Positions 1-64,000 of a stretch of 64,000 bases of DNA are shown in pieces (positions within the stretch are counted from its first letter, which is position 1; each line of letters opens with the position of its first letter). Origin of the DNA: Isosphaeraceae bacterium EP7. Its GTDB lineage: Bacteria > Planctomycetota > Planctomycetia > Isosphaerales > Isosphaeraceae. The notes under the pieces were generated by a model. That model made no database searches. It was not told the origin of the DNA and saw nothing but the letters and a program-made list of their open reading frames with translations. Where the stretch lies: NCBI GenBank assembly GCA_038400315.1, contig CP151667.1, positions 1,127,174 to 1,191,173 of the forward strand. Reading direction: 5' to 3'. The position numbers and the translations under genes were made by a program.

Positions 1-2
1 GC

Positions 3-503
3 GTGAGCAATTATGACGAGGTCTGGCTGAAGAAGGCGGCGGCGGTCGCGCCCGTGGCGAGCCTTCAGCCCCCTTACAGCCTGATCCAGCGCAAGATCGA
101 GCCCAAGCTCCTGCCGTTCTGCCGCGAAAATCAGATCGGCGTGATCGTCTATTCTCCCCTGGAGCGGGGGCTGCTGACGGGCAAGGTCGGCCCCGACCGG
201 ACGTTCCCCGCGGGCGACCACCGGGCCTCGCACAAATTCTTCACGGTCGAGAACCGCCGGCTGGTGGCCGATGCGCTGGCGAAGATCCGGCCGATCGCCG
301 ATGGGCATGGTGCGAGCCTGTCTCAGGTGGTGATCAACTGGACGATCCAGGAGCCCGGCATCACGGCCGCCCTGGTGGGTGCCCGCAATGCTGAGCAGGC
401 CGTGCAAAACGCCGGCGCGCTCGACTTTTCGCTGAGCGCCGAGGAATGCGCCACGATCCGCAAGGTGTTCGACCCTGTCTCGGCGGAAATGACCAAGGCC
501 TGA
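3..503 (+). CDS. Aldo/keto reductase, C-terminal part (5' end outside window)
   Basis: The reading frame is open at the window edge, so this is the C-terminal ~166 residues of a longer protein. It begins with V-S-N-Y, which matches the conserved G(V/I)SN turn of aldo/keto reductases just after the middle of the TIM barrel. It then has the family's 'QPPYSLIQR' and 'GVIVYSPLERGLLTGK' segments and a C-terminal 'AALVGARNAEQ' NADPH-binding region. Known family role: NAD(P)H-dependent reduction of aldehydes or ketones. The catalytic Asp/Tyr/Lys/His lie mostly in the missing half, so the substrate cannot be judged. The GTG at position 3 is a Val codon inside the protein, not a credible start. Confidence 0.9.
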   Translation: MSNYDEVWLKKAAAVAPVASLQPPYSLIQRKIEPKLLPFCRENQIGVIVYSPLERGLLTGKVGPDRTFPAGDHRASHKFFTVENRRLVADALAKIRPIADGHGASLSQVVINWTIQEPGITAALVGARNAEQAVQNAGALDFSLSAEECATIRKVFDPVSAEMTKA

Positions 504-656
504 CGAGTGGGTCGATCGGATCACCGATCGCCCCGGATCCGGGCCGTCCCGACCTGCGTTTCCGACCCTCGACGACCATGAACCCGATGGCTCGACGGAG
601 GAAGGACTCGGGCGGGGCGGTGCCGCACGACGAGTTCCATCGAGCGGGAGGCATCC

Positions 657-1109
657 ATGAGGCGGATCGTCCCACATCCCGTCTGGATCGGCCACGCTGG
701 CGACGGGCGCGAATACACCAGGCTGTACGAGGCGGGCATCCGCTCGCTCGTCCACCTGGCCGTCGAGGAACCTGCGCTCCAGGTCCCCCGTGACCTGATT
801 TACCTGCGGGTTCCTCTAGCCGACGCGACCGAGAATCGGGGCGACTCGCTGACACTGGCGATCCGGTCGGTGTCGCAACTGCTCTCCGCACGCGTGCCGA
901 CCCTGGTGTTTTGCGCCGCGGGGATGAGCCGGTCGTCTTGCGTCGTCGCGGCGGCTCTGGCGGTGAACTCGGGGGAGCCGCCCGAAGATCGCCTGCGATT
1001 CGTGATCAGCCACGGGCCGTGCGATATCTCGCCGGGGTTGTGGAACGAGGTGACCGACCTGCTGAGGTGCTGGGAGCATCGGGTCGCGACGCACGCGGGC
1101 GGACTTTGA
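657..1109 (+). CDS. Dual-specificity-type protein phosphatase
   Basis: A 150-residue protein with the P-loop of cysteine-dependent phosphatases: C86-A-A-G-M-S-R92-S, an intact C-x5-R signature. An Asp-containing loop upstream (P-L-A-D-A-T-E-N) could supply the general acid. The length fits a minimal DSP catalytic domain with no extra modules, so it is probably cytoplasmic. The ATG has a GGGAGG ribosome binding site five bases upstream. By family it would dephosphorylate Ser/Thr/Tyr residues or a small phosphorylated molecule; the target is unknown. The gene stands between an aldo/keto reductase and a ParB-like gene with no obvious operon partner. Confidence 0.8.
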   Translation: MRRIVPHPVWIGHAGDGREYTRLYEAGIRSLVHLAVEEPALQVPRDLIYLRVPLADATENRGDSLTLAIRSVSQLLSARVPTLVFCAAGMSRSSCVVAAALAVNSGEPPEDRLRFVISHGPCDISPGLWNEVTDLLRCWEHRVATHAGGL

Positions 1110-1298
1110 ACGCGACGCGGGGATTTCGACCGGCGTCCGGTCCCGTGCGTTCGTGAACAGATTCGTCAGATGTCGCGGGAAAAAGGGATTGGAGGGGGCC
1201 GGTCCTGCCGATCAAGGGGGATGAGTCGGGGTCTCAGTCCGCGATGGTGCGTGAGGCCGACCCGGCCGCGATCGGTCGCAAGCGAGGGGTGGTCGGGC

Positions 1299-2189
1299 AT
1301 GGACGTTCGAGAAATTCCGCTGGATGACGTGCTGCTCGACTCGAACTTGAACCTCCGCGACAGGCTGGATGGCGAGGCGGTGGAGCGGTATGCCGAGGCC
1401 TGGGACCGGATGCCCCCGCTGACGGTCTTCGAGGTGGACGGCGACTGGCTGCTTGCCGACGGGTTCCACCGGCATGCGGCAGCGGCCAAGATGGGGAAGA
1501 AGATGGTGCCCGCCGAGGTGCGGCAAGGGACCTTTGCCGATGCCATGGACTTCGCCGCCGGGGCCAACCTGTCCCACGGCCTGCCGCTGACGCGGGCCGA
1601 GCGGAGGCGGGCGGTCGAGGTGAAGCTGCGGATGCATCACGGGTTGTCGGACCGCAAGCTGGCCGAGGACCTGGGGGTGAGCCGCGACCTGATCGCCAGG
1701 GTACGCAAGCAACTCGTCGACGGCGGCCAGATTCCGGCCGGCGAGGGGCGGGTAGGGGCCGACGGCAAGACCTACCCGGCCTCGTTGCCCAAGGATCCGA
1801 ACGAGCACCTGCCCAGGAGCACCGCGGGCGGCGGCCAGGATGACCCGCGGGACCGTGGGGCGAGGGAGGCGGATGGGGCGCCGTGGGACGACACCACAAG
1901 CCCGATGCCCGGCGCAAAAGGCCCATCCGGGGGCGCGATGACGGCCCCCTGGGATCACGAGCCGGCCAAGGCGGCGGCGCTGGCCGACCCGGTGGACGTG
2001 GCGGCACCTACCATCGAGGAGATGCTGGACATGATGGCCAAGCAGGTCGCGGAAGTCCTGTCGTGGACCGAGGCGGAAGGCTTCGACGAGGCCTACGGCA
2101 CGGCTTCGGGCAAGGTCCGGAATGCATTCGGTGGTGCGGTGAAGCGGCTCGCGGGACGTGTCGAGGGCCTCGAACGCGGCGCGGCGTAG
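1299..2189 (+). CDS. ParB/Srx-fold nuclease-like DNA-binding protein
   Basis: A 296-residue protein. The N-terminal ~95 residues carry the ParB-like pattern, including a 'LADGFHRHAAAAKMG' box close to the ParB/sulfiredoxin D-G-x-H-R motif. A helix-turn-helix segment follows ('LSDRKLAEDLGVSRDLIARV'). Residues ~155-225 are Pro/Gly/Asp-rich and probably disordered, and a short helical C terminus follows. The frame is open upstream to 1170, but the ATG at 1299 starts exactly at the conserved domain. No ParA partner is adjacent, so it looks like one of the solitary ParB-like regulators common in large planctomycete genomes rather than the chromosome partitioner. Ligand and DNA target are unknown. 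Confidence 0.75.
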   Translation: MDVREIPLDDVLLDSNLNLRDRLDGEAVERYAEAWDRMPPLTVFEVDGDWLLADGFHRHAAAAKMGKKMVPAEVRQGTFADAMDFAAGANLSHGLPLTRAERRRAVEVKLRMHHGLSDRKLAEDLGVSRDLIARVRKQLVDGGQIPAGEGRVGADGKTYPASLPKDPNEHLPRSTAGGGQDDPRDRGAREADGAPWDDTTSPMPGAKGPSGGAMTAPWDHEPAKAAALADPVDVAAPTIEEMLDMMAKQVAEVLSWTEAEGFDEAYGTASGKVRNAFGGAVKRLAGRVEGLERGAA

Positions 2190-2323
2190 CTGACGGAGCC
2201 GCGACCTTCAGCGATTTCGATCGGCCAATCCGCGAGGACCTCGACCGAGGTCGCTTGTCTCCGGCGGCCAGGGGCGGAGAATGTCACCTGGGACCGTCGA
2301 GCGTCGCGGAGGCGGATCAGCCC

Positions 2324-3661
<1,338 letters not shown>

Positions 3662-3681
3662 GCCCGAGGCCCCTTGCATTC

Positions 3682-3711
3682 TGCACGATCGACCTTGCGT
3701 CGTGCACGATC
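3682..3711 (+). promoter_or_regulatory. Candidate enhancer (upstream activator) dyad for the sigma-54 regulator
   Basis: Seen: TGCACGA (3682-3688) and its exact complement TCGTGCA (3700-3706) separated by 11 bases. The 9-mer TGCACGATC also repeats directly at 3682-3690 and 3703-3711, 21 bases apart, about two helical turns. The core resembles the TGCAC half-sites of NtrC-family enhancers (known). It lies ~90-115 bases upstream of the -24 box at 3798, a typical enhancer distance, and just after the activator gene. Binding by that activator is inferred. Confidence 0.6.
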
Positions 3712-3797
3712 CTCGAACCGACTGATGCCACCGATCGATCGCCAGTAAAAGCGATAAGTCATGAGCTGATCGCAACTTAGATTTTCTGGATTCGCCT

Positions 3798-3813
3798 TGG
3801 CGCGGCCCTTGCT
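3798..3813 (+). promoter_or_regulatory. Sigma-54 (-24/-12) promoter
   Basis: TGGCGCG-GCCC-TTGCT matches the consensus TGGCACG-N4-TTGCW with one mismatch and the correct 12-base offset between GG and GC. Transcription would begin near 3824. It points at the small gene at 3920 and the sensor-kinase/kdp operon, and follows the sigma-54 activator gene and its candidate enhancer. It also argues against a translation start at 3818. Confidence 0.75.
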
Positions 3814-3919
3814 ATAGGTGTCTCTCGTCGTGAGGACGACCGACGCCTACCTCAATCCGGGGGGCCTCTCGGATCGTCATCGGGCGACCAGGCTTGCATC
3901 CAGGAATCGAGGTTCGCTT

Positions 3920-4255
3920 ATGTCGGGCTTCATCGAACTGAGGCGGTGCACTGACCACGGGATTTTTGCGATCCCTTTTCGCGACGGCATGGCGCTCCGG
4001 CCGGTGCAGCTCCCGGATGGGGCGATCGTCGAGGTGCGTCCGGACGAGGAGCTGGGCGACTCGCGCATCGAGGTCCCGAGTTGCTTCGAGGTCGGCCACG
4101 GGGGAGTTCCCGCCACGAGGCACCATGCGAGCCTCGGTCTCGTCATTGCACATCTGCCGATCTCGGGAATCTTACAATTGCTGGACGGGCGCATCGCCGC
4201 GATTTACGGGGCCGAGGTCGTCCCGATCGCCGCGAGTCACGTCTCCGTCGGCTGA
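3920..4255 (+). CDS. Hypothetical protein, first gene of the sigma-54 operon
   Basis: A 111-residue ORF that I do not recognise. It starts 'MSGFIELRRCTDHG', has no signal peptide or membrane segment, and contains two Cys and several His. Codon third positions are mostly G/C, as in neighbouring real genes. The ATG has a GAGG about six bases upstream. The frame could open at 3818, but that lies at or before the predicted transcription start. It sits 96 bases downstream of the inferred +1 and 51 bases before the sensor kinase, so it is probably co-transcribed with it. It could be a regulator or ligand-binding partner of the kinase; nothing in the sequence proves this. Confidence 0.6.
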   Translation: MSGFIELRRCTDHGIFAIPFRDGMALRPVQLPDGAIVEVRPDEELGDSRIEVPSCFEVGHGGVPATRHHASLGLVIAHLPISGILQLLDGRIAAIYGAEVVPIAASHVSVG

Positions 4256-4306
4256 GCGATGGGCCCGGTGGCCTTCCGCATGCCCGGCGATGATGGCGAG
4301 GGATTC

Positions 4307-6187
4307 ATGCTCAGATCACTCAGGTCGAGACTTCTTCTCGGGATCGCCCCGCTGCTGGCCATCATCGTCGGGCTCGGACTCTGGGCGGTCGTCATGTTCT
4401 CGAGGCTGGGCGGGGACATCGACGTAATCTTGCGGGAAAATTATAAGAGCGTCCTGGCGGCTCAGAATATGAGAGACACGCTCGAACGCATGGATTCGGC
4501 GTTGCTGTTTGCGATCGGCGGCCAGGAGGAGGTGGCGGCATCGCAGTTTCGCGGGTCGCGGCCGGGTTTCGAGGCGAATCTTAGGTCCGAGCAGGGGAAT
4601 GTCACCCTTCCCGGCGAGGAGGAGCTGGCCGAAGAAATCGCCGCGCGTTATGCCGAATACCTGGCCCTGTCCGAGGAGTTCTTCGCCATCCCGCCCGTCG
4701 AGACGGCGCGGCGCACGCGGCTCTATTTCGGCCGGATCTTGCCCGAATTCAAGCGGATCAAGGACCGCGCCGACGACGTCCTCAGGCTCAATCAGCGGAA
4801 TATGGAGGACATGGACCGGCGTGCGCGGGCGTCCGCCTCGAGCGCGGTCCGGTGGATGGTGCTCGCGGTGGCCGGATCGGCGATCGTCGCAACCCTGATC
4901 GCCGTGCAGCTGAGCCGGTCGATCCTCGAGCCGATCCGGGGGGTGACGGACGCAGCCCGCTCGATGGCCCGTGGGAATCTGGAGCAGGTGGTTCCCGTCC
5001 TCTCTCGCGACGAGCTGGGAGAGCTTGCCTCGGCGTTCAACACGATGGCCCACACGATCAGGGACTTCCGGCAGGCCGGCACCGCGCGGATCCTGAGGGC
5101 CCAGAAGACGGCCCAGGCGACGATCGACTCGTTCCCCGACCCGGTGGTTGTCATCGATCCTTCGGGGTCGATCGAGCGATCCAACCCGGCCGCGCAGCGG
5201 ATCCTCGGGATCTCGCCGGCCGGCGAGGGGAGCCCCTGGCTCGCGCCCCGGACCTTACGAGACCCGCTGGCCGCTGTGCTGGGGGGTGACGCCGATTATC
5301 TCCCATCGGGCGTCGAGAATGCGATCTGCATGCGGGACGACGGGCAGGAGCGATACTACCTGCCGCGGATCCTGGCGATGCGTGACGACGATGAGCCGAT
5401 GGGCGCCGCGCTGGTGCTGCACGACGTGACCAAGTTCCGCCTGGTCGACCAGCTCAAGAGCGACATGGTGGCGACCGTGAGCCATGAGCTGAAGACCCCG
5501 TTGACGGGCCTTCAGATGGCGATTCATCTACTGCTGGAGGAGGCCGTCGGACCGCTCGAGCCCGGTCAGGTGGAGATGCTGCTGTCGGCGCGACAGGACA
5601 CCGACCGGCTGCTTGCGATGGTCAATGATCTGCTCGACCTGACCCGGATCGAGCAGGGGAGCGTGCGGCTCGACCTGCGGCCCGTCTCGCCCGCAGACCT
5701 CGTGTCCGGGGCGGTCGGCCGGTTCGAGTCGCAGGCTCGCGACGCGGGGATCGAGCTGGCTGGCGTATGCGAGCCGGGGCTGCCCCCGGTGCCGGTCGAC
5801 GTCGAACGCTTCGAGCACGTCTTCGACAACTTGATCGTCAATGCCCTGGCTCATACGAGTCGCGGGAAGTCAGTTCGCGTGTCGGCCCGGGCCGAAGGGC
5901 TATCGGTGCGATTCGAGGTGGCCGACGAAGGGGAGGGCATCCCGTCCGAGCACCTGCCGCGCATCTTCGAGCGGTTTTATCGGGTCCCAGGAGGACGCTC
6001 CGGCGGCGCGGGGCTGGGCCTGGCCATCGCCCGCGAGATCGTCATCGGGCACGGCGGGCAGATCCAGGTGAGCAGCGATCCCGGCCACGGCGCCACGTTC
6101 ACGTTCCTGCTGCCGGCCGCTCGCGGTGAGGTGGCCCCGCAGCCGTTGCAGCTTGCGTCATCGAATTCGGACGCGATGACTTCGTGA
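4307..6187 (+). CDS. Membrane sensor histidine kinase (KinB-like)
   Basis: A 626-residue protein. Order: transmembrane helix (~5-30), a helical extracytoplasmic sensor of ~150 residues, a second transmembrane helix (~185-207), HAMP, a PAS domain (~270-380), HisKA with the H-box S-H393-E-L-K-T-P, and an HATPase domain with N-box (D-N-L-I-V-N-A), G1 (D-E-G-E-G-I) and G2 (G-A-G-L-G-L-A). It should autophosphorylate H393 and pass phosphate to a receiver, most plausibly D51 of the regulator at 2324-3661. The ATG at 4307 has GAGGG at good spacing; an ATG at 4259 would add 16 polar residues before the first membrane helix. The stop codon overlaps the start of the next small gene, tying it to the kdp genes. 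Confidence 0.9.
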   Translation: MLRSLRSRLLLGIAPLLAIIVGLGLWAVVMFSRLGGDIDVILRENYKSVLAAQNMRDTLERMDSALLFAIGGQEEVAASQFRGSRPGFEANLRSEQGNVTLPGEEELAEEIAARYAEYLALSEEFFAIPPVETARRTRLYFGRILPEFKRIKDRADDVLRLNQRNMEDMDRRARASASSAVRWMVLAVAGSAIVATLIAVQLSRSILEPIRGVTDAARSMARGNLEQVVPVLSRDELGELASAFNTMAHTIRDFRQAGTARILRAQKTAQATIDSFPDPVVVIDPSGSIERSNPAAQRILGISPAGEGSPWLAPRTLRDPLAAVLGGDADYLPSGVENAICMRDDGQERYYLPRILAMRDDDEPMGAALVLHDVTKFRLVDQLKSDMVATVSHELKTPLTGLQMAIHLLLEEAVGPLEPGQVEMLLSARQDTDRLLAMVNDLLDLTRIEQGSVRLDLRPVSPADLVSGAVGRFESQARDAGIELAGVCEPGLPPVPVDVERFEHVFDNLIVNALAHTSRGKSVRVSARAEGLSVRFEVADEGEGIPSEHLPRIFERFYRVPGGRSGGAGLGLAIAREIVIGHGGQIQVSSDPGHGATFTFLLPAARGEVAPQPLQLASSNSDAMTS

Positions 6188-6309
6188 TGTTTGACTTCTT
6201 CCGGACCTTCGAATCGGAGCAGCCCATGATGGCCATCGCAACTTTCACGCTCGGGTTGGCCCTGTTCGGGCTCTTTTACGGGCTCGTCGAGGCTGCCGAT
6301 CGGTTCTGA
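6187..6309 (+). CDS. Small membrane peptide between kinase and kdpF
   Basis: A 40-codon ORF whose ATG overlaps the kinase stop (TGATG, 6185-6189), a typical translational coupling arrangement. An in-frame ATG-ATG at 6226 could give a 27-residue form. The peptide has one hydrophobic stretch (A-I-A-T-F-T-L-G-L-A-L-F-G-L-F-Y-G-L-V) and ends A-A-D-R-F. KdpF just downstream also ends in an arginine-phenylalanine pair (P-E-R-F). From memory, many kdp operons have an unnamed single-helix peptide before kdpF ending in C-D-R-L or similar; I could not verify this. A role as an extra small subunit or assembly factor of the potassium pump is inference. Confidence 0.6.
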   Translation: MFDFFRTFESEQPMMAIATFTLGLALFGLFYGLVEAADRF

Positions 6310-6378
6310 TCGTCCCGAAAGAGTCCGTGTGTCGGGCGTGGTCGAATCAAAACAATCACTGATATTAGGGGATGAATC

Positions 6379-6459
6379 GTGCTGTATCTGTCCGCAGTGC
6401 TCACTCTGGCCGCGCTCGTCTACCTGAGCTACGCCATGATCCGACCCGAGCGATTCTGA
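6379..6459 (+). CDS. kdpF: K+-transporting ATPase subunit KdpF
   Basis: A 26-residue single-helix peptide starting at GTG with the ribosome binding site AGGGGA about six bases upstream; a stop codon immediately upstream in frame (6373-6375) excludes a longer form. It has the family pattern of a hydrophobic helix, then Y-A-M-I, then the short tail R-P-E-R-F. Known role: KdpF stabilises the KdpFABC high-affinity potassium pump in the inner membrane. It lies before kdpA as usual. Confidence 0.85.
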   Translation: MLYLSAVLTLAALVYLSYAMIRPERF

Positions 6460-6472
6460 CCAGTTCCGAACC

Positions 6473-6590
6473 GGGGCCCCGGCCGGCCGGGGGCAGTCGC
6501 GTGCCGAAATGTCCGGCCAACGAAGGGGCAGGGCGGCATCTCGTCCCAGATGAGTTGTTGCATCGGCTGCCCCCGCCCGGGCGGGGCCCC
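6473..6590 (+). repeat. Long inverted repeat between kdpF and kdpA (possible structured mRNA)
   Basis: The 24 bases at 6473-6496 and 6567-6590 are reverse complements at 22 of 24 positions, with a 70-base loop. The inner nine (CGGGGGCAG / CTGCCCCCG) and outer eight (GGGGCCCC) match perfectly. Inside the loop are shorter pairings: GCCG/CGGC near 6503-6517 and CATCT/AGATG at 6537-6541 and 6548-6552. GC-rich DNA makes chance pairing easier, so function is only suggested. Confidence 0.5.
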
Positions 6591-6603
6591 GCAAGCAATT
6601 TTT
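6571..6603 (+). terminator. Terminator-like or attenuator element before kdpA
   Basis: The perfect palindromes CCCCGCCCGGGCGGGG (6571-6586) and GCGGGGCCCCGC (6581-6592) are followed by AAGCAA and five Ts (6599-6603). This local folding is mutually exclusive with the long inverted repeat that uses the same arm, an arrangement typical of attenuators. The kdpA start follows 24 bases later with no clear ribosome binding site. Function is not demonstrated. Confidence 0.35.
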
Positions 6604-6626
6604 CGATTCGATACGCCGATTTTGCC

Positions 6627-8396
6627 ATGGAGAGTCTACCCGTGGAATGGCCGTTGTCCTGGCTGCATCCGACCTGGGCGTTCGCACTGCCCATCGCGTT
6701 GTCGTTCCCCCTCGGCTGGCTGATGTGGCGATCGTTGGACGTGCCCGAGGGCCGCGCAGGCCGCGGACTCGACGCCCTGCCGAAGTTCCTCTGCCGCCTG
6801 GTCGGAAGGCCATCGCCGTCGATGATGGATTGGAAGCGATATGCGTTTGCGATGCTCGCGTTCAATGCCATGCTCTTCGTCCTCTCGTTCGCGCTGCTCT
6901 CCGTCCAGGATAAGGTCGGGCCGCTGAATCCGGACGGGAAGGGGTCGCTCGCAGCCCTGGGTTACAAGGACACCGACGGTGTCCAGCATGACGGCGCCAA
7001 CACGGCCTTGATCTTCAATACGGTCTGCTCGTTCGTCACCAACACCAACCTCCAGCACTACTCGGGCGAGCAGAACCTCTCGTATTTTGGCCAGCTTGGC
7101 GCGATCGTCTGGTTGATGTTCGTCACCCCGGCCTCCGGCCTCTGCGTCATGCTGGCCACGCTTCGCGGGCTGAGGGGCGATCGGGACATGGGCGACTTCT
7201 ATGTCGACCTGATGCGCGGACTGGTCTTCGTGTTGGTCCCCTATAGCCTCATCGTGGCCGTGACCCTGATCGGGCTCGGCGTTCCGATGACGTTTGAAGG
7301 GGCCGCGACGGCGACCACGGTCGACGGCTCGGCGACGGGGATGCAGACCCAGACGATCGCGCGGGGACCCGTCGCGGCGCTGGTGGCGATCAAGCAGGCC
7401 GGGACGAATGGCGGCGGGTTCTTCGGACCGAATTCGGCCCACCCGTTCGAGAATCCGTCGCCCTGGAGCAATATGCTGGCGCTGGTCTCGATCATCGTCT
7501 TGCCCATGTCGTCGATCGTGATGGCTGGATTGATGCTGAAGAATATGAAGCACGCGATGGTGCTCTACGGCGTCATGCTGACATTCCTGCTGGTAGGCGT
7601 CGTCGTCGCGATCATCGCCGAGTCGCGGCCGAGCGTCTCGACCGGCGGGCTGCCGGTGGTGCAGGGGCCGAACATGGAGGGCAAGGAGGTGAGGCTCGGG
7701 CCCGTGGCCGCCGCGACCTGGGCGGCGATCACGACGGCCACATCCAACGGGTCGGTCAACAGCATGCACGACAGCCTCAACCCGATCGCGGGCGCGGTGC
7801 CCATGACGCTGATGATGCTCAACGTCGTCTTCAGCGGGATCGGCGCCGGTTTTGAGAACATGCTGATGTACATCATCGTCGCCGTGTTCATCGCGGGGCT
7901 GATGGTGGGACGCACCCCGGAGTATCTCGGCAAGAAGGTCGAGGCGAAGGAGGTGAAGCTGGCGATGGTCGCGATCCTGATCCATCCGCTCCTGATTTGC
8001 TGCGGAGTGGGCCTATTCGCCGCAACGGCCTGGGGGGCCAAAACGACGGCAAATCCCGGTGCGCACGGTTTCAGCGAGATCCTCTATGAGTTCACCTCGG
8101 CGGCCGCGAACAACGGTTCGGGCTTCGAGGGCCTGGCGGACAACAACCCCGCCTGGAACATCGCGACGGGCGTCGTTTTGCTGCTCGGCCGATTCCCCGC
8201 CCTGATCCTGCCGCTTGCCGTCGCTGGGTTCCTCTCAACGAAGAAGCGCGTGCCCCAGACCACGGGCACATTGAGGACCGACAACCTGACGTTCGCGGGA
8301 ATGCTCCTGGGGACGGTTCTCCTCGTCGGTGCCCTGTCGTTCATGCCTGCGGTCGTCCTCGGCCCGATCGCCGACCAACTGTCGGTCCGGCCGTAG
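6627..8396 (+). CDS. kdpA: K+-transporting ATPase subunit KdpA
   Basis: A 589-residue polytopic membrane protein, the potassium channel-like subunit of KdpFABC. All four pore-loop signatures are visible: [11 protein letters not shown] (~138), [12 protein letters not shown] (~259), [14 protein letters not shown] (~371) and A-A-A-N-N-G-S-G-F (~493). Length is close to the family's ~560, with a slightly longer N terminus. The frame is open upstream to 6372, but that extension overlaps kdpF and is not membrane-like; the ATG at 6627 begins just before the first hydrophobic segment. Known role: selective uptake of K+, driven by KdpB. kdpB follows after 64 bases. Confidence 0.96.
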
Positions 8397-8460
8397 CGCG
8401 TCTGGTGTCGTCTCGCCAATCCCGATCCAGGACCACGCAAATTCCGAGGGATCCAATCCG

Positions 8461-10599
8461 ATGAGCCTTGATCTCGAGGTCGGAGCGCCCACACGAGACG
8501 CCTCCGACGCCCAGGCCCTCAAGCTCCAGCGACGCGGCACGCGGGCGCTCCGCCTCTTCGAGCCGGCCCTCGTCCGGATGGCGGCCGTCCACTCGCTCAA
8601 GATGCTCGACCCCCGGGAGATGGTCCGCAACCCGGTCATGTTCCTGGTCGAGGTCGGCACCGTCCTCACCGCGATCGTCACGGTGCAGTCGATCGTCCAG
8701 GGTGCATTGATCGGGCAGATCGTCTATCAGGCGGCCTTGACGGTCCTGCTGTTCCTGACGGTCGTGTTCGCCAACTTCGCGTCGGCCCTGGCCGAGGCCC
8801 GAGGCAAGGCCCAGGCCGACAGCCTGCGGGCCACACGTGCCGATACACCGGCGCTCCGCTTGCGCTCTCAGCGGGACTTCGACGGTGAGATCGTCTCATC
8901 GACCTTACTGCGAACAGGCGACTTCGTGGCGATCGAGGCCGGCCAGGTCATCCCCACCGATGGCGAGGTCGTCGAGGGGGTCGCATCGGTCGATGAATCG
9001 GCCATCACAGGGGAGAGCGCACCGGTGATCCGCGAGGCGGGGGGCGACCATTCGGGGGTCACCGGCGGCACGCGCGTCCTCTCCGACCGGATCGTGATCC
9101 GCGTGACGGCCGAGCCGGGGCATAGCTTTCTCGACAAGATGATCGCCCTTGTGGAGGGGGCCTCGCGGCAGAAGACGCCCAACGAGATCGCGCTGACGAT
9201 CGTCCTCGCTGCGTTCTCGCTCATCTTCGTGATCGTCACTGCCAGCCTCTACCCGATGGCTCGCTACTTCGGCCTGACGCTGGACATCCCGACCCTCATC
9301 GCGCTGCTGGTCTGCCTGATCCCCACGACGATCGGGGCGCTGCTCGCGGCGATCGGCATCGCGGGGATGGACCGGGCGCTCGCGGCGAACCTGATCGCCA
9401 AGAGCGGCAAGGCGGTCGAGGTCGCCGGCGACATCGACACGCTGTTGCTGGACAAGACGGGCACGATCACGATCGGCAACCGCAGGGCCACCCATTTTGT
9501 CCCCCTGGGAGGTGCCAGGGCGCTCGACGTCGCGCGGGTTGCCGGGCTGGCCTCGATGGCCGACAGCACGCCCGAGGGGAAGAGCATCCTCGACCTGGCG
9601 CGACAGCAACAGGCGGTCGTCGGCGAGGCCCCCGATGGTTCAACGTTCATTGATTTCACCGCCCAAACGCGCATGAGCGGCGTGGACCTTCCCGGCGGAT
9701 CGAGCCTGCGTAAAGGCGCACCGAACACCGTTTCCAAATACGTCCAGGACATGGGAGGCGTGATCCCTGACGGTTTCCAGGCCGCCGTCGACACGATCGC
9801 CGCCCTGGGTGCCACGCCGCTGGCGGTGGCGGACGGCGACACGATCGTCGGCCTGGTGAGGCTGGAGGACATCCTCAAGCCGGGCATCCGCGACCGGTTC
9901 GCCAGGCTCAGGCAGATGGGCCTGCGCGTGGTGATGGTGACCGGCGACAACCCGCTGACGGCCAAGGCTATTGCCGAGGAGGCTGGCGTCGATGACTTCA
10001 TCGCCCAGGCCACACCCGAGGCCAAGCTCGCTTACATTCGAAAGGAACAGGAGGGGGGAAAGCTCGTTGCGATGATGGGCGACGGCACCAACGATGCCCC
10101 CGCGCTGGCCCAGGCCGATATCGGCGTGGCGATGAACTCGGGGACGCAGGCCGCCAAGGAGGCCGGCAACATGGTCGACCTCGACAGCGACCCGACCAAG
10201 CTCATCGAGGTCGTGGAGATCGGCAAGCAACTGCTGATGACACGGGGGGCCCTGACGACCTTCTCGATCGCCAATGACCTGGCCAAGTATTTCGCGGTGA
10301 TCCCGGCCATGTTCATCGTGGCGCTGCCCGAGTTGAAGGTGCTCGATTTGATGGGCCTGGCCACCCGCGGCGGTGCGAACTCTGCGATCCTGGCGGCGGT
10401 GATCTTCAATGCGATCATCATCCCGATGCTGATCCCGATCGCGCTGAAGGGGGTGACCTATCGCCCGGTGGGCGCCGGCGCCCTATTGCGCAGGAATCTC
10501 TTGATCTACGGGCTTGGCGGCGTGATCGCGCCGTTCATCGGCATCAAGCTCATCGACCTCACCATTGACCCGCTCCTGGCACTGGTCGGCGTCCGGTAA
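8461..10599 (+). CDS. kdpB: K+-transporting ATPase ATP-binding subunit KdpB
   Basis: A 712-residue P-type ATPase of the Kdp class. The phosphorylation motif D331-K-T-G-T, the actuator motif T-G-E-S (183-186) and the hinge motif G-D-G-T-N-D-A-P are all intact. S186 of T-G-E-S corresponds to the serine whose phosphorylation shuts off E. coli KdpB at high K+ (known for E. coli S162). The ATG at 8461 begins the conserved region; the open frame back to 8329 overlaps the end of kdpA. It hydrolyses ATP to power K+ import with KdpA, KdpC and KdpF in the cytoplasmic membrane. kdpC follows after 38 bases. Confidence 0.97.
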
Positions 10600-10637
10600 G
10601 TGACGGCCCGATCGACCTTTGACGAGGATTGAACGAG

Positions 10638-11351
10638 ATGATCCGCGAGATTTTGAACGCCCTGATGGCGTGCGTCGTCACCTTCGCCCTCTGCGCCGTC
10701 GCCTACCCGGCGGCTGTCTACGCCATCGGCCACACGCTGTTTCCCGCCCAGGCCGAGGGGAGCCTGATCGTCCGCGATGGCAAGGTGGTCGGCTCTTCGC
10801 TGATTGCGCAGCCATTCGCTTCGAACAAATACTTCAGGCCTCGCCCCTCGGCGGCCGGTGCCACTGGCTACGCCGCCGACGCGGCGAGCGGCTCGAATCT
10901 GGCGACGACCAATCCGGCCCTTCGCGACCGGATCGCCCTGGAAGCTGCCCGTCAGATCGGTCACAAGTCGGGGGACGCGACCCTGAAGGGCCACCTCTCC
11001 AGGCTTGACGCTCTGCAATCCGATCCGACTCGCGAGGAGGCTGCGCAAGTGCTAGCGAAGATCCTCGAACGCTCGGCGGAGCTCGGGAAAGCGGATGGCG
11101 TCTCGGTCCCGGTCGACCTGGTGACGGCCTCGGGCGCCGGGCTCGATCCTGATATCAGCATCGAGGCTGCCCGGTATCAGGCACCGCGAGTCGCGGCCGC
11201 ACGAGGCTTGTCCGTCGAGAGGATCCTGCATCGGATCGAGGCGCGGGGCGACCGCTCGGGCGCGATCTTCGGCGCGCCGCCCCGTCTCAACGTGCTCTTG
11301 CTGAACCTCGATCTTGATGAGCTCGCGGCCACAAGTCCCCCCCATCCTTGA
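10638..11351 (+). CDS. kdpC: K+-transporting ATPase subunit KdpC
   Basis: A 237-residue protein with one N-terminal membrane helix and a periplasmic domain containing the family landmarks F-P-x-Q-A-E-G-S-L, the N-K-Y-F-R-P-R-P-S segment, T-T-N-P-A-L and V-P-V-D-L-V-T-A-S-G-A-G-L-D-P-D-I-S. It is about 45 residues longer than E. coli KdpC. The excess is mainly a helical insertion before the V-P-V-D motif (L-S-R-L-D-A-L-Q... to ...L-E-R-S-A-E) plus a short C-terminal tail. ATG at 10638 is preferred over TTG at 10629; GAGGA lies 13-17 bases upstream of the ATG. Known role: assembly and affinity of the Kdp complex. Confidence 0.93.
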   Translation: MIREILNALMACVVTFALCAVAYPAAVYAIGHTLFPAQAEGSLIVRDGKVVGSSLIAQPFASNKYFRPRPSAAGATGYAADAASGSNLATTNPALRDRIALEAARQIGHKSGDATLKGHLSRLDALQSDPTREEAAQVLAKILERSAELGKADGVSVPVDLVTASGAGLDPDISIEAARYQAPRVAAARGLSVERILHRIEARGDRSGAIFGAPPRLNVLLLNLDLDELAATSPPHP

Positions 11352-11430
11352 GGCGGGGAGAGATGCGGTGATCTTGATCTTCCGACAGCGGATGAACCCG
11401 GGGAGGACGGCCGCATTTGGCCGGTGAACG

Positions 11431-12579
11431 ATGCCCGCCGAGACCGCCCGCCCATCGCCCGAACAGTTCCTCCAGCTTATCCGTCGCCAGGAGCGCGGGC
11501 GGCTCAAGGTTTATCTGGGCTCGAATGCCGGCGTCGGCAAGACCTATGCGATGCTCCGCGAGGGGGACCGCCTGAAGAAACAAGGCGTCGACGTGGTCGT
11601 GGGGATCGTCGAGACTCACGGCCGCGCCGAGACCGCCGCGCAGATCGGCGACCTGGAGATTGTCCCCCCCAGGCAGATCGAGTACCGGGGTGTCACGCTG
11701 CGCGAGATGGACCTCGACGCAGTCCTCGCCAGGCATCCCACCATCTGCCTGGTCGACGAACTGGCCCATACGAATGCGCCGGGGAGCCGCAATCCGAAGC
11801 GTTATCGCGACGTTGAGGAACTCATCCGCGCCGGGATCCACGTCATCACGACGGTCAATATCCAGCACCTTGAGAGCCTCTACGACGAGGTGGAGCGGGT
11901 GACCGGCGTGAAGGTCAAGGAGCGGCTCCCCGACTCGGTCCTGGGAGAGGCCGATCAGATTGTGAACATTGACTTATCGGCCGAAGACCTCCTGGAGCGG
12001 ATGCGGGGAGGGAAAATCTACCCGCCCGACCGCGCCGAGCGGGCCATGGAGAACTTTTTCACGTCCTCCAACCTGACGCGCCTGCGCGAGTTGACCCTGA
12101 CCGAGATCGCCCACCTGATCGACCGCCGGACTCGCCGCGCCGAGGCCGACCGTGCGCCCGTCTCGGTAACCGACCGTGTGATGGTCGGCCTTTCCAGCCG
12201 CAGCCCGAACGCCCCGGCCTTGCTGCGAAAGACGGCCAGGCTGGCCGATCGCCTGAACGCCCCCTGGTACGCTGTTTATATCCAGACGCCTCGCGAGGAT
12301 CCAATCCAGATTGAGGCCGCGACCCAGCGCGTCCTGTCCAAGAACATGGAACTGGCCCAGCAGCTTGGCGGTATCACGATGAATTTCCGCGGCAAGGATG
12401 TGGCCAGCACGATCGCCGCATTCGTGCGCGAATATGAGATCAAGATCGTCGTCATGGGCCGATCGCGAAAACCCTGGTATCGGCGGATCTGGGAGCGGTC
12501 GGTGCTCGATCGCGTACTCCAGCAGACCTCGGGCGTTGACGTACTCATCGTCGACGCGGCCTGGCTGCACAAGGAGTAA
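11431..12579 (+). CDS. Stand-alone KdpD sensor half (KdpD N-domain plus USP), no kinase
   Basis: A 382-residue protein equal to the cytoplasmic N-terminal part of KdpD. The KdpD domain (~20-230) has Walker A G-S-N-A-G-V-G-K-T, 'VGIVETHGR' and Walker B L-V-D-E-L-A-H-T-N-A-P-G. A universal-stress-protein-like domain follows (~250-382). Full KdpD is ~890 residues; the four membrane helices and histidine kinase are absent, and the stop is clean with a short polar end. In Staphylococcus this USP domain binds c-di-AMP (known). Here it would sense signals and act on another protein, perhaps the kinase at 4307-6187 or the pump (inference). It is the last gene of the kdp block. Confidence 0.9.
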   Translation: MPAETARPSPEQFLQLIRRQERGRLKVYLGSNAGVGKTYAMLREGDRLKKQGVDVVVGIVETHGRAETAAQIGDLEIVPPRQIEYRGVTLREMDLDAVLARHPTICLVDELAHTNAPGSRNPKRYRDVEELIRAGIHVITTVNIQHLESLYDEVERVTGVKVKERLPDSVLGEADQIVNIDLSAEDLLERMRGGKIYPPDRAERAMENFFTSSNLTRLRELTLTEIAHLIDRRTRRAEADRAPVSVTDRVMVGLSSRSPNAPALLRKTARLADRLNAPWYAVYIQTPREDPIQIEAATQRVLSKNMELAQQLGGITMNFRGKDVASTIAAFVREYEIKIVVMGRSRKPWYRRIWERSVLDRVLQQTSGVDVLIVDAAWLHKE

Positions 12580-12824
12580 GAGGCGAACCGACGCGAATCA
12601 ACGTCCGGAGTTGCCGGGCGGCCACGACTGTGATCGACGTGGATCTTCGACCACGCGAGCCCGACGGGAAGTCAGAACATAAAAGGGCGAAGTCGCGTGC
12701 GGTCGATCGAGCTGCGCCGTCGGTCACATTCGGCGAAGCGAACACTGGTTGCTTGCATGGCGATCGATCAGGGTTCGATCTTTGAGTCTTTCGCGATCCG
12801 GGACTCGGACCGGGGCTGCTAGGG

Positions 12825-13330
12825 AGCCGATTCTGCTGCCAGATCGGGATCGGTCGCGGTGGGACCGGATCCTTATCCGTCGAGGCATGCGGCCCTCGCG
12901 CGAGCCGAACAGCTTGGCGGAGCGTGGGGCTGCTACGCGCTCCAGGCCGCAATTGCCGCCTGCCAGGATCGGGCGGCCTCGCATGAGGAGACTAACCGGG
13001 TACAGATCGCGGCACTCTACGCGGCGCTTGCGCAGGTGCTTCCCTCGCCCGTTATCAAACTGAATCGCGCGGTCGCAGTCTCGATGGCGTATAGGCCGGC
13101 CGCTGCCCTCGAACTTGTCGAGATGCTGGGAACAGACCGATCCCCGGAAGGCTTTCACGTCATGTCCAGCGTGCGGGGGCGATCACTTCGCAAGGCTCGG
13201 ACGCCACGCCAAGGCCAGACGCGAATTCGAGCGTGTTGCGGCGTTCACGAGCAACGCCCGAGAACGCGAGCTCATGCTGAACTGGTCCAGCGAATTCGCG
13301 GTTGCCCCGATGCCTCCCGAGGCTCTCTGA
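12825..13330 (+). pseudogene. Remnant of an ECF-type sigma factor (C-terminal domain only, frameshifted)
   Basis: Three pieces in two frames line up, in order, with the C-terminal domain of large ECF sigma factors of the DUF6596/TPR-like type. Frame 2 from ~12825 gives L-L-P-D-R-D-R-S-R-W-D-R; frame 1 from ~12890 gives 'CYALQAAIAACQ', then 'IAALYAALAQVLPSPV' and 'LNRAVAVSMA'; frame 2 again from ~13176 gives 'HFARLGRHAKARREFERVAA' to the stop at 13330. The sigma-2 and sigma-4 DNA-binding regions are missing upstream. The second frameshift falls in a G run (13174-13178) and could be a sequencing error; the first does not. No function is expected. Nothing else was recognised in 12580-12824 or 13331-13593. 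Confidence 0.75.
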
Positions 13331-13593
13331 GGGGCCGAGGCCGAACGACCTGCCGGAATTGGGATACGCCCGTAGTCGATCGGGCGAATCGTCGGATTGC
13401 TGAGACGTGATCGATTTCGCGGGAGGGGATTCTGGCCGGGCCGGCTGGTGTTACATTCCACTGGATCGTGATACGATGTCGGCGGTTTTCATCAGTGATC
13501 CAGACTCGCATTCGCCGTAATGTCTGTGATTGAGGTCGTTTACATTGGGCATCGAATGAGGAACGACGGAGAAGGCCTCGGCCTGGGCTTTCC

Positions 13594-15009
13594 ATGATCC
13601 TGAGCATCGTCCGCAAGGAATTCGTCGATCTGCTGCGAGATGGCCGATTCCGCTGGGCTTCGGCGATCGTCACGCTCCTGCTCGTGGCTTCGATGGCCGT
13701 CGGCTGGCGCGGTTGGCGTGAGGTTCGCGAGGAGCACGATCGCGCTCAGGCCGAGGCTCGCGAGCATTTCGAGGGTCAGGAGGAGAAGAACCCTCATTCC
13801 GCGGCGCACTATGGCCTTTATGTGTTCAAGCCCAAGCCGACCCTGTCCTTCTTCGATTCCGGCGTCGACCCGTATACGGGCGTCTCGGTGCATCTCGAGG
13901 CCCATCGCCGAAACGAGCTCCGGAACAAGCCCGCCCGCGATGCCACGGCCTTGCAGCGATTTGGCGAGCTGACGGCGGCGACCGTCCTCCAGCAGTTGAT
14001 GCCGCTCCTGATCATCTTCCTCGCATTCCCCGCCATCGCTGGCGAGCGAGAGCAGGGGACCCTCAGGCAGCTCCTGAGTCTTGGCGTGCGGCCGTCGGTG
14101 CTCCTCGCCGGAAAGGGCCTGGGGCTGGCGGCTGCGCTCGGCCTGATCGTCCTGCCCGCGGTGGCTCTGGGGATTTTACTCCTGGCAATGGGAGGCGCCG
14201 GGTCGTCGCACACCTGGCCGGCTGCCCTCGTCCTGGCGGCGGGCTATCTGCTGTATCTGGGCATCTTCCTCGCCGTCTCGCTGCTCGTGTCCGCCCATGC
14301 ACGGTCGTCGCGTGCCGCATTGATCACGCTCCTCGGATTCTGGATCATCAATGCGATGCTCGCGCCTCGGTTGGCGACGGATCTCGCCCGTGGTGCCGTC
14401 TCGACCCCCTCGTCCGTCGAGTTCTCCGCCGCCATCCAGCGCGACATCAAGGGGGGAATTGACGGGCACAATTCCGAGGATAAGCGGCTGGATACGCTCA
14501 GAAGAGAGCAGATGCAGAAGCATGGCATCGACACGGTCGAGGAGCTTCCGATCAACTTCCAGGGGGTGGCGTTGCAGGCGAGCGAGGAGCATGGCAACAC
14601 AGTCTTCGATCGACACTATGGCACGCTCTGGAATTCCTTCGGGCGACAGGACTCGATCCGGAAGGGGCTCGGGCTCGTCTTCCCGACGCTGGCGATCCGC
14701 GAGCTTTCCATGGCGCTGGCAGGGACCGACAACGCACACGCACGCCACTTCGCCGATTCCGCCGAGTCCTACCGCCGCGACCTGGTCCGAACGCTGAATC
14801 GGGACCTGGAGGCCAACGGCGCCGACCTGGGCCTGATGTATCAGGCCGGCCCGGAACTGTGGAAGAGCATGCCCCAATATCGGTATCAGCCGCGTGGCCT
14901 GGCCGAGACACTGGCGACCCAGTCGCTCGCCTGGGTGTCGTTAATCGCCTGGTTGATCGGATCCACGCTGCTCGTTCGCCGATCGACCCGTACGCTCAGG
15001 GCCGACTGA
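13594..15009 (+). CDS. ABC-2 type permease (DUF3526-like), first of a pair
   Basis: A 471-residue membrane protein. An N-terminal helix (~25-42) is followed by a long extracytoplasmic region, several membrane helices at ~125-270 carrying the hallmark 'AGEREQGTLRQLLSLGV' loop, a second large soluble region (~275-445) and a final helix. This architecture matches gliding-motility/DUF3526 ABC-2 permeases, which export unknown substrates. A second permease of the same type and identical length follows after 22 bases, so the two may form a heterodimer with the ATPase at 18587. The start is the ATG that opens the typical 'MILSIVRKEF' beginning. Confidence 0.85.
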   Translation: MILSIVRKEFVDLLRDGRFRWASAIVTLLLVASMAVGWRGWREVREEHDRAQAEAREHFEGQEEKNPHSAAHYGLYVFKPKPTLSFFDSGVDPYTGVSVHLEAHRRNELRNKPARDATALQRFGELTAATVLQQLMPLLIIFLAFPAIAGEREQGTLRQLLSLGVRPSVLLAGKGLGLAAALGLIVLPAVALGILLLAMGGAGSSHTWPAALVLAAGYLLYLGIFLAVSLLVSAHARSSRAALITLLGFWIINAMLAPRLATDLARGAVSTPSSVEFSAAIQRDIKGGIDGHNSEDKRLDTLRREQMQKHGIDTVEELPINFQGVALQASEEHGNTVFDRHYGTLWNSFGRQDSIRKGLGLVFPTLAIRELSMALAGTDNAHARHFADSAESYRRDLVRTLNRDLEANGADLGLMYQAGPELWKSMPQYRYQPRGLAETLATQSLAWVSLIAWLIGSTLLVRRSTRTLRAD

Positions 15010-15031
15010 TTTTCCCACCGGAAGAGACGCC

Positions 15032-16447
15032 ATGCCCCTTCGAAGCATGATCGGCCACGAGGCCCGCCAGATGGTGGTCGACCGGACGCTGGCCGCTGTC
15101 GTCGCGGTCCTGGCGACGGTCGTCGGCTACGGTGTCTACAACGGAGCCTCCTGGGCCTCGTTCCAGCGAGCGGTCCTGAGGGAGGTGAGCCGCGAGGAGG
15201 CCGCCCGCCTTGATTCGCTGAGGGCGCGGCTGGGCTCGGCCAGCGATAGCCGGGGCGTCCCGGCCGATCAGATCGGCATGTCGCTCGGGACGAAGGAGGC
15301 TGTGATGCCTCCCGGTCCGCTCTCGTCTCTGGTGATCGGACAGAGCGATCTCTACCCGTATCATTCCAGGGTGACGACCTCGGGCCGCCAGTCGGGAACT
15401 GGCGACGACGAGATTGAGAACCCGACTCACCTCCTCTCGGGGCGGTTCGACCTGGGATTCGTCGTCGTCTCGCTCTATCCGCTGGTCATTCTGGCGCTCA
15501 GCTACAACATGCTCTCGGCCGAGAAGGAGCAGGGCACGCTCGTCCTGCTGCTCTCCCAGCCCGTCCTGCTGCGAACACTCCTGCTGGCGAAGGTGCTGGC
15601 TCGAGGGGTTGCCGTGCTGGGCCTCGCCGTCGCGGTCTCCCTGATCGGATTTACGCTGGCGCGAGGGCCAACCGATGCGGACGGCCTTGTGCGGCTATCG
15701 CTTTGGATCGCGATCGTTTCGGCTTATGGGACGTTCTGGTTCGCGCTGGCCGTCGCCGTCAACGCGCTGGGCCGAGGGTCGGCGACCAACGCGCTGGCCT
15801 TGGCCGGGATCTGGTTGCTTGTGGTCGGCGTCATCCCGGCGCTGGCGAACGTTGCCGTGAGGGCCTCATACCCCGTCCCGTCACGCGTCGAGTTGATTCA
15901 GTCGCTTCGAGAAGCCTCGGATCGGGCCCAGGCCGAAGGGCCCCAGCTCGGCGCGAAGTTCCTGGACGCACATCCGGAGTTGGTCCAGGGCCACGATGAG
16001 GCCAATGAGTTCGCCGTCCAGTCTCTGGCCGTGCAGGACGCGACCGAGGCGGGGGTTGCGGGGGTCCTCAGCCGGTTCGAACTCCAGCTCGTGCGTCAGC
16101 AGGCATTGGTCGACAAATTCCGCTTCGCCTCGCCGGCCATCGCGACTCTGGAGGCGCTCCAGGACGCGGCCGGGACTGGGGCGGCCCGGTATCGGCACTT
16201 CCTGGATCAGGTCGAGGATTTCCACGGCCGCTGGCGAGACTACTTCCGCCCCCGGATTTTACGTCGAGAGCCGATCCGTACCGAGGACCTTGGCCAGCTC
16301 CCTTCGTTCTCATTCCGGGAGGAGCCACTGGCGGCGGTCATGGCACGGGTCGGGGTCGGCCTGCTCGGTTTAATCGTGCCGACGCTGATCGTTGGGCTTC
16401 TGGGTCGAACGGCGATCCGTCGATTTTCGGTCGTCGGCCAGGGATGA
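15032..16447 (+). CDS. ABC-2 type permease (DUF3526-like), second of a pair
   Basis: A 471-residue membrane protein with the same plan as its upstream neighbour: N-terminal helix, soluble loop, helix bundle with the 'LSAEKEQGTLVLLLSQPV' motif, a second soluble domain rich in charged residues (~280-440) and a last helix near the C terminus. It starts with ATG 22 bases after the first permease, and its stop codon lies in ATGA with a possible upstream ATG of the TPR gene. Both permeases probably share one ATPase. The substrate is unknown. Confidence 0.85.
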   Translation: MPLRSMIGHEARQMVVDRTLAAVVAVLATVVGYGVYNGASWASFQRAVLREVSREEAARLDSLRARLGSASDSRGVPADQIGMSLGTKEAVMPPGPLSSLVIGQSDLYPYHSRVTTSGRQSGTGDDEIENPTHLLSGRFDLGFVVVSLYPLVILALSYNMLSAEKEQGTLVLLLSQPVLLRTLLLAKVLARGVAVLGLAVAVSLIGFTLARGPTDADGLVRLSLWIAIVSAYGTFWFALAVAVNALGRGSATNALALAGIWLLVVGVIPALANVAVRASYPVPSRVELIQSLREASDRAQAEGPQLGAKFLDAHPELVQGHDEANEFAVQSLAVQDATEAGVAGVLSRFELQLVRQQALVDKFRFASPAIATLEALQDAAGTGAARYRHFLDQVEDFHGRWRDYFRPRILRREPIRTEDLGQLPSFSFREEPLAAVMARVGVGLLGLIVPTLIVGLLGRTAIRRFSVVGQG

Positions 16448-16470
16448 CAACGCGAGGAGAGACCAGCGAG

Positions 16471-17613
16471 ATGCGCGTATTTTCCATTCGGACGAGGACG
16501 GCTGCCGGGCTACTCGTTGCCGCGATTCTCGCGCCGTGCATGGCGGACGAGCCTGGCGCCCAGGCGGGACGAGATGCGTCGGCGTTGGTCGACGCGTCCC
16601 GGTTTCGCGAGGCCGTGGCCCTTCTGGAGTCCAGCCCGCCGACCGAGGTGTCGCCCGTGTCTCGGATCTTGCTCGGTCGGGCGTATCTGGGGCTCGGTCG
16701 ATATGCGGACGCCGAGGCGAAGCTCTCCACGCCGGGGCCCGCCTCGGCGGAACCAGCCCGCCTGGAAGGGCTCTCCCGCGTCGCGGAAGGCCGCGGCGAC
16801 CTCGATCGTGCCATTTCGATGATGACCGAGGCCGTCGAGGCGCGGCGAAAATTGGTTCCCGTACCGGACGACCCCGATGGGGCGAGTCTGCTGGCCAATT
16901 CCCAGTCCAGTCTGGGACAGCTCGCGTTCCGGGCCGGCCGGCTCGACCTGGCGAAGGATCAGTTCCAGAAGGCCATCGCGCTGGTCAGCGAGGCGCACGC
17001 GAAGCTCCATGAGTTGGATGTTCCCCACGACGAGCGCGATCCGAGGCTCTATGCGGGAGGTGCGACCTCCGGCCTGGCTAGGGTCTACGCGGCCCAGGGC
17101 AATGCCGTGAGGGCCGACCGAAGCTGGCGGGGCGTGACGGCCCGGACCGACGATCCGGAGATTCTGGCGGCTCTGGCCGCATTTTACCGGGCGCGTGGCG
17201 ACGAGAAGTCGGCTCGCCGTCACCTCGACCGGGCCTTGAGCCTCACGGCGGGAAAGCCCGCCCACCGGCGGATCCGCGCCCTTCTGCTTGCGGACGTAAA
17301 GGCGACCCAGGACGAGGCCCTCGCCCTGGCCGAAGCCGCCCATGCGGATGCCCCCGATCTCTCTTCAATCGACACGCTTGCATGGGTCTTCCACCTTCGG
17401 GGCGACGATCGGAGAGCAGCCGAGGTCCTTGCATCGGCAATCCGGCTGGGGACCAAGGACCCCACGATCCTGTACCACGCCGGGATGATCGCCCGGGCGC
17501 GAGGCAAGGCGGATGAGGCGAAACGCCACCTGACGGGCTCGCTCGAACTCAATCCGGCGTTCGACCCGATCGCCGCGCCCGATGCCCGTCGGGCGCTCGA
17601 TGAGCTTCGCTGA
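16471..17613 (+). CDS. Secreted TPR-repeat protein
   Basis: A 380-residue protein with an N-terminal signal-like segment (R-x-R-T-A-A-G-L-L-V-A-A-I-L-A-P-C-M-A). Degenerate tetratricopeptide repeats follow through the rest, such as 'LLGRAYLGLGRYADAEAKL', 'LGQLAFRAGRLDLAKDQF' and 'YHAGMIARARGKADEAKRHL'. A Cys near the signal end could make it a lipoprotein, but the box is poor. ATG at 16471 with GAGGAGAG upstream is preferred over ATG at 16444, which would put charged residues before the signal. Its place between permeases and ATPase suggests a periplasmic scaffold or substrate-handling partner of the exporter (inference). Confidence 0.75.
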   Translation: MRVFSIRTRTAAGLLVAAILAPCMADEPGAQAGRDASALVDASRFREAVALLESSPPTEVSPVSRILLGRAYLGLGRYADAEAKLSTPGPASAEPARLEGLSRVAEGRGDLDRAISMMTEAVEARRKLVPVPDDPDGASLLANSQSSLGQLAFRAGRLDLAKDQFQKAIALVSEAHAKLHELDVPHDERDPRLYAGGATSGLARVYAAQGNAVRADRSWRGVTARTDDPEILAALAAFYRARGDEKSARRHLDRALSLTAGKPAHRRIRALLLADVKATQDEALALAEAAHADAPDLSSIDTLAWVFHLRGDDRRAAEVLASAIRLGTKDPTILYHAGMIARARGKADEAKRHLTGSLELNPAFDPIAAPDARRALDELR

Positions 17614-17657
17614 GATTTCCCCTATCGTCCGATCCATTTGACGGCACGAGGTGATTG

Positions 17658-18473
17658 ATGAAAATGTTCAGGAACGTTCTCTTGCCGATGCTCCTGGTCG
17701 TCACGCCCTTGCTCGCGGCCCAGGCCCACACCTTGCGAGTCCTGGTCACACGGCCCGTCTCGGTCAAAGGCTTCAAATCCACCGTCTATCTGTCCTACGG
17801 GCACCTGCTACCCGTGGACGAGCTGATCCCGGGGAACGAGGTCGGCGCCTACCTGATTCACGCCCCCGACGGTTCGACCAAGCCACTTGAGACGTCGGGG
17901 ACTTCGCTCCACGCCAACGAGGTCAGCTTCGACCAGCCCGGGCTCTACCAACTCGCCGTCACGCGGCTGCCCATCACCTACGTCGCCTACACGGACGCCT
18001 CGGGAGCGGCCCGGTTCGCCAGGCTTCCGAAAGATCAATTCAAGCTGCCCGAGGGGGCGAAGCTGACCGCCTCGGCGCGGAGCTATCAGTTCTCGAAGGC
18101 GGTCGTGCTCAACGATCTCACGGAGAGTAAGGCGACCCCTGCGCTGGGTCATGCCCTGGAAATCGTCGTGGAGGGGAAGCCCACGAAGGACGGTTATTCG
18201 GCCGATGAGTCCGTCCGTGCACGCGTTCTTTTCAAGGGGAAGCCCCTGGCGGGCGTGAAGCTCTCCGCGGCCAGCACATCGAGGAATCCCGACGGGATCC
18301 CCGAGGTCGCCGGCGAAACCGATTCCGAGGGGCGTGTCGCCCTGGACCTGCCCGAGCCGGGCACCTGGGTCCTGGACGTCCTGCACCTGATCGAGTCGAG
18401 CCCCGACGTCCGTGCGTCCTACGACAACGAGCGTTTCGTGGCCACGATGGCGATTCCCGTGGCCGACAAGTGA
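17658..18473 (+). CDS. Secreted DUF4198-type protein
   Basis: A 271-residue protein with a clear signal peptide (hydrophobic L-P-M-L-L-V-V-T-P-L-L ending A-A-Q-A before H-T-L). It has two beta-rich domains: an N-terminal 'HTLRVLV...VYLSYGHLLPVDEL' part and a C-terminal Ig/carboxypeptidase-regulatory-like part ('VLFKGKPLAGVKLSA' with 'TDSEGRVALDLPEPGTWVLDV'). This matches DUF4198/NikM-like secreted proteins, often placed with metal or ABC transport genes. ATG at 17658 follows an AGGTGA ribosome binding site; TTG at 17655 is less likely. Within this operon it may bind the transported ligand; that is inference. Confidence 0.75.
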   Translation: MKMFRNVLLPMLLVVTPLLAAQAHTLRVLVTRPVSVKGFKSTVYLSYGHLLPVDELIPGNEVGAYLIHAPDGSTKPLETSGTSLHANEVSFDQPGLYQLAVTRLPITYVAYTDASGAARFARLPKDQFKLPEGAKLTASARSYQFSKAVVLNDLTESKATPALGHALEIVVEGKPTKDGYSADESVRARVLFKGKPLAGVKLSAASTSRNPDGIPEVAGETDSEGRVALDLPEPGTWVLDVLHLIESSPDVRASYDNERFVATMAIPVADK

Positions 18474-18586
18474 TCCAAGACGTGGATAAGATCGGATCAA
18501 CGCTGGGCCCGCGTCGGCCCGCGGGATTGCCCTCAATCTCGCGGGCCGACGCGGGGCAGTGACCGCCCCAGGAGGCTCCGGCCCCA

Positions 18587-19291
18587 ATGCTTCAGGCGAT
18601 CGAACTGACCAAGGAATACGATGGGCGGACCGCGCTGGACCGGCTCAACCTGACGATCGAGCCCGGCGAGATCTTCTGCCTGCTGGGCGCGAACGGCGCC
18701 GGCAAGACGACGACGATCAACCTCTTCCTGAATTTCCTCCAACCGACGTCGGGCACCTGTCTCGTCGGCGGGATGGACGTCACGACGCATGCGTTGGAGA
18801 CGAAGCGGTTTCTCGCTTATATCCCCGAGCAGGTGATGCTCTACCGCAATTTCTCGGGGCTGGAGAATCTCCGCTATTTCGCGACCCTCGCGGAGAAGGG
18901 CCACTATTCGGGCGCCCAACTGGCCGAGTTCCTCGACCGCGCCGGACTGTCCGAGGAAGCATCAAGGCGACGGGTCTCGACGTACTCGAAGGGGATGCGG
19001 CAGAAGGTGGGCATCGCGATCGCGCTGGCCAAGGAGGCCAAGGCGCTCCTGCTCGACGAGCCGACCTCGGGCCTCGATCCCAAGGCCTCCAATGAATTCT
19101 CGAGGCTCATCGAGCAACTCAGCGGCGAAGGCGTCGCCGTCCTGATGGCCACGCACGACCTCTTCCGCGCCAAGGAGAGCGGCACCCGCGTCGGCATCAT
19201 GAAGCACGGCCGGCTCGTCGAGACCCTCCGGACCGAGGAGATCGGCCATGCCGACCTCGAGAAGCTCTATCTCGATCATATGACGGATTGA
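18587..19291 (+). CDS. ABC transporter ATP-binding protein
   Basis: A 234-residue ATPase with all motifs: Walker A G34-A-N-G-A-G-K40-T-T, signature Y-S-K-G-M-R-Q (a common ABC-2 exporter variant of LSGGQ), Walker B A-L-L-L-D-E-P-T-S-G-L-D-P and switch His in T-H-D. It is the only ATPase in this operon and should energise the two DUF3526-type permeases at 13594 and 15032, although two secreted-protein genes separate them. No terminator was evident after it. The 267 bases to the next gene contain an AT-richer stretch (~19420-19480) that may hold a promoter, with no clear boxes. Confidence 0.92.
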   Translation: MLQAIELTKEYDGRTALDRLNLTIEPGEIFCLLGANGAGKTTTINLFLNFLQPTSGTCLVGGMDVTTHALETKRFLAYIPEQVMLYRNFSGLENLRYFATLAEKGHYSGAQLAEFLDRAGLSEEASRRRVSTYSKGMRQKVGIAIALAKEAKALLLDEPTSGLDPKASNEFSRLIEQLSGEGVAVLMATHDLFRAKESGTRVGIMKHGRLVETLRTEEIGHADLEKLYLDHMTD

Positions 19292-19558
19292 GCAAGCTGG
19301 CACGACTTCGAACGCCCCAGGTGACATCGGCGTTCGGCCAGCCCGTGCCTCGCAACGTCCCGCTCCGGGCTAGCGCTCGAGGCGTCGGGCGAATGACTCG
19401 ATTGTCGAGCTGACGCTCGTGAAAAATTCTTCGATCTCGCTCGGTGTTACGAAGTCATTTTTCATGTTATTGTCGACCTCGCGAGGATTTTCCGGTCTGA
19501 ATCGAACGTCCCGGGCTCGCCACGTCCCGCTGATACTGATCCTTGAGAGGTCACCACG

Positions 19559-20602
19559 ATGCCAGGATACTCAGGCGGTCGACCGCGCCGGGCCGGGTTC
19601 ACGCTGATCGAGCTTCTGGTCGTGATCTCAATCATCGCGGTGCTGATCGCCTTGCTGCTGCCGGCCGTGCAAGCCGCTCGCGAGGCCGCACGGCGGATGC
19701 AGTGCGTCAACAATCTCAAGCAGCTCGGCATCGCCCTCCACAACTATCACGACACCTTGGGACGCCTTCCCTACGGGGCGATCGTCGCCCAGAAGGGCAA
19801 CTTCTGGTACCCGACCGGCTCCGGAGGGGAGCACTATCGCTACTCGACCCTGGCGATGCTCGCACCGTTCTTGGAGCAGACGGCCATCTTCGGCGCGCTC
19901 AATTACAGCTATCCCGTCTACATGCCGGACGGCACCATCGCGCCGGCCAACACCAGCATCCTCAGCATCAAGGTTGGCCTCTTCCTCTGCCCCAGTGACA
20001 ACGGCCGGAACGTCCAGGACGGATTCGCCCCGGCCAACTACATGGCCAGCGCCGGCGACGGACTCCCGGGGGGCTCGGCGATCTACGACAGCCCCAACGG
20101 ATGCTTCTTCTTCAACTCGGGCATCAGCTTCGCCATGATCCAGGACGGGCTGAGCCAGACGGCCATGATCGGCGAGAGCATCCTCGGACCCGGCGGCTTC
20201 AATGTCCCGGCAGGGTCCGCGATCAACCCACAAGAGATCATGGCGCAGCAGGTCGCCGTCCCCATCAGCGCGCCGGCCGTCAATCTGACCATCGCTGAAT
20301 GCCAGTCCGCCGGGGCGGGCACGTCCGGCTACTTCAACGGCCAGAGGGGCGGGAGCTGGGCCCAGGGCGACTTCCGTCACGCCCTCTACACCCACTACGA
20401 CACGCCGAATTCCAAGTCATATGACTGCCTCCGCGGCAGCGACTACGGCTGGAAGACCGGTCGAAGCCGCCACCCCGGCGGGGTCAACGAGCTCTTCGGC
20501 GACGGCAGCGTTAAGTTCATCAGAGAAACGATCAATGTCGCCGCCTGGCGTGCTCTGGGGACACGCTCAGGCGGCGAGGTGATTTCCGCGGACGCATATT
20601 AA
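19559..20602 (+). CDS. DUF1559 pilin-like (type II pseudopilin signal) protein
   Basis: A 347-residue protein with a prepilin cleavage/methylation motif (R-R-A-G-F-T-L-I-E-L-L-V-V-I), then a hydrophobic helix and the 'AAREAARRMQCVNNLKQLGIALHNYHD' start of DUF1559. The C terminus carries the family's HxxG...F-G-D-G-S-V-K-F end. Planctomycete genomes hold dozens of such paralogues. They are probably exported and processed by a prepilin peptidase and attached to the envelope; the precise role is unknown. The ATG follows GAGAGG. It converges with the efflux operon 54 bases downstream. Confidence 0.93.
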   Translation: MPGYSGGRPRRAGFTLIELLVVISIIAVLIALLLPAVQAAREAARRMQCVNNLKQLGIALHNYHDTLGRLPYGAIVAQKGNFWYPTGSGGEHYRYSTLAMLAPFLEQTAIFGALNYSYPVYMPDGTIAPANTSILSIKVGLFLCPSDNGRNVQDGFAPANYMASAGDGLPGGSAIYDSPNGCFFFNSGISFAMIQDGLSQTAMIGESILGPGGFNVPAGSAINPQEIMAQQVAVPISAPAVNLTIAECQSAGAGTSGYFNGQRGGSWAQGDFRHALYTHYDTPNSKSYDCLRGSDYGWKTGRSRHPGGVNELFGDGSVKFIRETINVAAWRALGTRSGGEVISADAY

Positions 20603-20656
20603 CCCGAGCTTGCGCGGGCGAGTTGGCAGTCCATCCGGCCTCGATGAGACCTTGGA

Positions 20657-23600
20657 TCATCCATTGTCCGCTCCGACCGTGACGGCCAGGTTGTCGCGAT
20701 TGGTCGCACCGAGACCGATTCTCTCCGGATCGATCCAGGTCGGGCGGGTCTCGTCGGGCCCTTTGCCGAAGAGAAGGTAGAGAACGGGCAGGGCCAACAT
20801 GGTGAGGAAGGTGTCGCACACCATCCCGAAGAAGACGACGGTCGCCAGCGGCCTCTGGACCTCGGCGCCGATGCCGGTGGAGAGCATCATCGGCAGGAAG
20901 CCGAGCGCCGCGACGGTGCCGGTCATCAGGACGGGCCGGAGGCGGGCGAGCCTCGCCTGCTCAATGGCCTCTCGCTTCGGCAAACCCTGGGCGATTCGAT
21001 CGCGGATCGCGGCGACGAGCACCAAGCCTTCGAGCATCGAGGCCCCGGCGAGGGCGACGAAACCGACGCCGGCCGAGATCGTGAACGGCAGGTCCATGAC
21101 CCAGAGGCCGAAGACCCCGCCCACCCGCGCGAAGAGCACGCCGCTGAAGATCATCAGGGCGTCGCGGACCGAGTTGAACGTGAGATAGAGCAGGCTCAGG
21201 ATGAGGGCCAGGGCCAGCGGGACGACGATGTAGAGCCGCTTCTCGGCACGCCTCATATTCTCGAACTGCCCACCCCATCCGAGGTCGTAACCCTCGGGAA
21301 GCTTAACCTCCGAGGCGACCCGCGCCTGGACTTCTTCGACGAATGAGCCCATGTCCCTTCCGCGGATGTTCGCCTGGACGACAATCCGGCGCCGGCCCCA
21401 CTCGCGTTGGATCGTCGACGGGCCGGTCGTCTCCTCCAATCGTGCGAGCTTGCTGAGCCGGAGTCGCTGGCCGGTCGCGGTCGGGATCAGGATCTTTTCC
21501 AGGGCCTTCGGGTCGTTGCGATAGGCCATCGGCAGCCGGACGGCAAGTGGGAAGCGTCTGCCCGGCTCGAGGATCTCGCCCACCTTGATGCCGCCCGCTG
21601 CGTTGATGGTGTCGAGCACCTGCCTCGCGGCAATGCCGTAGCGAGAGAGGGCGTCGCGGTCCACCTCGATGCGGAGCACCGGCAGGCCGCTGATCTGCTC
21701 GGTCGAGACGTCGGCCGCGCCCGGGATGGATTTCACGACTCGCTCGATCTCGGCGGCCTTCTCCTTAAGCACCTCCAGGTCGTCGCCGAAGAGCTTGATG
21801 CCCAGGTCGGCCCTGATCCCGGCGACCATCTCGTTGATGCGCAGTTCGATCGGCTGGCTGTAGACGGCCCGCATGCCGGGGAGGGTCCCGGTCACCTCGG
21901 CCATCGCCGCGACCAGCCCATCCTGGTCCTTCGCCTTCTTCCAGCCCGCCCGAGGCTTGAGGGAAATGTAGACGTCGGTGACTTCGAACCCCATCGGATC
22001 GGTCGCGACCTCGGCCGTCCCGGTCCGGCTCCAGATGGTGTCGATCTCGTCGGGGAACTGCTCCTTGAGCATGGCCTCGATGCGCCCGCCATATTCGAGC
22101 GATTCCTCGAGGCTCACGCTGGCGAGCCGGATGGTGTTGATGACGATCGTCCCCTCGTTCAGACGCGGGACGAACTCGGAACCGAGGCTGAAGCCGAGCA
22201 GGGTCGTGGCGACGGTGAGGGCTCCGACGAACGCGAGCGTTGCCTTGGGGAACCGGAGTCCGAGGTGGAGCAGGGGCTTGAAGAACGCGTGGGCCAGCCG
22301 ATCGACGAACGTCTCCCGGTCCGATGTCCTCCGCTTGAGCCCCAACGAGGCCAGCGCGGGCATGAGTGTCAGGGAGAGGATCATCGAGCCCAGCAACGCG
22401 AAGATCACGGTCAGGGCCATCGGCCGGAAGAGCTTCCCCTCGACTCCTTGGAGAGTGAGGATGGGAAGATAGACGATCATGATGATGAGTTCGCCGAAGA
22501 GGGTCGGCTTGCGGACCTCGACGGCCGCGTCGCGGATGATGTCGAGCTTGGGGCGATCCGTGCGGTCGTGCGCGAGGTGGCGGACGCAGTTCTCGACCAT
22601 CACCACCGAGCTGTCGACGACGAGCCCGAAGTCGATCGCACCCAGGCTCATCAGGCTCCCCGCGATGCCGATTCGCTCCATCATCGTGACGGCGAAGAGC
22701 ATCGACAACGGAATCGCCGAGGCGACGATCAGGCCGGCACGCAGGTTTCCGAGGAATGCGAAGAGCACGGCGATGACGAGCAGGGCCCCCTCGGCCAGGT
22801 TCCGCTCGACGGTCATGAGCACCTGGTTGACCAGATGCGTCCTCTCGTAGGCGACCGTCACGTTGACGCCCGCGGGAAGCGTCAGCTTCACCTCACGCAT
22901 CGCGCGGTCGAGCGCCATCGTCACGTCGCGCGAGTTCTCGCCCATCCGCATGAACGCGAGCCCTAGGACCACCTCGCCCTTGCCGTTCGCGGTGACCCCC
23001 CCGCGGCGGATCATGTGGCCGATGTCGACCTCGCCGACGTCCCTGATCCGGATCGGCACGCCGTCGCGCGCCGTGATGACGATCTTGCCGATCTCTTCCA
23101 GAGTACGGGCACGGCCGACCCCCTGGATCAGGCTCGACTCGTCGGCACGGACCACGTAGCCACCGCCGACGTCCTTGTTGTTCTCCTTCAAGGCGAGGAT
23201 CACGTCGTCGAGCGTGAGCACGTACTTGGCCAGCTTGGCCGGTTCGGCCCGCACCTCGAATTGCTTGGCCAATCCGCCCCAGGAGTTCACCTCGGCGACC
23301 CCTGGCACACGCCGCAGCCTGGGCCGGACGACCCAGTCTTGCAGGGAACGCAGCTCGGTCAGGTCGTAGACATTGCTCGAGAGGAAGTAGTGGTAGACCT
23401 CACCCAGCCCTGTGGCGACCGGGCCCATCGTGGGCTTCTCGACCCCTTGAGGGAGTTGCGCCTCGCCAAGGCGCTCGTTGATTTGTTGGCGGGCGAAATA
23501 GATGTCGGTGCCATCCTCGAAGATGGCGACCACTTGCGAGAGGCCGAATTTCGAGAGCGAGCGGACCTCTTCGAGGCCCTTGAGGCCGCCGACGGCCTGC

Positions 23601-23809
23601 TCGACCGGGAACGTGATCTGACGCTCGATTTCCTCGGGGGCAAGCTCGGGCGCGACGGTGTTGATCTGCACCTGAACCGGCGTCGTGTCGGGGAAGGCGT
23701 CGAGCGGCAGCTCGCCCGCGGCACGCACTCCGAGCGCCACGAGGATGCATGAGAGCAGGATGACGACGAACCGATTCCTGAGGCTGAAGTCGATCAGTGC
23801 ATTGAGCAT
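20657..23809 (-). CDS. Heavy-metal RND efflux pump, CzcA/CusA family
   Basis: A 1050-residue inner-membrane RND transporter. Seen are the N-terminal helix with 'LRNRFVVILLSCILVALGVRAAGELPLDAFPD' features, a porter domain with 'EIERQITFPVEQAVGGLKGLEEVRS', and the diagnostic TM4 sequence D-F-G-L-V-V-D-S-S-V-V-M-V-E-N. That resembles the divalent-cation (Zn/Co/Cd/Ni) pattern DFGxxxDGAxxMVEN more than the Cu/Ag pattern, but with S-S replacing G-A, so the metal is uncertain. It is translated after the adaptor gene with a 25-base gap. No outer-membrane channel gene is adjacent. Confidence 0.93.
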   Translation of the reverse strand: MLNALIDFSLRNRFVVILLSCILVALGVRAAGELPLDAFPDTTPVQVQINTVAPELAPEEIERQITFPVEQAVGGLKGLEEVRSLSKFGLSQVVAIFEDGTDIYFARQQINERLGEAQLPQGVEKPTMGPVATGLGEVYHYFLSSNVYDLTELRSLQDWVVRPRLRRVPGVAEVNSWGGLAKQFEVRAEPAKLAKYVLTLDDVILALKENNKDVGGGYVVRADESSLIQGVGRARTLEEIGKIVITARDGVPIRIRDVGEVDIGHMIRRGGVTANGKGEVVLGLAFMRMGENSRDVTMALDRAMREVKLTLPAGVNVTVAYERTHLVNQVLMTVERNLAEGALLVIAVLFAFLGNLRAGLIVASAIPLSMLFAVTMMERIGIAGSLMSLGAIDFGLVVDSSVVMVENCVRHLAHDRTDRPKLDIIRDAAVEVRKPTLFGELIIMIVYLPILTLQGVEGKLFRPMALTVIFALLGSMILSLTLMPALASLGLKRRTSDRETFVDRLAHAFFKPLLHLGLRFPKATLAFVGALTVATTLLGFSLGSEFVPRLNEGTIVINTIRLASVSLEESLEYGGRIEAMLKEQFPDEIDTIWSRTGTAEVATDPMGFEVTDVYISLKPRAGWKKAKDQDGLVAAMAEVTGTLPGMRAVYSQPIELRINEMVAGIRADLGIKLFGDDLEVLKEKAAEIERVVKSIPGAADVSTEQISGLPVLRIEVDRDALSRYGIAARQVLDTINAAGGIKVGEILEPGRRFPLAVRLPMAYRNDPKALEKILIPTATGQRLRLSKLARLEETTGPSTIQREWGRRRIVVQANIRGRDMGSFVEEVQARVASEVKLPEGYDLGWGGQFENMRRAEKRLYIVVPLALALILSLLYLTFNSVRDALMIFSGVLFARVGGVFGLWVMDLPFTISAGVGFVALAGASMLEGLVLVAAIRDRIAQGLPKREAIEQARLARLRPVLMTGTVAALGFLPMMLSTGIGAEVQRPLATVVFFGMVCDTFLTMLALPVLYLLFGKGPDETRPTWIDPERIGLGATNRDNLAVTVGADNG

Positions 23810-23834
23810 CGCGAAGGTCTCCCATTGGGCCCGG

Positions 23835-25448
23835 TTACTCGCAGCAACCGGCCCCGATGGCCCCCTTCATGATCTCGGTCTTGAGCAGGAATGCTCCCTT
23901 GGTCACGACCGTCTGGCCGGGCGTGAGGCCCCAGGTCACTTCGAGGATGTCTGAGTGATCAGTCGGCTTCGTCGTGACACGTTGCGGGCGGTAGGTGGCA
24001 TTGCCCTGCGGGATGAAGACGACTTCCACGCCGTCTTTCCGTTGCACGGCATCCTTCGGGACGATCACCGCCTGGTGTTCGGGGGCGACCTGAATCGCGG
24101 CCTCGCCGAACTGGTTCGCCCTGAGCTGGCCGCCTGCGTTCGAGAGCTCGGCCCGGACTCGGGTGGTCCTGGTCTGTGCATTGACCTCGGCGCCCACCCA
24201 GGTTACCACGCCGAGGTTTTCGGTCCCTTCCCCCGGGCTCTCGCCGGAGATGACGAAGCTCACGGCCTGGCCGGGCTTCACCTTGCGAATGTCGCCCTCG
24301 TATAGGTCAATCCAGAGCCAGATTCGAGACGTGTCCGCGACCGCGAACAACTGGGCCGTCGCCAGCACGGACTCGCCTTTCACCGCATGTCGCGCGACCA
24401 CCGTCCCATCGATGGGCGACGCGACGTCGAGGAGGTTTTTCGTATCTTTGGCCTTGAGGATCTCGGCGAGATCCGGGTCGCCGAACCCGAGGTTCCTGAG
24501 CCTTTGCTCGGCGTCCATCGTGGTCGCCTGCGACTGGAGCAGCGCGGTCGAGACTTCGAGTTCGGCCTTGCCCGCGACCATCCCCGTACGTGCGAGCGCC
24601 TGCGTCCGCTCGGCCGTGGCTTGCGCGAGCTTCAAGGCGGACTGGGACGTGAGGAACTGGGCCTTGGCGGCGCTCACCTCGGCCGAGTCGACGACGGCGA
24701 GTACCTCACCTTGAACGACCTTCTGGCCGAGGTCGGCCCTGACTTCACGCAAGAAGCCCGACACCCGGGGGCTGACTTCCGCGTAATGGTTGGCGTCATA
24801 GGCCGTCTCGGCGTTCGCGACGAGTTGATGGGCGTGCGTCTCCTGTCCGACGATCGCCGTACGGATCCCGATCTTGGTGGCGAGCATCGTCGAAGCGAGC
24901 CGGACCGTGGGGAGCGGGTCTCGGCAAACCTTGTCGGTACCGTTCGTCGTGACCGGGAACGGCTTACCTTCGGCCTTTGCCTTCAGGCACTCCGCGCAAA
25001 GCGACTCGGGCTTGCCGTGTAAGGCACACCAGCCGTCGTCCGGCTGGATCAACGACGCGGAGGGCCCCTTGCTGCACTTGTAACAGAAGCTTGCGGGGAG
25101 CCCATGCTCCTTGCAAATGACGAGGTTGTATTTCGCCTCGACCTCGGGGTGACAGAGTGTGCAGATATCCTCGGGAATATTCCCGTGCTCTTTGCAGAGC
25201 ATGAGTGTCTTCTGGAGTTCAACGTGGCAGATCGTGCAGAACTTCTCCGGCACCCCGTGTTCGTTGCAGAACAGGCCGGCGTCCTCCGCCTTGGTCGCCG
25301 TAGGGATCGGACGTGCCCACGAGGGGAGGCGAGCGGGATCAATCCGCGCCTGGACCGGCATCCAGCCCGGTCGCAGAACAGAAATCGCGACGCACACGGT
25401 CGTGAGGACGAGCGCAGCCGCGAACCCAAGAATCAATGGGCGTTTCAT
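23835..25448 (-). CDS. RND efflux periplasmic adaptor with four Cys/His repeats
   Basis: A 537-residue membrane-fusion protein. An N-terminal membrane anchor (~5-25) is followed by four repeats of C-x2-H-G-x(1-2)-P-x3-C-x2-C between C61 and C154 (for example C-N-E-H-G-V-P-E-K-F-C-T-I-C). The usual hairpin, barrel-sandwich ('VASPIDGTVVARHAVKGESV') and beta-barrel domains follow. The repeats could bind four metal ions and hand them to the pump (inference). The C terminus also ends in C-C-E. ATG at 25448 is preferred to the TTG three bases earlier. Known role of the family: bridging the RND pump to an outer-membrane channel. Confidence 0.88.
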   Translation of the reverse strand: MKRPLILGFAAALVLTTVCVAISVLRPGWMPVQARIDPARLPSWARPIPTATKAEDAGLFCNEHGVPEKFCTICHVELQKTLMLCKEHGNIPEDICTLCHPEVEAKYNLVICKEHGLPASFCYKCSKGPSASLIQPDDGWCALHGKPESLCAECLKAKAEGKPFPVTTNGTDKVCRDPLPTVRLASTMLATKIGIRTAIVGQETHAHQLVANAETAYDANHYAEVSPRVSGFLREVRADLGQKVVQGEVLAVVDSAEVSAAKAQFLTSQSALKLAQATAERTQALARTGMVAGKAELEVSTALLQSQATTMDAEQRLRNLGFGDPDLAEILKAKDTKNLLDVASPIDGTVVARHAVKGESVLATAQLFAVADTSRIWLWIDLYEGDIRKVKPGQAVSFVISGESPGEGTENLGVVTWVGAEVNAQTRTTRVRAELSNAGGQLRANQFGEAAIQVAPEHQAVIVPKDAVQRKDGVEVVFIPQGNATYRPQRVTTKPTDHSDILEVTWGLTPGQTVVTKGAFLLKTEIMKGAIGAGCCE

Positions 25449-25631
25449 CAAACGAACTCCCGCTGCTGGTAGAAACGGTCGAGACCGACGCCGTTCACCC
25501 CGGAATGATCCGGGACGTGACGGGCTCAGATCTGAATGAATGGGGGATTGACCGTGCGCCCGCGGGGGCGTGCTCGAGGAGTCTGCGGAGTAAGTCCGAA
25601 GAGTGTCCCGAAAGGTCTGCCTCGCCCGATT

Positions 25632-26003
25632 TCAGCAGCGGAAATTCTGGAGGAGTGCCCGCACCGTCGACGAGCTTCCCCAGCCCGCGAGGCCCGTGGG
25701 AGAGCCATCGGGGGTCAGGTTTGCGTGCGGGTGGGGCAGGGGCCGGGCGGGGCCGAATGAGAATTCGTCCAGCCAGTGGGACTCGATCGCGAAGGTCAGG
25801 TCGGGGACGCGGACGTCGGGCGACTGGACGGCACCCCGGCAAACGCAGTCGTCCGATTCCTCGGGGCAATGGGCCGGGGCCGGTGCGTCCGCCTTTCCAG
25901 AGGCGTGCTCCTGATGCGCATCATGGCAGGCCTCGGCCAGCCCGCAGAGCAGCGGACAGGCCAGGATGATGCCGATCAGGATTACCATCGTGGCGACACG
26001 CAA
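25632..26003 (-). CDS. Small secreted Cys/His-rich protein of the efflux operon
   Basis: A 123-residue ORF with a strong signal-type start (M-V-I-L-I-G-I-I-L-A-C-P-L-L-C-G). A Cys/His cluster follows (C-H-D-A-H-Q-E-H, then A-H-C-P, then C-V-C), and then a Pro/Gly-rich tail ending N-F-R-C. The Cys in the signal region might be a lipid-attachment site. No domain was recognised. It lies 183 bases upstream of the adaptor on the same strand and is probably the first gene of the efflux operon; a periplasmic metal-binding role is inferred from composition and context only. The 137 bases upstream show no clear operator. Confidence 0.6.
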   Translation of the reverse strand: MRVATMVILIGIILACPLLCGLAEACHDAHQEHASGKADAPAPAHCPEESDDCVCRGAVQSPDVRVPDLTFAIESHWLDEFSFGPARPLPHPHANLTPDGSPTGLAGWGSSSTVRALLQNFRC

Positions 26004-26140
26004 CGTGGACGACCCTCTCTTCTCGAAGACGAACCAACTCTCATCTTAGCTCAGGGCCAATCGCGGTCAAGCGGGCCTTCATCCGTATTGATCATCGGCG
26101 ATATCCCCCCGCTTCTCCATCTTACGGTCTCCCGGCAAGT

Positions 26141-27061
26141 TCAGCGAAGCGGCGGACCGGCCAGGGGAGTGCCGTCGGTGTCGAGGATCTGGAAGTGGTG
26201 AATTCCCGGCATTCCCCGGCCCTGATGGGTCCAGACGAGCCGCTTGTCGCGCGTGACCTCGCTGAGCTTGACGTCATCCGGGCCCGCATGGTGGCTGGTG
26301 ATGACGGTATTCCCGTTGGGGAGCCGCTGGACACCGCATGCGTCGTTAATCGGTCGACCGGGCAGATCGTCATTCGTCACCTGCCAGACAATCTTGCCCG
26401 ACGGGGCGACCTCGATGACCAGGTTGCCGAGCGTGCATCCGATCAGGGTGTTCCCATCGGGCAGGCGGATGGCCGTGAACGGCATGTCGGGCGTGGCAAC
26501 TTCCCAGATCACCTCGCCCTTGGCGGTGTACTCGCGGACGACCTTATCCAGCAACTGAGGGACGAGGTAATTGCCGTTGGACAGCTTGCGGGCCATCCGG
26601 GTCTGTAGGTGATGGTCCTTTGTCTGCGCCTTCAACGGCACCTCGACGACCACCTTCCCCGAACGGTCGACCTCGATCAGGCGTGGGTGATCGCCGGCCT
26701 CGCTCACGAGGATCCGACCACCGCCGACGTCCTGGACGGTGTTGACCTCGGACTGCGTCCCCTTGAACGCGAAGAGAATCTTGCCGTCGGGCGTGACCTC
26801 GACCGCCGAGCCACCGGGTTCGTCCGCGTTCTTGTTGAGGGCAAGCAGAAGGTTGCCGCCCTGCAAGACCCAGCCGTCGCGAGATGGGCGTGGGTAGGTC
26901 CAGGTCGCATGACCGTCGGCATCAAGGATGTACGTCTTTCCGCCCATTGCCAGCAAGCCGTGGCGGATCGGCTTCGGATCCTCGGCCAAGGCAGGGACCG
27001 TGGAGGCGGCGATCAGGAGGAGAAGTGTCCGCATCGGCCTGAACATGGGTCTATTCGCCAT
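26141..27061 (-). CDS. Secreted beta-propeller protein (PQQ/NHL-like)
   Basis: A 306-residue protein with a signal peptide (M-R-T-L-L-L-L-I-A-A-S-T-V-P-A-L-A) and repeated propeller blades of the form 'D..G...W.......G...RLPNGNTLI', including 'AIRLPDGNTLIGC', 'GVQRLPNGNTVITSHH' and 'ARKLSNGNYLVPQL'. It fits the PQQ-like or arylsulfotransferase-like propellers abundant in planctomycetes. No enzyme active site was recognised. The frame is open far upstream, but the ATG at 27061 has a purine-rich site and precedes the signal peptide. It lies 85 bases after the acyltransferase gene and may be co-transcribed. Confidence 0.75.
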   Translation of the reverse strand: MANRPMFRPMRTLLLLIAASTVPALAEDPKPIRHGLLAMGGKTYILDADGHATWTYPRPSRDGWVLQGGNLLLALNKNADEPGGSAVEVTPDGKILFAFKGTQSEVNTVQDVGGGRILVSEAGDHPRLIEVDRSGKVVVEVPLKAQTKDHHLQTRMARKLSNGNYLVPQLLDKVVREYTAKGEVIWEVATPDMPFTAIRLPDGNTLIGCTLGNLVIEVAPSGKIVWQVTNDDLPGRPINDACGVQRLPNGNTVITSHHAGPDDVKLSEVTRDKRLVWTHQGRGMPGIHHFQILDTDGTPLAGPPLR

Positions 27062-27146
27062 CGGAGCGTTCTCTTTTGACAAGACGGATCGTGCACGCCC
27101 CGAAGGATACCCGACGAGAGTGGCGAACACCCGCACGACCCCGGGC

Positions 27147-28520
27147 CTAGAGTCGGACCCGCAGGCCGAGTCGGGCCAGCAACCCCGCCGCGCCGCAGAC
27201 GAAGACGGCCATCGCCGCCGATCCTCCGACGACCGCCCAGGGGTCTGGCGACCCGGTGTAGCCGAGAATGGCCGATCCGAATCCGGCGAGTCCGATGAGC
27301 CAGATGGTGATCGGGTGGAGGAAGTAGGCGAGCAGCGGATTCGCGCCGGCCGGCCGGAAGAGGAATGTCCAGGCGCGGAACCCCGCGACGTCGATGATCG
27401 CAAACAGGAGGATCCAGGCCGATGTTGCGATCGCGGCCGACCAGAAGCACCAGGTCGGTGTCGCGCCGATCTTGTTGATTCCTTCGAACGTGTCGGTCAG
27501 TGCTCCGGCAAGGACGAGGCCGACCACGAACGTCGAAGCCCAGGCGATCCGTTCCTTGTGCGACCTGACGGTGCTATCTCGACGCAGGATCGAGCCGAGG
27601 AGGCACCCGGCCATTGTCACCGCGGCGAGCGAGCCGGTCGCGTCGCCCAGCCCGACGTACCCCTGAATCCCGTCGAATCCTCGCGCGAGCAGGTCGACCG
27701 CGCCTCGAACTGGGTCGAGCCAGGCCTTGTCGTCGACCCGGTCGAACAGACCACGGTCGTGGGTCGCCAGGTGCAACATCATGAGCAGGCCCATCGCGCC
27801 CATCAACCACTCGCGTCGAGAACCGATCAGGAGGGTCAGCAGCGCCACTGTCAGATAGGCCCAGCCGATCAGGCCGAGGATGCCCCACCACGAGGTCCGG
27901 AGCCAGACCCAGCCGTCCACGGCCCCGTAAAATGGCAGTGATGTCGACTCTGGCGAGCGCCGGTAGATCGCCAGCAAGCCGATCATGCCCGCCACGCCCA
28001 GCACTTTCAGGCCAAGTAGGATGTTCCGCTTCGGGCCGTGGTTTCGAGGCAGGGAGCACCAGGCCAGGATCACGCTGAGGAAGGCGAGCAGGCCCCAGAT
28101 ACGGCCGCCTAGCGTCGTGTCGTCGTCATGATTCAGCTCGATGACGCCCAGCAGCAGAAGGCTGGCGGACCTGCCAAGGATGTGTCGAAGCTGTTGCCAA
28201 CGAGAGGCGCCCAACTCGGCGGCCCTTTCGAATGCCAGCGGGATTGAGACCCCGACGATAAACAGAAACGACGGGAAGACGATGTCCGCCAAGGTCATCC
28301 CATCGGCCCTGGGCGGCCTGATATGGTGGAGCCACGAGGGCGCGGCGCGTCCCAAGTCGTTGACGAAGATCATCAGGAAGATGGTCAGCCCGCGAAGTAC
28401 ATCGACAGAGTCAACTCGAAGCCCCGGCCTCACGCCTGTGAGCGGTGCGTCGAGGACCACCACCGGCCCGCGGTCCACGTCTTGCTCGTCCATCTTCGCC
28501 GGAATCGTCGTCATATCCAT
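27147..28520 (-). CDS. HGSNAT-like multi-pass membrane acyltransferase (DUF5009)
   Basis: A 457-residue membrane protein with about ten hydrophobic segments. The start matches heparan-alpha-glucosaminide acetyltransferase-like proteins: 'SVDVLRGLTIFLMIFVND', then P-P-R-A-D-G-M-T-L-A-D-I-V-F-P-S-F-L-F-I-V-G. Two His-containing loops are present (N-H-D-D-D, and 'YFLHPITIWLIG' near the end). By family it would transfer acetyl groups across the membrane to sugars; the substrate here is unknown. The neighbouring propeller gene downstream on the same strand may be its partner. It is divergent from the DUF1592 operon. Confidence 0.88.
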   Translation of the reverse strand: MDMTTIPAKMDEQDVDRGPVVVLDAPLTGVRPGLRVDSVDVLRGLTIFLMIFVNDLGRAAPSWLHHIRPPRADGMTLADIVFPSFLFIVGVSIPLAFERAAELGASRWQQLRHILGRSASLLLLGVIELNHDDDTTLGGRIWGLLAFLSVILAWCSLPRNHGPKRNILLGLKVLGVAGMIGLLAIYRRSPESTSLPFYGAVDGWVWLRTSWWGILGLIGWAYLTVALLTLLIGSRREWLMGAMGLLMMLHLATHDRGLFDRVDDKAWLDPVRGAVDLLARGFDGIQGYVGLGDATGSLAAVTMAGCLLGSILRRDSTVRSHKERIAWASTFVVGLVLAGALTDTFEGINKIGATPTWCFWSAAIATSAWILLFAIIDVAGFRAWTFLFRPAGANPLLAYFLHPITIWLIGLAGFGSAILGYTGSPDPWAVVGGSAAMAVFVCGAAGLLARLGLRVRL

Positions 28521-29021
28521 CCCTCGAATCGAGGCATCGTGGGCGGGAATCCGCCAGGCGAAGGGGGCATCTCAGTTCGCCAGTGCGCGAGGCCCGGCGA
28601 TCGGAAAGTCACCGAGATGTCGTCCCCAACTTCCGCGCCCGTCAGGGAGCATGGTACCTCGGCCGCGGCCCCGAAGGCATGATGCAGACGGTCATTCCCA
28701 CTCTTCACCCTCCCGGCTCCATCCGCCGAAACCGAAAGATCGTCCGAGTCTGAGACGTACTGGACCAGGTCGACGCATCGGCCCCTCACCACTTGCGAAA
28801 GTCACGGATCAACCGTCCTCGCCGGGAGTTTCTCCCCACTCGCATGATGAGCATTTCGAGAGGGAGGTTCATGCGAAGATGTCGTGCATCAGGCGAAACC
28901 GGGCTGTAGACTCTTTGAATGCGTGTCCAGGCCGAGACTCGATCTCGAGTCTCCGACTGGGGTGAGGACAGACGGCTCCATCCGACACGTCCCAGGTGCC
29001 TGCCCATCGGAGCTTGGAATC
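28521..29021. other. Divergent intergenic region
   Basis: Five hundred bases between the divergent acyltransferase gene and DUF1592 gene. Short ORFs exist on both strands but none has a good start or recognisable product. It presumably holds the promoters of both operons; no convincing boxes or operator were found. Confidence 0.6.
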
Positions 29022-31406
29022 ATGATTCGATGGGGAGCGAGAATCGGTCTCGGCATTCTGTCCCTGCTCATGGTCGGCGTCGCCCCCACGCACGGTGCCG
29101 ATCGAAGGTCGGAAGTTCCCCCGGCCCCGCTCGGGTCGCCCGAGGATCGCGAGTCAATCCGCCGGTTCGCGAATTTCTACTGCGTCTCGTGCCACGACGG
29201 CGACGAGAAGGCCGGCGGGCTGGACCTTGTTCCCATGGTTGCGGGAGATCTGGCCGGAAACGCGAGGGCCTGGGAGAAGGTCGTCCGGCGAGTTGCGGCC
29301 CGTCAGATGCCGCCTGCGGGGGAAGTTCCGCTGTCCGAGCGGGCGTACGAGTCCTTCGTGGGAACGCTTTCCGGCGCGCTCGATCGCGCGGCAGCCGATC
29401 AGCCGGACCCCGGGCGGACCGGCACGTTCCGGCGGCTCAATCGGACTGAGTACCGGAATGCCGTTCGCGACTTGCTCGCGCTGGACATCGACGCCGAAGC
29501 ATTGCTGCCGACTGACGAGTCGAGCCATGGGTTTGACAACGTGACGGTGGCCGACCTGTCGCCAACCCTGCTGGACCGCCTCATCACCGCCGCGCAGAAA
29601 ATTAGCCGCCTGGCAGTCGGCGGGACGGGCCGATCCCCGGGAGGAGACACCTTCCGCATCAAGGCCGACCTGACCCAGGAAGAGCACATCGAGGGCCTGC
29701 CGATCGGCACTCGCGGCGGCGCCTTGATCGATTACACGTTCCCGCAGGGGGGCGAGTATGACGTGCAAATCCTCCTGGCGAGGGACCGCAATGAGCATGT
29801 CGAGGGGCTCCGAGAGCCGCATGATCTGGAGATCTTGCTGGATCGCGAGCGGATGGCTTCGTTCAGAGTGACGCCGCCCCGGTCGGATCGTGAGCACCAA
29901 GTTGTCGACGCCCAGCTGAAGGCACGCATCTCGGTGGGTGCCGGCCCACACATGCTCGGGGTGACATTCCTGAAATCACCCTCTTCACTCCTGGAGACAA
30001 AGCGTCAGCCGTACCAGGCCCACTACAATGCCCACCGGCATCCCAGGCTCAGCCCGGCGATCTTCCAGGTCTCGATCACCGGCCCTTACAACTCCAAAGG
30101 TCCGGGGGATACCCCAAGCCGACGCCGGATTTTCGTCGTCAGGCCCGAGAACGAGGGTGCGGAGGATGACTGCGCCAGCCAGATCCTGTCGACACACCTA
30201 CGCCGGGCCTATCGGCGGCCGATCAACGCCGCCGACCTCAAGAAGCCGATGGAGTTGTTTCGGGAGGCACGCGCGGAGGGAGATTTCGACTCGGGGATCG
30301 AGACAGCTCTGAGCGCGATCCTCGTCAATCCTCAGTTTCTCTTCCGCATCGAGACAGATCCGCCCGGGGTCAATTCTGGCGCGGCGTATCGCGTCCCCGA
30401 CGTCCAGCTCGCCTCTCGGCTGTCCTTCTTTCTCTGGAGCAGCATCCCCGACGACGAGCTGCTCGATCTGGCCGAGCGCGGGGAACTGGGGCAGGCTGAC
30501 GTCCTTCGGGCCCAGGTCCTGCGAATGCTGCGCGATCCGCGCTCCCGGAGTCTCGTCGACAACTTCGCGGCGCAGTGGCTACACCTACGAAACCTCGATT
30601 CAATCACGCCGGACCTTCGCTTGTTCCCGGACTTCGACGAAAACCTCCGGATCGCCTTCCGGCGTGAGACCGAGGCTCTGTTCGAAGAGGTCATGCACGA
30701 GGATCGGAGCGTGCTCGAACTGCTCGACCCCGGCCACACGTACCTGAACGGACGCCTGGCCAAGCACTATGGCATCCCGCACGTCTACGGCAGCCAGTTC
30801 CGTCGCGTGGAGCTGGGCACTGATAGCAAGCGGGGAGGCCTGTTCCGCCAGGGGAGCGTGCTGACCGTGACGTCGTACGCCACACGTACTTCGCCCGTCA
30901 TTCGCGGCAAATGGATCCTGGAGAACCTGCTCGGCACTCCACTCCCTCCCCAGCCCCCGGATGTTCCGGCTCTGAAGGACAACACCGTCTCTTCGTCGCT
31001 GGCGATCCGAGAGCGGCTGGCCGAGCATCGAGCGAACATTGCCTGCGCCAGCTGCCATGATGTGATGGACCCCGTCGGCTTCGCGCTCGAGAACTTCGAT
31101 GCGGTCGGCCGATGGCGTGACATCGAAGAAGGCCGCCCGGTCGACGCGTCGGGGGGACTGCCGGACGGCAGCCGGTTCGACGGTGTGGCCGGGCTCGAAC
31201 AGGCCATCATCGGGCGGCCCGATGTGTTCGTCGGCGCGCTGACGGAGAAGCTACTCACCTTCGCCCTGGGTCGGGGCGTGGAGCATTTCGACGCGCCGGC
31301 CGTCCGCAAGATCGTCCGCGACGCTCGGGCCAACGACCATCGGTTCTCGTCGCTAATCGTCGGGATCGTCTCCAGCACTCCGTTCAGGATGAGGAGGTCG
31401 GAATGA
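29022..31406 (+). CDS. Planctomycete cytochrome c-like protein (DUF1587/1592/1588/1585)
   Basis: A 794-residue secreted protein with a signal segment (G-L-G-I-L-S-L-L-M-V-G-V-A-P-T-H-G-A). A haem-type motif C54-V-S-C57-H58 (PSCyt1-like) follows, then DUF1587 ('FRRLNRTEYRNAVRDLLALDI'), DUF1595/DUF1592 ('RLSFFLWSSIPDDELLDLA') and DUF1588/1585 with a second C-A-S-C-H near 'VMDPVGFALENFDAVGRWRD'. The ATG at 29022 is used because the signal begins there; the frame opens earlier at 28884. It overlaps the DUF1552 gene by ATGA. The pair is a standard planctomycete unit thought to be an envelope redox system; the substrate is unknown. Confidence 0.92.
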   Translation: MIRWGARIGLGILSLLMVGVAPTHGADRRSEVPPAPLGSPEDRESIRRFANFYCVSCHDGDEKAGGLDLVPMVAGDLAGNARAWEKVVRRVAARQMPPAGEVPLSERAYESFVGTLSGALDRAAADQPDPGRTGTFRRLNRTEYRNAVRDLLALDIDAEALLPTDESSHGFDNVTVADLSPTLLDRLITAAQKISRLAVGGTGRSPGGDTFRIKADLTQEEHIEGLPIGTRGGALIDYTFPQGGEYDVQILLARDRNEHVEGLREPHDLEILLDRERMASFRVTPPRSDREHQVVDAQLKARISVGAGPHMLGVTFLKSPSSLLETKRQPYQAHYNAHRHPRLSPAIFQVSITGPYNSKGPGDTPSRRRIFVVRPENEGAEDDCASQILSTHLRRAYRRPINAADLKKPMELFREARAEGDFDSGIETALSAILVNPQFLFRIETDPPGVNSGAAYRVPDVQLASRLSFFLWSSIPDDELLDLAERGELGQADVLRAQVLRMLRDPRSRSLVDNFAAQWLHLRNLDSITPDLRLFPDFDENLRIAFRRETEALFEEVMHEDRSVLELLDPGHTYLNGRLAKHYGIPHVYGSQFRRVELGTDSKRGGLFRQGSVLTVTSYATRTSPVIRGKWILENLLGTPLPPQPPDVPALKDNTVSSSLAIRERLAEHRANIACASCHDVMDPVGFALENFDAVGRWRDIEEGRPVDASGGLPDGSRFDGVAGLEQAIIGRPDVFVGALTEKLLTFALGRGVEHFDAPAVRKIVRDARANDHRFSSLIVGIVSSTPFRMRRSE

Positions 31407-32752
31407 TCGTCACGAAGAAGGCCCTGCCGCGCCGGACGTTCCTCCGTGGCCTGGGGACGACGCTCGCCCTCCCGCTCCTGGACGCGATGGTCCCCTCGAT
31501 GACGGCCCTGGCCGCGACCTCGGCCGCGCCTGCCAGGCTCCGCCGGCTCGGTTACGTCTACATGCCCATGGGGTGCGACACCGCCCGCTGGACTCCCCCG
31601 GGCTCGGACACGCTCGACGAGTTGTCGCCGATTCTCAGCTCGCTGGGAACGCTGAAGCGGCACGTCACGGTGGTCTCGAACCTGGAGCTGCGCAACGCCT
31701 ATCCGGGCACCCACGCCACCTCCAACGCCGCCTTCCTCAGCGCGGCGCGGGCGAAGCTGACCGAGAGTGCCGACTACTACCTCGGGACGACCGCCGACCA
31801 GATTGCCGCCAGGCAGATCGGCCAGGAGACGCAGCTCCCCTCGCTCGAGCTGTCGATGGACCTGATGTCGACGGTCGGCCAGTGCGATAACGGCTACGCC
31901 TGTGTTTATCAGAATAATCTCTCGTGGTCCTCGCCGACCTCGCCGCTGCCGTCCGAGGCGCACCCGAGGGTCGTCTTCGAACGCCTTTTCGGCGAGGGCG
32001 GGACTGCCGCGGATCGTCGAGCCTCGCTGAAGAAGAGGGCGAGCCTGCTCGATTCGGTGGTCGATGAGATCGGCCGGCTGCAGAGTCAGCTAGGCCCGGC
32101 GGATCGGGCCAGGGTCGGCCAGTATCTGGAGTCCGTGCGCGAGGTCGAACGCCGGATTCAAAAGTCTGAGGCCGACGTGAAGGACGGCGCCCTGCCCGAT
32201 CTCGACCGCCCCGAAGGCGTGCCCAGCTCCTATGCCGACCACGCCCGGTTGATGTTCGACCTCCAGGTCCTCGCCTTACAGGGCGACGTCACCCGCGTCA
32301 TCACATTCCAGCTCGCACGCGAGACGAGCAACCGGAGCTACCCGGAGATCGGCGTGCCCGACCCGCACCACCCGCTGACCCATCACGGCAACGACCCCGA
32401 GAAGGTCGCCAAGATGGCCAAGATCAATCAATACCACGTCTCCCTCTTCGCCGAGTTTCTTGCGAAGCTGGAGGCCACGCCCGAGGGTGACGGCTCGCTC
32501 CTGGACCATTCGCTGTACCTCTATGGCAGCGGCATGGGTAATCCCAATGTCCACGATCATATGAACCTGCCAATCCTCATCGCCGGGGGAGCGGCTGGCA
32601 AGATGAGGGGGGGGCGGCACATTCGATTCACCAACCCGACGCCTCTGGCCAACCTCCACCTGACCCTGCTCGACAAGGTCGGCGTCCGCCTCGACTCCTT
32701 CGCCGACAGCCGTGGCAAGGTCGATGATCTCTTCGAGCCGCTCTCGCTCTGA
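31403..32752 (+). CDS. DUF1552 secreted protein (Tat substrate)
   Basis: A 449-residue protein starting in the ATGA overlap with the DUF1592 gene. The N terminus has a twin-arginine signal (R-R-T-F-L-R-G-L-G, then a hydrophobic run), so it is probably exported folded. The body matches DUF1552: 'PMGCDTARWTPPG', 'HATSNAAFLSAA', and 'LDHSLYLYGSGMGNPNVHDHMNLPILIAGG'. The latter resembles the metal-binding region of alkaline-phosphatase/sulfatase-fold proteins, as in the related DUF1501 family. Function is unknown; it is almost always paired with DUF1592 cytochromes. Confidence 0.92.
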   Translation: MIVTKKALPRRTFLRGLGTTLALPLLDAMVPSMTALAATSAAPARLRRLGYVYMPMGCDTARWTPPGSDTLDELSPILSSLGTLKRHVTVVSNLELRNAYPGTHATSNAAFLSAARAKLTESADYYLGTTADQIAARQIGQETQLPSLELSMDLMSTVGQCDNGYACVYQNNLSWSSPTSPLPSEAHPRVVFERLFGEGGTAADRRASLKKRASLLDSVVDEIGRLQSQLGPADRARVGQYLESVREVERRIQKSEADVKDGALPDLDRPEGVPSSYADHARLMFDLQVLALQGDVTRVITFQLARETSNRSYPEIGVPDPHHPLTHHGNDPEKVAKMAKINQYHVSLFAEFLAKLEATPEGDGSLLDHSLYLYGSGMGNPNVHDHMNLPILIAGGAAGKMRGGRHIRFTNPTPLANLHLTLLDKVGVRLDSFADSRGKVDDLFEPLSL

Positions 32753-32791
32753 CCACCTCTGAGCTGGGCAGTAGACCCGGAGTTGACCTCG

Positions 32792-34303
32792 ATGAAACGG
32801 AATCGGTTCGTCGCGTGCGGCCTGGCACTCGCTTTCATCGCATCCGGCCCGGTCCTCCGAGGCGCCGAGACGCCCCTGGCCGATGCGGCGGAGCGGTCCG
32901 ATCGGGACGAGGTCCGCAAGCTGATCGCGGGGGGCCAGGCCGCGAGCCAATCTCAGGTCGACGGCATGACGGCCCTGCATTGGGCGGCCTATCACGACGA
33001 CCTGGAGATGTCGAGGCTCCTAGTTGATGCCGGGGCCGACGTGAAGGCCGCAAATCGGTACGGAGTTACGCCGCTCTCCATGTCCTGCACGAACGGCAAC
33101 CGCGCTCTGGTCGAGTTGCTGCTCGACGCGGGTGCCGACCCGAACACGAAACTCAGGGGTGATGAGTCTGTCCTGATGACCGCCGCGCGAACGGGGAGGC
33201 TCGGCCCCGTGCAGGTCTTGCTCGCGCGTGGTGCCGACGTCAATGCCAGGGAGCATCGAGGCCAGACGGCCCTGTTGTGGGCGGCGGCCGAGGGTCATAC
33301 GGAAGTCGTCAACGAACTCCTCCGAAAAGGGGCCGATTTCCAGACGCCTCTCCTATCTGGATTCACGCCGCTGTTTATGGCCGTGCGCGAGGGTCGAACG
33401 GATGTCGTTCGCGTGCTCCTGATGGCGGGGGCCGACGTCAACGGGCCCATGCAAGTGAAGAAGGCTTCGGGCCGGGCTCCGGCTCGCGGGACGACCCCGC
33501 TGATCCTGGCCATCGAGAACGGGCACTTCGAACTGGCGGTCGTGCTGCTCGACACCGGCGCCAACCCGAACGACCAGCGATCCGGCTTCACGGCGCTGCA
33601 CACGCTGACCTGGGTCCGCAAGCCGAGCCGCGGCGACGACGAGAGCGGTGACCCCGCCCCCACCGGATCCGGGAATCTGGACAGCCTCAAATTTGTCGAT
33701 TCGCTGGTCGAACGCGGGGCCGACGTCAATGCAAGGCTCGAGCGAGGAGCGTCGGGGCGAGGCGTCCTCAATCGGGCCGGCGCGACACCGTTCCTGCTGG
33801 CTGCAATGACCGACGATGTCCCCCTGATGCGCAAGCTGGTCGCGCACGGCGCCGATCCCTGCCTCTCGAACGTCGACCGTTGCACCCCGCTGATGGCCGC
33901 CGCCGGCATCGGGACCCTCGCCCCCGGCGAGGAGGCGGGCACCGAGGACGAGGCCATGGCGGCCCTGGAACTCGCGATCGAACTCGGCAACGACGTGAAT
34001 GCGGTCGACGACAACGGAGAGACCGCAATGCACGGCGCGGCCTACAAGAGCGTCCCGAGAGTCGTGGAATTACTGGCCAAGAAAGGGGCCAAGATCGAAC
34101 TCTGGAATCGCGAGAACAAGTACGGCTGGACACCGCTTTCCATCGCGGAAGGCAACCGGCCAGGCAACTTCAAGCCGTCTCCCGAGACGATCCAGGCCAT
34201 TCAACGGGCGATGCAGGCCGAAGGGCCCCCTCGACCTGGAGCCAGGCCGATCGAAGATCGTCGCCCAGCCCCGGCCGTCGAAACGACGAAGAGCAAACCG
34301 TAG
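32792..34303 (+). CDS. Secreted ankyrin-repeat protein
   Basis: A 503-residue protein with a signal peptide (C-G-L-A-L-A-F-I-A-S-G-P-V-L-R-G-A) and about ten ankyrin repeats with the canonical 'G.TALHWAA..G...VV..LL..GAD' pattern, some separated by insertions (for example ~275-300). The tail is Pro/Arg-rich. Ankyrin arrays bind proteins; here it presumably works in the envelope with the preceding DUF1592/DUF1552 pair, 39 bases upstream. Such triplets recur in planctomycetes. ATG at 32792 is preferred over TTG at 32783. Confidence 0.9.
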   Translation: MKRNRFVACGLALAFIASGPVLRGAETPLADAAERSDRDEVRKLIAGGQAASQSQVDGMTALHWAAYHDDLEMSRLLVDAGADVKAANRYGVTPLSMSCTNGNRALVELLLDAGADPNTKLRGDESVLMTAARTGRLGPVQVLLARGADVNAREHRGQTALLWAAAEGHTEVVNELLRKGADFQTPLLSGFTPLFMAVREGRTDVVRVLLMAGADVNGPMQVKKASGRAPARGTTPLILAIENGHFELAVVLLDTGANPNDQRSGFTALHTLTWVRKPSRGDDESGDPAPTGSGNLDSLKFVDSLVERGADVNARLERGASGRGVLNRAGATPFLLAAMTDDVPLMRKLVAHGADPCLSNVDRCTPLMAAAGIGTLAPGEEAGTEDEAMAALELAIELGNDVNAVDDNGETAMHGAAYKSVPRVVELLAKKGAKIELWNRENKYGWTPLSIAEGNRPGNFKPSPETIQAIQRAMQAEGPPRPGARPIEDRRPAPAVETTKSKP

Positions 34304-34437
34304 ACCCGACCCATCCATCGCCCAACTTGATCGCTTGACCGGGGTGGCCGGCTCTGCGAAGTTCGTCCCCGATGCCATCGCGTGAGGCGATGTCGGGCCA
34401 CGAGATCTCGCCACGTCCCCATGCATAGGAAGAGCCC

Positions 34438-36393
34438 GTGTCGACACTTATCAACATCACTCCGCTCGGTGGCAAGCCTGCGGTCGGCGCGAAGCATCCG
34501 CTCGAGCCGTTGTCGGCCGAGGAAGTGCGAGCCGCGGTCGATCTCCTCAAAGTCGCAGGAAAAGTTACGCCCACCACGAGATTCGTCTCGGTCGCCTTGA
34601 AAGAACCCGACAAGGCGTTTGTGCATGACAGGAATGGGGGCGATCCGCCACGCGAGGTGTTCACAGTCCTCTTCGACAACGCTCTGAACGCCTGCTATGA
34701 GGCGAGTCTTTCCCTGACGGAAGAGAAGCTCCTGTCCTGGGACCACATCCCCGGCGTCCAGCCGACGATGACGATCGACGAGCAAGCGGAGTGCGAGCAG
34801 GCCGTCCTGAACAGCCCCGAATTCAAGGCGAAGTTGAAGGAGCACACGGGCGTCGACGACACCAGCCTGGTGATGGTCGACATCTGGAGCGCCGGCAATT
34901 ACGGAGATCCCGAGGACAGCTCACGCCGCCTCGCTCGCCCGCTTTGCTTCCTTCGTACCGACCCGACCGACAACGGCTACGTCCGGCCGATCGAAGGACT
35001 GCGACCTGTCGTCGACCTGAACACGATGCAGGTCCTCCGCGTCGAGGACCACGGCCGTTGGCCGATCCCGCCTGGTGAAGGCAATTACGCCGCCGACCGC
35101 ATGTCCGACTTCCGGTCCGACATCAAAGCCCTGGAGATCGCCCAGCCGGAAGGGCCCAGCTTCGAAGTGGACGGCTACCAGGTGTCCTGGCAGAAGTGGA
35201 AATTCGTCGTCGGCTTCAACGCCCGCGAGGGGCTCACGCTCCACCACCTCCGCTACGACGACGGAGGCCGAGAGCGATCGGTCCTGTATCGCGCCTCGCT
35301 CACCGAGATGGTCGTCCCCTACGGCGACCCCGATCCGACGCAGAGGAGGAAAAACGCCTTCGACGTCGGCGAATATGGCATGGGCATGTGTGCCAACAGC
35401 CTTGTGTTGGGGTGCGATTGCCTCGGCCTGATTCGATACTTCGACGCCCACCTCTGCGACAGCCGGGGAGAGTCCCTGACCATCAAGAACGCGGTTTGCA
35501 TGCACGAGGAGGATTACGGCATCCTCTGGAAGCACACCGACCGACGCTTGCCCGATACCCCCGAGGTAAGGCGCTCACGGAGGTTGGTGGTCTCCTCGGT
35601 CTCCACCGTGGAGAATTACGAATACGGCTTCTTCTGGTATCTCTACCAGGACGGCACGATCCAGTTCGAGATCAAGCTCACCGGCATCCTCTCGCTGGCC
35701 GCGTCCCATCCGGGAGAAACGCCGAAGCACGGGAATCTAGTCGCGCCTCAGTTGTACGCGCCGAATCACCAGCATTTCTTCAATATGAGGCTCGACTTCG
35801 ACCTCGACGGCGTGAAGAACACCGTCCACCGCGTCGACGTCGTGGCCGACCCAATCGACGAACTCAACCCATTCGAGAACGCCTTCCAGGCGCGGTCCAC
35901 CCCGCTGACCACAGAGCAGGAAGCCCGGGGTAACCTCAGCCTGGAGACGGCCAGGACCTGGAAGGTCGTCAATCCGGGGGCGCTCAATCACGTCGGCGAG
36001 CCGGTCGGCTACCGCTTCCTCCCCGGAGATAACTCGGTCCCCTTCGCATCGCCGAATGCCTGGTGGCGAAAGCGGGCGGAGTTCGTGGAGAGCCACGTCT
36101 GGGTCACGCCCTACCAGTCCGGCGAGAAATATGGTGCCGGCGACTATCCCAATCAGTCACGCGGAGGCGACGGTCTGAAGACATGGACGGATGCGAACAG
36201 GCCGATCGATGGCGCGGACGTCGTCTTCTGGTACACCTTCGGCCACACGCACATCCCCAGGCCCGAGGATTACCCGGTCATGCCATCCGCCTACATTGGC
36301 TTCACGCTCAAGCCGGCCGGATTTTTCGCCCGGAACCCGGCCAATGACGTCCCCCCATCCTCGAAGAAAGCCGGGATGAGCTGCTGTCACTGA
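34438..36393 (+). CDS. Copper amine oxidase (primary-amine oxidase)
   Basis: A 651-residue protein with the catalytic set of copper/topaquinone amine oxidases: cofactor tyrosine Y394 in V-E-N-Y-E-Y-G, catalytic base D309 in N-A-F-D-V-G-E-Y-G-M-G, and copper ligands H444 and H446 (N-H-Q-H) plus H605 in G-H-T-H-I-P-R-P-E-D. Known reaction: primary amine plus O2 and water to aldehyde, ammonia and H2O2; the cofactor forms by self-processing of the tyrosine. There is no signal peptide, so it is probably cytoplasmic. The GTG start has AGGAAGAG upstream. It stands alone after the ankyrin gene. Confidence 0.93.
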   Translation: MSTLINITPLGGKPAVGAKHPLEPLSAEEVRAAVDLLKVAGKVTPTTRFVSVALKEPDKAFVHDRNGGDPPREVFTVLFDNALNACYEASLSLTEEKLLSWDHIPGVQPTMTIDEQAECEQAVLNSPEFKAKLKEHTGVDDTSLVMVDIWSAGNYGDPEDSSRRLARPLCFLRTDPTDNGYVRPIEGLRPVVDLNTMQVLRVEDHGRWPIPPGEGNYAADRMSDFRSDIKALEIAQPEGPSFEVDGYQVSWQKWKFVVGFNAREGLTLHHLRYDDGGRERSVLYRASLTEMVVPYGDPDPTQRRKNAFDVGEYGMGMCANSLVLGCDCLGLIRYFDAHLCDSRGESLTIKNAVCMHEEDYGILWKHTDRRLPDTPEVRRSRRLVVSSVSTVENYEYGFFWYLYQDGTIQFEIKLTGILSLAASHPGETPKHGNLVAPQLYAPNHQHFFNMRLDFDLDGVKNTVHRVDVVADPIDELNPFENAFQARSTPLTTEQEARGNLSLETARTWKVVNPGALNHVGEPVGYRFLPGDNSVPFASPNAWWRKRAEFVESHVWVTPYQSGEKYGAGDYPNQSRGGDGLKTWTDANRPIDGADVVFWYTFGHTHIPRPEDYPVMPSAYIGFTLKPAGFFARNPANDVPPSSKKAGMSCCH

Positions 36394-36426
36394 AACTCGA
36401 GGCGGGAGGCCCATTGCGATTTGACT

Positions 36427-36454
36427 GGGCGCTCAAGATGACCGGTCAGCGCCC
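36427..36454. terminator. Weak hairpin between convergent genes
   Basis: GGGCGCT (36427-36433) and AGCGCCC (36448-36454) form a seven-base-pair stem with a 14-base loop, 33 bases after the amine oxidase stop and before the convergent TolB-like gene. There is no T run, so it is at best a weak bidirectional terminator. Confidence 0.25.
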
Positions 36455-36503
36455 TAGCCACTCCTGCGGGACTCTCCCTTCCCGCCGCCGAAAACCGTCG
36501 GGT

Positions 36504-37652
36504 TTACTTAAGCGGGACGCCGGTTCGTCGCGGTGCCATTCGGGGCTTCTGCGGGCTTTGGTCGGGGAGTTCGATCATCTTGATGAGGGCGGCCTGCGTC
36601 AGGAGGTTGGTCTGAATATCGCCAATAAACCGACGACCGTCGGGGCTGAATGAGCCGAGTCCGGCCCAGACGGGCTTCCCCATGTCGTCGCGGCTGCCTG
36701 GCTCGTTGAAGTAGGTGAGGCGTCGCTGGTTGGTGCCATTGGCATCCATCATCCACCAGTCGGTCCCACCCCTGGTGCTCTGGCGGTTGCTCATCCAGAC
36801 GATCGTCCTGCCGTCGGGAGTCTCGAAGGCGTGCTCGTTGTAGTCCTTCTGCGTGAGTTGGCGGACGTCTCCGGAGCCGAGATCGATGGTGTAGATTTGC
36901 TGATCCCATGAAGAGCGTTGATTCATGCTGCTGCAGAATAGGACGCGGCGGCCGTCGCGCGAGAAGCCGTAGGTTTCGTAGAACGCCCGACCGCCAGGCT
37001 CGTAGACGCGGAGGTTCTGGAGCGCTGGTCCCACCTGTCCCTCGACGAAATCGGCGATGTTGATCGCCCAGTAGCCGAAGTGCTGCTTCAGGTCGAAGAG
37101 TTTCGGCCGCTCGACCCGGGCGCTCCAGACGAGTTGCTTGCCGTCGGGCGAGAACCTGGGAATGATCACGCCGTGGTCGGGGTCGGCAGGCAGGTCGGTC
37201 AGGCGGATCGCCTTGTCGCCCGCGACGCTCAGACACCAAAGGTCGGAATAGGCGCCGAAGCCGGGCAGGGCGTCGAACGAGGTCCCTGGGTGGACCGGCT
37301 TCTCGGCGACGACCACGATCCAGCGCATTGAGGGATGCCAGGCCGGGCTGCCGACGTGTTTGCCGGGTAGGCCGGGCGTGTTGCACGTGAGGCAGATGTC
37401 GTGCGAGCCGTCGGGGGCGGCCGAATGGACGTCGTAGTAGCCGTCTCTCCCTCGGCTCGCGTAGAGGATTCGATCCTCGCCCCGCGGCGACCAATGGACC
37501 TGGCCCCCTTGGTCGCGGAAGGCACGAATCGTCGGCGCAGGAGATTGGCCTTCGGCGACGGCGATGAACGTCGCGAGCAGACTGGCCGCCGCGGCGCCGA
37601 GCGGGCCGGCTCGCAGGCGGCGAGGCGAGAGGAGCTCTTCCCGCTGGCACAT
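36504..37652 (-). CDS. TolB-like beta-propeller protein
   Basis: A 382-residue protein with a signal-like N terminus (G-P-L-G-A-A-A-A-S-L-L-A-T-F-I-A-V-A) and WD40/TolB-type blades: 'VHWSPRGEDRILYAS', 'IIPRFSPDGKQLVWSA', 'YGFSRDGRRVLFCSS', 'ETPDGRTIVWMSNR' and 'GSFSPDGRRFIGDI'. Probably periplasmic; no catalytic domain is attached. ATG at 37652 is preferred because the longer frame (to 37772) adds a low-complexity extension overlapping the end of the PEP-CTERM gene. The role is unknown; such propellers usually scaffold protein or ligand contacts. Confidence 0.75.
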   Translation of the reverse strand: MCQREELLSPRRLRAGPLGAAAASLLATFIAVAEGQSPAPTIRAFRDQGGQVHWSPRGEDRILYASRGRDGYYDVHSAAPDGSHDICLTCNTPGLPGKHVGSPAWHPSMRWIVVVAEKPVHPGTSFDALPGFGAYSDLWCLSVAGDKAIRLTDLPADPDHGVIIPRFSPDGKQLVWSARVERPKLFDLKQHFGYWAINIADFVEGQVGPALQNLRVYEPGGRAFYETYGFSRDGRRVLFCSSMNQRSSWDQQIYTIDLGSGDVRQLTQKDYNEHAFETPDGRTIVWMSNRQSTRGGTDWWMMDANGTNQRRLTYFNEPGSRDDMGKPVWAGLGSFSPDGRRFIGDIQTNLLTQAALIKMIELPDQSPQKPRMAPRRTGVPLK

Positions 37653-37689
37653 CGGAGTGTCCTCGATTGAAAGTCCGGATGGGTGAGAG

Positions 37690-38688
37690 TCAGTCGCCCT
37701 CCACCACCTTACCCCCGAGGGCAACGGCCCTCGTCGCGATGAGAGCGATGATTGCAGTGCCGCAGAGCACAAAGGTGCCCGGCTCGGGGACGACGGTGAT
37801 GAAGCCGTGGGTGATTCCTCCCGCAGTATAGCTGCCGACGATCAGCCCACCGCCATTAATACCCTGCCCGGTCGAGGTGTCTGCGCCCGGGACGTTGAAG
37901 CCGACGAGCATGCCCGTCGGACCGCCGAGGAGGCCCGAGCTGATGAGGGTCGGCCCACTGCTGTTGAAGTAACCGATGAGCCCGCTGCCAATGACGTCGC
38001 CAGTGATATTGATCCCATTGATGAAAGAGGCAAGCGAACCCGGTGCGTCGAGGGTTTGGATCGTCCCATCAGGATCGCGCAAGTAGCCATGGAAGGAGAA
38101 ACCGTCGAAATAGGATCCGACGACCTGGCCGCTGGCATTCACCCCCTGAGCGAAGGTCCAAACAGCCCCGGGGACGTCGAAGGTGGTGAATGTGCCGTCA
38201 GCAGCCCGGATGAACGAGTGAAAGTCGAGGCCGGTGGAGAGTGAATAGGTGCCGGCGATCGAGCCGTCGCTGCTGATCCCGTTGCCGAAGGTCGATGTGC
38301 TCCCCGGGACGAAGAACGTGGCGAAGGACCCATCGGCCTCGCGTATGTAGGCGCCGGTCGCCGCGCCGTCGAAGTAGGAGCCGACGACCCTGCCCAAGTT
38401 GTCGATTCCGTTGGCATAGGTTGCCGTGCTATCCAGGATGGAATAGGCCGAGATGACGCCCGCTGTGCTGCGAGTGAAGGCGAAGGTCGATGATCCCACG
38501 ACGAACGACCCGGTTGAATCGCCCAGGTCATTGATCCCGTTAAGCGTCGTCGAGCTCGCGCCGGGGACGTCGACCGTGATGAAGGTTTCCGCCCTCGCCG
38601 TGGCGGGAATTGTGATGAGCGTCGTTGCGAGGAGTACGGCCGCCAGCAGATAGGTTGTGCAGGTCGCGAGCGATTTCATCCTAGACAT
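37690..38688 (-). CDS. PEP-CTERM protein with HAF repeats
   Basis: A 332-residue exported protein. The signal peptide runs through a hydrophobic stretch to A-T-A-R-A. About six HAF-type repeats follow ('F..VPGA..T...GIN..G.VVGSY.D'), such as 'GVNASGQVVGSYFDGFSFHGYLRD'. The C terminus is a sorting signal: V-P-E-P-G-T-F, a hydrophobic helix and a charged end. Known: PEP-CTERM proteins are processed by exosortase and end in the outer envelope or matrix. It is a likely surface or exopolysaccharide-associated protein, and no exosortase gene lies in this window. Confidence 0.9.
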   Translation of the reverse strand: MSRMKSLATCTTYLLAAVLLATTLITIPATARAETFITVDVPGASSTTLNGINDLGDSTGSFVVGSSTFAFTRSTAGVISAYSILDSTATYANGIDNLGRVVGSYFDGAATGAYIREADGSFATFFVPGSTSTFGNGISSDGSIAGTYSLSTGLDFHSFIRAADGTFTTFDVPGAVWTFAQGVNASGQVVGSYFDGFSFHGYLRDPDGTIQTLDAPGSLASFINGINITGDVIGSGLIGYFNSSGPTLISSGLLGGPTGMLVGFNVPGADTSTGQGINGGGLIVGSYTAGGITHGFITVVPEPGTFVLCGTAIIALIATRAVALGGKVVEGD

Positions 38689-39454
38689 CGGTCCTCATTT
38701 CTTTATAAAGCCCCGTCACGCCGGGGAATCATCCTTGGGCTCGCCTGTTTTGCGCATCCATAATCCCATCGACGTCTTGGTCCTGCAATGAGGTCTTAAA
38801 TTCGCAACGCGCAATCCCCCGGCGTGTTGGGGCACCGGGTCGTCGAGTCGAACTGTTCCGGTTCGAGGAGTTTAGATCGTTCTCCCCGCGGGGGTTAGCT
38901 CGCGGCGGAGGGGCCGATCGAGCCAAAGTCGGTGAGAAGCCTAACTAACACGGGCCCGATTGGGGTGCGGGGCCGGGGGCGAAGCCCCCGCCCCGGCAAG
39001 GCTGCATGAATGAGTGAATGCATATATCATGAGCCGTGTTGAGAAATTTCACTTATTAAGTTGCTATCTATGTCCCCGCTGGTTATGTGTATTCGTGCCT
39101 TGGGTTGGGGTCGCTCGTGTCGAGGAGCGTGTGCTCGGGGCCGAGCCGCCAGCAACACGAATCAAACGAACCGCGATGCCGCGCCGCCGGGCCGCGCATC
39201 CGCCGAGTTGCGCCGTCCGCCAGGGACGATCGCCGAAGGTCCTGAGGCCGGTCGCCCGTCGCCGTCTCTTCAGCCGTCCCTCGCAGTCCCCGAGTGCGGC
39301 ACGGGCCGCACGAGCCAGGCCTCGCATCCGAAGGAGTCGGTGCGGGGGCGTTTTTCGCCGCAGGGCCGGGGACTATCTCCGCATGAATTCGTTGTAATTA
39401 GACGCATAAAGCGTCGGCAGATCATGAATTGACGAACACCAGGAGACGTCCTCC
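38689..39454. other. Intergenic region upstream of the giant repeat gene
   Basis: A 766-base stretch between divergent genes. It holds a strong G/C hairpin (38969-38994), an AT-richer segment (~39010-39080) that may contain promoters, a GC-rich segment whose ORFs are Arg-rich and unconvincing, and the small inverted repeat GACGC-ATAAA-GCGTC (39401-39415) just before the giant gene. Nothing with a recognisable product was found. Confidence 0.6.
38969..38994. repeat. G/C hairpin with GAA loop
   Basis: GGGG-C-CGGGGGC, loop GAA, GCCCCCG-CCCC: eleven base pairs with one bulged C. It lies 281 bases upstream of the PEP-CTERM gene and ~460 bases upstream of the giant gene. It could be a terminator for neither gene as placed, so it may be a dispersed intergenic repeat or an mRNA leader structure. 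Confidence 0.45.
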
Positions 39455-42400
39455 ATGTCACACGACTTGCGAGCTCTGGGGAAGAATCGGGCCACGAGAC
39501 GGGATCGACGCGAGGGACGACGGGCGCGGCGGCCGGACTGGCTCTGGTCCACTCAGCCGGGCTTCGGGCTGGAAGACCGGACGTTGATGGCCACCCTGAT
39601 GGTCACGAGCCTTGGGGACAGCGGGACCGGGACCCTGCGCAACGAGATCGCCGCGGCGGCGGCGGGGGACACGATCACATTCAGCAACTCGTTGATCGGC
39701 CGGACGATCGTGCTCACGACCGGCGAACTCATCGTTTCCAAGAGTCTGAGTATCATCGGTCCCGGGTCGAATCGGCTGGCGATCAGCGCCAACTTGAACT
39801 CGCGGGTGATCGACATCACCGGGTCGGCGAGCACGGGCAACCTGCTGAACGTGACGATCGCGGGCCTGACGGTCACCCAGGGACGGGCGATCTCGACCTC
39901 TCCGCACGGCAGCCAGGGTGGCGGGATCTATGCGGGGCTTTCCAACCTGACGCTCAACGACGTGATCGTCAGCGCCAGCGAGGCGAAGGGCCTGCCGGGG
40001 GCGAGCGGCTCCAACGGCGCCGACGGGCTCTCGGCGCCGGCTAACCCGACCGGCAGCGGCGGAAACGGGGGAAACGGCGGTAACGGCTCGGCTGGTGGCA
40101 ACGGCGGCGCCGCGATGGGGGGCGGGGTTTACTTCGCTGGCGGCTCGCTGACGCTGTTGAGCAGCACAGTGACGGGCAATCAGGCGGTCGGCGGGCCGGC
40201 GGGCGACGGCGGCAGGGGGGGGAACGGTGGCAACGGCGGAGCGGGAACCCAGGCGATCACCACGGCCGCCATCGGCGGCAATGGCGGCCAGGGCGGCAAC
40301 GGTGGCCTCTCCGGCGCTGGCGGCGTCGGCGGCGATGCCATGGGCGGCGGGCTCTATTTCGTCGGCAGCAACCTGACAATCGCCGGCACCAGCATCTCCT
40401 CGAACAGGGCCATAGGCGGCCCCGGCGGGCTGGGCGGCAATGGTGGAAACGCGGGAAATGGTGGCGACGGGACGGTGTCCATCAGTCTGGCGAATCCGGT
40501 CAATGGTGCCAAGGGGGGGGGCGTCGGCGGCAATGGCGGCACCGGGAGGAGCGGGGCGAATGGTGGGGCGGGCGGATCGGCATTCGGCGGCGCCATTTAC
40601 GCCTCGTCGGGGGTTGTTTCCCTCAACGCCAGCGTGATCTCGACGAACCAGGCGATCGCTGCGCTGGGCGGGCTCGCCGGCAACGGCGGCAATGGCGGCA
40701 ACGGAGGGGGCGGCTCGCTGACCGCTTCCAACGGTGACGGCAGCAATGGCGGCAATGGCGGAGTCGGCGGCAACGGCGGTAATGGCGGCAATGGCGGCAG
40801 CGGCGGGTCTGCCTTCGGCGGCGGGATCTTCGTTGGCACGGGCTCTCCGACGATCACGAAGAGCCAGTTTTTCACGAACTCGGCGATCGCGGGGATTGGG
40901 AGCTCAGCAGGCGTGGGCGGGAACGGGGGCGCAGGTGGCTCGGGCACTCGGTTCAACGTGGGGATCCGCGTCGGATTCTCCGTCTTCGTGGGGGACTTCA
41001 CCGCGGGCATCAGCATCGAGACGCCGTTCGGGGACTTCAATCCTTCGTTCGACATCCCGATCAACGCCACGCTCTTCTCGACTTCGAGCGGCGATTCGAC
41101 CGACACCGGGGTCGGTGGCAATGCCGGCGTCGGGGGGACGGCCGGGGCAGGGGGCAACGGCGGCTTCGGCGGTAGTGCGTCGGGCGGCGCGGTCGCCGTT
41201 GTCGCGGTCGCGCCGGCGATAGCTGGCAGCACGTTCTTCGGCAACCAGGCCATCGCCGGGGCAGGTGGCGCTGGCGCGGCAGGCGGTAATGGTGGCTCGG
41301 GCGGGGTGGGCCTTCATTTCTCCTTCCTCGTCGATTTCCAATTCAATTTGCGCATCGACTTCGCGGTGACGTTCGTCATCGACCTCGATCCATTCTCGCT
41401 TCTAAGGACGCCTCAGGGCGCAACGACGCAATCGTCACTCGTCGCGGCTTCGGCTGCGGGGCTGGGCGTCATGTTCGCCCCGGGGCCGATCAAGCTGGCG
41501 GCCTTCTCGAGCAATGGAGGCAATGGGGCCGCCGGCGGCGCCGGGGGTCGCGGAGGCAGTGGAGGTCTGGGAGGCTCGGTCTCGGGCGGCTCGATCAGTG
41601 TCGGTCAGGGCGGCCTGTCGATGACCGATGACTCCGTGTCGTCGAGCACGGCGATCGCCGGGGCCGGGGGGAGTGCTGGTCCCGGCGGGTCGGGCGGCGC
41701 GGGCGGCTTCGGCAACTCGACAACGATCGGGGTCCAGATCGGTGGCGGGGTTAACAACCCCAGCAACACGAATCTGACGCTCAAGTTCGAGCTGCGGATT
41801 CCCGACTTACCGCCGATCGTGATCACCCCGAGTGCGGTCGTCTTGAACAGCGCCGTGAATACGTCGTCGACCTTCACGACGGCGCCTGGCGGGACGAGCG
41901 GCACGGGCGGGAATGGCGGTGACGGTGGCGACGCCTCGGGCGGCGGTGTTTACGTCGCATCGGGCAGGTCGAGAGGCGCCGTCAGCGTCTTGCGCACTCA
42001 GGTCTCGCAGGCCACGGCCACAGCCGGGTCGGGCGGCGGCGGCGGCGGCGGCGGTGCAGCGGCCAACGACGGGCTGTTCATCGACCCGACGCCAACCTTC
42101 GGGGTTCAGGCCGCCGGGGCCAGCGGGATCGGCGGCAGTGGCGGCGACGCCGCCGGCGGCGGCTTCTTCGTCGGTGGGCTTAATCCGGCGGGCTTCAGCG
42201 CGACGACGGTCTCGGCGTCGCAGGCCATCGGCGGGTCGGGCGGAACTGGGGGCGCGGGAGGGGCTGGAGGACTTGCTCTGAATGCCAGCCCCGCGGCGAG
42301 TGCCGGCGGAAGTGGCGGCTTCGCAGGGCAGGCGGACGGCGGTGGCATCTTCTACTCCGGTCCGCAGCTCTCGATCGTCGGCTCGACCCTCTCCGGCAAT

Positions 42401-45400
42401 GCGGCCACCGGCGGCAACGGCGGGGACGGGGGAGTCGGTGGATCCGGTGGGATCGTGGTCGTCGTCAGCGGGCTCAGCCAGACCGCCAACAACGGCTCCG
42501 GCGGGACCGGGCGAGCGGGTGGGTTCGGGCTCGGAGGCGGCCTCTATAATAACGCGACCGTTGCCGTCATCGACAACACCGTCGTGGACGGCAACTCCGC
42601 CACCGGCGGCAGGGGGGGGGCAGGCGGCGGGGGCGGCTCATTCAGCCTTTCGACCGTCTCGGGCACGCCCGTCACACTCCCCGCGGGTTCCGGGGGGAGC
42701 GCCGGAGCGAGCGGCGCCGGTGGCGACGGCCGAGGCGGCGGAATCTACACCACCTCGGGGCTTGAGCAAGAGCAGGGTCGGGCGCTCACCTTCAACTTGC
42801 CCGTCTCGATTATCAACAACTCGGCCACTGGCGGGGCCGGCGGAGCGGGCGGTTCGGGCGGTGCGTTGAATATTAAGGTGAATGCCGGCGCGGCGACCGG
42901 GACGAATGGTGGCGCAGGCGGTCAGGGCGGGGCAGGCCTGGGTGGCGGGCTCTACCTTCCTGATACCGACGTCACGTTCTCGACCTCAACCACCTCTCCA
43001 GTGACCTCACAGGTCACGACACCGATCGTCTTGACGCTCACCGGGAACAAGGCCACCGGCGGTGCCGGCGGCGCGGGGGGCTCGGCCAGCTTCGTCGGGG
43101 GCGTGGTGGTCGCCTCCACGAGCAACGCCCTTGGCGCCACGGGAGGCGCGGGCGGTGCTGGTGGCGTTGGACAGGGAGGCGGCATCTGGGATGCGATCGA
43201 CGAGTTCAGCATCCCTTCATTTGCCGTGATCAAAAATAACTCGGCCACCGGCGGGGCCGGCGGCGGAGGGGGCCTCGGCGGCATTATCAGCAGCGTCTCG
43301 CTGAGCACCGCCAATGTGACGCCGGGGCTGCTAGCCACCGGCGGAAATGGCGGCGCCGGGGGCCAGGGCGGGGCGGGCCAGGGCGGGGCAATCTTCAACC
43401 TCGGAGCGGGCCTGCAGATCCTGGCTGGAAGCGGTCGGACGGGCAACTCCGCCACCGGCGGCGCGGGGGGCGCGGGCGGTGCGGGCAGCCTGATCGGCAG
43501 CCTCATCGCCACACCGCTGCTCACGGCCCTCGGGGGCAATGGCGGAAAAGGCGGGGATGGCGGCGACGGCCAGGGCGGGTTCCTGTTTAACGTGGGGGTG
43601 GGCCTCGTCGTCGATCGTAATGAGCTGACCGGAAATGCGGCGACCGGCGGAGCCGGCGGGGGTGGCGGCCTCGGCAGTTTCGTCGGCGGCATCATCCTCA
43701 CCCCATTCAGCACCGTACTCGGCGGGCTCGGAGGCAACGGCGGTGCCGGCGGCGATGGGCAGGGCGGTGCGATCTTCAACTCGGGCAGTCGTGCCGTGAT
43801 CAGCGCCAGCACGCTGACGAACAACCTTGCGAGCGGCGGAGCCGGTGGTGGCGGCGGCGTTGGCGGTGGCGGAGGTCTGATCAACCTCGGGACGTTGGGG
43901 ATTGGCGCCTCGGGCGCGATCCTCGGCTCAGCAACCGGCGGGGCCGCCGGCAACGGCGGTGCCGGCGGCGACGGGCAGGGGGGCGCGGTTTACAACTCGG
44001 GCACAGGCTTCTTGCTGAGCCTCGACCTGATGACGGGCAATCGGGCGACCGGCGGTGCCGGCGGCGCAGGGGGAACGGGCGGCTCGGGCGGTACGGTGAG
44101 CGTCACCACGCAGGTCGGTAACGCCAGCGGCGGCAGTGCGGGCGGCGGCCTCGGCGGCGCAGGCGGCTCGGGCGGTAACGGACGTGGCGGTGCCCTGTTC
44201 AACACAGGCAGCTCGGCCTTCGTCCTGCTCACGCCCATGAATAATAACGTGGCAACCGGCGGTGTGGGGGGCGCCGGGGGCCTTGGAGGCACGGGCGGCA
44301 CCGTCTCCATCACCGCGATCCGCGGCAACGCAGTCGGCGGTTCGTCCGACGGCGGCAACGGTGGCAGCGGCGGGGTCGGCGGTGCCGGACAGGGAGGTGC
44401 CATCTTCAATACGGCCTCTGGCACCGGATTCATGTATGTCATCGCGTCGCCCGCGTCTGGATTCCCATCCCCGGGCAGCTTGGGGACGACCGGGGCGCAG
44501 CTCAGTCCGTCCAACCTTGTCTTCCTGGCCGGCAATTCCGCCATCGGCGGAGCTGGTGGCGTCGGCGGAGCTGGCGGGAGTGGCGGATTACTCACCGTCC
44601 AGTCCTTCACAGGGACGATCACGCGGGGGCACACGAACGGCGGTGCAGGTGGAAACGGCGGTGGCGGTGGGGCCGGGCAGGGGGGGGCAATCTACAACTC
44701 GGCCTCTTCGTTCACGGTTTCGGCGTTCACACCGTCCGCGGACTCGTCGGCTGTCCCTCCGGGAAGCCTCGGATCGACGATCAACCTCAGCCTCTTGAAC
44801 GGCAATTCGGCCATCGGCGGCGCCGGTGCTCTGGGTGGGGCGGGGGGCGCCGACGGGAGCCTTAGCTTCCTGGGAACCGAGGCCAGCGGGGCCTTAGGTG
44901 GGGCTGGGGGCAACGGCGGCGCGGGTGGCGCGGCCAACGGTGGGGCGATCGCCAACACCGGCAGCTCGTTCTCGGTGCTCGGCTTCAGCCTCCTGACAAG
45001 CAGCGCCGGGATTCTCTCGGGCAACGCGCTGCTGTTGCTGGAAAATCTCGCCAACGGCGCATTCCTGAACATTCAGTACAACGTGCTGAATGACAACTCC
45101 GCCCTCGGCGGCGTCGGCGGCGCAGGCGGGCCCGGCGGCGGCAATGGTGGGGTGACACTCTCCGGCGGGAACGCCAACGGCCATAGCGGCGGCAATGGCG
45201 GCAACGGCGGAGCCGGCGGTGCAGCCACCGGCGGGGCCGTTGACAATCGTGGCGCCGGATTCACGTTCGCCGCCTTCAGCACCCTCAGCCTCAATTCCGG
45301 ACGCCTTCAGCTCAAGGCTGATGGCGGCACCGACACTGTGGCCGAGAACTTGCTGTCGTTCCTCACCCTCGGTCTGCGAGATTTCTCGGGCAATAAGGCC

Positions 45401-48400
45401 ACCGGCGGGGCGGGTGGTGCCGGCGGCGCAGGGGCCGGTAACGGCGGCCTGACGGCGAACATCGGCAATGCCGATGGCGGCGTGGGCGGAGACGGGGGCA
45501 ACGGAGGCAATGGAGGCAGTGCGGCGGGGGGCGCGATCTGGAACTCCACAGGAGGTTTCCTCGTCTCGGTCTTCAGCACGATCTCGGATGGAACCTCGCA
45601 GGGCCAGAGCACCCCGGCCGCTATCCCGCTGCTCGACATCTTCGCCGTGAGCATCAACGTCACCTCCATGTCCGACAACTCCGCCAGCGGAGGAGCGGGC
45701 GGTGCGGGGGGAACCGGCGGAGGCAATGGCGGGCTCGCGGTCGTTGGCCGTGCCCGCGGCGGCCTTGGCGGCGATGGTGGCAACGGTGGAAACGGCGGCC
45801 AGGCACGCGGCGGTGCGATCGAGAATACGGGCGACCGCTTCCAGTCGTACGCCTTCAGCGCGGTCAATCCTCAGGTGGCCGGGTCGCCCGCGGCGACGAA
45901 GATCTTCCTCCATTTCCCGACGATCAACCTTCGCGAGCTTTCGGGCAACACCGCCAACGGCGGTGCGGGGGGGATCGGCGGCGCAGGGGGCGGCAACGGC
46001 GGAACCTATCTGACGACCGTGGGGGGTGCCCCGGTGGGCCTGCCGGTCAACCTGGAAACACCCGGCGGTCTCGGGGGCAACGGAGGTAACGGGGGTAACG
46101 GCGGCGCGGCGTATGGCGGTGCCGTTGACAACTCAGGAGACGGCTTCCTGATCGCCGACTTCAGCACCGTGAGGACCTTCAGCTCGGCTGGTTCGTCCTC
46201 CCCCATCGGGCCCGAGATTTTTGTCGACACCCTCAACATCCAGCTCACCCTGCTCTCGGACAACTCGGCCAACGGCGGGGCGGGCGGTAAGGGAGGCAAC
46301 GGAGGGGGCAACGCAGGGGCCAGCCTCGGGACGGCAAACGCCGATGGCGGGGTCGGAGGCGACGGTGGCAATGGGGGCAGCGGCGGCGGGGCTTTCGGCG
46401 GTGCCATCAACAACGCCGGCGACGGCCTCATCGTGGCGACCTTCAGTGCCCTGGCCGTTTCTCCCGCCGCAGGGCCAGGACAGGGGATTTCCCTGGTCAA
46501 CGGCAATGCGACGCTCCGCATTCTCTCCGGCGACCGCGCCAATGGCGGCGCCGGTGGCATGGGCGGCGACGGCGGCGGTAACGCCGGCATCGGAGACGCC
46601 GACGGCGGGATCGGCGGCGATGGCGGCGATGGCGGCAACGGCGGAGAAGCACGCGGCGGCGCCATCGAGAACAACGGCCAAAGCCGCAACGATGGCCAGC
46701 GCGAAACCACGGCCGACGGGGTCGTCATCGCCTCGTTCAGCTCCGTTGTCCTCGTCGTCTCCGACGGCCTGGTCGTCGCCGGTAAGGTGGACGGCACGCT
46801 GAACACGCCCTTCTTCAACGTCACGGCCAACTCGTTGAATCTCAACATCACCAACCTGGTGAACGACAGCGCCAACGGCGGCGCCGGAGGAGCCGGCGGC
46901 CTGGGCGGCGGCAATGGCGGCCAGAACTTCGGCCTGGGGCAGGTGCTCGGCGGGACCGGCGGTTCCGGGGGAGCTGGAGGCAACGGCGGCGCCGCATTCG
47001 GCGGAGCCATCGATAACACCGGCAACGGGTTCGTCGTCGCGACCTTCAGCACGCTCACCAATGCCGTGCCGACCGAATACATCGGCGTGGCAAATGTCCT
47101 CCCTCCCTCGATTAACCAGAGGGTGAACCTGACGGTCAACCTCGTCCAGCTCACCGATGACTCCGCCAACGGCGGGAAGGGGGGCGCTGGAGGGCTCGGC
47201 GGCGGCAACGGGGGGTTCACCCTCGGTGGCAATGCCAACGGAGGCGCGGGCGGTGCCGGCGGCGACGGCGGCGACGGCGGTAATGGGCAGGGCGGTGCCA
47301 TCAACAATATCCCCTCGATTGATACCACGCCCCTGGCGCTCGTCGTCGGAGACGTCATCACCGCGTCCGCCAGCGGGAACCCGGTCAACCCGTTCTATCC
47401 CAAGGTCTTCAACATCAACGCCAAGTTCGACTCGCTTTCACGCGACAAGGCCACGGGAGGCAACGGGGGACTGGGCGGCAATGGCGGCGGCAACGGAGGG
47501 GTCACCTTCGGGGGCAACGCCAACGGATCCCTGGGGGGCAACGGAGGCAACGGCGGTGACGGCGGATCGGCACTCGGAGGCGCGATCGCCAACTCTGCGG
47601 CCCGATTCCTCCTGCCGGCGTACTACACCCTGACCGGCGACAGTGCCACGGCCGGCAACGGCGCCAACGGCGGCAATGCAGGGGGCAACGGTGCGCCAAC
47701 GCCCAACGGAGGGAATAACACCCCGGGAATCGGCGGCAACGGCGGCAGCGGCGGCAATGGCGGGAGCGCGCAAGGCGGGGCCCTCTACAACCAGGGTGCC
47801 AACTTCACCGTCGGGACCAAGACCAACTTCACCGATGACAAGGCGACCGGCGGAAACGGAGGCGCAGGCGGTAACGGCGGGATCGTCGCCTTCCGGACGA
47901 GCAGCACAGGGGCCGGCGGCGCCGGCGGCGATGGCGGCTTCGCGGTCGGCGGGGCCATCGCCAACTTCGGCGACGGCTTCACCCTCGTCGGGCCGCACGC
48001 CTTCAACTCCGACACGGCCAGCGGCGGCAACGGCGGCGCGGGGGGCAACAGCGGTCTCGCGCCGAACTACATGGCCAATGGTGGGAACGGCGGCAACGGC
48101 GGGGGCGCCTCTGGAGGCGCGATCATCAACACCGGCCTGTCCTTCTCCGCCTCCAACGTCAGCTTCTTCCTCGATTCGGCCACCGGAGGCAACGCTGGGG
48201 CCGGGGGCAAGGGGAGCGGCGCGGGGGTCGGCGGCAATGGGGGCAACGGCGGCGACGCCCTCGGAGGCGCCATCGCCAACGCGGGATCGATGACGCTCTC
48301 CACCGGCTCCATCTCCTTCACGAGCGCCACAGGCGGAAGCGGCGGAAACGGCTGGGCGGGGGGCAACGGCGGGACCGCATCCGGCGGCGGGATCTATTCC

Positions 48401-49180
48401 GTCAGCATCCGCGAGCGCGGGGGCATCACCGTCAGCAAGTTCTCCGTCAACTACAACACGGCCAAGGGGGGGACAGGCGGCAACGGGTCGATCCTCTCCG
48501 GCGGCAACGGCGGCAGCGGCATCGGCGGCGGCATCACCATCCAGTCGGGCACCGGCTTGGTCTCCGACACCACGCTGAACAACAACCAAGCCCTCGGCGC
48601 CGCGGGAGGTTCCGGAGGCGCGGGCTACGCCGGAGGGGCGGGCGGTTCGGGCATCGGCGGGGCAATCGCATCGGGGGGGACCGTCTCCCTGACGAACATC
48701 GCCATCGGCTCGAACCGGGCCCAGGGGGCCAACGGCGGCAACACCGGCACAGGGGGCACCGGCGGAGCCGGAGGGAACGCACTGGGGGGTGGCCTGGCGG
48801 TCACCGCGGGCAAGGTCACCCTCACCGGCGGCAAGGTCACGTCCAACGTGGCACAGGCCGGCAACGGCGGCAGCTCCTCGTTCAAGGGGACCGGAGGTGC
48901 CGGCGGCAATGCCCTGGGAGGCGGCGTCTTCGTCGCCGACAACGCACTCCTTGACGCCATCGATACCGTCATCGGCGGCTTCTTCGCCGGTAACCAGGCC
49001 ATCGGTGGGTCGGGCGGCTCGGGCGGCCTATTCGGGACCAACGGCGCGAACGGTGGGGGGGTCGGAGGCGGGCTTTATGTGACCGGGGCCGGATCACGGC
49101 GGAAGAACCTGGTCGTCACGTTTAATTCGGCCAGCACGGCCGACAACGATATCCACGGGACGCTGGGCAATTTGCCCTGA
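39455..49180 (+). CDS. Giant glycine-rich repeat surface protein (3241 residues)
   Basis: The N terminus is Arg-rich and contains L-E-D-R-T-L-M (39-45), the planctomycete extracellular-protein motif, then a beta-helix start typical of pectate-lyase-like or polymorphic-membrane-protein folds ('LGDSGTGTLRNEI', 'IVLTTGELIVSKSLSIIGPG'). From ~residue 180 to the end, units of ~60-110 residues alternate GN-x-A-x-G-G-A-G-G, GGNGGxGG loops, G-G-A-I-x-N and short F-S-x-L strands. This combines Chlamydia PMP-like GGAI/FxxN motifs with mycobacterial PGRS-like glycine loops. I noticed no cysteines. There is no clear C-terminal anchor. ATG at 39455 has AGGAG upstream. Adhesion or a surface layer is inference. 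Confidence 0.85.
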   Translation: MSHDLRALGKNRATRRDRREGRRARRPDWLWSTQPGFGLEDRTLMATLMVTSLGDSGTGTLRNEIAAAAAGDTITFSNSLIGRTIVLTTGELIVSKSLSIIGPGSNRLAISANLNSRVIDITGSASTGNLLNVTIAGLTVTQGRAISTSPHGSQGGGIYAGLSNLTLNDVIVSASEAKGLPGASGSNGADGLSAPANPTGSGGNGGNGGNGSAGGNGGAAMGGGVYFAGGSLTLLSSTVTGNQAVGGPAGDGGRGGNGGNGGAGTQAITTAAIGGNGGQGGNGGLSGAGGVGGDAMGGGLYFVGSNLTIAGTSISSNRAIGGPGGLGGNGGNAGNGGDGTVSISLANPVNGAKGGGVGGNGGTGRSGANGGAGGSAFGGAIYASSGVVSLNASVISTNQAIAALGGLAGNGGNGGNGGGGSLTASNGDGSNGGNGGVGGNGGNGGNGGSGGSAFGGGIFVGTGSPTITKSQFFTNSAIAGIGSSAGVGGNGGAGGSGTRFNVGIRVGFSVFVGDFTAGISIETPFGDFNPSFDIPINATLFSTSSGDSTDTGVGGNAGVGGTAGAGGNGGFGGSASGGAVAVVAVAPAIAGSTFFGNQAIAGAGGAGAAGGNGGSGGVGLHFSFLVDFQFNLRIDFAVTFVIDLDPFSLLRTPQGATTQSSLVAASAAGLGVMFAPGPIKLAAFSSNGGNGAAGGAGGRGGSGGLGGSVSGGSISVGQGGLSMTDDSVSSSTAIAGAGGSAGPGGSGGAGGFGNSTTIGVQIGGGVNNPSNTNLTLKFELRIPDLPPIVITPSAVVLNSAVNTSSTFTTAPGGTSGTGGNGGDGGDASGGGVYVASGRSRGAVSVLRTQVSQATATAGSGGGGGGGGAAANDGLFIDPTPTFGVQAAGASGIGGSGGDAAGGGFFVGGLNPAGFSATTVSASQAIGGSGGTGGAGGAGGLALNASPAASAGGSGGFAGQADGGGIFYSGPQLSIVGSTLSGNAATGGNGGDGGVGGSGGIVVVVSGLSQTANNGSGGTGRAGGFGLGGGLYNNATVAVIDNTVVDGNSATGGRGGAGGGGGSFSLSTVSGTPVTLPAGSGGSAGASGAGGDGRGGGIYTTSGLEQEQGRALTFNLPVSIINNSATGGAGGAGGSGGALNIKVNAGAATGTNGGAGGQGGAGLGGGLYLPDTDVTFSTSTTSPVTSQVTTPIVLTLTGNKATGGAGGAGGSASFVGGVVVASTSNALGATGGAGGAGGVGQGGGIWDAIDEFSIPSFAVIKNNSATGGAGGGGGLGGIISSVSLSTANVTPGLLATGGNGGAGGQGGAGQGGAIFNLGAGLQILAGSGRTGNSATGGAGGAGGAGSLIGSLIATPLLTALGGNGGKGGDGGDGQGGFLFNVGVGLVVDRNELTGNAATGGAGGGGGLGSFVGGIILTPFSTVLGGLGGNGGAGGDGQGGAIFNSGSRAVISASTLTNNLASGGAGGGGGVGGGGGLINLGTLGIGASGAILGSATGGAAGNGGAGGDGQGGAVYNSGTGFLLSLDLMTGNRATGGAGGAGGTGGSGGTVSVTTQVGNASGGSAGGGLGGAGGSGGNGRGGALFNTGSSAFVLLTPMNNNVATGGVGGAGGLGGTGGTVSITAIRGNAVGGSSDGGNGGSGGVGGAGQGGAIFNTASGTGFMYVIASPASGFPSPGSLGTTGAQLSPSNLVFLAGNSAIGGAGGVGGAGGSGGLLTVQSFTGTITRGHTNGGAGGNGGGGGAGQGGAIYNSASSFTVSAFTPSADSSAVPPGSLGSTINLSLLNGNSAIGGAGALGGAGGADGSLSFLGTEASGALGGAGGNGGAGGAANGGAIANTGSSFSVLGFSLLTSSAGILSGNALLLLENLANGAFLNIQYNVLNDNSALGGVGGAGGPGGGNGGVTLSGGNANGHSGGNGGNGGAGGAATGGAVDNRGAGFTFAAFSTLSLNSGRLQLKADGGTDTVAENLLSFLTLGLRDFSGNKATGGAGGAGGAGAGNGGLTANIGNADGGVGGDGGNGGNGGSAAGGAIWNSTGGFLVSVFSTISDGTSQGQSTPAAIPLLDIFAVSINVTSMSDNSASGGAGGAGGTGGGNGGLAVVGRARGGLGGDGGNGGNGGQARGGAIENTGDRFQSYAFSAVNPQVAGSPAATKIFLHFPTINLRELSGNTANGGAGGIGGAGGGNGGTYLTTVGGAPVGLPVNLETPGGLGGNGGNGGNGGAAYGGAVDNSGDGFLIADFSTVRTFSSAGSSSPIGPEIFVDTLNIQLTLLSDNSANGGAGGKGGNGGGNAGASLGTANADGGVGGDGGNGGSGGGAFGGAINNAGDGLIVATFSALAVSPAAGPGQGISLVNGNATLRILSGDRANGGAGGMGGDGGGNAGIGDADGGIGGDGGDGGNGGEARGGAIENNGQSRNDGQRETTADGVVIASFSSVVLVVSDGLVVAGKVDGTLNTPFFNVTANSLNLNITNLVNDSANGGAGGAGGLGGGNGGQNFGLGQVLGGTGGSGGAGGNGGAAFGGAIDNTGNGFVVATFSTLTNAVPTEYIGVANVLPPSINQRVNLTVNLVQLTDDSANGGKGGAGGLGGGNGGFTLGGNANGGAGGAGGDGGDGGNGQGGAINNIPSIDTTPLALVVGDVITASASGNPVNPFYPKVFNINAKFDSLSRDKATGGNGGLGGNGGGNGGVTFGGNANGSLGGNGGNGGDGGSALGGAIANSAARFLLPAYYTLTGDSATAGNGANGGNAGGNGAPTPNGGNNTPGIGGNGGSGGNGGSAQGGALYNQGANFTVGTKTNFTDDKATGGNGGAGGNGGIVAFRTSSTGAGGAGGDGGFAVGGAIANFGDGFTLVGPHAFNSDTASGGNGGAGGNSGLAPNYMANGGNGGNGGGASGGAIINTGLSFSASNVSFFLDSATGGNAGAGGKGSGAGVGGNGGNGGDALGGAIANAGSMTLSTGSISFTSATGGSGGNGWAGGNGGTASGGGIYSVSIRERGGITVSKFSVNYNTAKGGTGGNGSILSGGNGGSGIGGGITIQSGTGLVSDTTLNNNQALGAAGGSGGAGYAGGAGGSGIGGAIASGGTVSLTNIAIGSNRAQGANGGNTGTGGTGGAGGNALGGGLAVTAGKVTLTGGKVTSNVAQAGNGGSSSFKGTGGAGGNALGGGVFVADNALLDAIDTVIGGFFAGNQAIGGSGGSGGLFGTNGANGGGVGGGLYVTGAGSRRKNLVVTFNSASTADNDIHGTLGNLP
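40000..49080 (+). repeat. Coding tandem repeats (GGC/AAC-rich) of the giant gene
   Basis: Degenerate in-frame repeats dominated by GGC-GGC-AAC-GGC codons encode the GGNGG loops; units are similar but not identical, and non-glycine inserts (for example 40945-41100, 41310-41500 and 41735-41880) interrupt them. On the other strand this composition creates many long Pro-rich frames that are not genes. Confidence 0.8.
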
Positions 49181-49196
49181 TCTCGGCCCGCGAGTC

Positions 49197-49231
49197 GTAC
49201 TGCCCCCCGCCACCCGGCCGGGGGGCAGTAC
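49197..49231 (+). terminator. Strong hairpin after the giant gene
   Basis: GTACTGCCCCCCG (49197-49209) and CGGGGGGCAGTAC (49219-49231) are a perfect 13-base-pair inverted repeat with a nine-base loop, 17 bases after the giant gene stop. No T run follows on the + strand, so it may end transcription without a U tract or protect the mRNA 3' end. Confidence 0.6.
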
Positions 49232-49354
49232 ATCACGCACGAGTGCAAGCCTCTTAATTTGTACCGATTCGCGATCCAACGAACCCGTTAAAGTCCTCGG
49301 AATAAAAAATACCACTGCAAAAACAACTTTTGTCTTGTAAAGGAGGCTTCCCAA

Positions 49355-49411
49355 ATGAATACTCTGATCCGCGACGTCAAATCGCAATCAATGCCCGTTC
49401 AAGATATCTAG
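49355..49411 (+). CDS. Possible 18-codon leader ORF with near-perfect ribosome binding site
   Basis: An ATG preceded by AAAGGAGG (spacing eight) opens an 18-codon ORF (M-N-T-L-I-R-D-V-K-S and eight more) that stops at TAG 49409. The surrounding ~49240-49430 is clearly lower in GC than the rest of the window. It lies 384 bases before the synthase start. It could be a leader peptide, a short independent peptide or a truncated gene start. No homologue was recognised. Confidence 0.35.
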   Translation: MNTLIRDVKSQSMPVQDI

Positions 49412-49782
49412 TTAATCAGGTTTCATGACGACGTCGAGTCTGCTCCCCCAGGCACGAAGTCGACCCGCGGGAGCCTGGAGCCTAGGCCCATGACGGTCAC
49501 CCTCCCGACTCGCATCGCCGCCACGGACGGGACGGCATTACCCGATCGGTTTCCGTCCGGCGTGGGCCGGGGCGATGCCCGCCTTTCCACTCGCAGGTCG
49601 CCGGCAGGGACCGACGGCCGGCCGACTCCGACACGCCCCTGACCAAAACGCTTGGAATGATTCTGATCCTGCCCGCATCTCATGCCGGGCGGCCGAGGTC
49701 GAGGCTCCGCGCCCCGACTCCGGCCATGCCGTCGAGATTCATCCCGAGACGAGTGGTCGGTCACCCCGGCCGCGACGTGCAG

Positions 49783-49790
49783 AAGGAGGG
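49783..49790 (+). promoter_or_regulatory. Ribosome binding site selecting a TTG start
   Basis: AAGGAGGG lies four bases before TTG (49795-49797), and the first synthase domain begins two to four residues later. Upstream in-frame ATGs at 49657 and 49726 lack such a site and would add ~46 or ~23 Arg/Pro-rich residues. Confidence 0.6.
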
Positions 49791-49794
49791 GACC

Positions 49795-52700
49795 TTGGGC
49801 GATCCGGCAGACTTCGACCTCATCGTGCTGACGCCCCCGGGCTCGCCCGATCCGTCGCTCGCCATCGCGGGGAGCCGGGCCGGCGCGATCGGCGTCCTCA
49901 ACCTGGAGTTCGCCGACGATCCCGACGCCGCCTTGGCGGCGCTCGCCCGACTCGGTCGCCATGGCCGCGGACGCATCGGCGTGCTCCTGGACGGGGCGGA
50001 CGAGATCTTGCTTGCCGCCGTCCTCGGCCTGGCGCCCCCCGGCCTGCACGCACTGCTGCTGGCCGGCACGCCCCCCGGTCGACTCCGCCGGGCGATCGGG
50101 CTCATCCATCAGGCCGGGCGGAAAGCTTACATCGTCGTTTTCGGGGTGGACGAGGCACAGGCGGCCGAGGCCGCAGGCGCCGACGCGTTGGTCGCCAAGG
50201 GGCATGAGGCGGGCGGATGGGTCGGCGAGGAGACCACCTTCGTCCTGCTCCAATCCCTGCTCTCACGCCCGACGATCCCCGTCTGGGCTCATGGGGGCGT
50301 GGGGCCCCGCACCGCGGCCGCCTGCCGGGCGGCGGGCGCCGCCGGTGCGGTGCTCGACAGCCAGCTCCTCCTGGCCCGCGAGTCGCCCCTGCCCGAGGCC
50401 GTCCGGGCGCGCATCGGGTCGATGGACGGCAGCGAGACGGCCTGCCTCGGATCGGGACTCGGGGCCGCCTTCCGCTCCTACTCTCGCCCCGATCTGGGTC
50501 CCGCCAACGACCTCAGGCGCCTCGAGGCCGAGGCTCTCGTCGCCGAACGGCCCCGCGAGGCCGTCCGCCTCGCCTGGCGAGAGGTGGTCACCCGTCAGGT
50601 TGACTGGCGACGAACGTCGACCTCGCTCCTCGCCATCGGTCAGGACGCCACATTCGCCGCGGGGCTTGCGTCTCGCTACAAGACCGTCGGCGGCATCGTC
50701 GATGCGATACGTCGGGCATCGGCCGAGTTCGGGGCCGCGACCGAGGGGAGCGGTCCACTGGCCGAAGGGTCGCCGCTGGCCCGCTCCCACGGCACCAGAT
50801 ACCCCATCGTGCAGGGCCCGATGACCCGGGTCAGCGACCGTGCGGAATTCGCCGCCGCGGTCGCCGAGTCGGGCGCCCTGCCCTTCCTGGCCTTGGCCTT
50901 GATGCGGGCCCCCGGGGCCAGGACGCTGCTCGAGGCCACCGGCCGGCTCCTGGGCAACAGGCCCTGGGGAGTGGGGGTCCTCGGATTCGTCCCGCCCGAG
51001 CTGCGCGCCGAGCAGCTCGAGGTCCTCCGCGCCTTCCGGCCTCCCTTCGCCCTGATCGCGGGGGGGCGGCCCGATCAGTCCCGGGTTCTGGAAGGCGATG
51101 GAATCGCTACATATTTGCATGTCCCGTCGCCGGGTCTGCTCCGGATGTTCCTCCAGGAGGGGGCCTCGAGGTTCGTGTTCGAAGGCCGCGAATGCGGCGG
51201 CCACGTCGGCCCGAGGACCAGCTTCGTGCTCTGGGAGAGCATGATCGAGGTCCTGCTGGCTCACCTGGACGCGACGCCCGCTGCCGACCCCACAGCCTGC
51301 CACGTCCTGTTTGCCGGCGGCGTGCATGACGGGCTCTCAGCGGCGATGGCGGCCGCGATGGCCGCGCCGCTGGTCGACCGAGGGGTCAAGATCGGCGTCC
51401 TGATGGGCACGGCCTACCTGTTCACCGACGAGGCGGTGCGCACCGGCGCGATCGTCGACCGCTTTCAGAAGGCGGCCGTCGCGTGCGGCCGGACCGTACT
51501 CCTGGAGAGCGGGCCGGGCCACGCGACCCGCTGCGTCCCCTCTCCGTTCGTGGACGACTTCGCGGGGGAGAAACGCCGCCTGATCCGCGAGGCACTCCCC
51601 TCCGACGAGCTGCGGCACCGCCTGGAAGTGCTGAATATCGGCCGTCTGCGGGTCGCTTCCAAGGGGCTCGACCGCGACACGAGCGACCGGGGAGCTCCGG
51701 GCGAGTCGAAGCTCGTCGACGTGTCCGACGACGACCAGTGGTCGCGTGGGATGTATATGATCGGCCAGATTGCCTCCCTCAGAGCCGCGGTTTGCTCGAT
51801 GGATGAACTCCACCGCGACGTCTCCGAGGGGGGGGCACGGATCCTCGGGTCTGCGGGCGCGAACGCGGTCGATCTAGGTCCGCAGTCGCCGCCTCCTTGC
51901 GCCGTGGCCATCGTCGGCATGGCATGCATCCTCCCGGGCTCGCCCGACCTGAAATCGTACTGGTCGAATATCCTGGGCAAGGTCGACGCGATCACCGAGG
52001 TCCCCGCCGACCGCTGGGACTGGAGGCAGTACTACGACGCCGACCGATCGGCGCCCGACAAGATCTACTCACGCTGGGGCGGGTTCATCGACGAGGTTGC
52101 ATTTGATCCGGCGACCTACGGGATCCCTCCCAGCTCGCTCGCCTCGATCGAGCCGTTCCAGCTCCTGGCCCTGGCCGTGGTCCGGTCGGCTCTGGACGAC
52201 GCCGGTTACCTGGACCGGCCGTTCTGCCGCGAGCGGACATCGGTGATCCTCGGGGCGGGTGGTGGCGGCGCCGACCTGACGGCCGGATATATGTTCCGAT
52301 CCAGCCTGCCCGCCTTCTTCGGCGGCGACGCGTCGGCCGTCACCGAGAACCTGGGCAGTCACCTCCCGGGTTGGACCGAGGACTCATTCCCTGGCCTGCT
52401 CATGAACGTGGCCGCGGGCCGGGTGGCGAATCGTTTCGACCTCGGCGGGGTGAATTACACCGTCGACGCCGCCTGCGCCTCGTCGCTGGCCGCCGTCTAT
52501 CTGGCGGTGCGCGACCTCGAGGCGCGCACCAGCGACGTGGTGGTGGTGGGCGGGATCGACGCCATTCAGAACCCGTTTTCATTCCTCTGCTTCAGCAAAA
52601 CCCAGGCACTCTCGCCGACCGGCCGATGCCGGACATTCGACGCGCAAGGCGACGGCATCGCGATCAGCGAGGGGTTTGCCGCAGTCATCCTCAAACGCCT

Positions 52701-55700
52701 CGACGACGCCGAGCGTGATGGTGACCAGATCTACGGCGTGATCCGGGGCGTGGGCGGGTCCAGCGACGGCCGCGACCGGAGCTTGACCGCCCCCAGGCCC
52801 GATGGGCAAGTCCGGGCGCTCCGCCGGGCCTATGCCCAGGCCGGGATCCCGCCCGCGTCGGTCCAGCTCGTCGAGGCCCACGGGACCGGCACAGTGGCAG
52901 GAGACCAGGCCGAGGTTCAGGCCCTCTCCGCGTTCTTCGGCAAGGCGGGTGGGAGTCGTCAGGGGTGCGCCGTCGGATCGGTCAAATCGATGATCGGCCA
53001 CACCAAGGCCACCGCCGGAGTCGCCGGCCTGATCAAGACGGCTCTGGCGCTGCATCACAAGGTCCTCCCGCCCACGCTCAACGTGACCTGCCCCAACCCG
53101 AGGTCGAACTTCCCCGAGAGCCCATTCTACGTGAACACCGAAGCACGCCCCTGGATCGACCCCGGAGGCCATCCCCGGCGGGCCGGCGTCAGCGCCTTCG
53201 GCTTCGGCGGCACGAACTTTCACATCGCCATGGAGGAGTACTCCGGCCACTACCTGGATGGGAACGCCGCTCCGGTCGACGTCTGGCCCGCAGAGCTTCT
53301 TGTCTGGCGAGGCGACTCGCGACGGGAGATCCTGGATTCCATCAAGGACCTGACAGGGCGCCTCGAGAAGGGAGCAAGGCCCGCGCTTGTCGACCTGGCG
53401 TTCACCGTGGCCCGGGCGGCGAACGCGGCCCAGGCGGGCCCGTTCAGCCTCGCCATCGTCGCGTCGTCGATCGACGAGCTCATCGCGAGGCTGCACCTCG
53501 CCGAGAGGGCCCTGGGGGACGGACCCGACCGATCACACCCGTCACGGGGGGTCTACTTCTCGGGGAAGCCCCTTTCTCAAGAGGGCATGGTCGCCTTCCT
53601 CTTCCCGGGGCAAGGATCGCAATATGTCGACATGGCCCGCGATGTGACGCTGGCCTTCGAGGCGGTCAGGCGCTGCTTCGATCGCGCCGACCGCGTACTC
53701 GCCGGCCAGCTCGATCGTCCGCTGAGTCGTTTGATCTTCCCGCCGCCGGTTTTCACCCCAGAGGATGAGCTCCGCCTGAAGGCCGAGCTGACCGAGACGA
53801 GCGTCGCCCAGCCCGCCCTTGGGGTGACCGATATTGCCTACTTAAGCTTGTTGCGTGAGTTCGGCGTCGAGCCCCAGATGGCCGCAGGTCACAGCTTCGG
53901 CGAATTCGTCGCCCTCCACGCCGCGGGTTGCTATGGCGAGGAGGAACTGCTTCATCTTGCCGCGGCGCGCGGGCGGTTCGTCAAGGAAGAGACGACCGAG
54001 GAGAGTGGCGCAATGGCCGCGGTCGACGCCCCGCCCGAGGCCTTGATGGAGTTGCTCTCCGACCCAGGTCTGACGCTGGCTAACCTCAACGCTCCCCTCC
54101 AGACGGTCCTCTCGGGATCGAAGAGCCGCATCGATGCCGCGGTCGCCTGGTGCGAGGGGCGAGAGATCCGGGCGCGGCTCCTCCCGGTCTCATGTGCCTT
54201 CCACTCCCCCCTGGTCGCGCCCGCGCAATCGAGGCTCGCCGAGTTCCTCCGGGAGATCCCGATCGCACCGCCCCGGATCCCGGTCTACTCGAACACGACG
54301 GCGGGCGTTTACCCGCAGGATCCAGGGGCCATCGCCGGCCTGCTTGGCGAGCACCTGGTCCGCCCTGTCGAGTTCGTCCGCGAGATCGAGGCCATGTACG
54401 AGGCTGGTGCCAGGATCTTCGTCGAGGTTGGCCCGCGAAACGTCCTGAGCGGACTCGTCGGCCGGATCCTCGGCGATCGCCCTCATCTCTGCTCACCCTT
54501 GGACGTCCCCGGCCGATCCGGGGTGCCACAACTCCTTCACGCGCTTGCCTCGCTCGTGGCGGAGGGGGTGCCGGTCCGACTCGGACGGCTCTTCGAAGGC
54601 CGGACGGCCCGGGCTCTGCACCTCGGGTCGCTCGACCAGGAGACGGGCCGGCCCAAGCTCACCCCGACAACCTGGATGGTCAGCGGTGGGAAGGCGAGAC
54701 CGGCGAATCCCAGGGCGGGTACGGCCGAACCGCCCACCTTGCCGCTGGCCATCCGGGTGGCGGACGGCCACCAGGCTACGCCCAGCCCCACCCGAGAAAA
54801 CCCGACGATCGTCGGCGAATCCTCTCCCCGTTCGGACCGAAATGGCGACGGAACCGGCAACGGCCACCCGTCGCCCGGAAAATCCGGATCCGCCGGCCGA
54901 AACGGTCACGTGGCCGCGACGCCGACGCCCGTCCCCCATCCGCACCAGGCCTTGTCCGCCAGAAACGGAGGGAGCATGACTCCAACGACCCGACCAAGTC
55001 CCAGGATCTCCGGGGAGGCGATCCCGCAGAACCGACTCGCCCCTTATCTGGCAAGTCCGCCTTTAGCGCCTACCCCGGGGCCGGCCGCGAACGGGCAGGG
55101 GACAACGGACATCGTTCGGCAATTTCAACAGGTGATGATGCGTTTCCTCCAGACCCAGGAAACGGTCATGCACGAGATTCTCACCTTCTTGGGAACCGGG
55201 GCAGCGGCCCTTCCCACCCCGAATGTCGACCATCGACCGGCGGGGGCGGGCGCCGACGGCAACGGATTCGCCCTCGATGCTCCTCCCGCGATGGAGCCCG
55301 TCCACGCTCCGCAACCGCAACCTCAATCGCACGGCGGGGCCTCTGCTCCGGCCGCACCCGCCGACATTCAGGCGACCTCACCGGTCGTGGCCGTGGCCCG
55401 CGTCCCTGTCCCTCCTCGGGAGGAGGCACCCGCACCTCCCCCACTCGTGCCGGGCCCGAAGGCGTATATGCCGCCCAGCCGGGCTCAGCTCACGCAGGAT
55501 CTGCTCGCGGTCGTCAGCGAGCGTACCGGCTATCCCGAGGAGATGCTCCTGCTGGAGTCGGACATGGAGGCCGAACTGGGGATCGACTCGATCAAACGAG
55601 TCGAGATCGCCGGCACGATCCTCCGCGCACTGAAGCTGCCAGCCGGGCAGTCTCCCGACGTCGAGAAGCTGACCGCCAGCCGGACCCTTCGTCAGGTGGT

Positions 55701-58371
55701 CGACACCCTGGTCTCGATCGTTGGTGATGTGCCAGGGCTTGCGACCTCGGCGTCATCGGGATCACCCGACCCCGTTGGGAAGGGGGGAGAAACCCGCCCT
55801 TTTGAAGGTGCGCGGACCGGTCACGGAATCGGTCGGTTCGCGCTCAACTCGACCCCCTCGCCCGCCGTCGGGCTCGCCGTCGGCCTGGCCCCCGACGGTC
55901 TCGTCGTCTTGGTAGACGACGAGACCGGTGTGGGACATGCCCTGGCCGCTCGTCTCAAGGGCGCGGGATACCGCGTCGTCCGGCTCGTCCGAGACATCGA
56001 CGCAACGCAAGGAAGCCCCCAATGCCTTGCGGGCGACCTCGGTCATCCCGAAGAGGTCGCCCGACTCGTCGAAGACCTTCGAGCCAACCACGGCACGCCG
56101 TCGGGCCTCATCTTCCTCTCTGCGTTGCGCGAGGAGGTATCGAAGGACGAAGATAACCTGATCGCATTGTTCCTCACGTCCCAGGCCCTACACGCCGATC
56201 TCGAGCGATCGGCGGCCTTGGGCGGCGCCGCAGTTCTGGCGGCCACACGGATGGGCGGAGCCTTCGCGACGGATCGCCCCGGCTCGACATTCGAGCCGAT
56301 TCATGGAGCCCTCGGCGGCTATCTTAAGTCCCTCTCCCAGGAATGGCCGACTGTCCAAGTCAAGTCCGTGGATGTCGGACGCGAAGCCCCCGAAGTCCTT
56401 GCGAATCAGTTCTTTGGCGAGTTGATGGCAGCCGACCACCTGGTCGAGGTCGGCTACCTCGACGGGACCCGTACCGTCCTCGAGCTGGTTCCTTCGCCTC
56501 TGCCGGCGAACCCCGTTGAACGCCTGCCGCTGGACGCCGACTCGGTGCTGCTCATCACCGGCGGGGCCCGGGGGATCACCTACCTGGCGGCCCTGAAGCT
56601 GGCCGAGGTCGCCCGCCCCACGCTCATCCTCGTCGGTCGGACTCCCGCGCCGGAAGGCCCCGAATCGCCCGAGACGGCAGGCCTGACCGATCCCCGGGCC
56701 CTGAAGTCGGCGATCATCGCTCAGCTCAAGCGCACCCATGAGTCGGTCACCCCCGTGATGGTCGAGGACCACTATCGGCACCTCCTCAATGGCCGCCAGA
56801 TCCGAGAGAATCTCGAACGGCTCCGCGGGACCGGTGCCCGCGTCGAGCTCCTCACCTGCGACGTCCGAGACCCCATCGCGTTTGGCATGCTCATCGACGA
56901 AGTCTATCGGGCACACGGGCGGATCGATGGGGTCATCCACGGCGCTGGCGTCATCGAAGACCGATTGGTCAAGTACAAGTCCCTCGATTCCTTCCGCCGT
57001 GTCGTCGAAACCAAGGTGAACGGCGCCAGGGTCTTGGGCGAGAAGCTCAGGCCGGCGTCGCTCCGCTTCCTCGCCTTCTTCAGCTCCGTGTCGGCGCGAT
57101 TCGGCAATCGTGGCCAGGCCGATTACGCCGCCGCGAGCGAGGTGCTCAACAAGCTCGCCCAGCAGCTCGACAGGACCTGGCCGGCCCGAGTCGTCTCGAT
57201 CAACTGGGGCCCCTGGCTGCAAACCGGGATGGTCTCCGCGGAAGTCCAACGTCAATTCGCCGAGCGTGGCGTGGCGCTCATCCCCCCCGAAGTCGGCTGC
57301 TCGATGCTCCTGGACGAGCTGACATCCGGGCGAAAGGGCGATGTCGAAATCCTGATCGGCGGCGACACGAGCACCGCCGCCGGGCCCGTCCCGAAACACC
57401 CTCTCCTCGCGGTCGCCGGCCCGTTCACACGAGATGCCGACGCCGTCCATCTCGTCAGGCCACTCGATCTGGAGATTGATCATTATCTCAATCATCATTG
57501 CATTGATGGTCAGGCGGTCTTCCCATTCGCGATGGCGATGGAGCTGGCCTCCGAGGTCGCCGAGGCGGGATGGCCCGGCCTGAAGGTCGTGGAGCTTCGG
57601 AACATCCGCCTGATGAAGGGGATCGTGGTCGACGGCCCCGGCCGGGCGGTTCGCGTCACCGCTCGCCCTCGAAACGAAACGAACCCGAGCCATGCCGACC
57701 TCCATCCGGAGGTGACCCTTGAGGTGAGCATCGCTCATCCGGACGACCCGATGCGGGTCCACTATCGGATGGAGGTCATTCTTGCCCACGAGGCCGGAGG
57801 GCCAGGGCAGTGGGGGTCGCCAAGACTTCCGGGCCCGCTCGCACCGATCGAGGGTGTCGGGCAGAAGTCCCTGAGCGTGGGCGAAGCCTACCGGGATCTC
57901 CTCTTCCACGGACCTCTTTTCCAGGGGATTGCCTCGATCGAGGCCATTGGTACCAACGGAGCGCGTGCCCTGTTCCGACAGTCGTCTCCGGCGGACTGCC
58001 TTCGAGGCGGGCCAGCGCAAGGCTGGGTCATCGACCCGGTGCTCGTTGACTGTGCCTTCCAGATGCAGGTCCTCTGGGCTCGCCTGCACTGGGACGTCAC
58101 CCAGCTCCCCGCCGGGGTTCAGAGTTATCGCCAGTTCGGCCCGTCGGGTGTCGAAGGCCGAGGTACCGTGCGACACGAGCTGCGTGTCCGGCCCGAGAGC
58201 CAGGACCCGATGTGCTTCTGCGACCACACCTTCCTGGACCCCGAAGGCCGAGTCTTCGCGGTGATGACCGGGGTCGAAGGCAACGGAAGCCGTGCCCTCA
58301 ATCGCTTGGCGGGGGCCGACCGCCAACGAGGTCTTCTGACCGCAGCAAATCGTCCCGGAGAGCGACCATGA
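49795..58371 (+). CDS. Multidomain lipid/polyketide synthase: NMO-NMO-KS-AT-ACP-KR-DH
   Basis: A 2858-residue type I synthase (numbering from TTG 49795). Two FMN-type nitronate-monooxygenase/PfaD-like barrels: ~1-250 with E-A-G-G-W142-V-G, and ~330-640 with E-C-G-G-H470-V-G. KS ~702-1140 with triad C894, H1029, H1069. AT ~1266-1560 with S1367 in G-H-S-F-G-E. A Pro/Asn-rich linker contains a helix near 1773. One ACP has S1932 in G-I-D-S-I-K-R-V-E-I, the PUFA-synthase type. KR ~2030-2480 has T-G-G-A-R-G-I and Y2444. DH ~2545-2850 has H2568 in H-x3-G-x4-P and a D-x3-Q. Builds a fatty-acyl or polyketide chain with reduction and dehydration; the product is unknown. An ATG at 49657 is the alternative start. 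It overlaps the next gene by ATGA. Confidence 0.9.
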   Translation: MGDPADFDLIVLTPPGSPDPSLAIAGSRAGAIGVLNLEFADDPDAALAALARLGRHGRGRIGVLLDGADEILLAAVLGLAPPGLHALLLAGTPPGRLRRAIGLIHQAGRKAYIVVFGVDEAQAAEAAGADALVAKGHEAGGWVGEETTFVLLQSLLSRPTIPVWAHGGVGPRTAAACRAAGAAGAVLDSQLLLARESPLPEAVRARIGSMDGSETACLGSGLGAAFRSYSRPDLGPANDLRRLEAEALVAERPREAVRLAWREVVTRQVDWRRTSTSLLAIGQDATFAAGLASRYKTVGGIVDAIRRASAEFGAATEGSGPLAEGSPLARSHGTRYPIVQGPMTRVSDRAEFAAAVAESGALPFLALALMRAPGARTLLEATGRLLGNRPWGVGVLGFVPPELRAEQLEVLRAFRPPFALIAGGRPDQSRVLEGDGIATYLHVPSPGLLRMFLQEGASRFVFEGRECGGHVGPRTSFVLWESMIEVLLAHLDATPAADPTACHVLFAGGVHDGLSAAMAAAMAAPLVDRGVKIGVLMGTAYLFTDEAVRTGAIVDRFQKAAVACGRTVLLESGPGHATRCVPSPFVDDFAGEKRRLIREALPSDELRHRLEVLNIGRLRVASKGLDRDTSDRGAPGESKLVDVSDDDQWSRGMYMIGQIASLRAAVCSMDELHRDVSEGGARILGSAGANAVDLGPQSPPPCAVAIVGMACILPGSPDLKSYWSNILGKVDAITEVPADRWDWRQYYDADRSAPDKIYSRWGGFIDEVAFDPATYGIPPSSLASIEPFQLLALAVVRSALDDAGYLDRPFCRERTSVILGAGGGGADLTAGYMFRSSLPAFFGGDASAVTENLGSHLPGWTEDSFPGLLMNVAAGRVANRFDLGGVNYTVDAACASSLAAVYLAVRDLEARTSDVVVVGGIDAIQNPFSFLCFSKTQALSPTGRCRTFDAQGDGIAISEGFAAVILKRLDDAERDGDQIYGVIRGVGGSSDGRDRSLTAPRPDGQVRALRRAYAQAGIPPASVQLVEAHGTGTVAGDQAEVQALSAFFGKAGGSRQGCAVGSVKSMIGHTKATAGVAGLIKTALALHHKVLPPTLNVTCPNPRSNFPESPFYVNTEARPWIDPGGHPRRAGVSAFGFGGTNFHIAMEEYSGHYLDGNAAPVDVWPAELLVWRGDSRREILDSIKDLTGRLEKGARPALVDLAFTVARAANAAQAGPFSLAIVASSIDELIARLHLAERALGDGPDRSHPSRGVYFSGKPLSQEGMVAFLFPGQGSQYVDMARDVTLAFEAVRRCFDRADRVLAGQLDRPLSRLIFPPPVFTPEDELRLKAELTETSVAQPALGVTDIAYLSLLREFGVEPQMAAGHSFGEFVALHAAGCYGEEELLHLAAARGRFVKEETTEESGAMAAVDAPPEALMELLSDPGLTLANLNAPLQTVLSGSKSRIDAAVAWCEGREIRARLLPVSCAFHSPLVAPAQSRLAEFLREIPIAPPRIPVYSNTTAGVYPQDPGAIAGLLGEHLVRPVEFVREIEAMYEAGARIFVEVGPRNVLSGLVGRILGDRPHLCSPLDVPGRSGVPQLLHALASLVAEGVPVRLGRLFEGRTARALHLGSLDQETGRPKLTPTTWMVSGGKARPANPRAGTAEPPTLPLAIRVADGHQATPSPTRENPTIVGESSPRSDRNGDGTGNGHPSPGKSGSAGRNGHVAATPTPVPHPHQALSARNGGSMTPTTRPSPRISGEAIPQNRLAPYLASPPLAPTPGPAANGQGTTDIVRQFQQVMMRFLQTQETVMHEILTFLGTGAAALPTPNVDHRPAGAGADGNGFALDAPPAMEPVHAPQPQPQSHGGASAPAAPADIQATSPVVAVARVPVPPREEAPAPPPLVPGPKAYMPPSRAQLTQDLLAVVSERTGYPEEMLLLESDMEAELGIDSIKRVEIAGTILRALKLPAGQSPDVEKLTASRTLRQVVDTLVSIVGDVPGLATSASSGSPDPVGKGGETRPFEGARTGHGIGRFALNSTPSPAVGLAVGLAPDGLVVLVDDETGVGHALAARLKGAGYRVVRLVRDIDATQGSPQCLAGDLGHPEEVARLVEDLRANHGTPSGLIFLSALREEVSKDEDNLIALFLTSQALHADLERSAALGGAAVLAATRMGGAFATDRPGSTFEPIHGALGGYLKSLSQEWPTVQVKSVDVGREAPEVLANQFFGELMAADHLVEVGYLDGTRTVLELVPSPLPANPVERLPLDADSVLLITGGARGITYLAALKLAEVARPTLILVGRTPAPEGPESPETAGLTDPRALKSAIIAQLKRTHESVTPVMVEDHYRHLLNGRQIRENLERLRGTGARVELLTCDVRDPIAFGMLIDEVYRAHGRIDGVIHGAGVIEDRLVKYKSLDSFRRVVETKVNGARVLGEKLRPASLRFLAFFSSVSARFGNRGQADYAAASEVLNKLAQQLDRTWPARVVSINWGPWLQTGMVSAEVQRQFAERGVALIPPEVGCSMLLDELTSGRKGDVEILIGGDTSTAAGPVPKHPLLAVAGPFTRDADAVHLVRPLDLEIDHYLNHHCIDGQAVFPFAMAMELASEVAEAGWPGLKVVELRNIRLMKGIVVDGPGRAVRVTARPRNETNPSHADLHPEVTLEVSIAHPDDPMRVHYRMEVILAHEAGGPGQWGSPRLPGPLAPIEGVGQKSLSVGEAYRDLLFHGPLFQGIASIEAIGTNGARALFRQSSPADCLRGGPAQGWVIDPVLVDCAFQMQVLWARLHWDVTQLPAGVQSYRQFGPSGVEGRGTVRHELRVRPESQDPMCFCDHTFLDPEGRVFAVMTGVEGNGSRALNRLAGADRQRGLLTAANRPGERP

Positions 58372-61300
58372 CCGCCCCCCACGGATTTCCGAATGGCGAA
58401 GACAGGTCGGTCACCTACCGTCCCGGTAACCCACCAGCGACGGGCCAGCGCCCGCGTCGCAAAGGGGTCGCCATCATCGGGATGTCGTGCCTATTCCCCG
58501 GCGCCCCCGACGTCGACGCTTACTGGCGGAACATCCTCGGCAAGGTCGACTCGGTCACGGCGCCGCCTCCCGAGGCTCGCGAGACGGCCCTGTATTACGA
58601 GCCCAATTCGGCCGAGCCCGATCGTGTCTACTGCCAGCGCGGTGGCTACCTCGGGGCGCTGTCGACTTTCGATCCCCTGGCCTTCGGCGTCCCGCCGGTC
58701 TCCGTCGGCGGCGAGCCCGATCAGTGGCTGTCGCTCAGGCTCGCCCGCGAGGCGATGGCGGATGCGGGCTGCCTTGATCTCCCCGAATCGGTCCGGCGGC
58801 GGACCTCGGTGATCCTCGGCAAGGGGACGTACCTCAACGCCGGCAATGCGATGGCCATCCAGCATGGGCTGGTCGTCAGCCAGACCCTTGAGATCCTCGG
58901 CGCACTCCACCCCGAATACACCGGCGCGGAGATCGAGGCGATTCGACGGGAGTTGAAGCGGGCCCTGCCGCCGATCGGGCCCGAGACGGTTGCAGGGCTC
59001 ATCCCCAATATTATCGTCGGCCGGATCGCCAATCGGCTCGACCTGATGGGCCCTAGCTATACGGTCGACGCCGCCTGTGCCTCGTCGCTGATCGCCGTCC
59101 AGCAGGCGATGCGCGACCTCGCCAGCGGCGACTGCGACCTGGCAATCGCCGGTGGCTCGCAGATCTGGATCCCGATGCCGACTCTCAGCATCTTCTGCCA
59201 GCTCGGGGCACTCTCCCGCCGCCAGCAGATCCGACCCTTCGACAAGGACGCCGATGGAACGCTGCTCGGCGAGGGGATCGGCATGGTCGTCCTGAAGCGG
59301 ATCGAGGACGCCGAGCGTGACGGCGACCGGATCTATGCCGTCGTCCGTGGGGTCGGGGTCGCCAGCGACGGCCGGGGCATGAGCGTCATGGCGCCCCGCG
59401 TGCAGGGCGAGGAACTCGCGCTGAGACGTGCGTATGAGGAGGCCGGCGTCTCGCCCGATTCGGTCGGGCTGATCGAGGCCCACGGGACTGGCACGCCGGT
59501 CGGAGACGCCACCGAGGTGCAGGCCCTGACCAGGGTCTTCGGCCAACGGATCGGCGAGATCCCCCGTTGCGCCATCGGGTCGGTCAAGTCGATGATCAGC
59601 CACACAATCCCCGCGGCCGGGGTCGCCGGGATCATCAAGGTGGCCCTCTCGCTCTACCACAAGGTCCTGCCGCCGACCCTGAACTGCGAGGCGCCCAACC
59701 CCAGGCTCGAGCTGGAAAAGACCCCCTTCTACATCAACACCGAGGCTCGACCCTGGGCACACGGCGGCCGGGAACCCAGGCGGGCCGGGGTCAACTCGTT
59801 CGGCTTCGGCGGGATCAATGCCCACGCCATCCTGGAGGAACACGCACCCGCAGGCCGGGTGGCCTTGCAGGCGGGCTTTGAGGACGACACGCGGCGAGCG
59901 GAGGCCCGCGCCGACCATCGGCCGGAGTGGGAATGCGAGGTCTGTATCCTCGGGGCCGAATCGCCGGCGAAGCTCCTGGCAGAGGCCCGCCGTCTCGTCG
60001 CGGCGCTCGATGCGGTCGATTCGGATGAGCCCATCCGCATCAAGGATCTTGCGGCGACCTTGAATCGAGATCTTATGACTTCGGGATCCAGCTCCCCCTT
60101 CCGGCTGGCCGTCGTGGCGGCGTCGGCCGCCGACCTGAAGGCCAAGCTGGGGAAGGCCGCGAAGAAGCTCGGCTCGCCGGGATGCCTCCAGATTCGGGAC
60201 GTCTCGGGGATTTATTACGCCGCCGAGCCGCTCGGGCGGTCGGGCAAGCTGGCGATCCTCTTCCCCGGAGAGGGTGCTCAATATCCCAATATGCTCGCCG
60301 ATCTCTGCCTGCACTTCCCCGAAGTGCAGGCGTGCTTCGATGAGATTGACCAAATCTATTATGATCACCCGCGCGGATATGTGCCGAGTGACCACATCTT
60401 CCCGAGATCATCGCCGATCCCGAGCGATGGCGGTGGGGTCGCCGAACGCCTCTGGCAGATTGCTGGCGCGGTCGAGGCGGTCCTGACGGCCAATCGGGCC
60501 ATGCTCACGCTGATGGAACGGCTCGGACTGCGGCCCGACGTGATCCTCGGCCACAGCACCGGGGAGTACTCGGCCATCCGTGCGTCCGGGATCTTCGACC
60601 CGGCGAGAGATAAGTTCTCCGAGCTGATCCTCACGTTCTTCCGGAATTACGAGGTCGCATCCGGGCCGGAACTCTCGACAGCCGTGTTGCTTGCGGTGGG
60701 TGCCGGGAGGCGGGAGGTCGAAGCAGTGGCCCGCGAGACCGGCGGCGAGATTTATGTGGCCATGGACAACTGCCCTCACCAGGCGGTCCTGGTGGGAGAG
60801 GCGGGAGCCGCGGCGCGAGCGGAGGAGATTCTGCGACGTGACGGGCTGATCTTTGAACGACTCAAATTTGACCGGGCGTATCACACGCCCCTCTTCATCC
60901 CGTATGCGGCGCACCTCAAACAGATCTTCCAGGACGCCCCCATAGTCGCTCCGACGACCCCGATTTACTCGTGCACATCGGTATCTCCCTATCCTGACGA
61001 CCCCGCCGCGATTCGCAAGCTGATGCTGGATCACTGGCTGGAGCCGGTCGAGTTCCGGCGGACCGTCGAGAGGCTGCACGACGACGGGGTGAGACTCTTC
61101 GTCGAGGTCGGGCCGAGGGGCAACCTCACGGCGTTTGTCGAGGACATCCTCCGCGACAAGACCTTCTGCGCCATCCCTTCCAACGTCCAGCGCAGGTCGG
61201 GCATCGCCCAGCTCAATCACCTCGTCGCCATCCTCACCGTCCATGGGATCGACCTCGACCTGATGGCCCTCTCCCGGGATCGGTGCACTCGACGGATCGA

Positions 61301-63584
61301 TCTCGATCGCATCGCCGCGCATCCGACCCCGGGACGGCCATCGGGAGAGATGAAAATACGGACCGGATTCCCCTCGATGAGCCTTGGGACGGAGGCTGCC
61401 CGTAGGCTCAGGGCTGTCGCATCAGGCCCGATGCCGGGAGAAATGAGGTCGGAGATTGCCGTCGATGACACGATCGAATCGGGCGAGGCGGGCGATCTCG
61501 AAATCGAGCGTGACGAGGTCGATCCCGAGATCCAGGTCGTTTCGGATCAGGCCCCACGGTCCGAGCGGAATTCGACCCCCGGGGAACTCCAGGAGACGGC
61601 GCCGGGCGTCGGCTCGTCGGCGGTCGGTGTAGGCCCCGGCACCTCCATGGTCGAGGATTTTCTCCAGACCATGGAGCGCTTCCTTGCCGTCCAGGAGAGA
61701 GTCATGCAAAGCTGCCTCGATCCCGGTGCAGGTGCGGAACTCCGATCGGCGGACGACGCTCGGGGACAAACGATTCCCCTTAGCGATCCGTCTCAAGGAG
61801 GAGAGGCACCCTTCGCGCTCCTCGGATCCGTAGTGGCGTGGACGCCCGAGGTCGAGTTGACGGCCAGGCGCACGTTCGACCCGCTCTTCGACCTGGCCTT
61901 GCGCGATCATACGCTGGGGCGAGAGATTTCCAGGCATGACCCGGATCTGCTCGCACTCCCCGTGATGCCCCTGACAATGAGCATGGAGATCCTCGCCGAG
62001 GCCGCGGCCGCGCTGATGCCCGGGAGGACCGTGACCGGACTCCGCGACGTCCGCGCCCACCGCTGGATCGACTTCGGTGACGGCCCCCAGGAGCTTCAAG
62101 TGACGGCCCTTCGTCGCCCCGGTTTCGAAAACCGGGTCGATGTCCAATTGCGGAATCTGACCGAGGAAAGGCTCGCGGGATCACGGCCTCTCGGGCCTGT
62201 GGTCGAGGCTTCGGTCGTCGTTTCCGCGGCCTATCCGCATCCCGATCCCGAGATGCCGCCCGTCTCCCGTCCTCTCAATGGAAAAACGTCGGGGCTGAGG
62301 CCCGGACGCCTCTACGGGGAATCCATGTTTCACGGGCCGACCTGGCAGGGGGTCGAATCCCTGGATGAGATTGGAGAAGACGGCGCTGTCGCGACGCTGC
62401 GAGTATTGCCGCTCGACGCGTTGCACGGCGGGGCGGAACGCGGACGCTTCGTCCTCGACCCAATCGCCCTGGACGCCGCCGGCCAGGTGGTCGGGTTCTG
62501 GACGGCGGAGCGTCTCGACTCGGGGAAGGTCGTCTTCCCATTCCACCTGGAATCGTTGGAGGTGTTCGGGCCCCCCCGTGCAGCTGGCGAATCGCTCGTC
62601 TGCGTGGCTTCGATCGGACTGATCGGTGACCAACTTGTCCGAACCGACATCGAGATTGTCACGGCCGATGGACAACCCTGGATGCGATTGACCGGCTGGG
62701 AGGACAAACGATTCGAGCTCCCGGATGGCTTCGAGGCTCTGATGCGTCCTTCGCACGCCGAAATCAGCGAGCCCTGGGAAGGGCCCATCGCGGACCTCGC
62801 GCCTGGCATGCCCGTCGAATGCCGGCGACTCCGCGCGAAATTTTTATCGAACCACGAGTTCTGGAAGCGTATCTGGGCTCATCGAGTCTTGAGCCGATCC
62901 GAGCGCGAGGACTTCCGCTCGCTGAGGACGCCGCTCGTTCGACAGCTTGAATGGCTCGCGGGTCGGACCGCGGTCAAGGAAGCCGTGCGCCGACTGCTAC
63001 TGGATCACGAAAACCTCGACGTGAGGCTCGCCGATCTCGAGATCAAGCCCGACGAACGAGGACGTCCGATGGTCCTCGGCGCATGGGCGGATGAGGTCGC
63101 CGAGATGCCGGTCATCTCCATCTCCCACTCGGACGGTCTCGCGGTCGCGATCGCCGCCTTGCCGGATCCTGGAGGCGATCGTCCCCTGCGTCTGGGTATC
63201 GATGTCGAGTTCATCAAGCCTCGCCCCGAGGGGTTCCTCGACGTCGCGTTCGGCGGCGAGGAACTCGAGATGTTAAGGACCCGACCCCACTCCGAGCGGG
63301 ATGAGTGGGCCGTCCGGATGTGGTGCGCCAAGGAGGCCGTCGGCAAGGCGACGGGGGAGGGGCTCGGCTGGTCGACGCGCTCGACGGAAGTCGTGGGCAT
63401 CGATCCGGACGGAGGGATCGTCGAGGTAAGGCTCTCGGGCGAACTAACCTCGCGTCATCCCGACCTCAACGCAGCAGCCATCGCCGTGCGCACCATCTCC
63501 ATCGATCGTCTTGTCGTGGCGACGACCTTCGGCATCCCCTCCCACGTCGATGTGGCGGGCGAGCGGGCATCCATCGGCTCTTGA
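58368..63584 (+). CDS. Lipid/polyketide synthase KS-AT-DH-like with fused phosphopantetheinyl transferase
   Basis: A 1738-residue protein starting in ATGA overlap. KS ~34-470 with C237, H372 and H412 (the last in I-S-H-T instead of the usual I-G-H-T). AT ~625-960 with S730 in G-H-S-T-G-E-Y. An amphipathic helix at 1094-1120. A hotdog DH-like domain ~1165-1440 with D-H1181-T-L-G, lacking the standard H-x3-G-x4-P, but retaining a D-x3-Q. C-terminal Sfp-type phosphopantetheinyl transferase ~1500-1720 with I-S-H-S, G-I-D1612-V-E1614 and W1652-C-A-K-E-A-V-G-K. No ACP was seen, so it presumably acts on the ACPs of its neighbours and primes them itself (inference). The free ACP follows after 42 bases. 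Confidence 0.9.
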   Translation: MTAPHGFPNGEDRSVTYRPGNPPATGQRPRRKGVAIIGMSCLFPGAPDVDAYWRNILGKVDSVTAPPPEARETALYYEPNSAEPDRVYCQRGGYLGALSTFDPLAFGVPPVSVGGEPDQWLSLRLAREAMADAGCLDLPESVRRRTSVILGKGTYLNAGNAMAIQHGLVVSQTLEILGALHPEYTGAEIEAIRRELKRALPPIGPETVAGLIPNIIVGRIANRLDLMGPSYTVDAACASSLIAVQQAMRDLASGDCDLAIAGGSQIWIPMPTLSIFCQLGALSRRQQIRPFDKDADGTLLGEGIGMVVLKRIEDAERDGDRIYAVVRGVGVASDGRGMSVMAPRVQGEELALRRAYEEAGVSPDSVGLIEAHGTGTPVGDATEVQALTRVFGQRIGEIPRCAIGSVKSMISHTIPAAGVAGIIKVALSLYHKVLPPTLNCEAPNPRLELEKTPFYINTEARPWAHGGREPRRAGVNSFGFGGINAHAILEEHAPAGRVALQAGFEDDTRRAEARADHRPEWECEVCILGAESPAKLLAEARRLVAALDAVDSDEPIRIKDLAATLNRDLMTSGSSSPFRLAVVAASAADLKAKLGKAAKKLGSPGCLQIRDVSGIYYAAEPLGRSGKLAILFPGEGAQYPNMLADLCLHFPEVQACFDEIDQIYYDHPRGYVPSDHIFPRSSPIPSDGGGVAERLWQIAGAVEAVLTANRAMLTLMERLGLRPDVILGHSTGEYSAIRASGIFDPARDKFSELILTFFRNYEVASGPELSTAVLLAVGAGRREVEAVARETGGEIYVAMDNCPHQAVLVGEAGAAARAEEILRRDGLIFERLKFDRAYHTPLFIPYAAHLKQIFQDAPIVAPTTPIYSCTSVSPYPDDPAAIRKLMLDHWLEPVEFRRTVERLHDDGVRLFVEVGPRGNLTAFVEDILRDKTFCAIPSNVQRRSGIAQLNHLVAILTVHGIDLDLMALSRDRCTRRIDLDRIAAHPTPGRPSGEMKIRTGFPSMSLGTEAARRLRAVASGPMPGEMRSEIAVDDTIESGEAGDLEIERDEVDPEIQVVSDQAPRSERNSTPGELQETAPGVGSSAVGVGPGTSMVEDFLQTMERFLAVQERVMQSCLDPGAGAELRSADDARGQTIPLSDPSQGGEAPFALLGSVVAWTPEVELTARRTFDPLFDLALRDHTLGREISRHDPDLLALPVMPLTMSMEILAEAAAALMPGRTVTGLRDVRAHRWIDFGDGPQELQVTALRRPGFENRVDVQLRNLTEERLAGSRPLGPVVEASVVVSAAYPHPDPEMPPVSRPLNGKTSGLRPGRLYGESMFHGPTWQGVESLDEIGEDGAVATLRVLPLDALHGGAERGRFVLDPIALDAAGQVVGFWTAERLDSGKVVFPFHLESLEVFGPPRAAGESLVCVASIGLIGDQLVRTDIEIVTADGQPWMRLTGWEDKRFELPDGFEALMRPSHAEISEPWEGPIADLAPGMPVECRRLRAKFLSNHEFWKRIWAHRVLSRSEREDFRSLRTPLVRQLEWLAGRTAVKEAVRRLLLDHENLDVRLADLEIKPDERGRPMVLGAWADEVAEMPVISISHSDGLAVAIAALPDPGGDRPLRLGIDVEFIKPRPEGFLDVAFGGEELEMLRTRPHSERDEWAVRMWCAKEAVGKATGEGLGWSTRSTEVVGIDPDGGIVEVRLSGELTSRHPDLNAAAIAVRTISIDRLVVATTFGIPSHVDVAGERASIGS

Positions 63585-63626
63585 ACGGCGTCCGACCGAT
63601 TCGACAAGGTCCCGGAGGTAGCGAAC

Positions 63627-63935
63627 ATGTTGGCGAATCATCAGCAAATCCAGGATGAACTGCTCGAGTTGATGACCCAGCTGGCGGGCGACTGGGAGTA
63701 CGACGGGGAGGTGAACGCGGGCACGCGACTGCTGCGCGACCTGGCCATGGAGTCGCTCGGCCTGGTGGTCCTCGGGACTTCAATCCAGGAGCGGTACGGA
63801 CGGCTGCCGTTCTCGGAATTCCTCGCCGAAGTCGGCCAGCGTCCCCTCGAGCAACGAGATGTAACCATCGGCGAACTCGTCGATTTCGTCTGCCAGCATC
63901 GCCGTCATGTGGCGGGCGAGGGGGTGCCGCGATGA
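63627..63935 (+). CDS. Free-standing acyl carrier protein
   Basis: A 102-residue protein whose helix-2 start D-L-A-M-E-S43-L matches the carrier-protein D-S-L site with Glu before Ser; S43 would carry phosphopantetheine. The rest fits a four-helix ACP ('LGTSIQERYGRLPFSEFL', 'TIGELVDFV'). The ATG has GGAGG upstream. It lies 42 bases after the synthase with fused PPTase, which may activate it, and overlaps the next gene by ATGA, so one mRNA is likely. Confidence 0.85.
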   Translation: MLANHQQIQDELLELMTQLAGDWEYDGEVNAGTRLLRDLAMESLGLVVLGTSIQERYGRLPFSEFLAEVGQRPLEQRDVTIGELVDFVCQHRRHVAGEGVPR

Positions 63936-64000
63936 GCAAGACCATCCTGGTCGGCCTCGACGGCGCGACCTTCACGGTGCTCGATCCCCTCATGGCAAAT
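63932..64000 (+). CDS. Type I phosphodiesterase/alkaline-phosphatase-family protein, N-terminal fragment
   Basis: Only 23 codons lie in the window. 'ILVGLDGATFTVLDPLM' matches the start of the type I phosphodiesterase/nucleotide pyrophosphatase branch of the alkaline phosphatase superfamily, where the D of G-L-D-G-A is a metal ligand. It begins in an ATGA overlap with the ACP gene and thus belongs to the synthase operon. A role in trimming or transferring a phospho-headgroup on the lipid product is inference. Confidence 0.65.
   Translation, partial: MSKTILVGLDGATFTVLDPLMAN

Follow-up and report, generated by a model that had tools for sequence, protein, structure and literature searches.

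In a 64,000-nucleotide stretch of the Isosphaeraceae bacterium EP7 genome (the window), a single open frame of 3241 residues appears to encode an exported structural protein of the envelope, in which a beta-helix mast would carry arms of PGII helices and which would be linked to the glycolipid of the adjoining gene cluster. We put the probability of this reading at roughly 0.6 and refer to the gene as the blade. The gene, its repeat grammar, its conservation pattern, the synteny and the co-occurrence are observed, whereas export, the glycolipid product and the scaffold role are inferred. As a prediction the fold is well supported; the function could be wrong in kind, which is less likely for the fold. 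A sequence-only reading had missed two things: each arm is an expanded loop, always placed at one position of the coil, and the gene goes together with genes for lipid synthesis. This linkage is new here, and with the predicted fold it suggests a surface part of a kind little described before.

One open frame with one repeat grammar

The blade gene runs without interruption from an ATG to a stop codon at 49178-49180, as a reading made from the sequence before any database search had proposed, and its product contains 30.7% glycine, 12.1% alanine, 8.1% asparagine and no cysteine. Its parts are as follows.

39455..49180, + strand: armed beta-helix (‘blade’) gene, one open frame of 3241 aa, with orthologues
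39455..39589, + strand: basic N-terminal leader with LEDR-TLM (residues 39-45), common to many beta-helix proteins of the family
39590..39916, + strand: N-terminal beta-helix cap, the ‘GTLR..I..A..GDTI.F’ region, widespread in the family
39917..49063, + strand: about 40 coils, most with a GGx-leg hairpin between N-x-A and GG[AG][IVLF] (motif parse and models)
40817..41938, + strand: three coils, residues 455-828, with non-glycine insertions of 45-70 residues in the tips of their arms
43175..46114, + strand: segment modelled first, residues 1241-2220, predicted beta-helix with glycine arms
43382..43762, + strand: two coils with strongly hydrophobic (by GRAVY) and conserved arm tips (GSLIGSLL.TPFVVA, GSLVASLISIPFSSG)
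44393..47575, + strand: coils with an additional rung insert of 20-35 residues (residues 1647-2707), the pLDDT of many inserts being 30-55
47291..49177, + strand: segment modelled second, residues 2613-3241, in which the arms shorten toward the C-terminus

The LEDR motif occupies residues 39-42 (nt 39569-39580), and behind it, again as first read, lies a long repeat of about 41 coils from residue 155 onward (a regular expression gave 44 unit starts, four of them inside arms, and one at residue 155 that it missed was added by reading). All units follow one grammar: in order, a strand GG[AG][IVL]xN, a further strand in which F or V is frequent, [LFV]xxNxA, a GGx run, a tip of about 7-25 residues, another GGx run, xAx and the next GG[AG][IVL]. 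Because arm, tip and inserts vary, unit length ranges from about 40 to 130 residues and the period is not constant. Many arm tips have a GNA-type turn in common, and the x positions of the legs hold a mixture of N, A, S, D, V and L. The F-S-x-L element that the sequence-only reading had listed as part of the unit occurs in a subset of later units (as ‘AAFSTL’).

Motif counts lay far above those of 1000 composition-keeping shuffles of the blade. GGxGG occurred 192 times (shuffled 19.9 ± 4.4, maximum 37), runs of at least three GGx triplets 61 times (2.3, maximum 8), N-x-A followed by GGxGGxGG 20 times (0.1, maximum 2), GGxGG...xGG[AG][IVLF]xN 21 times (0.0, maximum 1) and GG[AG][IVLF] 49 times (25.9 ± 4.5, maximum 42). 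The Pmp motif FxxN showed no enrichment (11 versus 9.2 shuffled).

Inspection by eye found no classical signal peptide in the blade, so the case for export is drawn from its family kinship, and the leader with LEDR-TLM is probably a sorting signal. Homologous N-termini (query, blade residues 1-154) are carried by 39 of 45 family genomes, and a strict pattern scan found an LEDR-type motif in 12 of 20 N-terminal loci.

Predicted fold: a beta-helix mast with PGII arms

Two separate, non-overlapping segments of the blade were modelled with AlphaFold2, using only the window and orthologue sequences as input (4-5 sequences), and both were predicted to be right-handed parallel beta-helices. For residues 1241-2220 the mean pLDDT was 72.2 and the pTM 0.76, and 251 of the 980 residues scored at least 90; arms were mostly at 88-96, the weak parts were rung inserts and some tips, and the other four models had mean pLDDT values of 64, 56, 49 and 42. 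Residues 2613-3241 reached a mean pLDDT of 81.7 and a pTM of 0.85 (five models, 74-82), with arms mostly at 88-97 and low confidence in the last ~18 residues. Our judgement of the fold rests on VIA-align Z rather than on Foldseek E-values, which were weak (none below 0.001 in the PDB and one, 3.3e-4, in a viral library). VIA-align matched the first segment to the right-handed beta-helix 7chu (Z 20.8, 267 residues, rmsd 3.0) and the second to the right-handed beta-helix 7akv (Z 27.6, 287 residues, rmsd 2.5), consistent with a parallel three-sheet coil fold. The beta-helix rungs and the glycine-rich helices at their side, both anticipated from the letters, are thus predicted in the two modelled segments, with the legs among the best-scored parts.

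The legs of the first model matched 7jjv, a springtail antifreeze protein built as a nine-helix polyproline-II bundle, with a Z of 14.5 and an rmsd of 1.8 Å over 125 residues at 42% identity. Because this match spans model residues 26-309 and crosses several consecutive coils, the legs of neighbouring coils appear to pack together in the model, and GGx hairpins in a PGII sandwich are present both by sequence and in the predicted fold. For the second model, 7jjv (weakly) and 2pne appeared as Foldseek matches only, and neither was among the 50 VIA-align matches listed.

A beta-helix mast with PGII arms is the likely architecture of the blade. About 41 coils would form a right-handed mast, and from most of them a hairpin of two left-handed PGII legs would exit between N-x-A and GG[AG][IVL]; the legs of neighbouring coils would lie side by side as a two-layer glycine sheet, yielding a blade, not a thread. 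A beta-helix rises about 0.48 nm (4.8 Å) per coil and a PGII triplet is about 0.93 nm long, so that ~41 coils would give a mast of ~20 nm and five triplets would give arms of ~4.5 nm. At this size the molecule would be a blade rather than the ‘very long fibre’ that had been imagined. PGII helices are likewise spaced about 4.8 Å apart, and this agreement with the coil rise is a likely reason why the architecture would work, the mast setting the register of the PGII sheet.

Orthologues conserve leg glycines and arm lengths

Four blade orthologues were found among the 45 family genomes, all of them in one other genus, and collinear with the blade; their identity to it is 58-62% across the long aligned stretches and 52% in a single N-terminal one. 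In two orthologues, the fourfold sites of conserved residues had diverged by about 0.50-0.57, equally in arms and core. Four collinear orthologues at this silent divergence show that the blade frame is a true gene rather than a chance reading frame. One copy, in genome G031 (L045), changes frame some four or five times within sequence of ~82% identity, which reflects either assembly error or gene decay; decay would argue that the blade is dispensable. A phylum-wide search of 392 genomes matched four, the blade's own included, and the other three matches, short and with E of about 2e-4 to 9e-4, were dropped as relatives. A plasmid search found no blade.

Leg glycines were 96% identical (805/836) versus 35% for leg x positions (126/364) in the first segment, and 97% (276/285) versus 42% (57/135) in the second, the number of leg cells being reduced by a parse that left 4 of 11 C-terminal units without an assigned first leg and one first-segment unit short. 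Across ~60% identity the arms were nearly free of indels in both segments: in the first segment one tip has a 3-residue gap and, where a tip meets a leg, there is a single insertion of 2 residues. Indels between species, the larger ones included, fall mostly in or around the coils at 40817..41938, in the N-terminal third of the blade. Among 12 first-segment tips, only two long ones and one of 7 residues are strongly hydrophobic in all five orthologues, and the tips at 43382..43762 have a GRAVY of 1.3-1.6 in all five, versus 0.09 for the whole blade. A hydrophobic or lipid-binding edge along all tips was considered and dropped, most tips being near neutral.

Relatives grade from armless to armed

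On sequence grounds the blade is best understood as belonging, with arms added, to a beta-helix family of this planctomycete family, its arm a lengthened loop, because its relatives grade upward from armless proteins and the armless ones match or approach the Beta_helix and PMP models. Throughout the series L028-L042 of LEDR-type beta-helix proteins, loops at one coil position are absent, short or longer. L039 and L033, proteins of a few hundred residues, have no arms or nearly none; L030, L038 and L040 carry glycine loops of 15-25 residues at the same place in the coil as the blade arms; L041 has longer glycine loops in some coils; and the arms of the blade itself measure 35-60 residues. Armless L033 matches Pfam Beta_helix (E 2e-10), L039 scores 19.3 bits against the Chlamydia PMP repeat (PF02415), below the curated cut-off of 20.6, and short-armed L030 has no Pfam match. 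At ten other loci with long N-terminal-type proteins, GGxGG density was 0.0-1.6 per 100 aa versus 5.9 in the blade, in a comparison that includes some ORFs ending at a locus or contig edge and several without an LEDR-type motif. A same-genus genome that lacks the blade holds a beta-helix-like frame of 1421 aa (L104:1399-5661), armless and with 26 GG[AG][IVLF] motifs.

The whole blade gave no match in Pfam, NCBIfam or PDB sequences, blade pieces gave nothing above cut-off in Pfam, NCBIfam or PHROGs (sub-threshold NCBIfam noise), and a PDB profile search returned 7kmv alone (E 0.67). The likeness to both chlamydial Pmp and mycobacterial PE_PGRS proteins that the sequence-only reading had noted holds at the level of motifs, in the excess of GG[AG][IVLF] and the GGx hairpins, but does not extend to membership of either family. 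No Pfam family of any kind, and so no autotransporter barrel, matched the final 305 residues at E ≤ 1; the C-terminus was modelled as beta-helix coils; and Pfam PF02415 found no Pmp repeat in the blade at E ≤ 1, nor is FxxN enriched; no Pfam or NCBIfam PE model matched residues 1-297, and the GRPLI motif occurs 0 times. No beta-helix with glycine arms in planctomycetes appeared among the freely accessible papers listed in literature searches.

The blade travels with a lipid-synthase cluster

In all five genomes that have it, the blade adjoins a PUFA-synthase-type lipid/glycosyltransferase cluster. Its neighbours in the window are listed below.

37690..38688, − strand: divergent exported protein with a PEP-CTERM-like C-terminus and repeats (by eye), upstream neighbour
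49197..49231, + strand: G+C-rich inverted repeat with 13 bp arms, directly past the blade stop
49657..58371, + strand: PKS1, with NMO-type (enoyl reductase-like), KS, AT, ACP, KR and DH domains, PfaD/PfaA-like (Pfam, synteny)
58392..63584, + strand: PKS2, with KS, AT, DH and phosphopantetheinyl transferase; start uncertain, the frame opening at 58212
63627..63935, + strand: 102-aa ACP-like protein, conserved in the cluster

The 102-aa protein has no Pfam match; a ..MESLGLVVLG.. motif is our ground for reading it as an acyl carrier protein. Past the window (L078:6106-16550 region) the cluster continues with a phosphodiesterase-family protein, an alpha/beta hydrolase, an SDR, two GT1, two methyltransferases and a 722-aa protein without a Pfam match. 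The order blade, PKS1, PKS2, ACP-like protein, phosphodiesterase, hydrolase, SDR, GT1 is identical in five of five genomes, the other four having one GT1 region and no methyltransferase matches in the cluster, and the divergent exported protein lies beside the blade in all four of them as well (5/5). A strong G+C-rich hairpin without a T run separates the blade from PKS1 in all five loci, so the two may or may not share a transcript; a terminator scan gave 0 hits versus 0.9 expected, too few to inform. Elsewhere in the window, 6372-8396, 8329-10599 and 11431-12579 resemble, by eye, a Kdp potassium transport and sensor set.

PKS1 at 67-69% identity occurs, among the 45 family genomes, only in the five with the blade (other homologues, 41-54%), and two same-genus genomes have neither the blade nor this PKS1 subtype at the thresholds used; four of the five blade genomes belong to one genus, so the co-occurrence is partly shared ancestry. 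Near other PKS1 homologues, no beta-helix ORF, PDE or GT1 was found in the 8 loci examined of 28, the one flagged beta-helix ORF being the PKS itself; ACP-like and hydrolase relatives were present in one of these 8 loci and a weak SDR match in another.

The blade gene is inherited together with this PUFA-synthase-type cluster, whose product we infer to be a glycolipid. Most likely the protein would sit at the surface as part of a scaffold or coat that either serves the cluster glycolipid or is anchored by it; such a lipid-linked surface role is tentative, and we hold it at somewhat below even odds. A more specific proposal, that a beta-solenoid ruler assembling a PGII sheet of ~75-80 helices arose by stepwise loop lengthening and forms an outer coat with a dedicated PUFA-synthase-type glycolipid, is doubtful, about one chance in four.

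Alternative explanations

Beta-helix surface proteins are often adhesins, and the arms might present loops at their tips for binding to surfaces or partners, a building principle that, in the available text of its report, has been solved for the long-tail-fibre adhesin gp38 of phage S16 (PMC6851490). The tips of the blade, however, are not hypervariable: in the first segment their non-glycine residues reach 47% identity versus 51% for rungs, with few indels, and 30% versus 48% in the second, where they are gap-free. A GNA-type turn recurring in so many tips also argues against binding loops of this kind, and an adhesin would leave the link to the lipid cluster unexplained; we consider it unlikely. 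That link, together with the two conserved and very hydrophobic tips, would fit a free-standing sail whose tips insert into the glycolipid layer while the molecule floats, as PE_PGRS proteins have been proposed to do in the mycomembrane, and PGRS domains have been modelled as a two-layer PGII sandwich (‘sail’) with a hydrophobic edge (PMC9436101, accessible portion). Yet most blade tips are near neutral, and blade arm length hardly changes, whereas PGRS domains tolerate large indels and PE_PGRS33 shows many in-frame ones (PMC10216338, accessible portion), which makes a floating sail less probable than an adhesin, at around one chance in eight.

Two further explanations concern the arms themselves. 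They might be flexible spacers that arose through repeat slippage and form no lattice: sequence rich in glycine is commonly described as disordered, AlphaFold2 can over-order repeats, and the lower-ranked models of the first segment are of low confidence. Against this, leg glycines are kept and x positions left free at equal silent divergence, arm lengths are nearly fixed across ~60% identity, and both models place the legs among their most confident regions, so we regard disorder as improbable. The flat PGII face might instead bind ice or water, as in the springtail antifreeze protein, which is the best solved match of the arms; but PGII packing alone explains that match, and the outward x positions, mixed in residue type and 35-42% identical, would be unlike a conserved ice-binding face. 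An ice-binding or desiccation protein is the least probable of these, a few chances in a hundred.

If the preferred reading of an envelope protein with mast and arms is true, PGII sheets can grow large when every hairpin is suspended from a coil of a beta-helix, and the relatives preserve intermediate steps of arm lengthening. PGII sheets have so far been seen in a few small solved proteins and in PE_PGRS models, and the blade would offer an environmental, non-mycobacterial system for testing the PGRS structural model. It would also tie a giant planctomycete surface gene to a concrete lipid pathway, many such giants being without an assigned role, and giant genes as such are common in planctomycetes (PMC5352709, in the part available). 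Were the ruler proposal also correct, solenoid rulers would be a class of bacterial envelope proteins that parallels, independently, the way mycobacteria pair PGRS proteins with complex lipids.

Comparison with known systems

The nearest solved example of a mast with PGII arms, by analogy, is S16 gp38, in which the turns of a small beta-helix extend into a polyglycine sandwich whose binding tips vary (PMC6851490). The likeness of the predicted blade, whose turns would similarly be drawn into a PGII lattice beside the helix, is to the published description in its accessible part; gp38 was absent among the Foldseek and VIA-align matches listed, which is uninformative. In that description gp38 has five rings, ten glycine motifs and hypervariable tips, whereas the blade has ~41 coils with about two legs per coil, and its first-segment tips are conserved about as well as the rungs. 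Unlike phage gp38, the blade is a bacterial gene, and it has no PHROGs match.

With PE_PGRS proteins, as the available portions of those reports describe them, the blade shares GGx triplets in hairpins, a predicted PGII sandwich and legs of three to five triplets. It differs in having no PE domain, no GRPLI and apparently no ESX-5 context, in legs that would be anchored to a beta-helix mast, and in arm lengths that are nearly fixed where those of PE_PGRS are polymorphic. Like chlamydial Pmp proteins it has beta-helix rungs with GGA[ILV] followed by an N-x-A step, and an armless relative comes near the PMP cut-off; unlike them it has no barrel, no enrichment of FxxN and a glycine arm in most coils. 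The springtail and snow flea antifreeze proteins (7jjv, 2pne) are likewise PGII/PPII helix bundles, and 7jjv fits the arms at 1.8 Å, but they are small, stand alone and have no beta-helix, which the blade is predicted to have.

The neighbouring genes, with ER, KS, AT, ACP, KR, DH, PPTase and GT functions, resemble PUFA-synthase and heterocyst-glycolipid synthases (PMC3098273, PMC11804610). In the available text of these sources, Shulse and Allen describe PUFA-synthase-type secondary lipid synthases in planctomycetes with uncharacterised products (PMC3098273), heterocyte glycolipid islands carry their own glycosyltransferase (PMC11804610), and no surface protein is named in either kind of cluster, whereas here the blade adjoins one.

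What the first reader, a model, noticed from the sequence alone, without database searches (positions are those of the whole stretch)
49795..64000. Lipid megasynthase operon with tandem fused NMO barrels and a fused self-priming PPTase
In known PUFA synthases the PfaD-type reductase and the PfaE-type phosphopantetheinyl transferase are usually separate genes. Here two NMO-like barrels (one with His, one with Trp at the catalytic position) lead the first subunit, and a complete PPTase ends the second. With only one ACP per megasynthase plus a free ACP and a phosphodiesterase-family gene, this could make an undescribed secondary lipid or polyketide.
Basis: partly seen in the sequence, partly recalled or inferred. 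Interest (0 to 1): 0.75.

Follow-up and report, generated by a model that had tools for sequence, protein, structure and literature searches.

The report
Ars-related glycolipid synthase operon, widespread
A planctomycete carries a two-protein long-chain lipid factory, followed by sugar-adding, methyl-adding and export genes; it looks unusual, but the same factory occurs in many bacterial phyla, is related to the enzymes that make the coating lipids of Azotobacter cysts, and its product is still unknown.

Summary
ORF1 (49657 or 49795 to 58371) is NMO1(Trp)-NMO2(His)-KS-AT-ACP-KR-DH. ORF2 (58368-63584) is KS-AT-DH-PPTase with intact PPTase motifs. A free ACP follows, then a phosphodiesterase-family gene that starts 69 bases before the window ends. 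The fusions are not unusual: at least 554 loci across many phyla encode relatives of the tandem barrels, and the characterised phenolic-lipid (Ars) type has both a tandem-barrel ArsA and a DH-PPTase ArsD. It is not a PUFA synthase: no FabA-type DH, barrels not PfaD-type, KS outside the PUFA/heterocyst-glycolipid clade. Beyond the window lies a co-directional operon of about 14 genes, conserved in part across phyla: ACP, PDE, alpha/beta hydrolase, SDR, two glycosyltransferases, two methyltransferases, a secreted repeat protein and a MacAB/DevBCA-like exporter. Best reading: an Ars-related iterative synthase makes a long acyl chain that is glycosylated and exported; the product is unknown. New here: the fused PPTase lost catalytic residues about six times while the domain stayed, and this genome has no free Sfp-type PPTase.

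The parts
49657..58371 (+). ORF1, lipid megasynthase subunit 1 (2904 aa from ATG; the true start may be TTG 49795)
49810..50763 (+). NMO1: FabK-like TIM barrel with Trp at the usual His position; probable partner barrel
50764..51756 (+). NMO2: FabK/PfaD-fold barrel with an invariant His (GRECGGHVGP); probable FMN enoyl reductase
51898..53256 (+). KS1, C-H-H complete
53587..54492 (+). AT1, GHSFGEF and AFHSPL (malonyl-AT-like)
55498..55707 (+). single integrated ACP, GIDSIKRVE
55864..57336 (+). KR (structural plus catalytic halves)
57397..58278 (+). DH1, PKS-type double hotdog with catalytic His and Asp
58368..63584 (+). ORF2, megasynthase subunit 2 (1738 aa), ATGA overlap with ORF1
58461..59849 (+). 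KS2, catalytic Cys kept; separate clade from KS1
60246..61259 (+). AT2, GHSTGEY and RAYHTPL
61887..62774 (+). DH2, PKS-type, conserved His and Asp
62820..63569 (+). fused Sfp-type PPTase, motifs intact
63627..63935 (+). free acyl carrier protein (no Pfam hit; same position and related sequence as the free ACP of relatives)
   Evidence: annotated as acyl carrier protein in the Streptomyces plasmid relative
63932..64000 (+). start of type I phosphodiesterase-family gene (PF01663), continues beyond the window

Best explanation
It is a two-subunit iterative type I fatty-acid/polyketide synthase, related to the phenolic-lipid FAS ArsA/ArsD, at the head of an operon that glycosylates and exports its product. 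Inferred mechanism: the ORF2 PPTase arms the ACPs; AT1 loads malonyl units; KS1 condenses; KR, DH1/DH2 and the FMN barrel NMO2 (paired with the His-less NMO1) reduce the chain to a long, mostly saturated acyl or hydroxyacyl product. KS2/AT2 of ORF2 take part in late elongation or transfer to the free ACP. The alpha/beta hydrolase and SDR release and modify it, two GT1-family enzymes add sugars, two methyltransferases methylate, and a HlyD/ABC/FtsX (MacAB/DevBCA-like) pump exports it to the envelope. Shown: gene order, domains, active-site residues, phylogeny. Inferred: chain length, product class, roles of PDE, AT2, KS2 and the secreted repeat protein.
For: Full operon outside the window: PDE, ABH, SDR, GT1, GT2, MT1, MT2, two proteins without Pfam match, HlyD, ABC ATPase, MacB/FtsX, ended by convergent genes. 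Free ACP, PDE, ABH, and often SDR, GTs and the repeat protein recur beside the synthase in Actinomycetota, Chloroflexota, Acidobacteriota, Desulfobacterota, Gammaproteobacteria, Brocadia and Planctomycetota. KS1 falls with all tandem-NMO KSs, Ars included, in one clade (98/96), outside the PUFA/hgl KSs. Beijerinckia and Methylosinus ars loci share ArsA architecture and DH-PPT; Methylosinus ars is followed by an ABC exporter and TolC. ArsA makes C23-C25 fatty acids (PMC4824345). DevBCA-HgdD exports heterocyst glycolipids (PMC6161253). MT2's PDB matches include a D-glucose O-methyltransferase and GT1's include CalG1 and oleandomycin glycosyltransferases.
Against: No product is known for any close relative. 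ArsD lacks the KS-AT of ORF2, so the known product cannot simply be carried over. GT and MT genes vary between relatives, and subtype B loci lack the PDE. GT and methyltransferase matches do not prove action on this lipid. The exporter could carry something else. The downstream loci were picked for having the PDE, so its conservation there is biased; 18-19 of the 30 genomes tested had a close homologue.
Confidence: 0.6

Rival explanations
1. It is a polyunsaturated fatty acid (Pfa) synthase variant.
For: ORF1 scores above the cut-off of NCBI's PfaA model TIGR02813 (1119.6 vs 1010.1 bits).
Against: The Beijerinckia ArsA also passes that model (1156.1). No FabA-type DH/isomerase in ORF1/ORF2, whereas the same genome's PUFA-type locus at C1:2.763-2.777 Mb has four FabA matches and three ACPs. 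One ACP only; barrels not PfaD-type; KS1 outside the PUFA-type KS clade.
Confidence: 0.08
2. It is a phenolic-lipid (Ars) synthase that feeds a type III PKS encoded elsewhere.
For: Closest characterised synthase core; the genome has a type III PKS candidate at C1:253769.
Against: No type III PKS in the operon, and the place it holds in ars operons is taken by ACP/PDE/ABH/SDR/GT genes that travel with this synthase across phyla.
Confidence: 0.12
3. It makes a non-lipid polyene or macrolactone polyketide, glycosylated as an antibiotic-like metabolite.
For: PKS-type DHs, fused PPTase, EryCIII-type GTs, methyltransferases and a MacAB-type pump.
Against: Enoyl-reductase-type barrels fused at the N terminus, with His invariant in the second, point to full reduction; KS clade shared with Ars. 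Named enediyne KSs were not in the tree.
Confidence: 0.15

Closest known systems
ArsA/ArsD type I FAS of phenolic-lipid synthesis (Azotobacter vinelandii; Beijerinckia pBIND02, Type P of Shulse and Allen 2011)
   Same: NMO-NMO-KS-AT-ACP-KR order of ArsA, His only in the second barrel, DH-PPT fusion in ArsD, same KS1 clade
   Different: ArsD lacks KS-AT; the Beijerinckia ArsA has two ACPs and no C-terminal DH; type III PKS genes instead of ACP/PDE/ABH/SDR/GT/MT
Secondary-lipid synthase with fused pfaDA and pfaBC-PPTase (Renibacterium, Type M; Aquimarina, Flavobacterium; PMC13291983)
   Same: Reported fusion pattern is the same; the PPTase carries the P1b' type motif (ISISH) given for Types M-T (PMC3098273)
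   Different: No named Type M sequence was available here, so KS placement is untested; those reports do not describe the downstream export operon
Streptomyces sp. NBC_00984 and NBC_01243 plasmid loci
   Same: NMO-NMO-KS-AT-ACP-KR, KS-AT-DH-PPT, ACP, alpha/beta hydrolase, glycosyltransferase, methyltransferase in one row
   Different: No PDE, SDR or DH1; long branches in the KS tree
Heterocyst glycolipid system (hgl plus DevBCA)
   Same: Type I lipid synthase with glycosylation and a MacAB-like exporter; works alike
   Different: Fischerella hgl-like KSs fall in the PUFA-side clade, not with the window; no fused NMO there
Thraustochytrid PUFA synthase ERb/ERc heterodimer (PMC13311796)
   Same: Two enoyl-reductase barrels that work as a pair
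   Different: There the two lie on different subunits and are near identical; here they are in tandem and one has lost His

Membership tests
PUFA (Pfa) synthase | FabA-type DH/isomerase domains | tested here: not met
   none in ORF1/ORF2; four matches in the genome's other locus
PUFA (Pfa) synthase | several tandem ACPs in PfaA | tested here: not met
   one PP-binding match
PUFA (Pfa) synthase | PfaD-type enoyl reductase | tested here: not met
   each barrel matches only FabK TIGR03151, far below its cut-off; no PfaD model at E<0.001
PUFA (Pfa) synthase | KS within the PUFA clade | tested here: not met
   KS1 in the tandem-NMO clade (98/96); the PUFA-type and hgl-type KSs form a separate clade (100/100)
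Type P / Ars phenolic-lipid synthase | ArsA: NMO-NMO-KS-AT-ACP-KR | tested here: met
Type P / Ars phenolic-lipid synthase | ArsD: DH-PPT without KS-AT | tested here: not met
   ORF2 has KS-AT in front
Type P / Ars phenolic-lipid synthase | linked type III PKS | tested here: not met
   none in the operon; one candidate 0.9 Mb away
Type M secondary-lipid synthase | fused pfaDA and pfaBC-PPTase | tested here: met
   definition from PMC13291983
Type M secondary-lipid synthase | PPTase P1b' motif hShxH, no P0 motif | tested here: met
   ISISH present; P0 not seen on inspection of the sequence
Type M secondary-lipid synthase | KS clade with Frankia/Renibacterium/S. avermitilis | not tested
   no named Type M sequence in hand
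Heterocyst glycolipid synthase | KS within the hgl clade | tested here: not met
Enediyne PKSE | single KS-AT-ACP-KR-DH-PPT polypeptide (definition from general knowledge) | tested here: not met
   two subunits, two KS, tandem NMO

The most novel reading that the evidence does not exclude
The operon makes an undescribed class of exported, possibly O-methylated glycolipid of very long chain, shared by at least seven bacterial phyla, and its synthase repeatedly turns catalytic domains into pseudo-domains (NMO1, KS2 of the paralog, PPTase) that are kept for structure.
Probability: 0.35. Interest if true: 0.75.

Novelty: new variant of a known kind. Interest (0 to 1): 0.5.

Why it matters
A lipid pathway conserved from Actinomycetota to anammox bacteria and cyanobacteria without a known product is a clear gap in bacterial envelope chemistry. 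Its relation to Ars gives a testable prediction of the chain. The repeated loss of PPTase catalysis with the domain retained makes a direct test possible of whether fused PPTases have a structural role, and Isosphaeraceae offer natural pairs with and without a free Sfp-type PPTase.

Tried and rejected
PUFA synthase (see membership). PfaD-type reductase. Hgl membership by KS. Searching the literature for a match to the whole operon found none among held papers. Two papers on ArsA/ArsD (PMC2242712, PMC1458882) are not held; ArsA/ArsD architecture was read from the Beijerinckia and Methylosinus plasmids instead. The unknown 722-aa protein had no Pfam or convincing PDB match and was not folded, since only window proteins and loci of certain tools may be sent. 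VIA-align listed the thraustochytrid ER pair for neither barrel; that says nothing either way. Two family scans failed on a wrong frame and one region call on length. A search for published Isosphaeraceae glycolipid data gave nothing relevant.

Full report
Observation. Six-frame reading and domain scans confirm the finding. ORF1 is NMO1-NMO2-KS-AT-ACP-KR-DH; ORF2 is KS-AT-DH-PPTase. ORF1 and ORF2 overlap as ATGA, a free ACP follows, and the next gene starts at about 63932 with a short overlap. The first barrel has Trp and the second His at the usual His position. The barrels were modelled with high confidence (pLDDT 86.8 for the tandem, 89.4 for NMO2 alone); NMO1 matches FabK with Z about 33 and NMO2 matches FabK and PfaD with Z about 25.

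Beyond the window. The window lies in a 7.2 Mb genome at C1:1127174-1191173. Its family is Isosphaeraceae: one family member, G030, carries its locus on a contig of 69542 bases, the same as the named Paludisphaera soli locus L038. Reading on, the operon continues without change of strand: PDE (PF01663), alpha/beta hydrolase, SDR, two EryCIII/UDPGT-type glycosyltransferases, two SAM methyltransferases, a 722-aa secreted protein with LYVGT-like repeats, a 239-aa hydrophobic protein, HlyD, ABC ATPase and MacB/FtsX permease. Two genes on the opposite strand (DUF1552, DUF1592 families) follow. Operon unity is inferred from spacing and strand; no transcripts were available.

Distribution. In 45 Isosphaeraceae genomes ORF2 homologues are common, and the full synthases read fall into two subtypes: A (window and four genomes of one genus, with DH1 and PDE) and B (the rest, without DH1 or PDE). 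The window's genome has one of each, plus a third, PUFA-type locus. In 392 sampled Planctomycetota genomes only nine matches, in eight genomes, span the tandem, so it is patchy within the phylum. NMO2 keeps His in 30 of 30 diverse relatives while NMO1 has it in 1 of 30.

Conserved neighbours. A close PDE homologue (40-68% identity) was found in 18-19 of 30 tandem-NMO genomes tested. In the loci read, the free ACP, PDE and ABH lie after ORF2 or nearby in almost all, with SDR, glycosyltransferases and the secreted repeat protein in many. These were chosen for the PDE, so only the other genes' presence is informative there. In Desulfobacula the repeat protein is joined to an alpha/beta hydrolase domain. 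Some ORF2 relatives (Herpetosiphonaceae, Caldilineae, Desulfobacula) have one or two ACPs between AT2 and DH2 that the window lacks.

Named relatives. On plasmids, Beijerinckia indica and Methylosinus carry ars operons whose ArsA is NMO-NMO-KS-AT-ACP-KR and whose ArsD is DH-PPT, with type III PKS genes between them. Beijerinckia is a Type P member in Shulse and Allen (PMC3098273). In Azotobacter, ArsA makes C23-C25 fatty acids and ArsD is the PPTase (PMC4824345). Two Streptomyces plasmids carry ORF1, ORF2, ACP, hydrolase, GT and MT in a row.

Phylogeny. In an 88-row KS tree all KS1 of this type of tandem-NMO protein, Ars included, form one clade (98/96). The hgl-like KSs of Fischerella and PUFA-type KSs lie in a separate clade (100/100). 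KS2 forms its own clade (100/99). In both KS1 and KS2 the window groups with one Isosphaeraceae genus and then with Solirubrobacteraceae and Micromonospora (100/99 and 100/100), which indicates joint inheritance of both subunits and transfer between phyla. No named enediyne or Type M KS was in the tree.

Pseudo-domains. KS2 keeps Cys in the window but is Ser in all five subtype-B rows of the tree, the window's own paralog included. The fused PPTase is intact in the window but in the four nearest orthologs SISH, GIDxE and CAKEA have become SIS[LM]D, GIH[AT]ES and CAKKA while the domain stays 41-46% identical. Parsimony on a KS2-AT2 tree gives six changes between intact and dead; the states were called by eye on motifs. 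By PF01648 search the window's genome has only an AcpS-like protein and the two fused PPTases, with no free Sfp-type enzyme, whereas every Isosphaeraceae genome with a dead fused domain has a candidate free one (frames of about 250-500 aa). Fisher p is 0.029 on 18 loci, without correction for kinship and with frame length as proxy, so this is suggestive only. It does support that the window's PPTase is in use.

What it does. The synthase has all parts for iterative full reduction and no FabA-type isomerase, so a long saturated or hydroxylated chain is likelier than a PUFA. Glycosyltransferases, methyltransferases and a MacAB/DevBCA-like pump in the same operon point to an exported glycolipid. 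Chain length, sugar, and the roles of the PDE, KS2/AT2 and the repeat protein are inference. PfaB, an AT of PUFA synthases, acts as terminal acyltransferase (PMC12895367), which is a possible but untested analogy for AT2.

Novelty. The fusions and the synthase class are known; the product and the conserved export operon have no description in the papers I could search. I rate it a new variant of a known kind.

Noticed in passing
L020-L023, L031, L028, L030, L118, L119, L125, L129, L153 (ORF2 C-termini): Fused PPTase domain kept but catalytic residues lost, about six independent times; genomes in this family with a dead copy also have a free Sfp-type PPTase candidate.
   Followed up: partly
L005, L025, L030, L031, L035 (KS2): KS2 of subtype B synthases, including the paralog in the window's own genome, has Ser instead of the catalytic Cys.
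   Followed up: partly
L004:13382-15550 (beyond the window): Secreted 722-aa protein with LYVGT-like repeats, no Pfam or convincing PDB match, conserved in this operon across phyla.
   Followed up: partly
window 49355-49411: 18-codon ORF (MNTLIRDVKSQSMPVQDI) with a perfect AAGGAGG site in the leader upstream of ORF1; possible leader peptide.
   Followed up: no
window 39455-49180: Giant 3241-aa Gly/Asn-rich repeat protein with an LEDRTL motif near the N terminus, upstream of the operon; no Pfam match.
   Followed up: no
L019 (G000:C1:2.763-2.777 Mb): Separate PUFA-type synthase with three ACPs and four FabA matches; no PPTase of its own was found in the genome beyond AcpS and the two fused ones.
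   Followed up: partly
L147:3290-15070 (Desulfobacula): 3927-aa protein with distant tandem NMO, two KS, AT, four ACP matches and KR on one chain.
   Followed up: no
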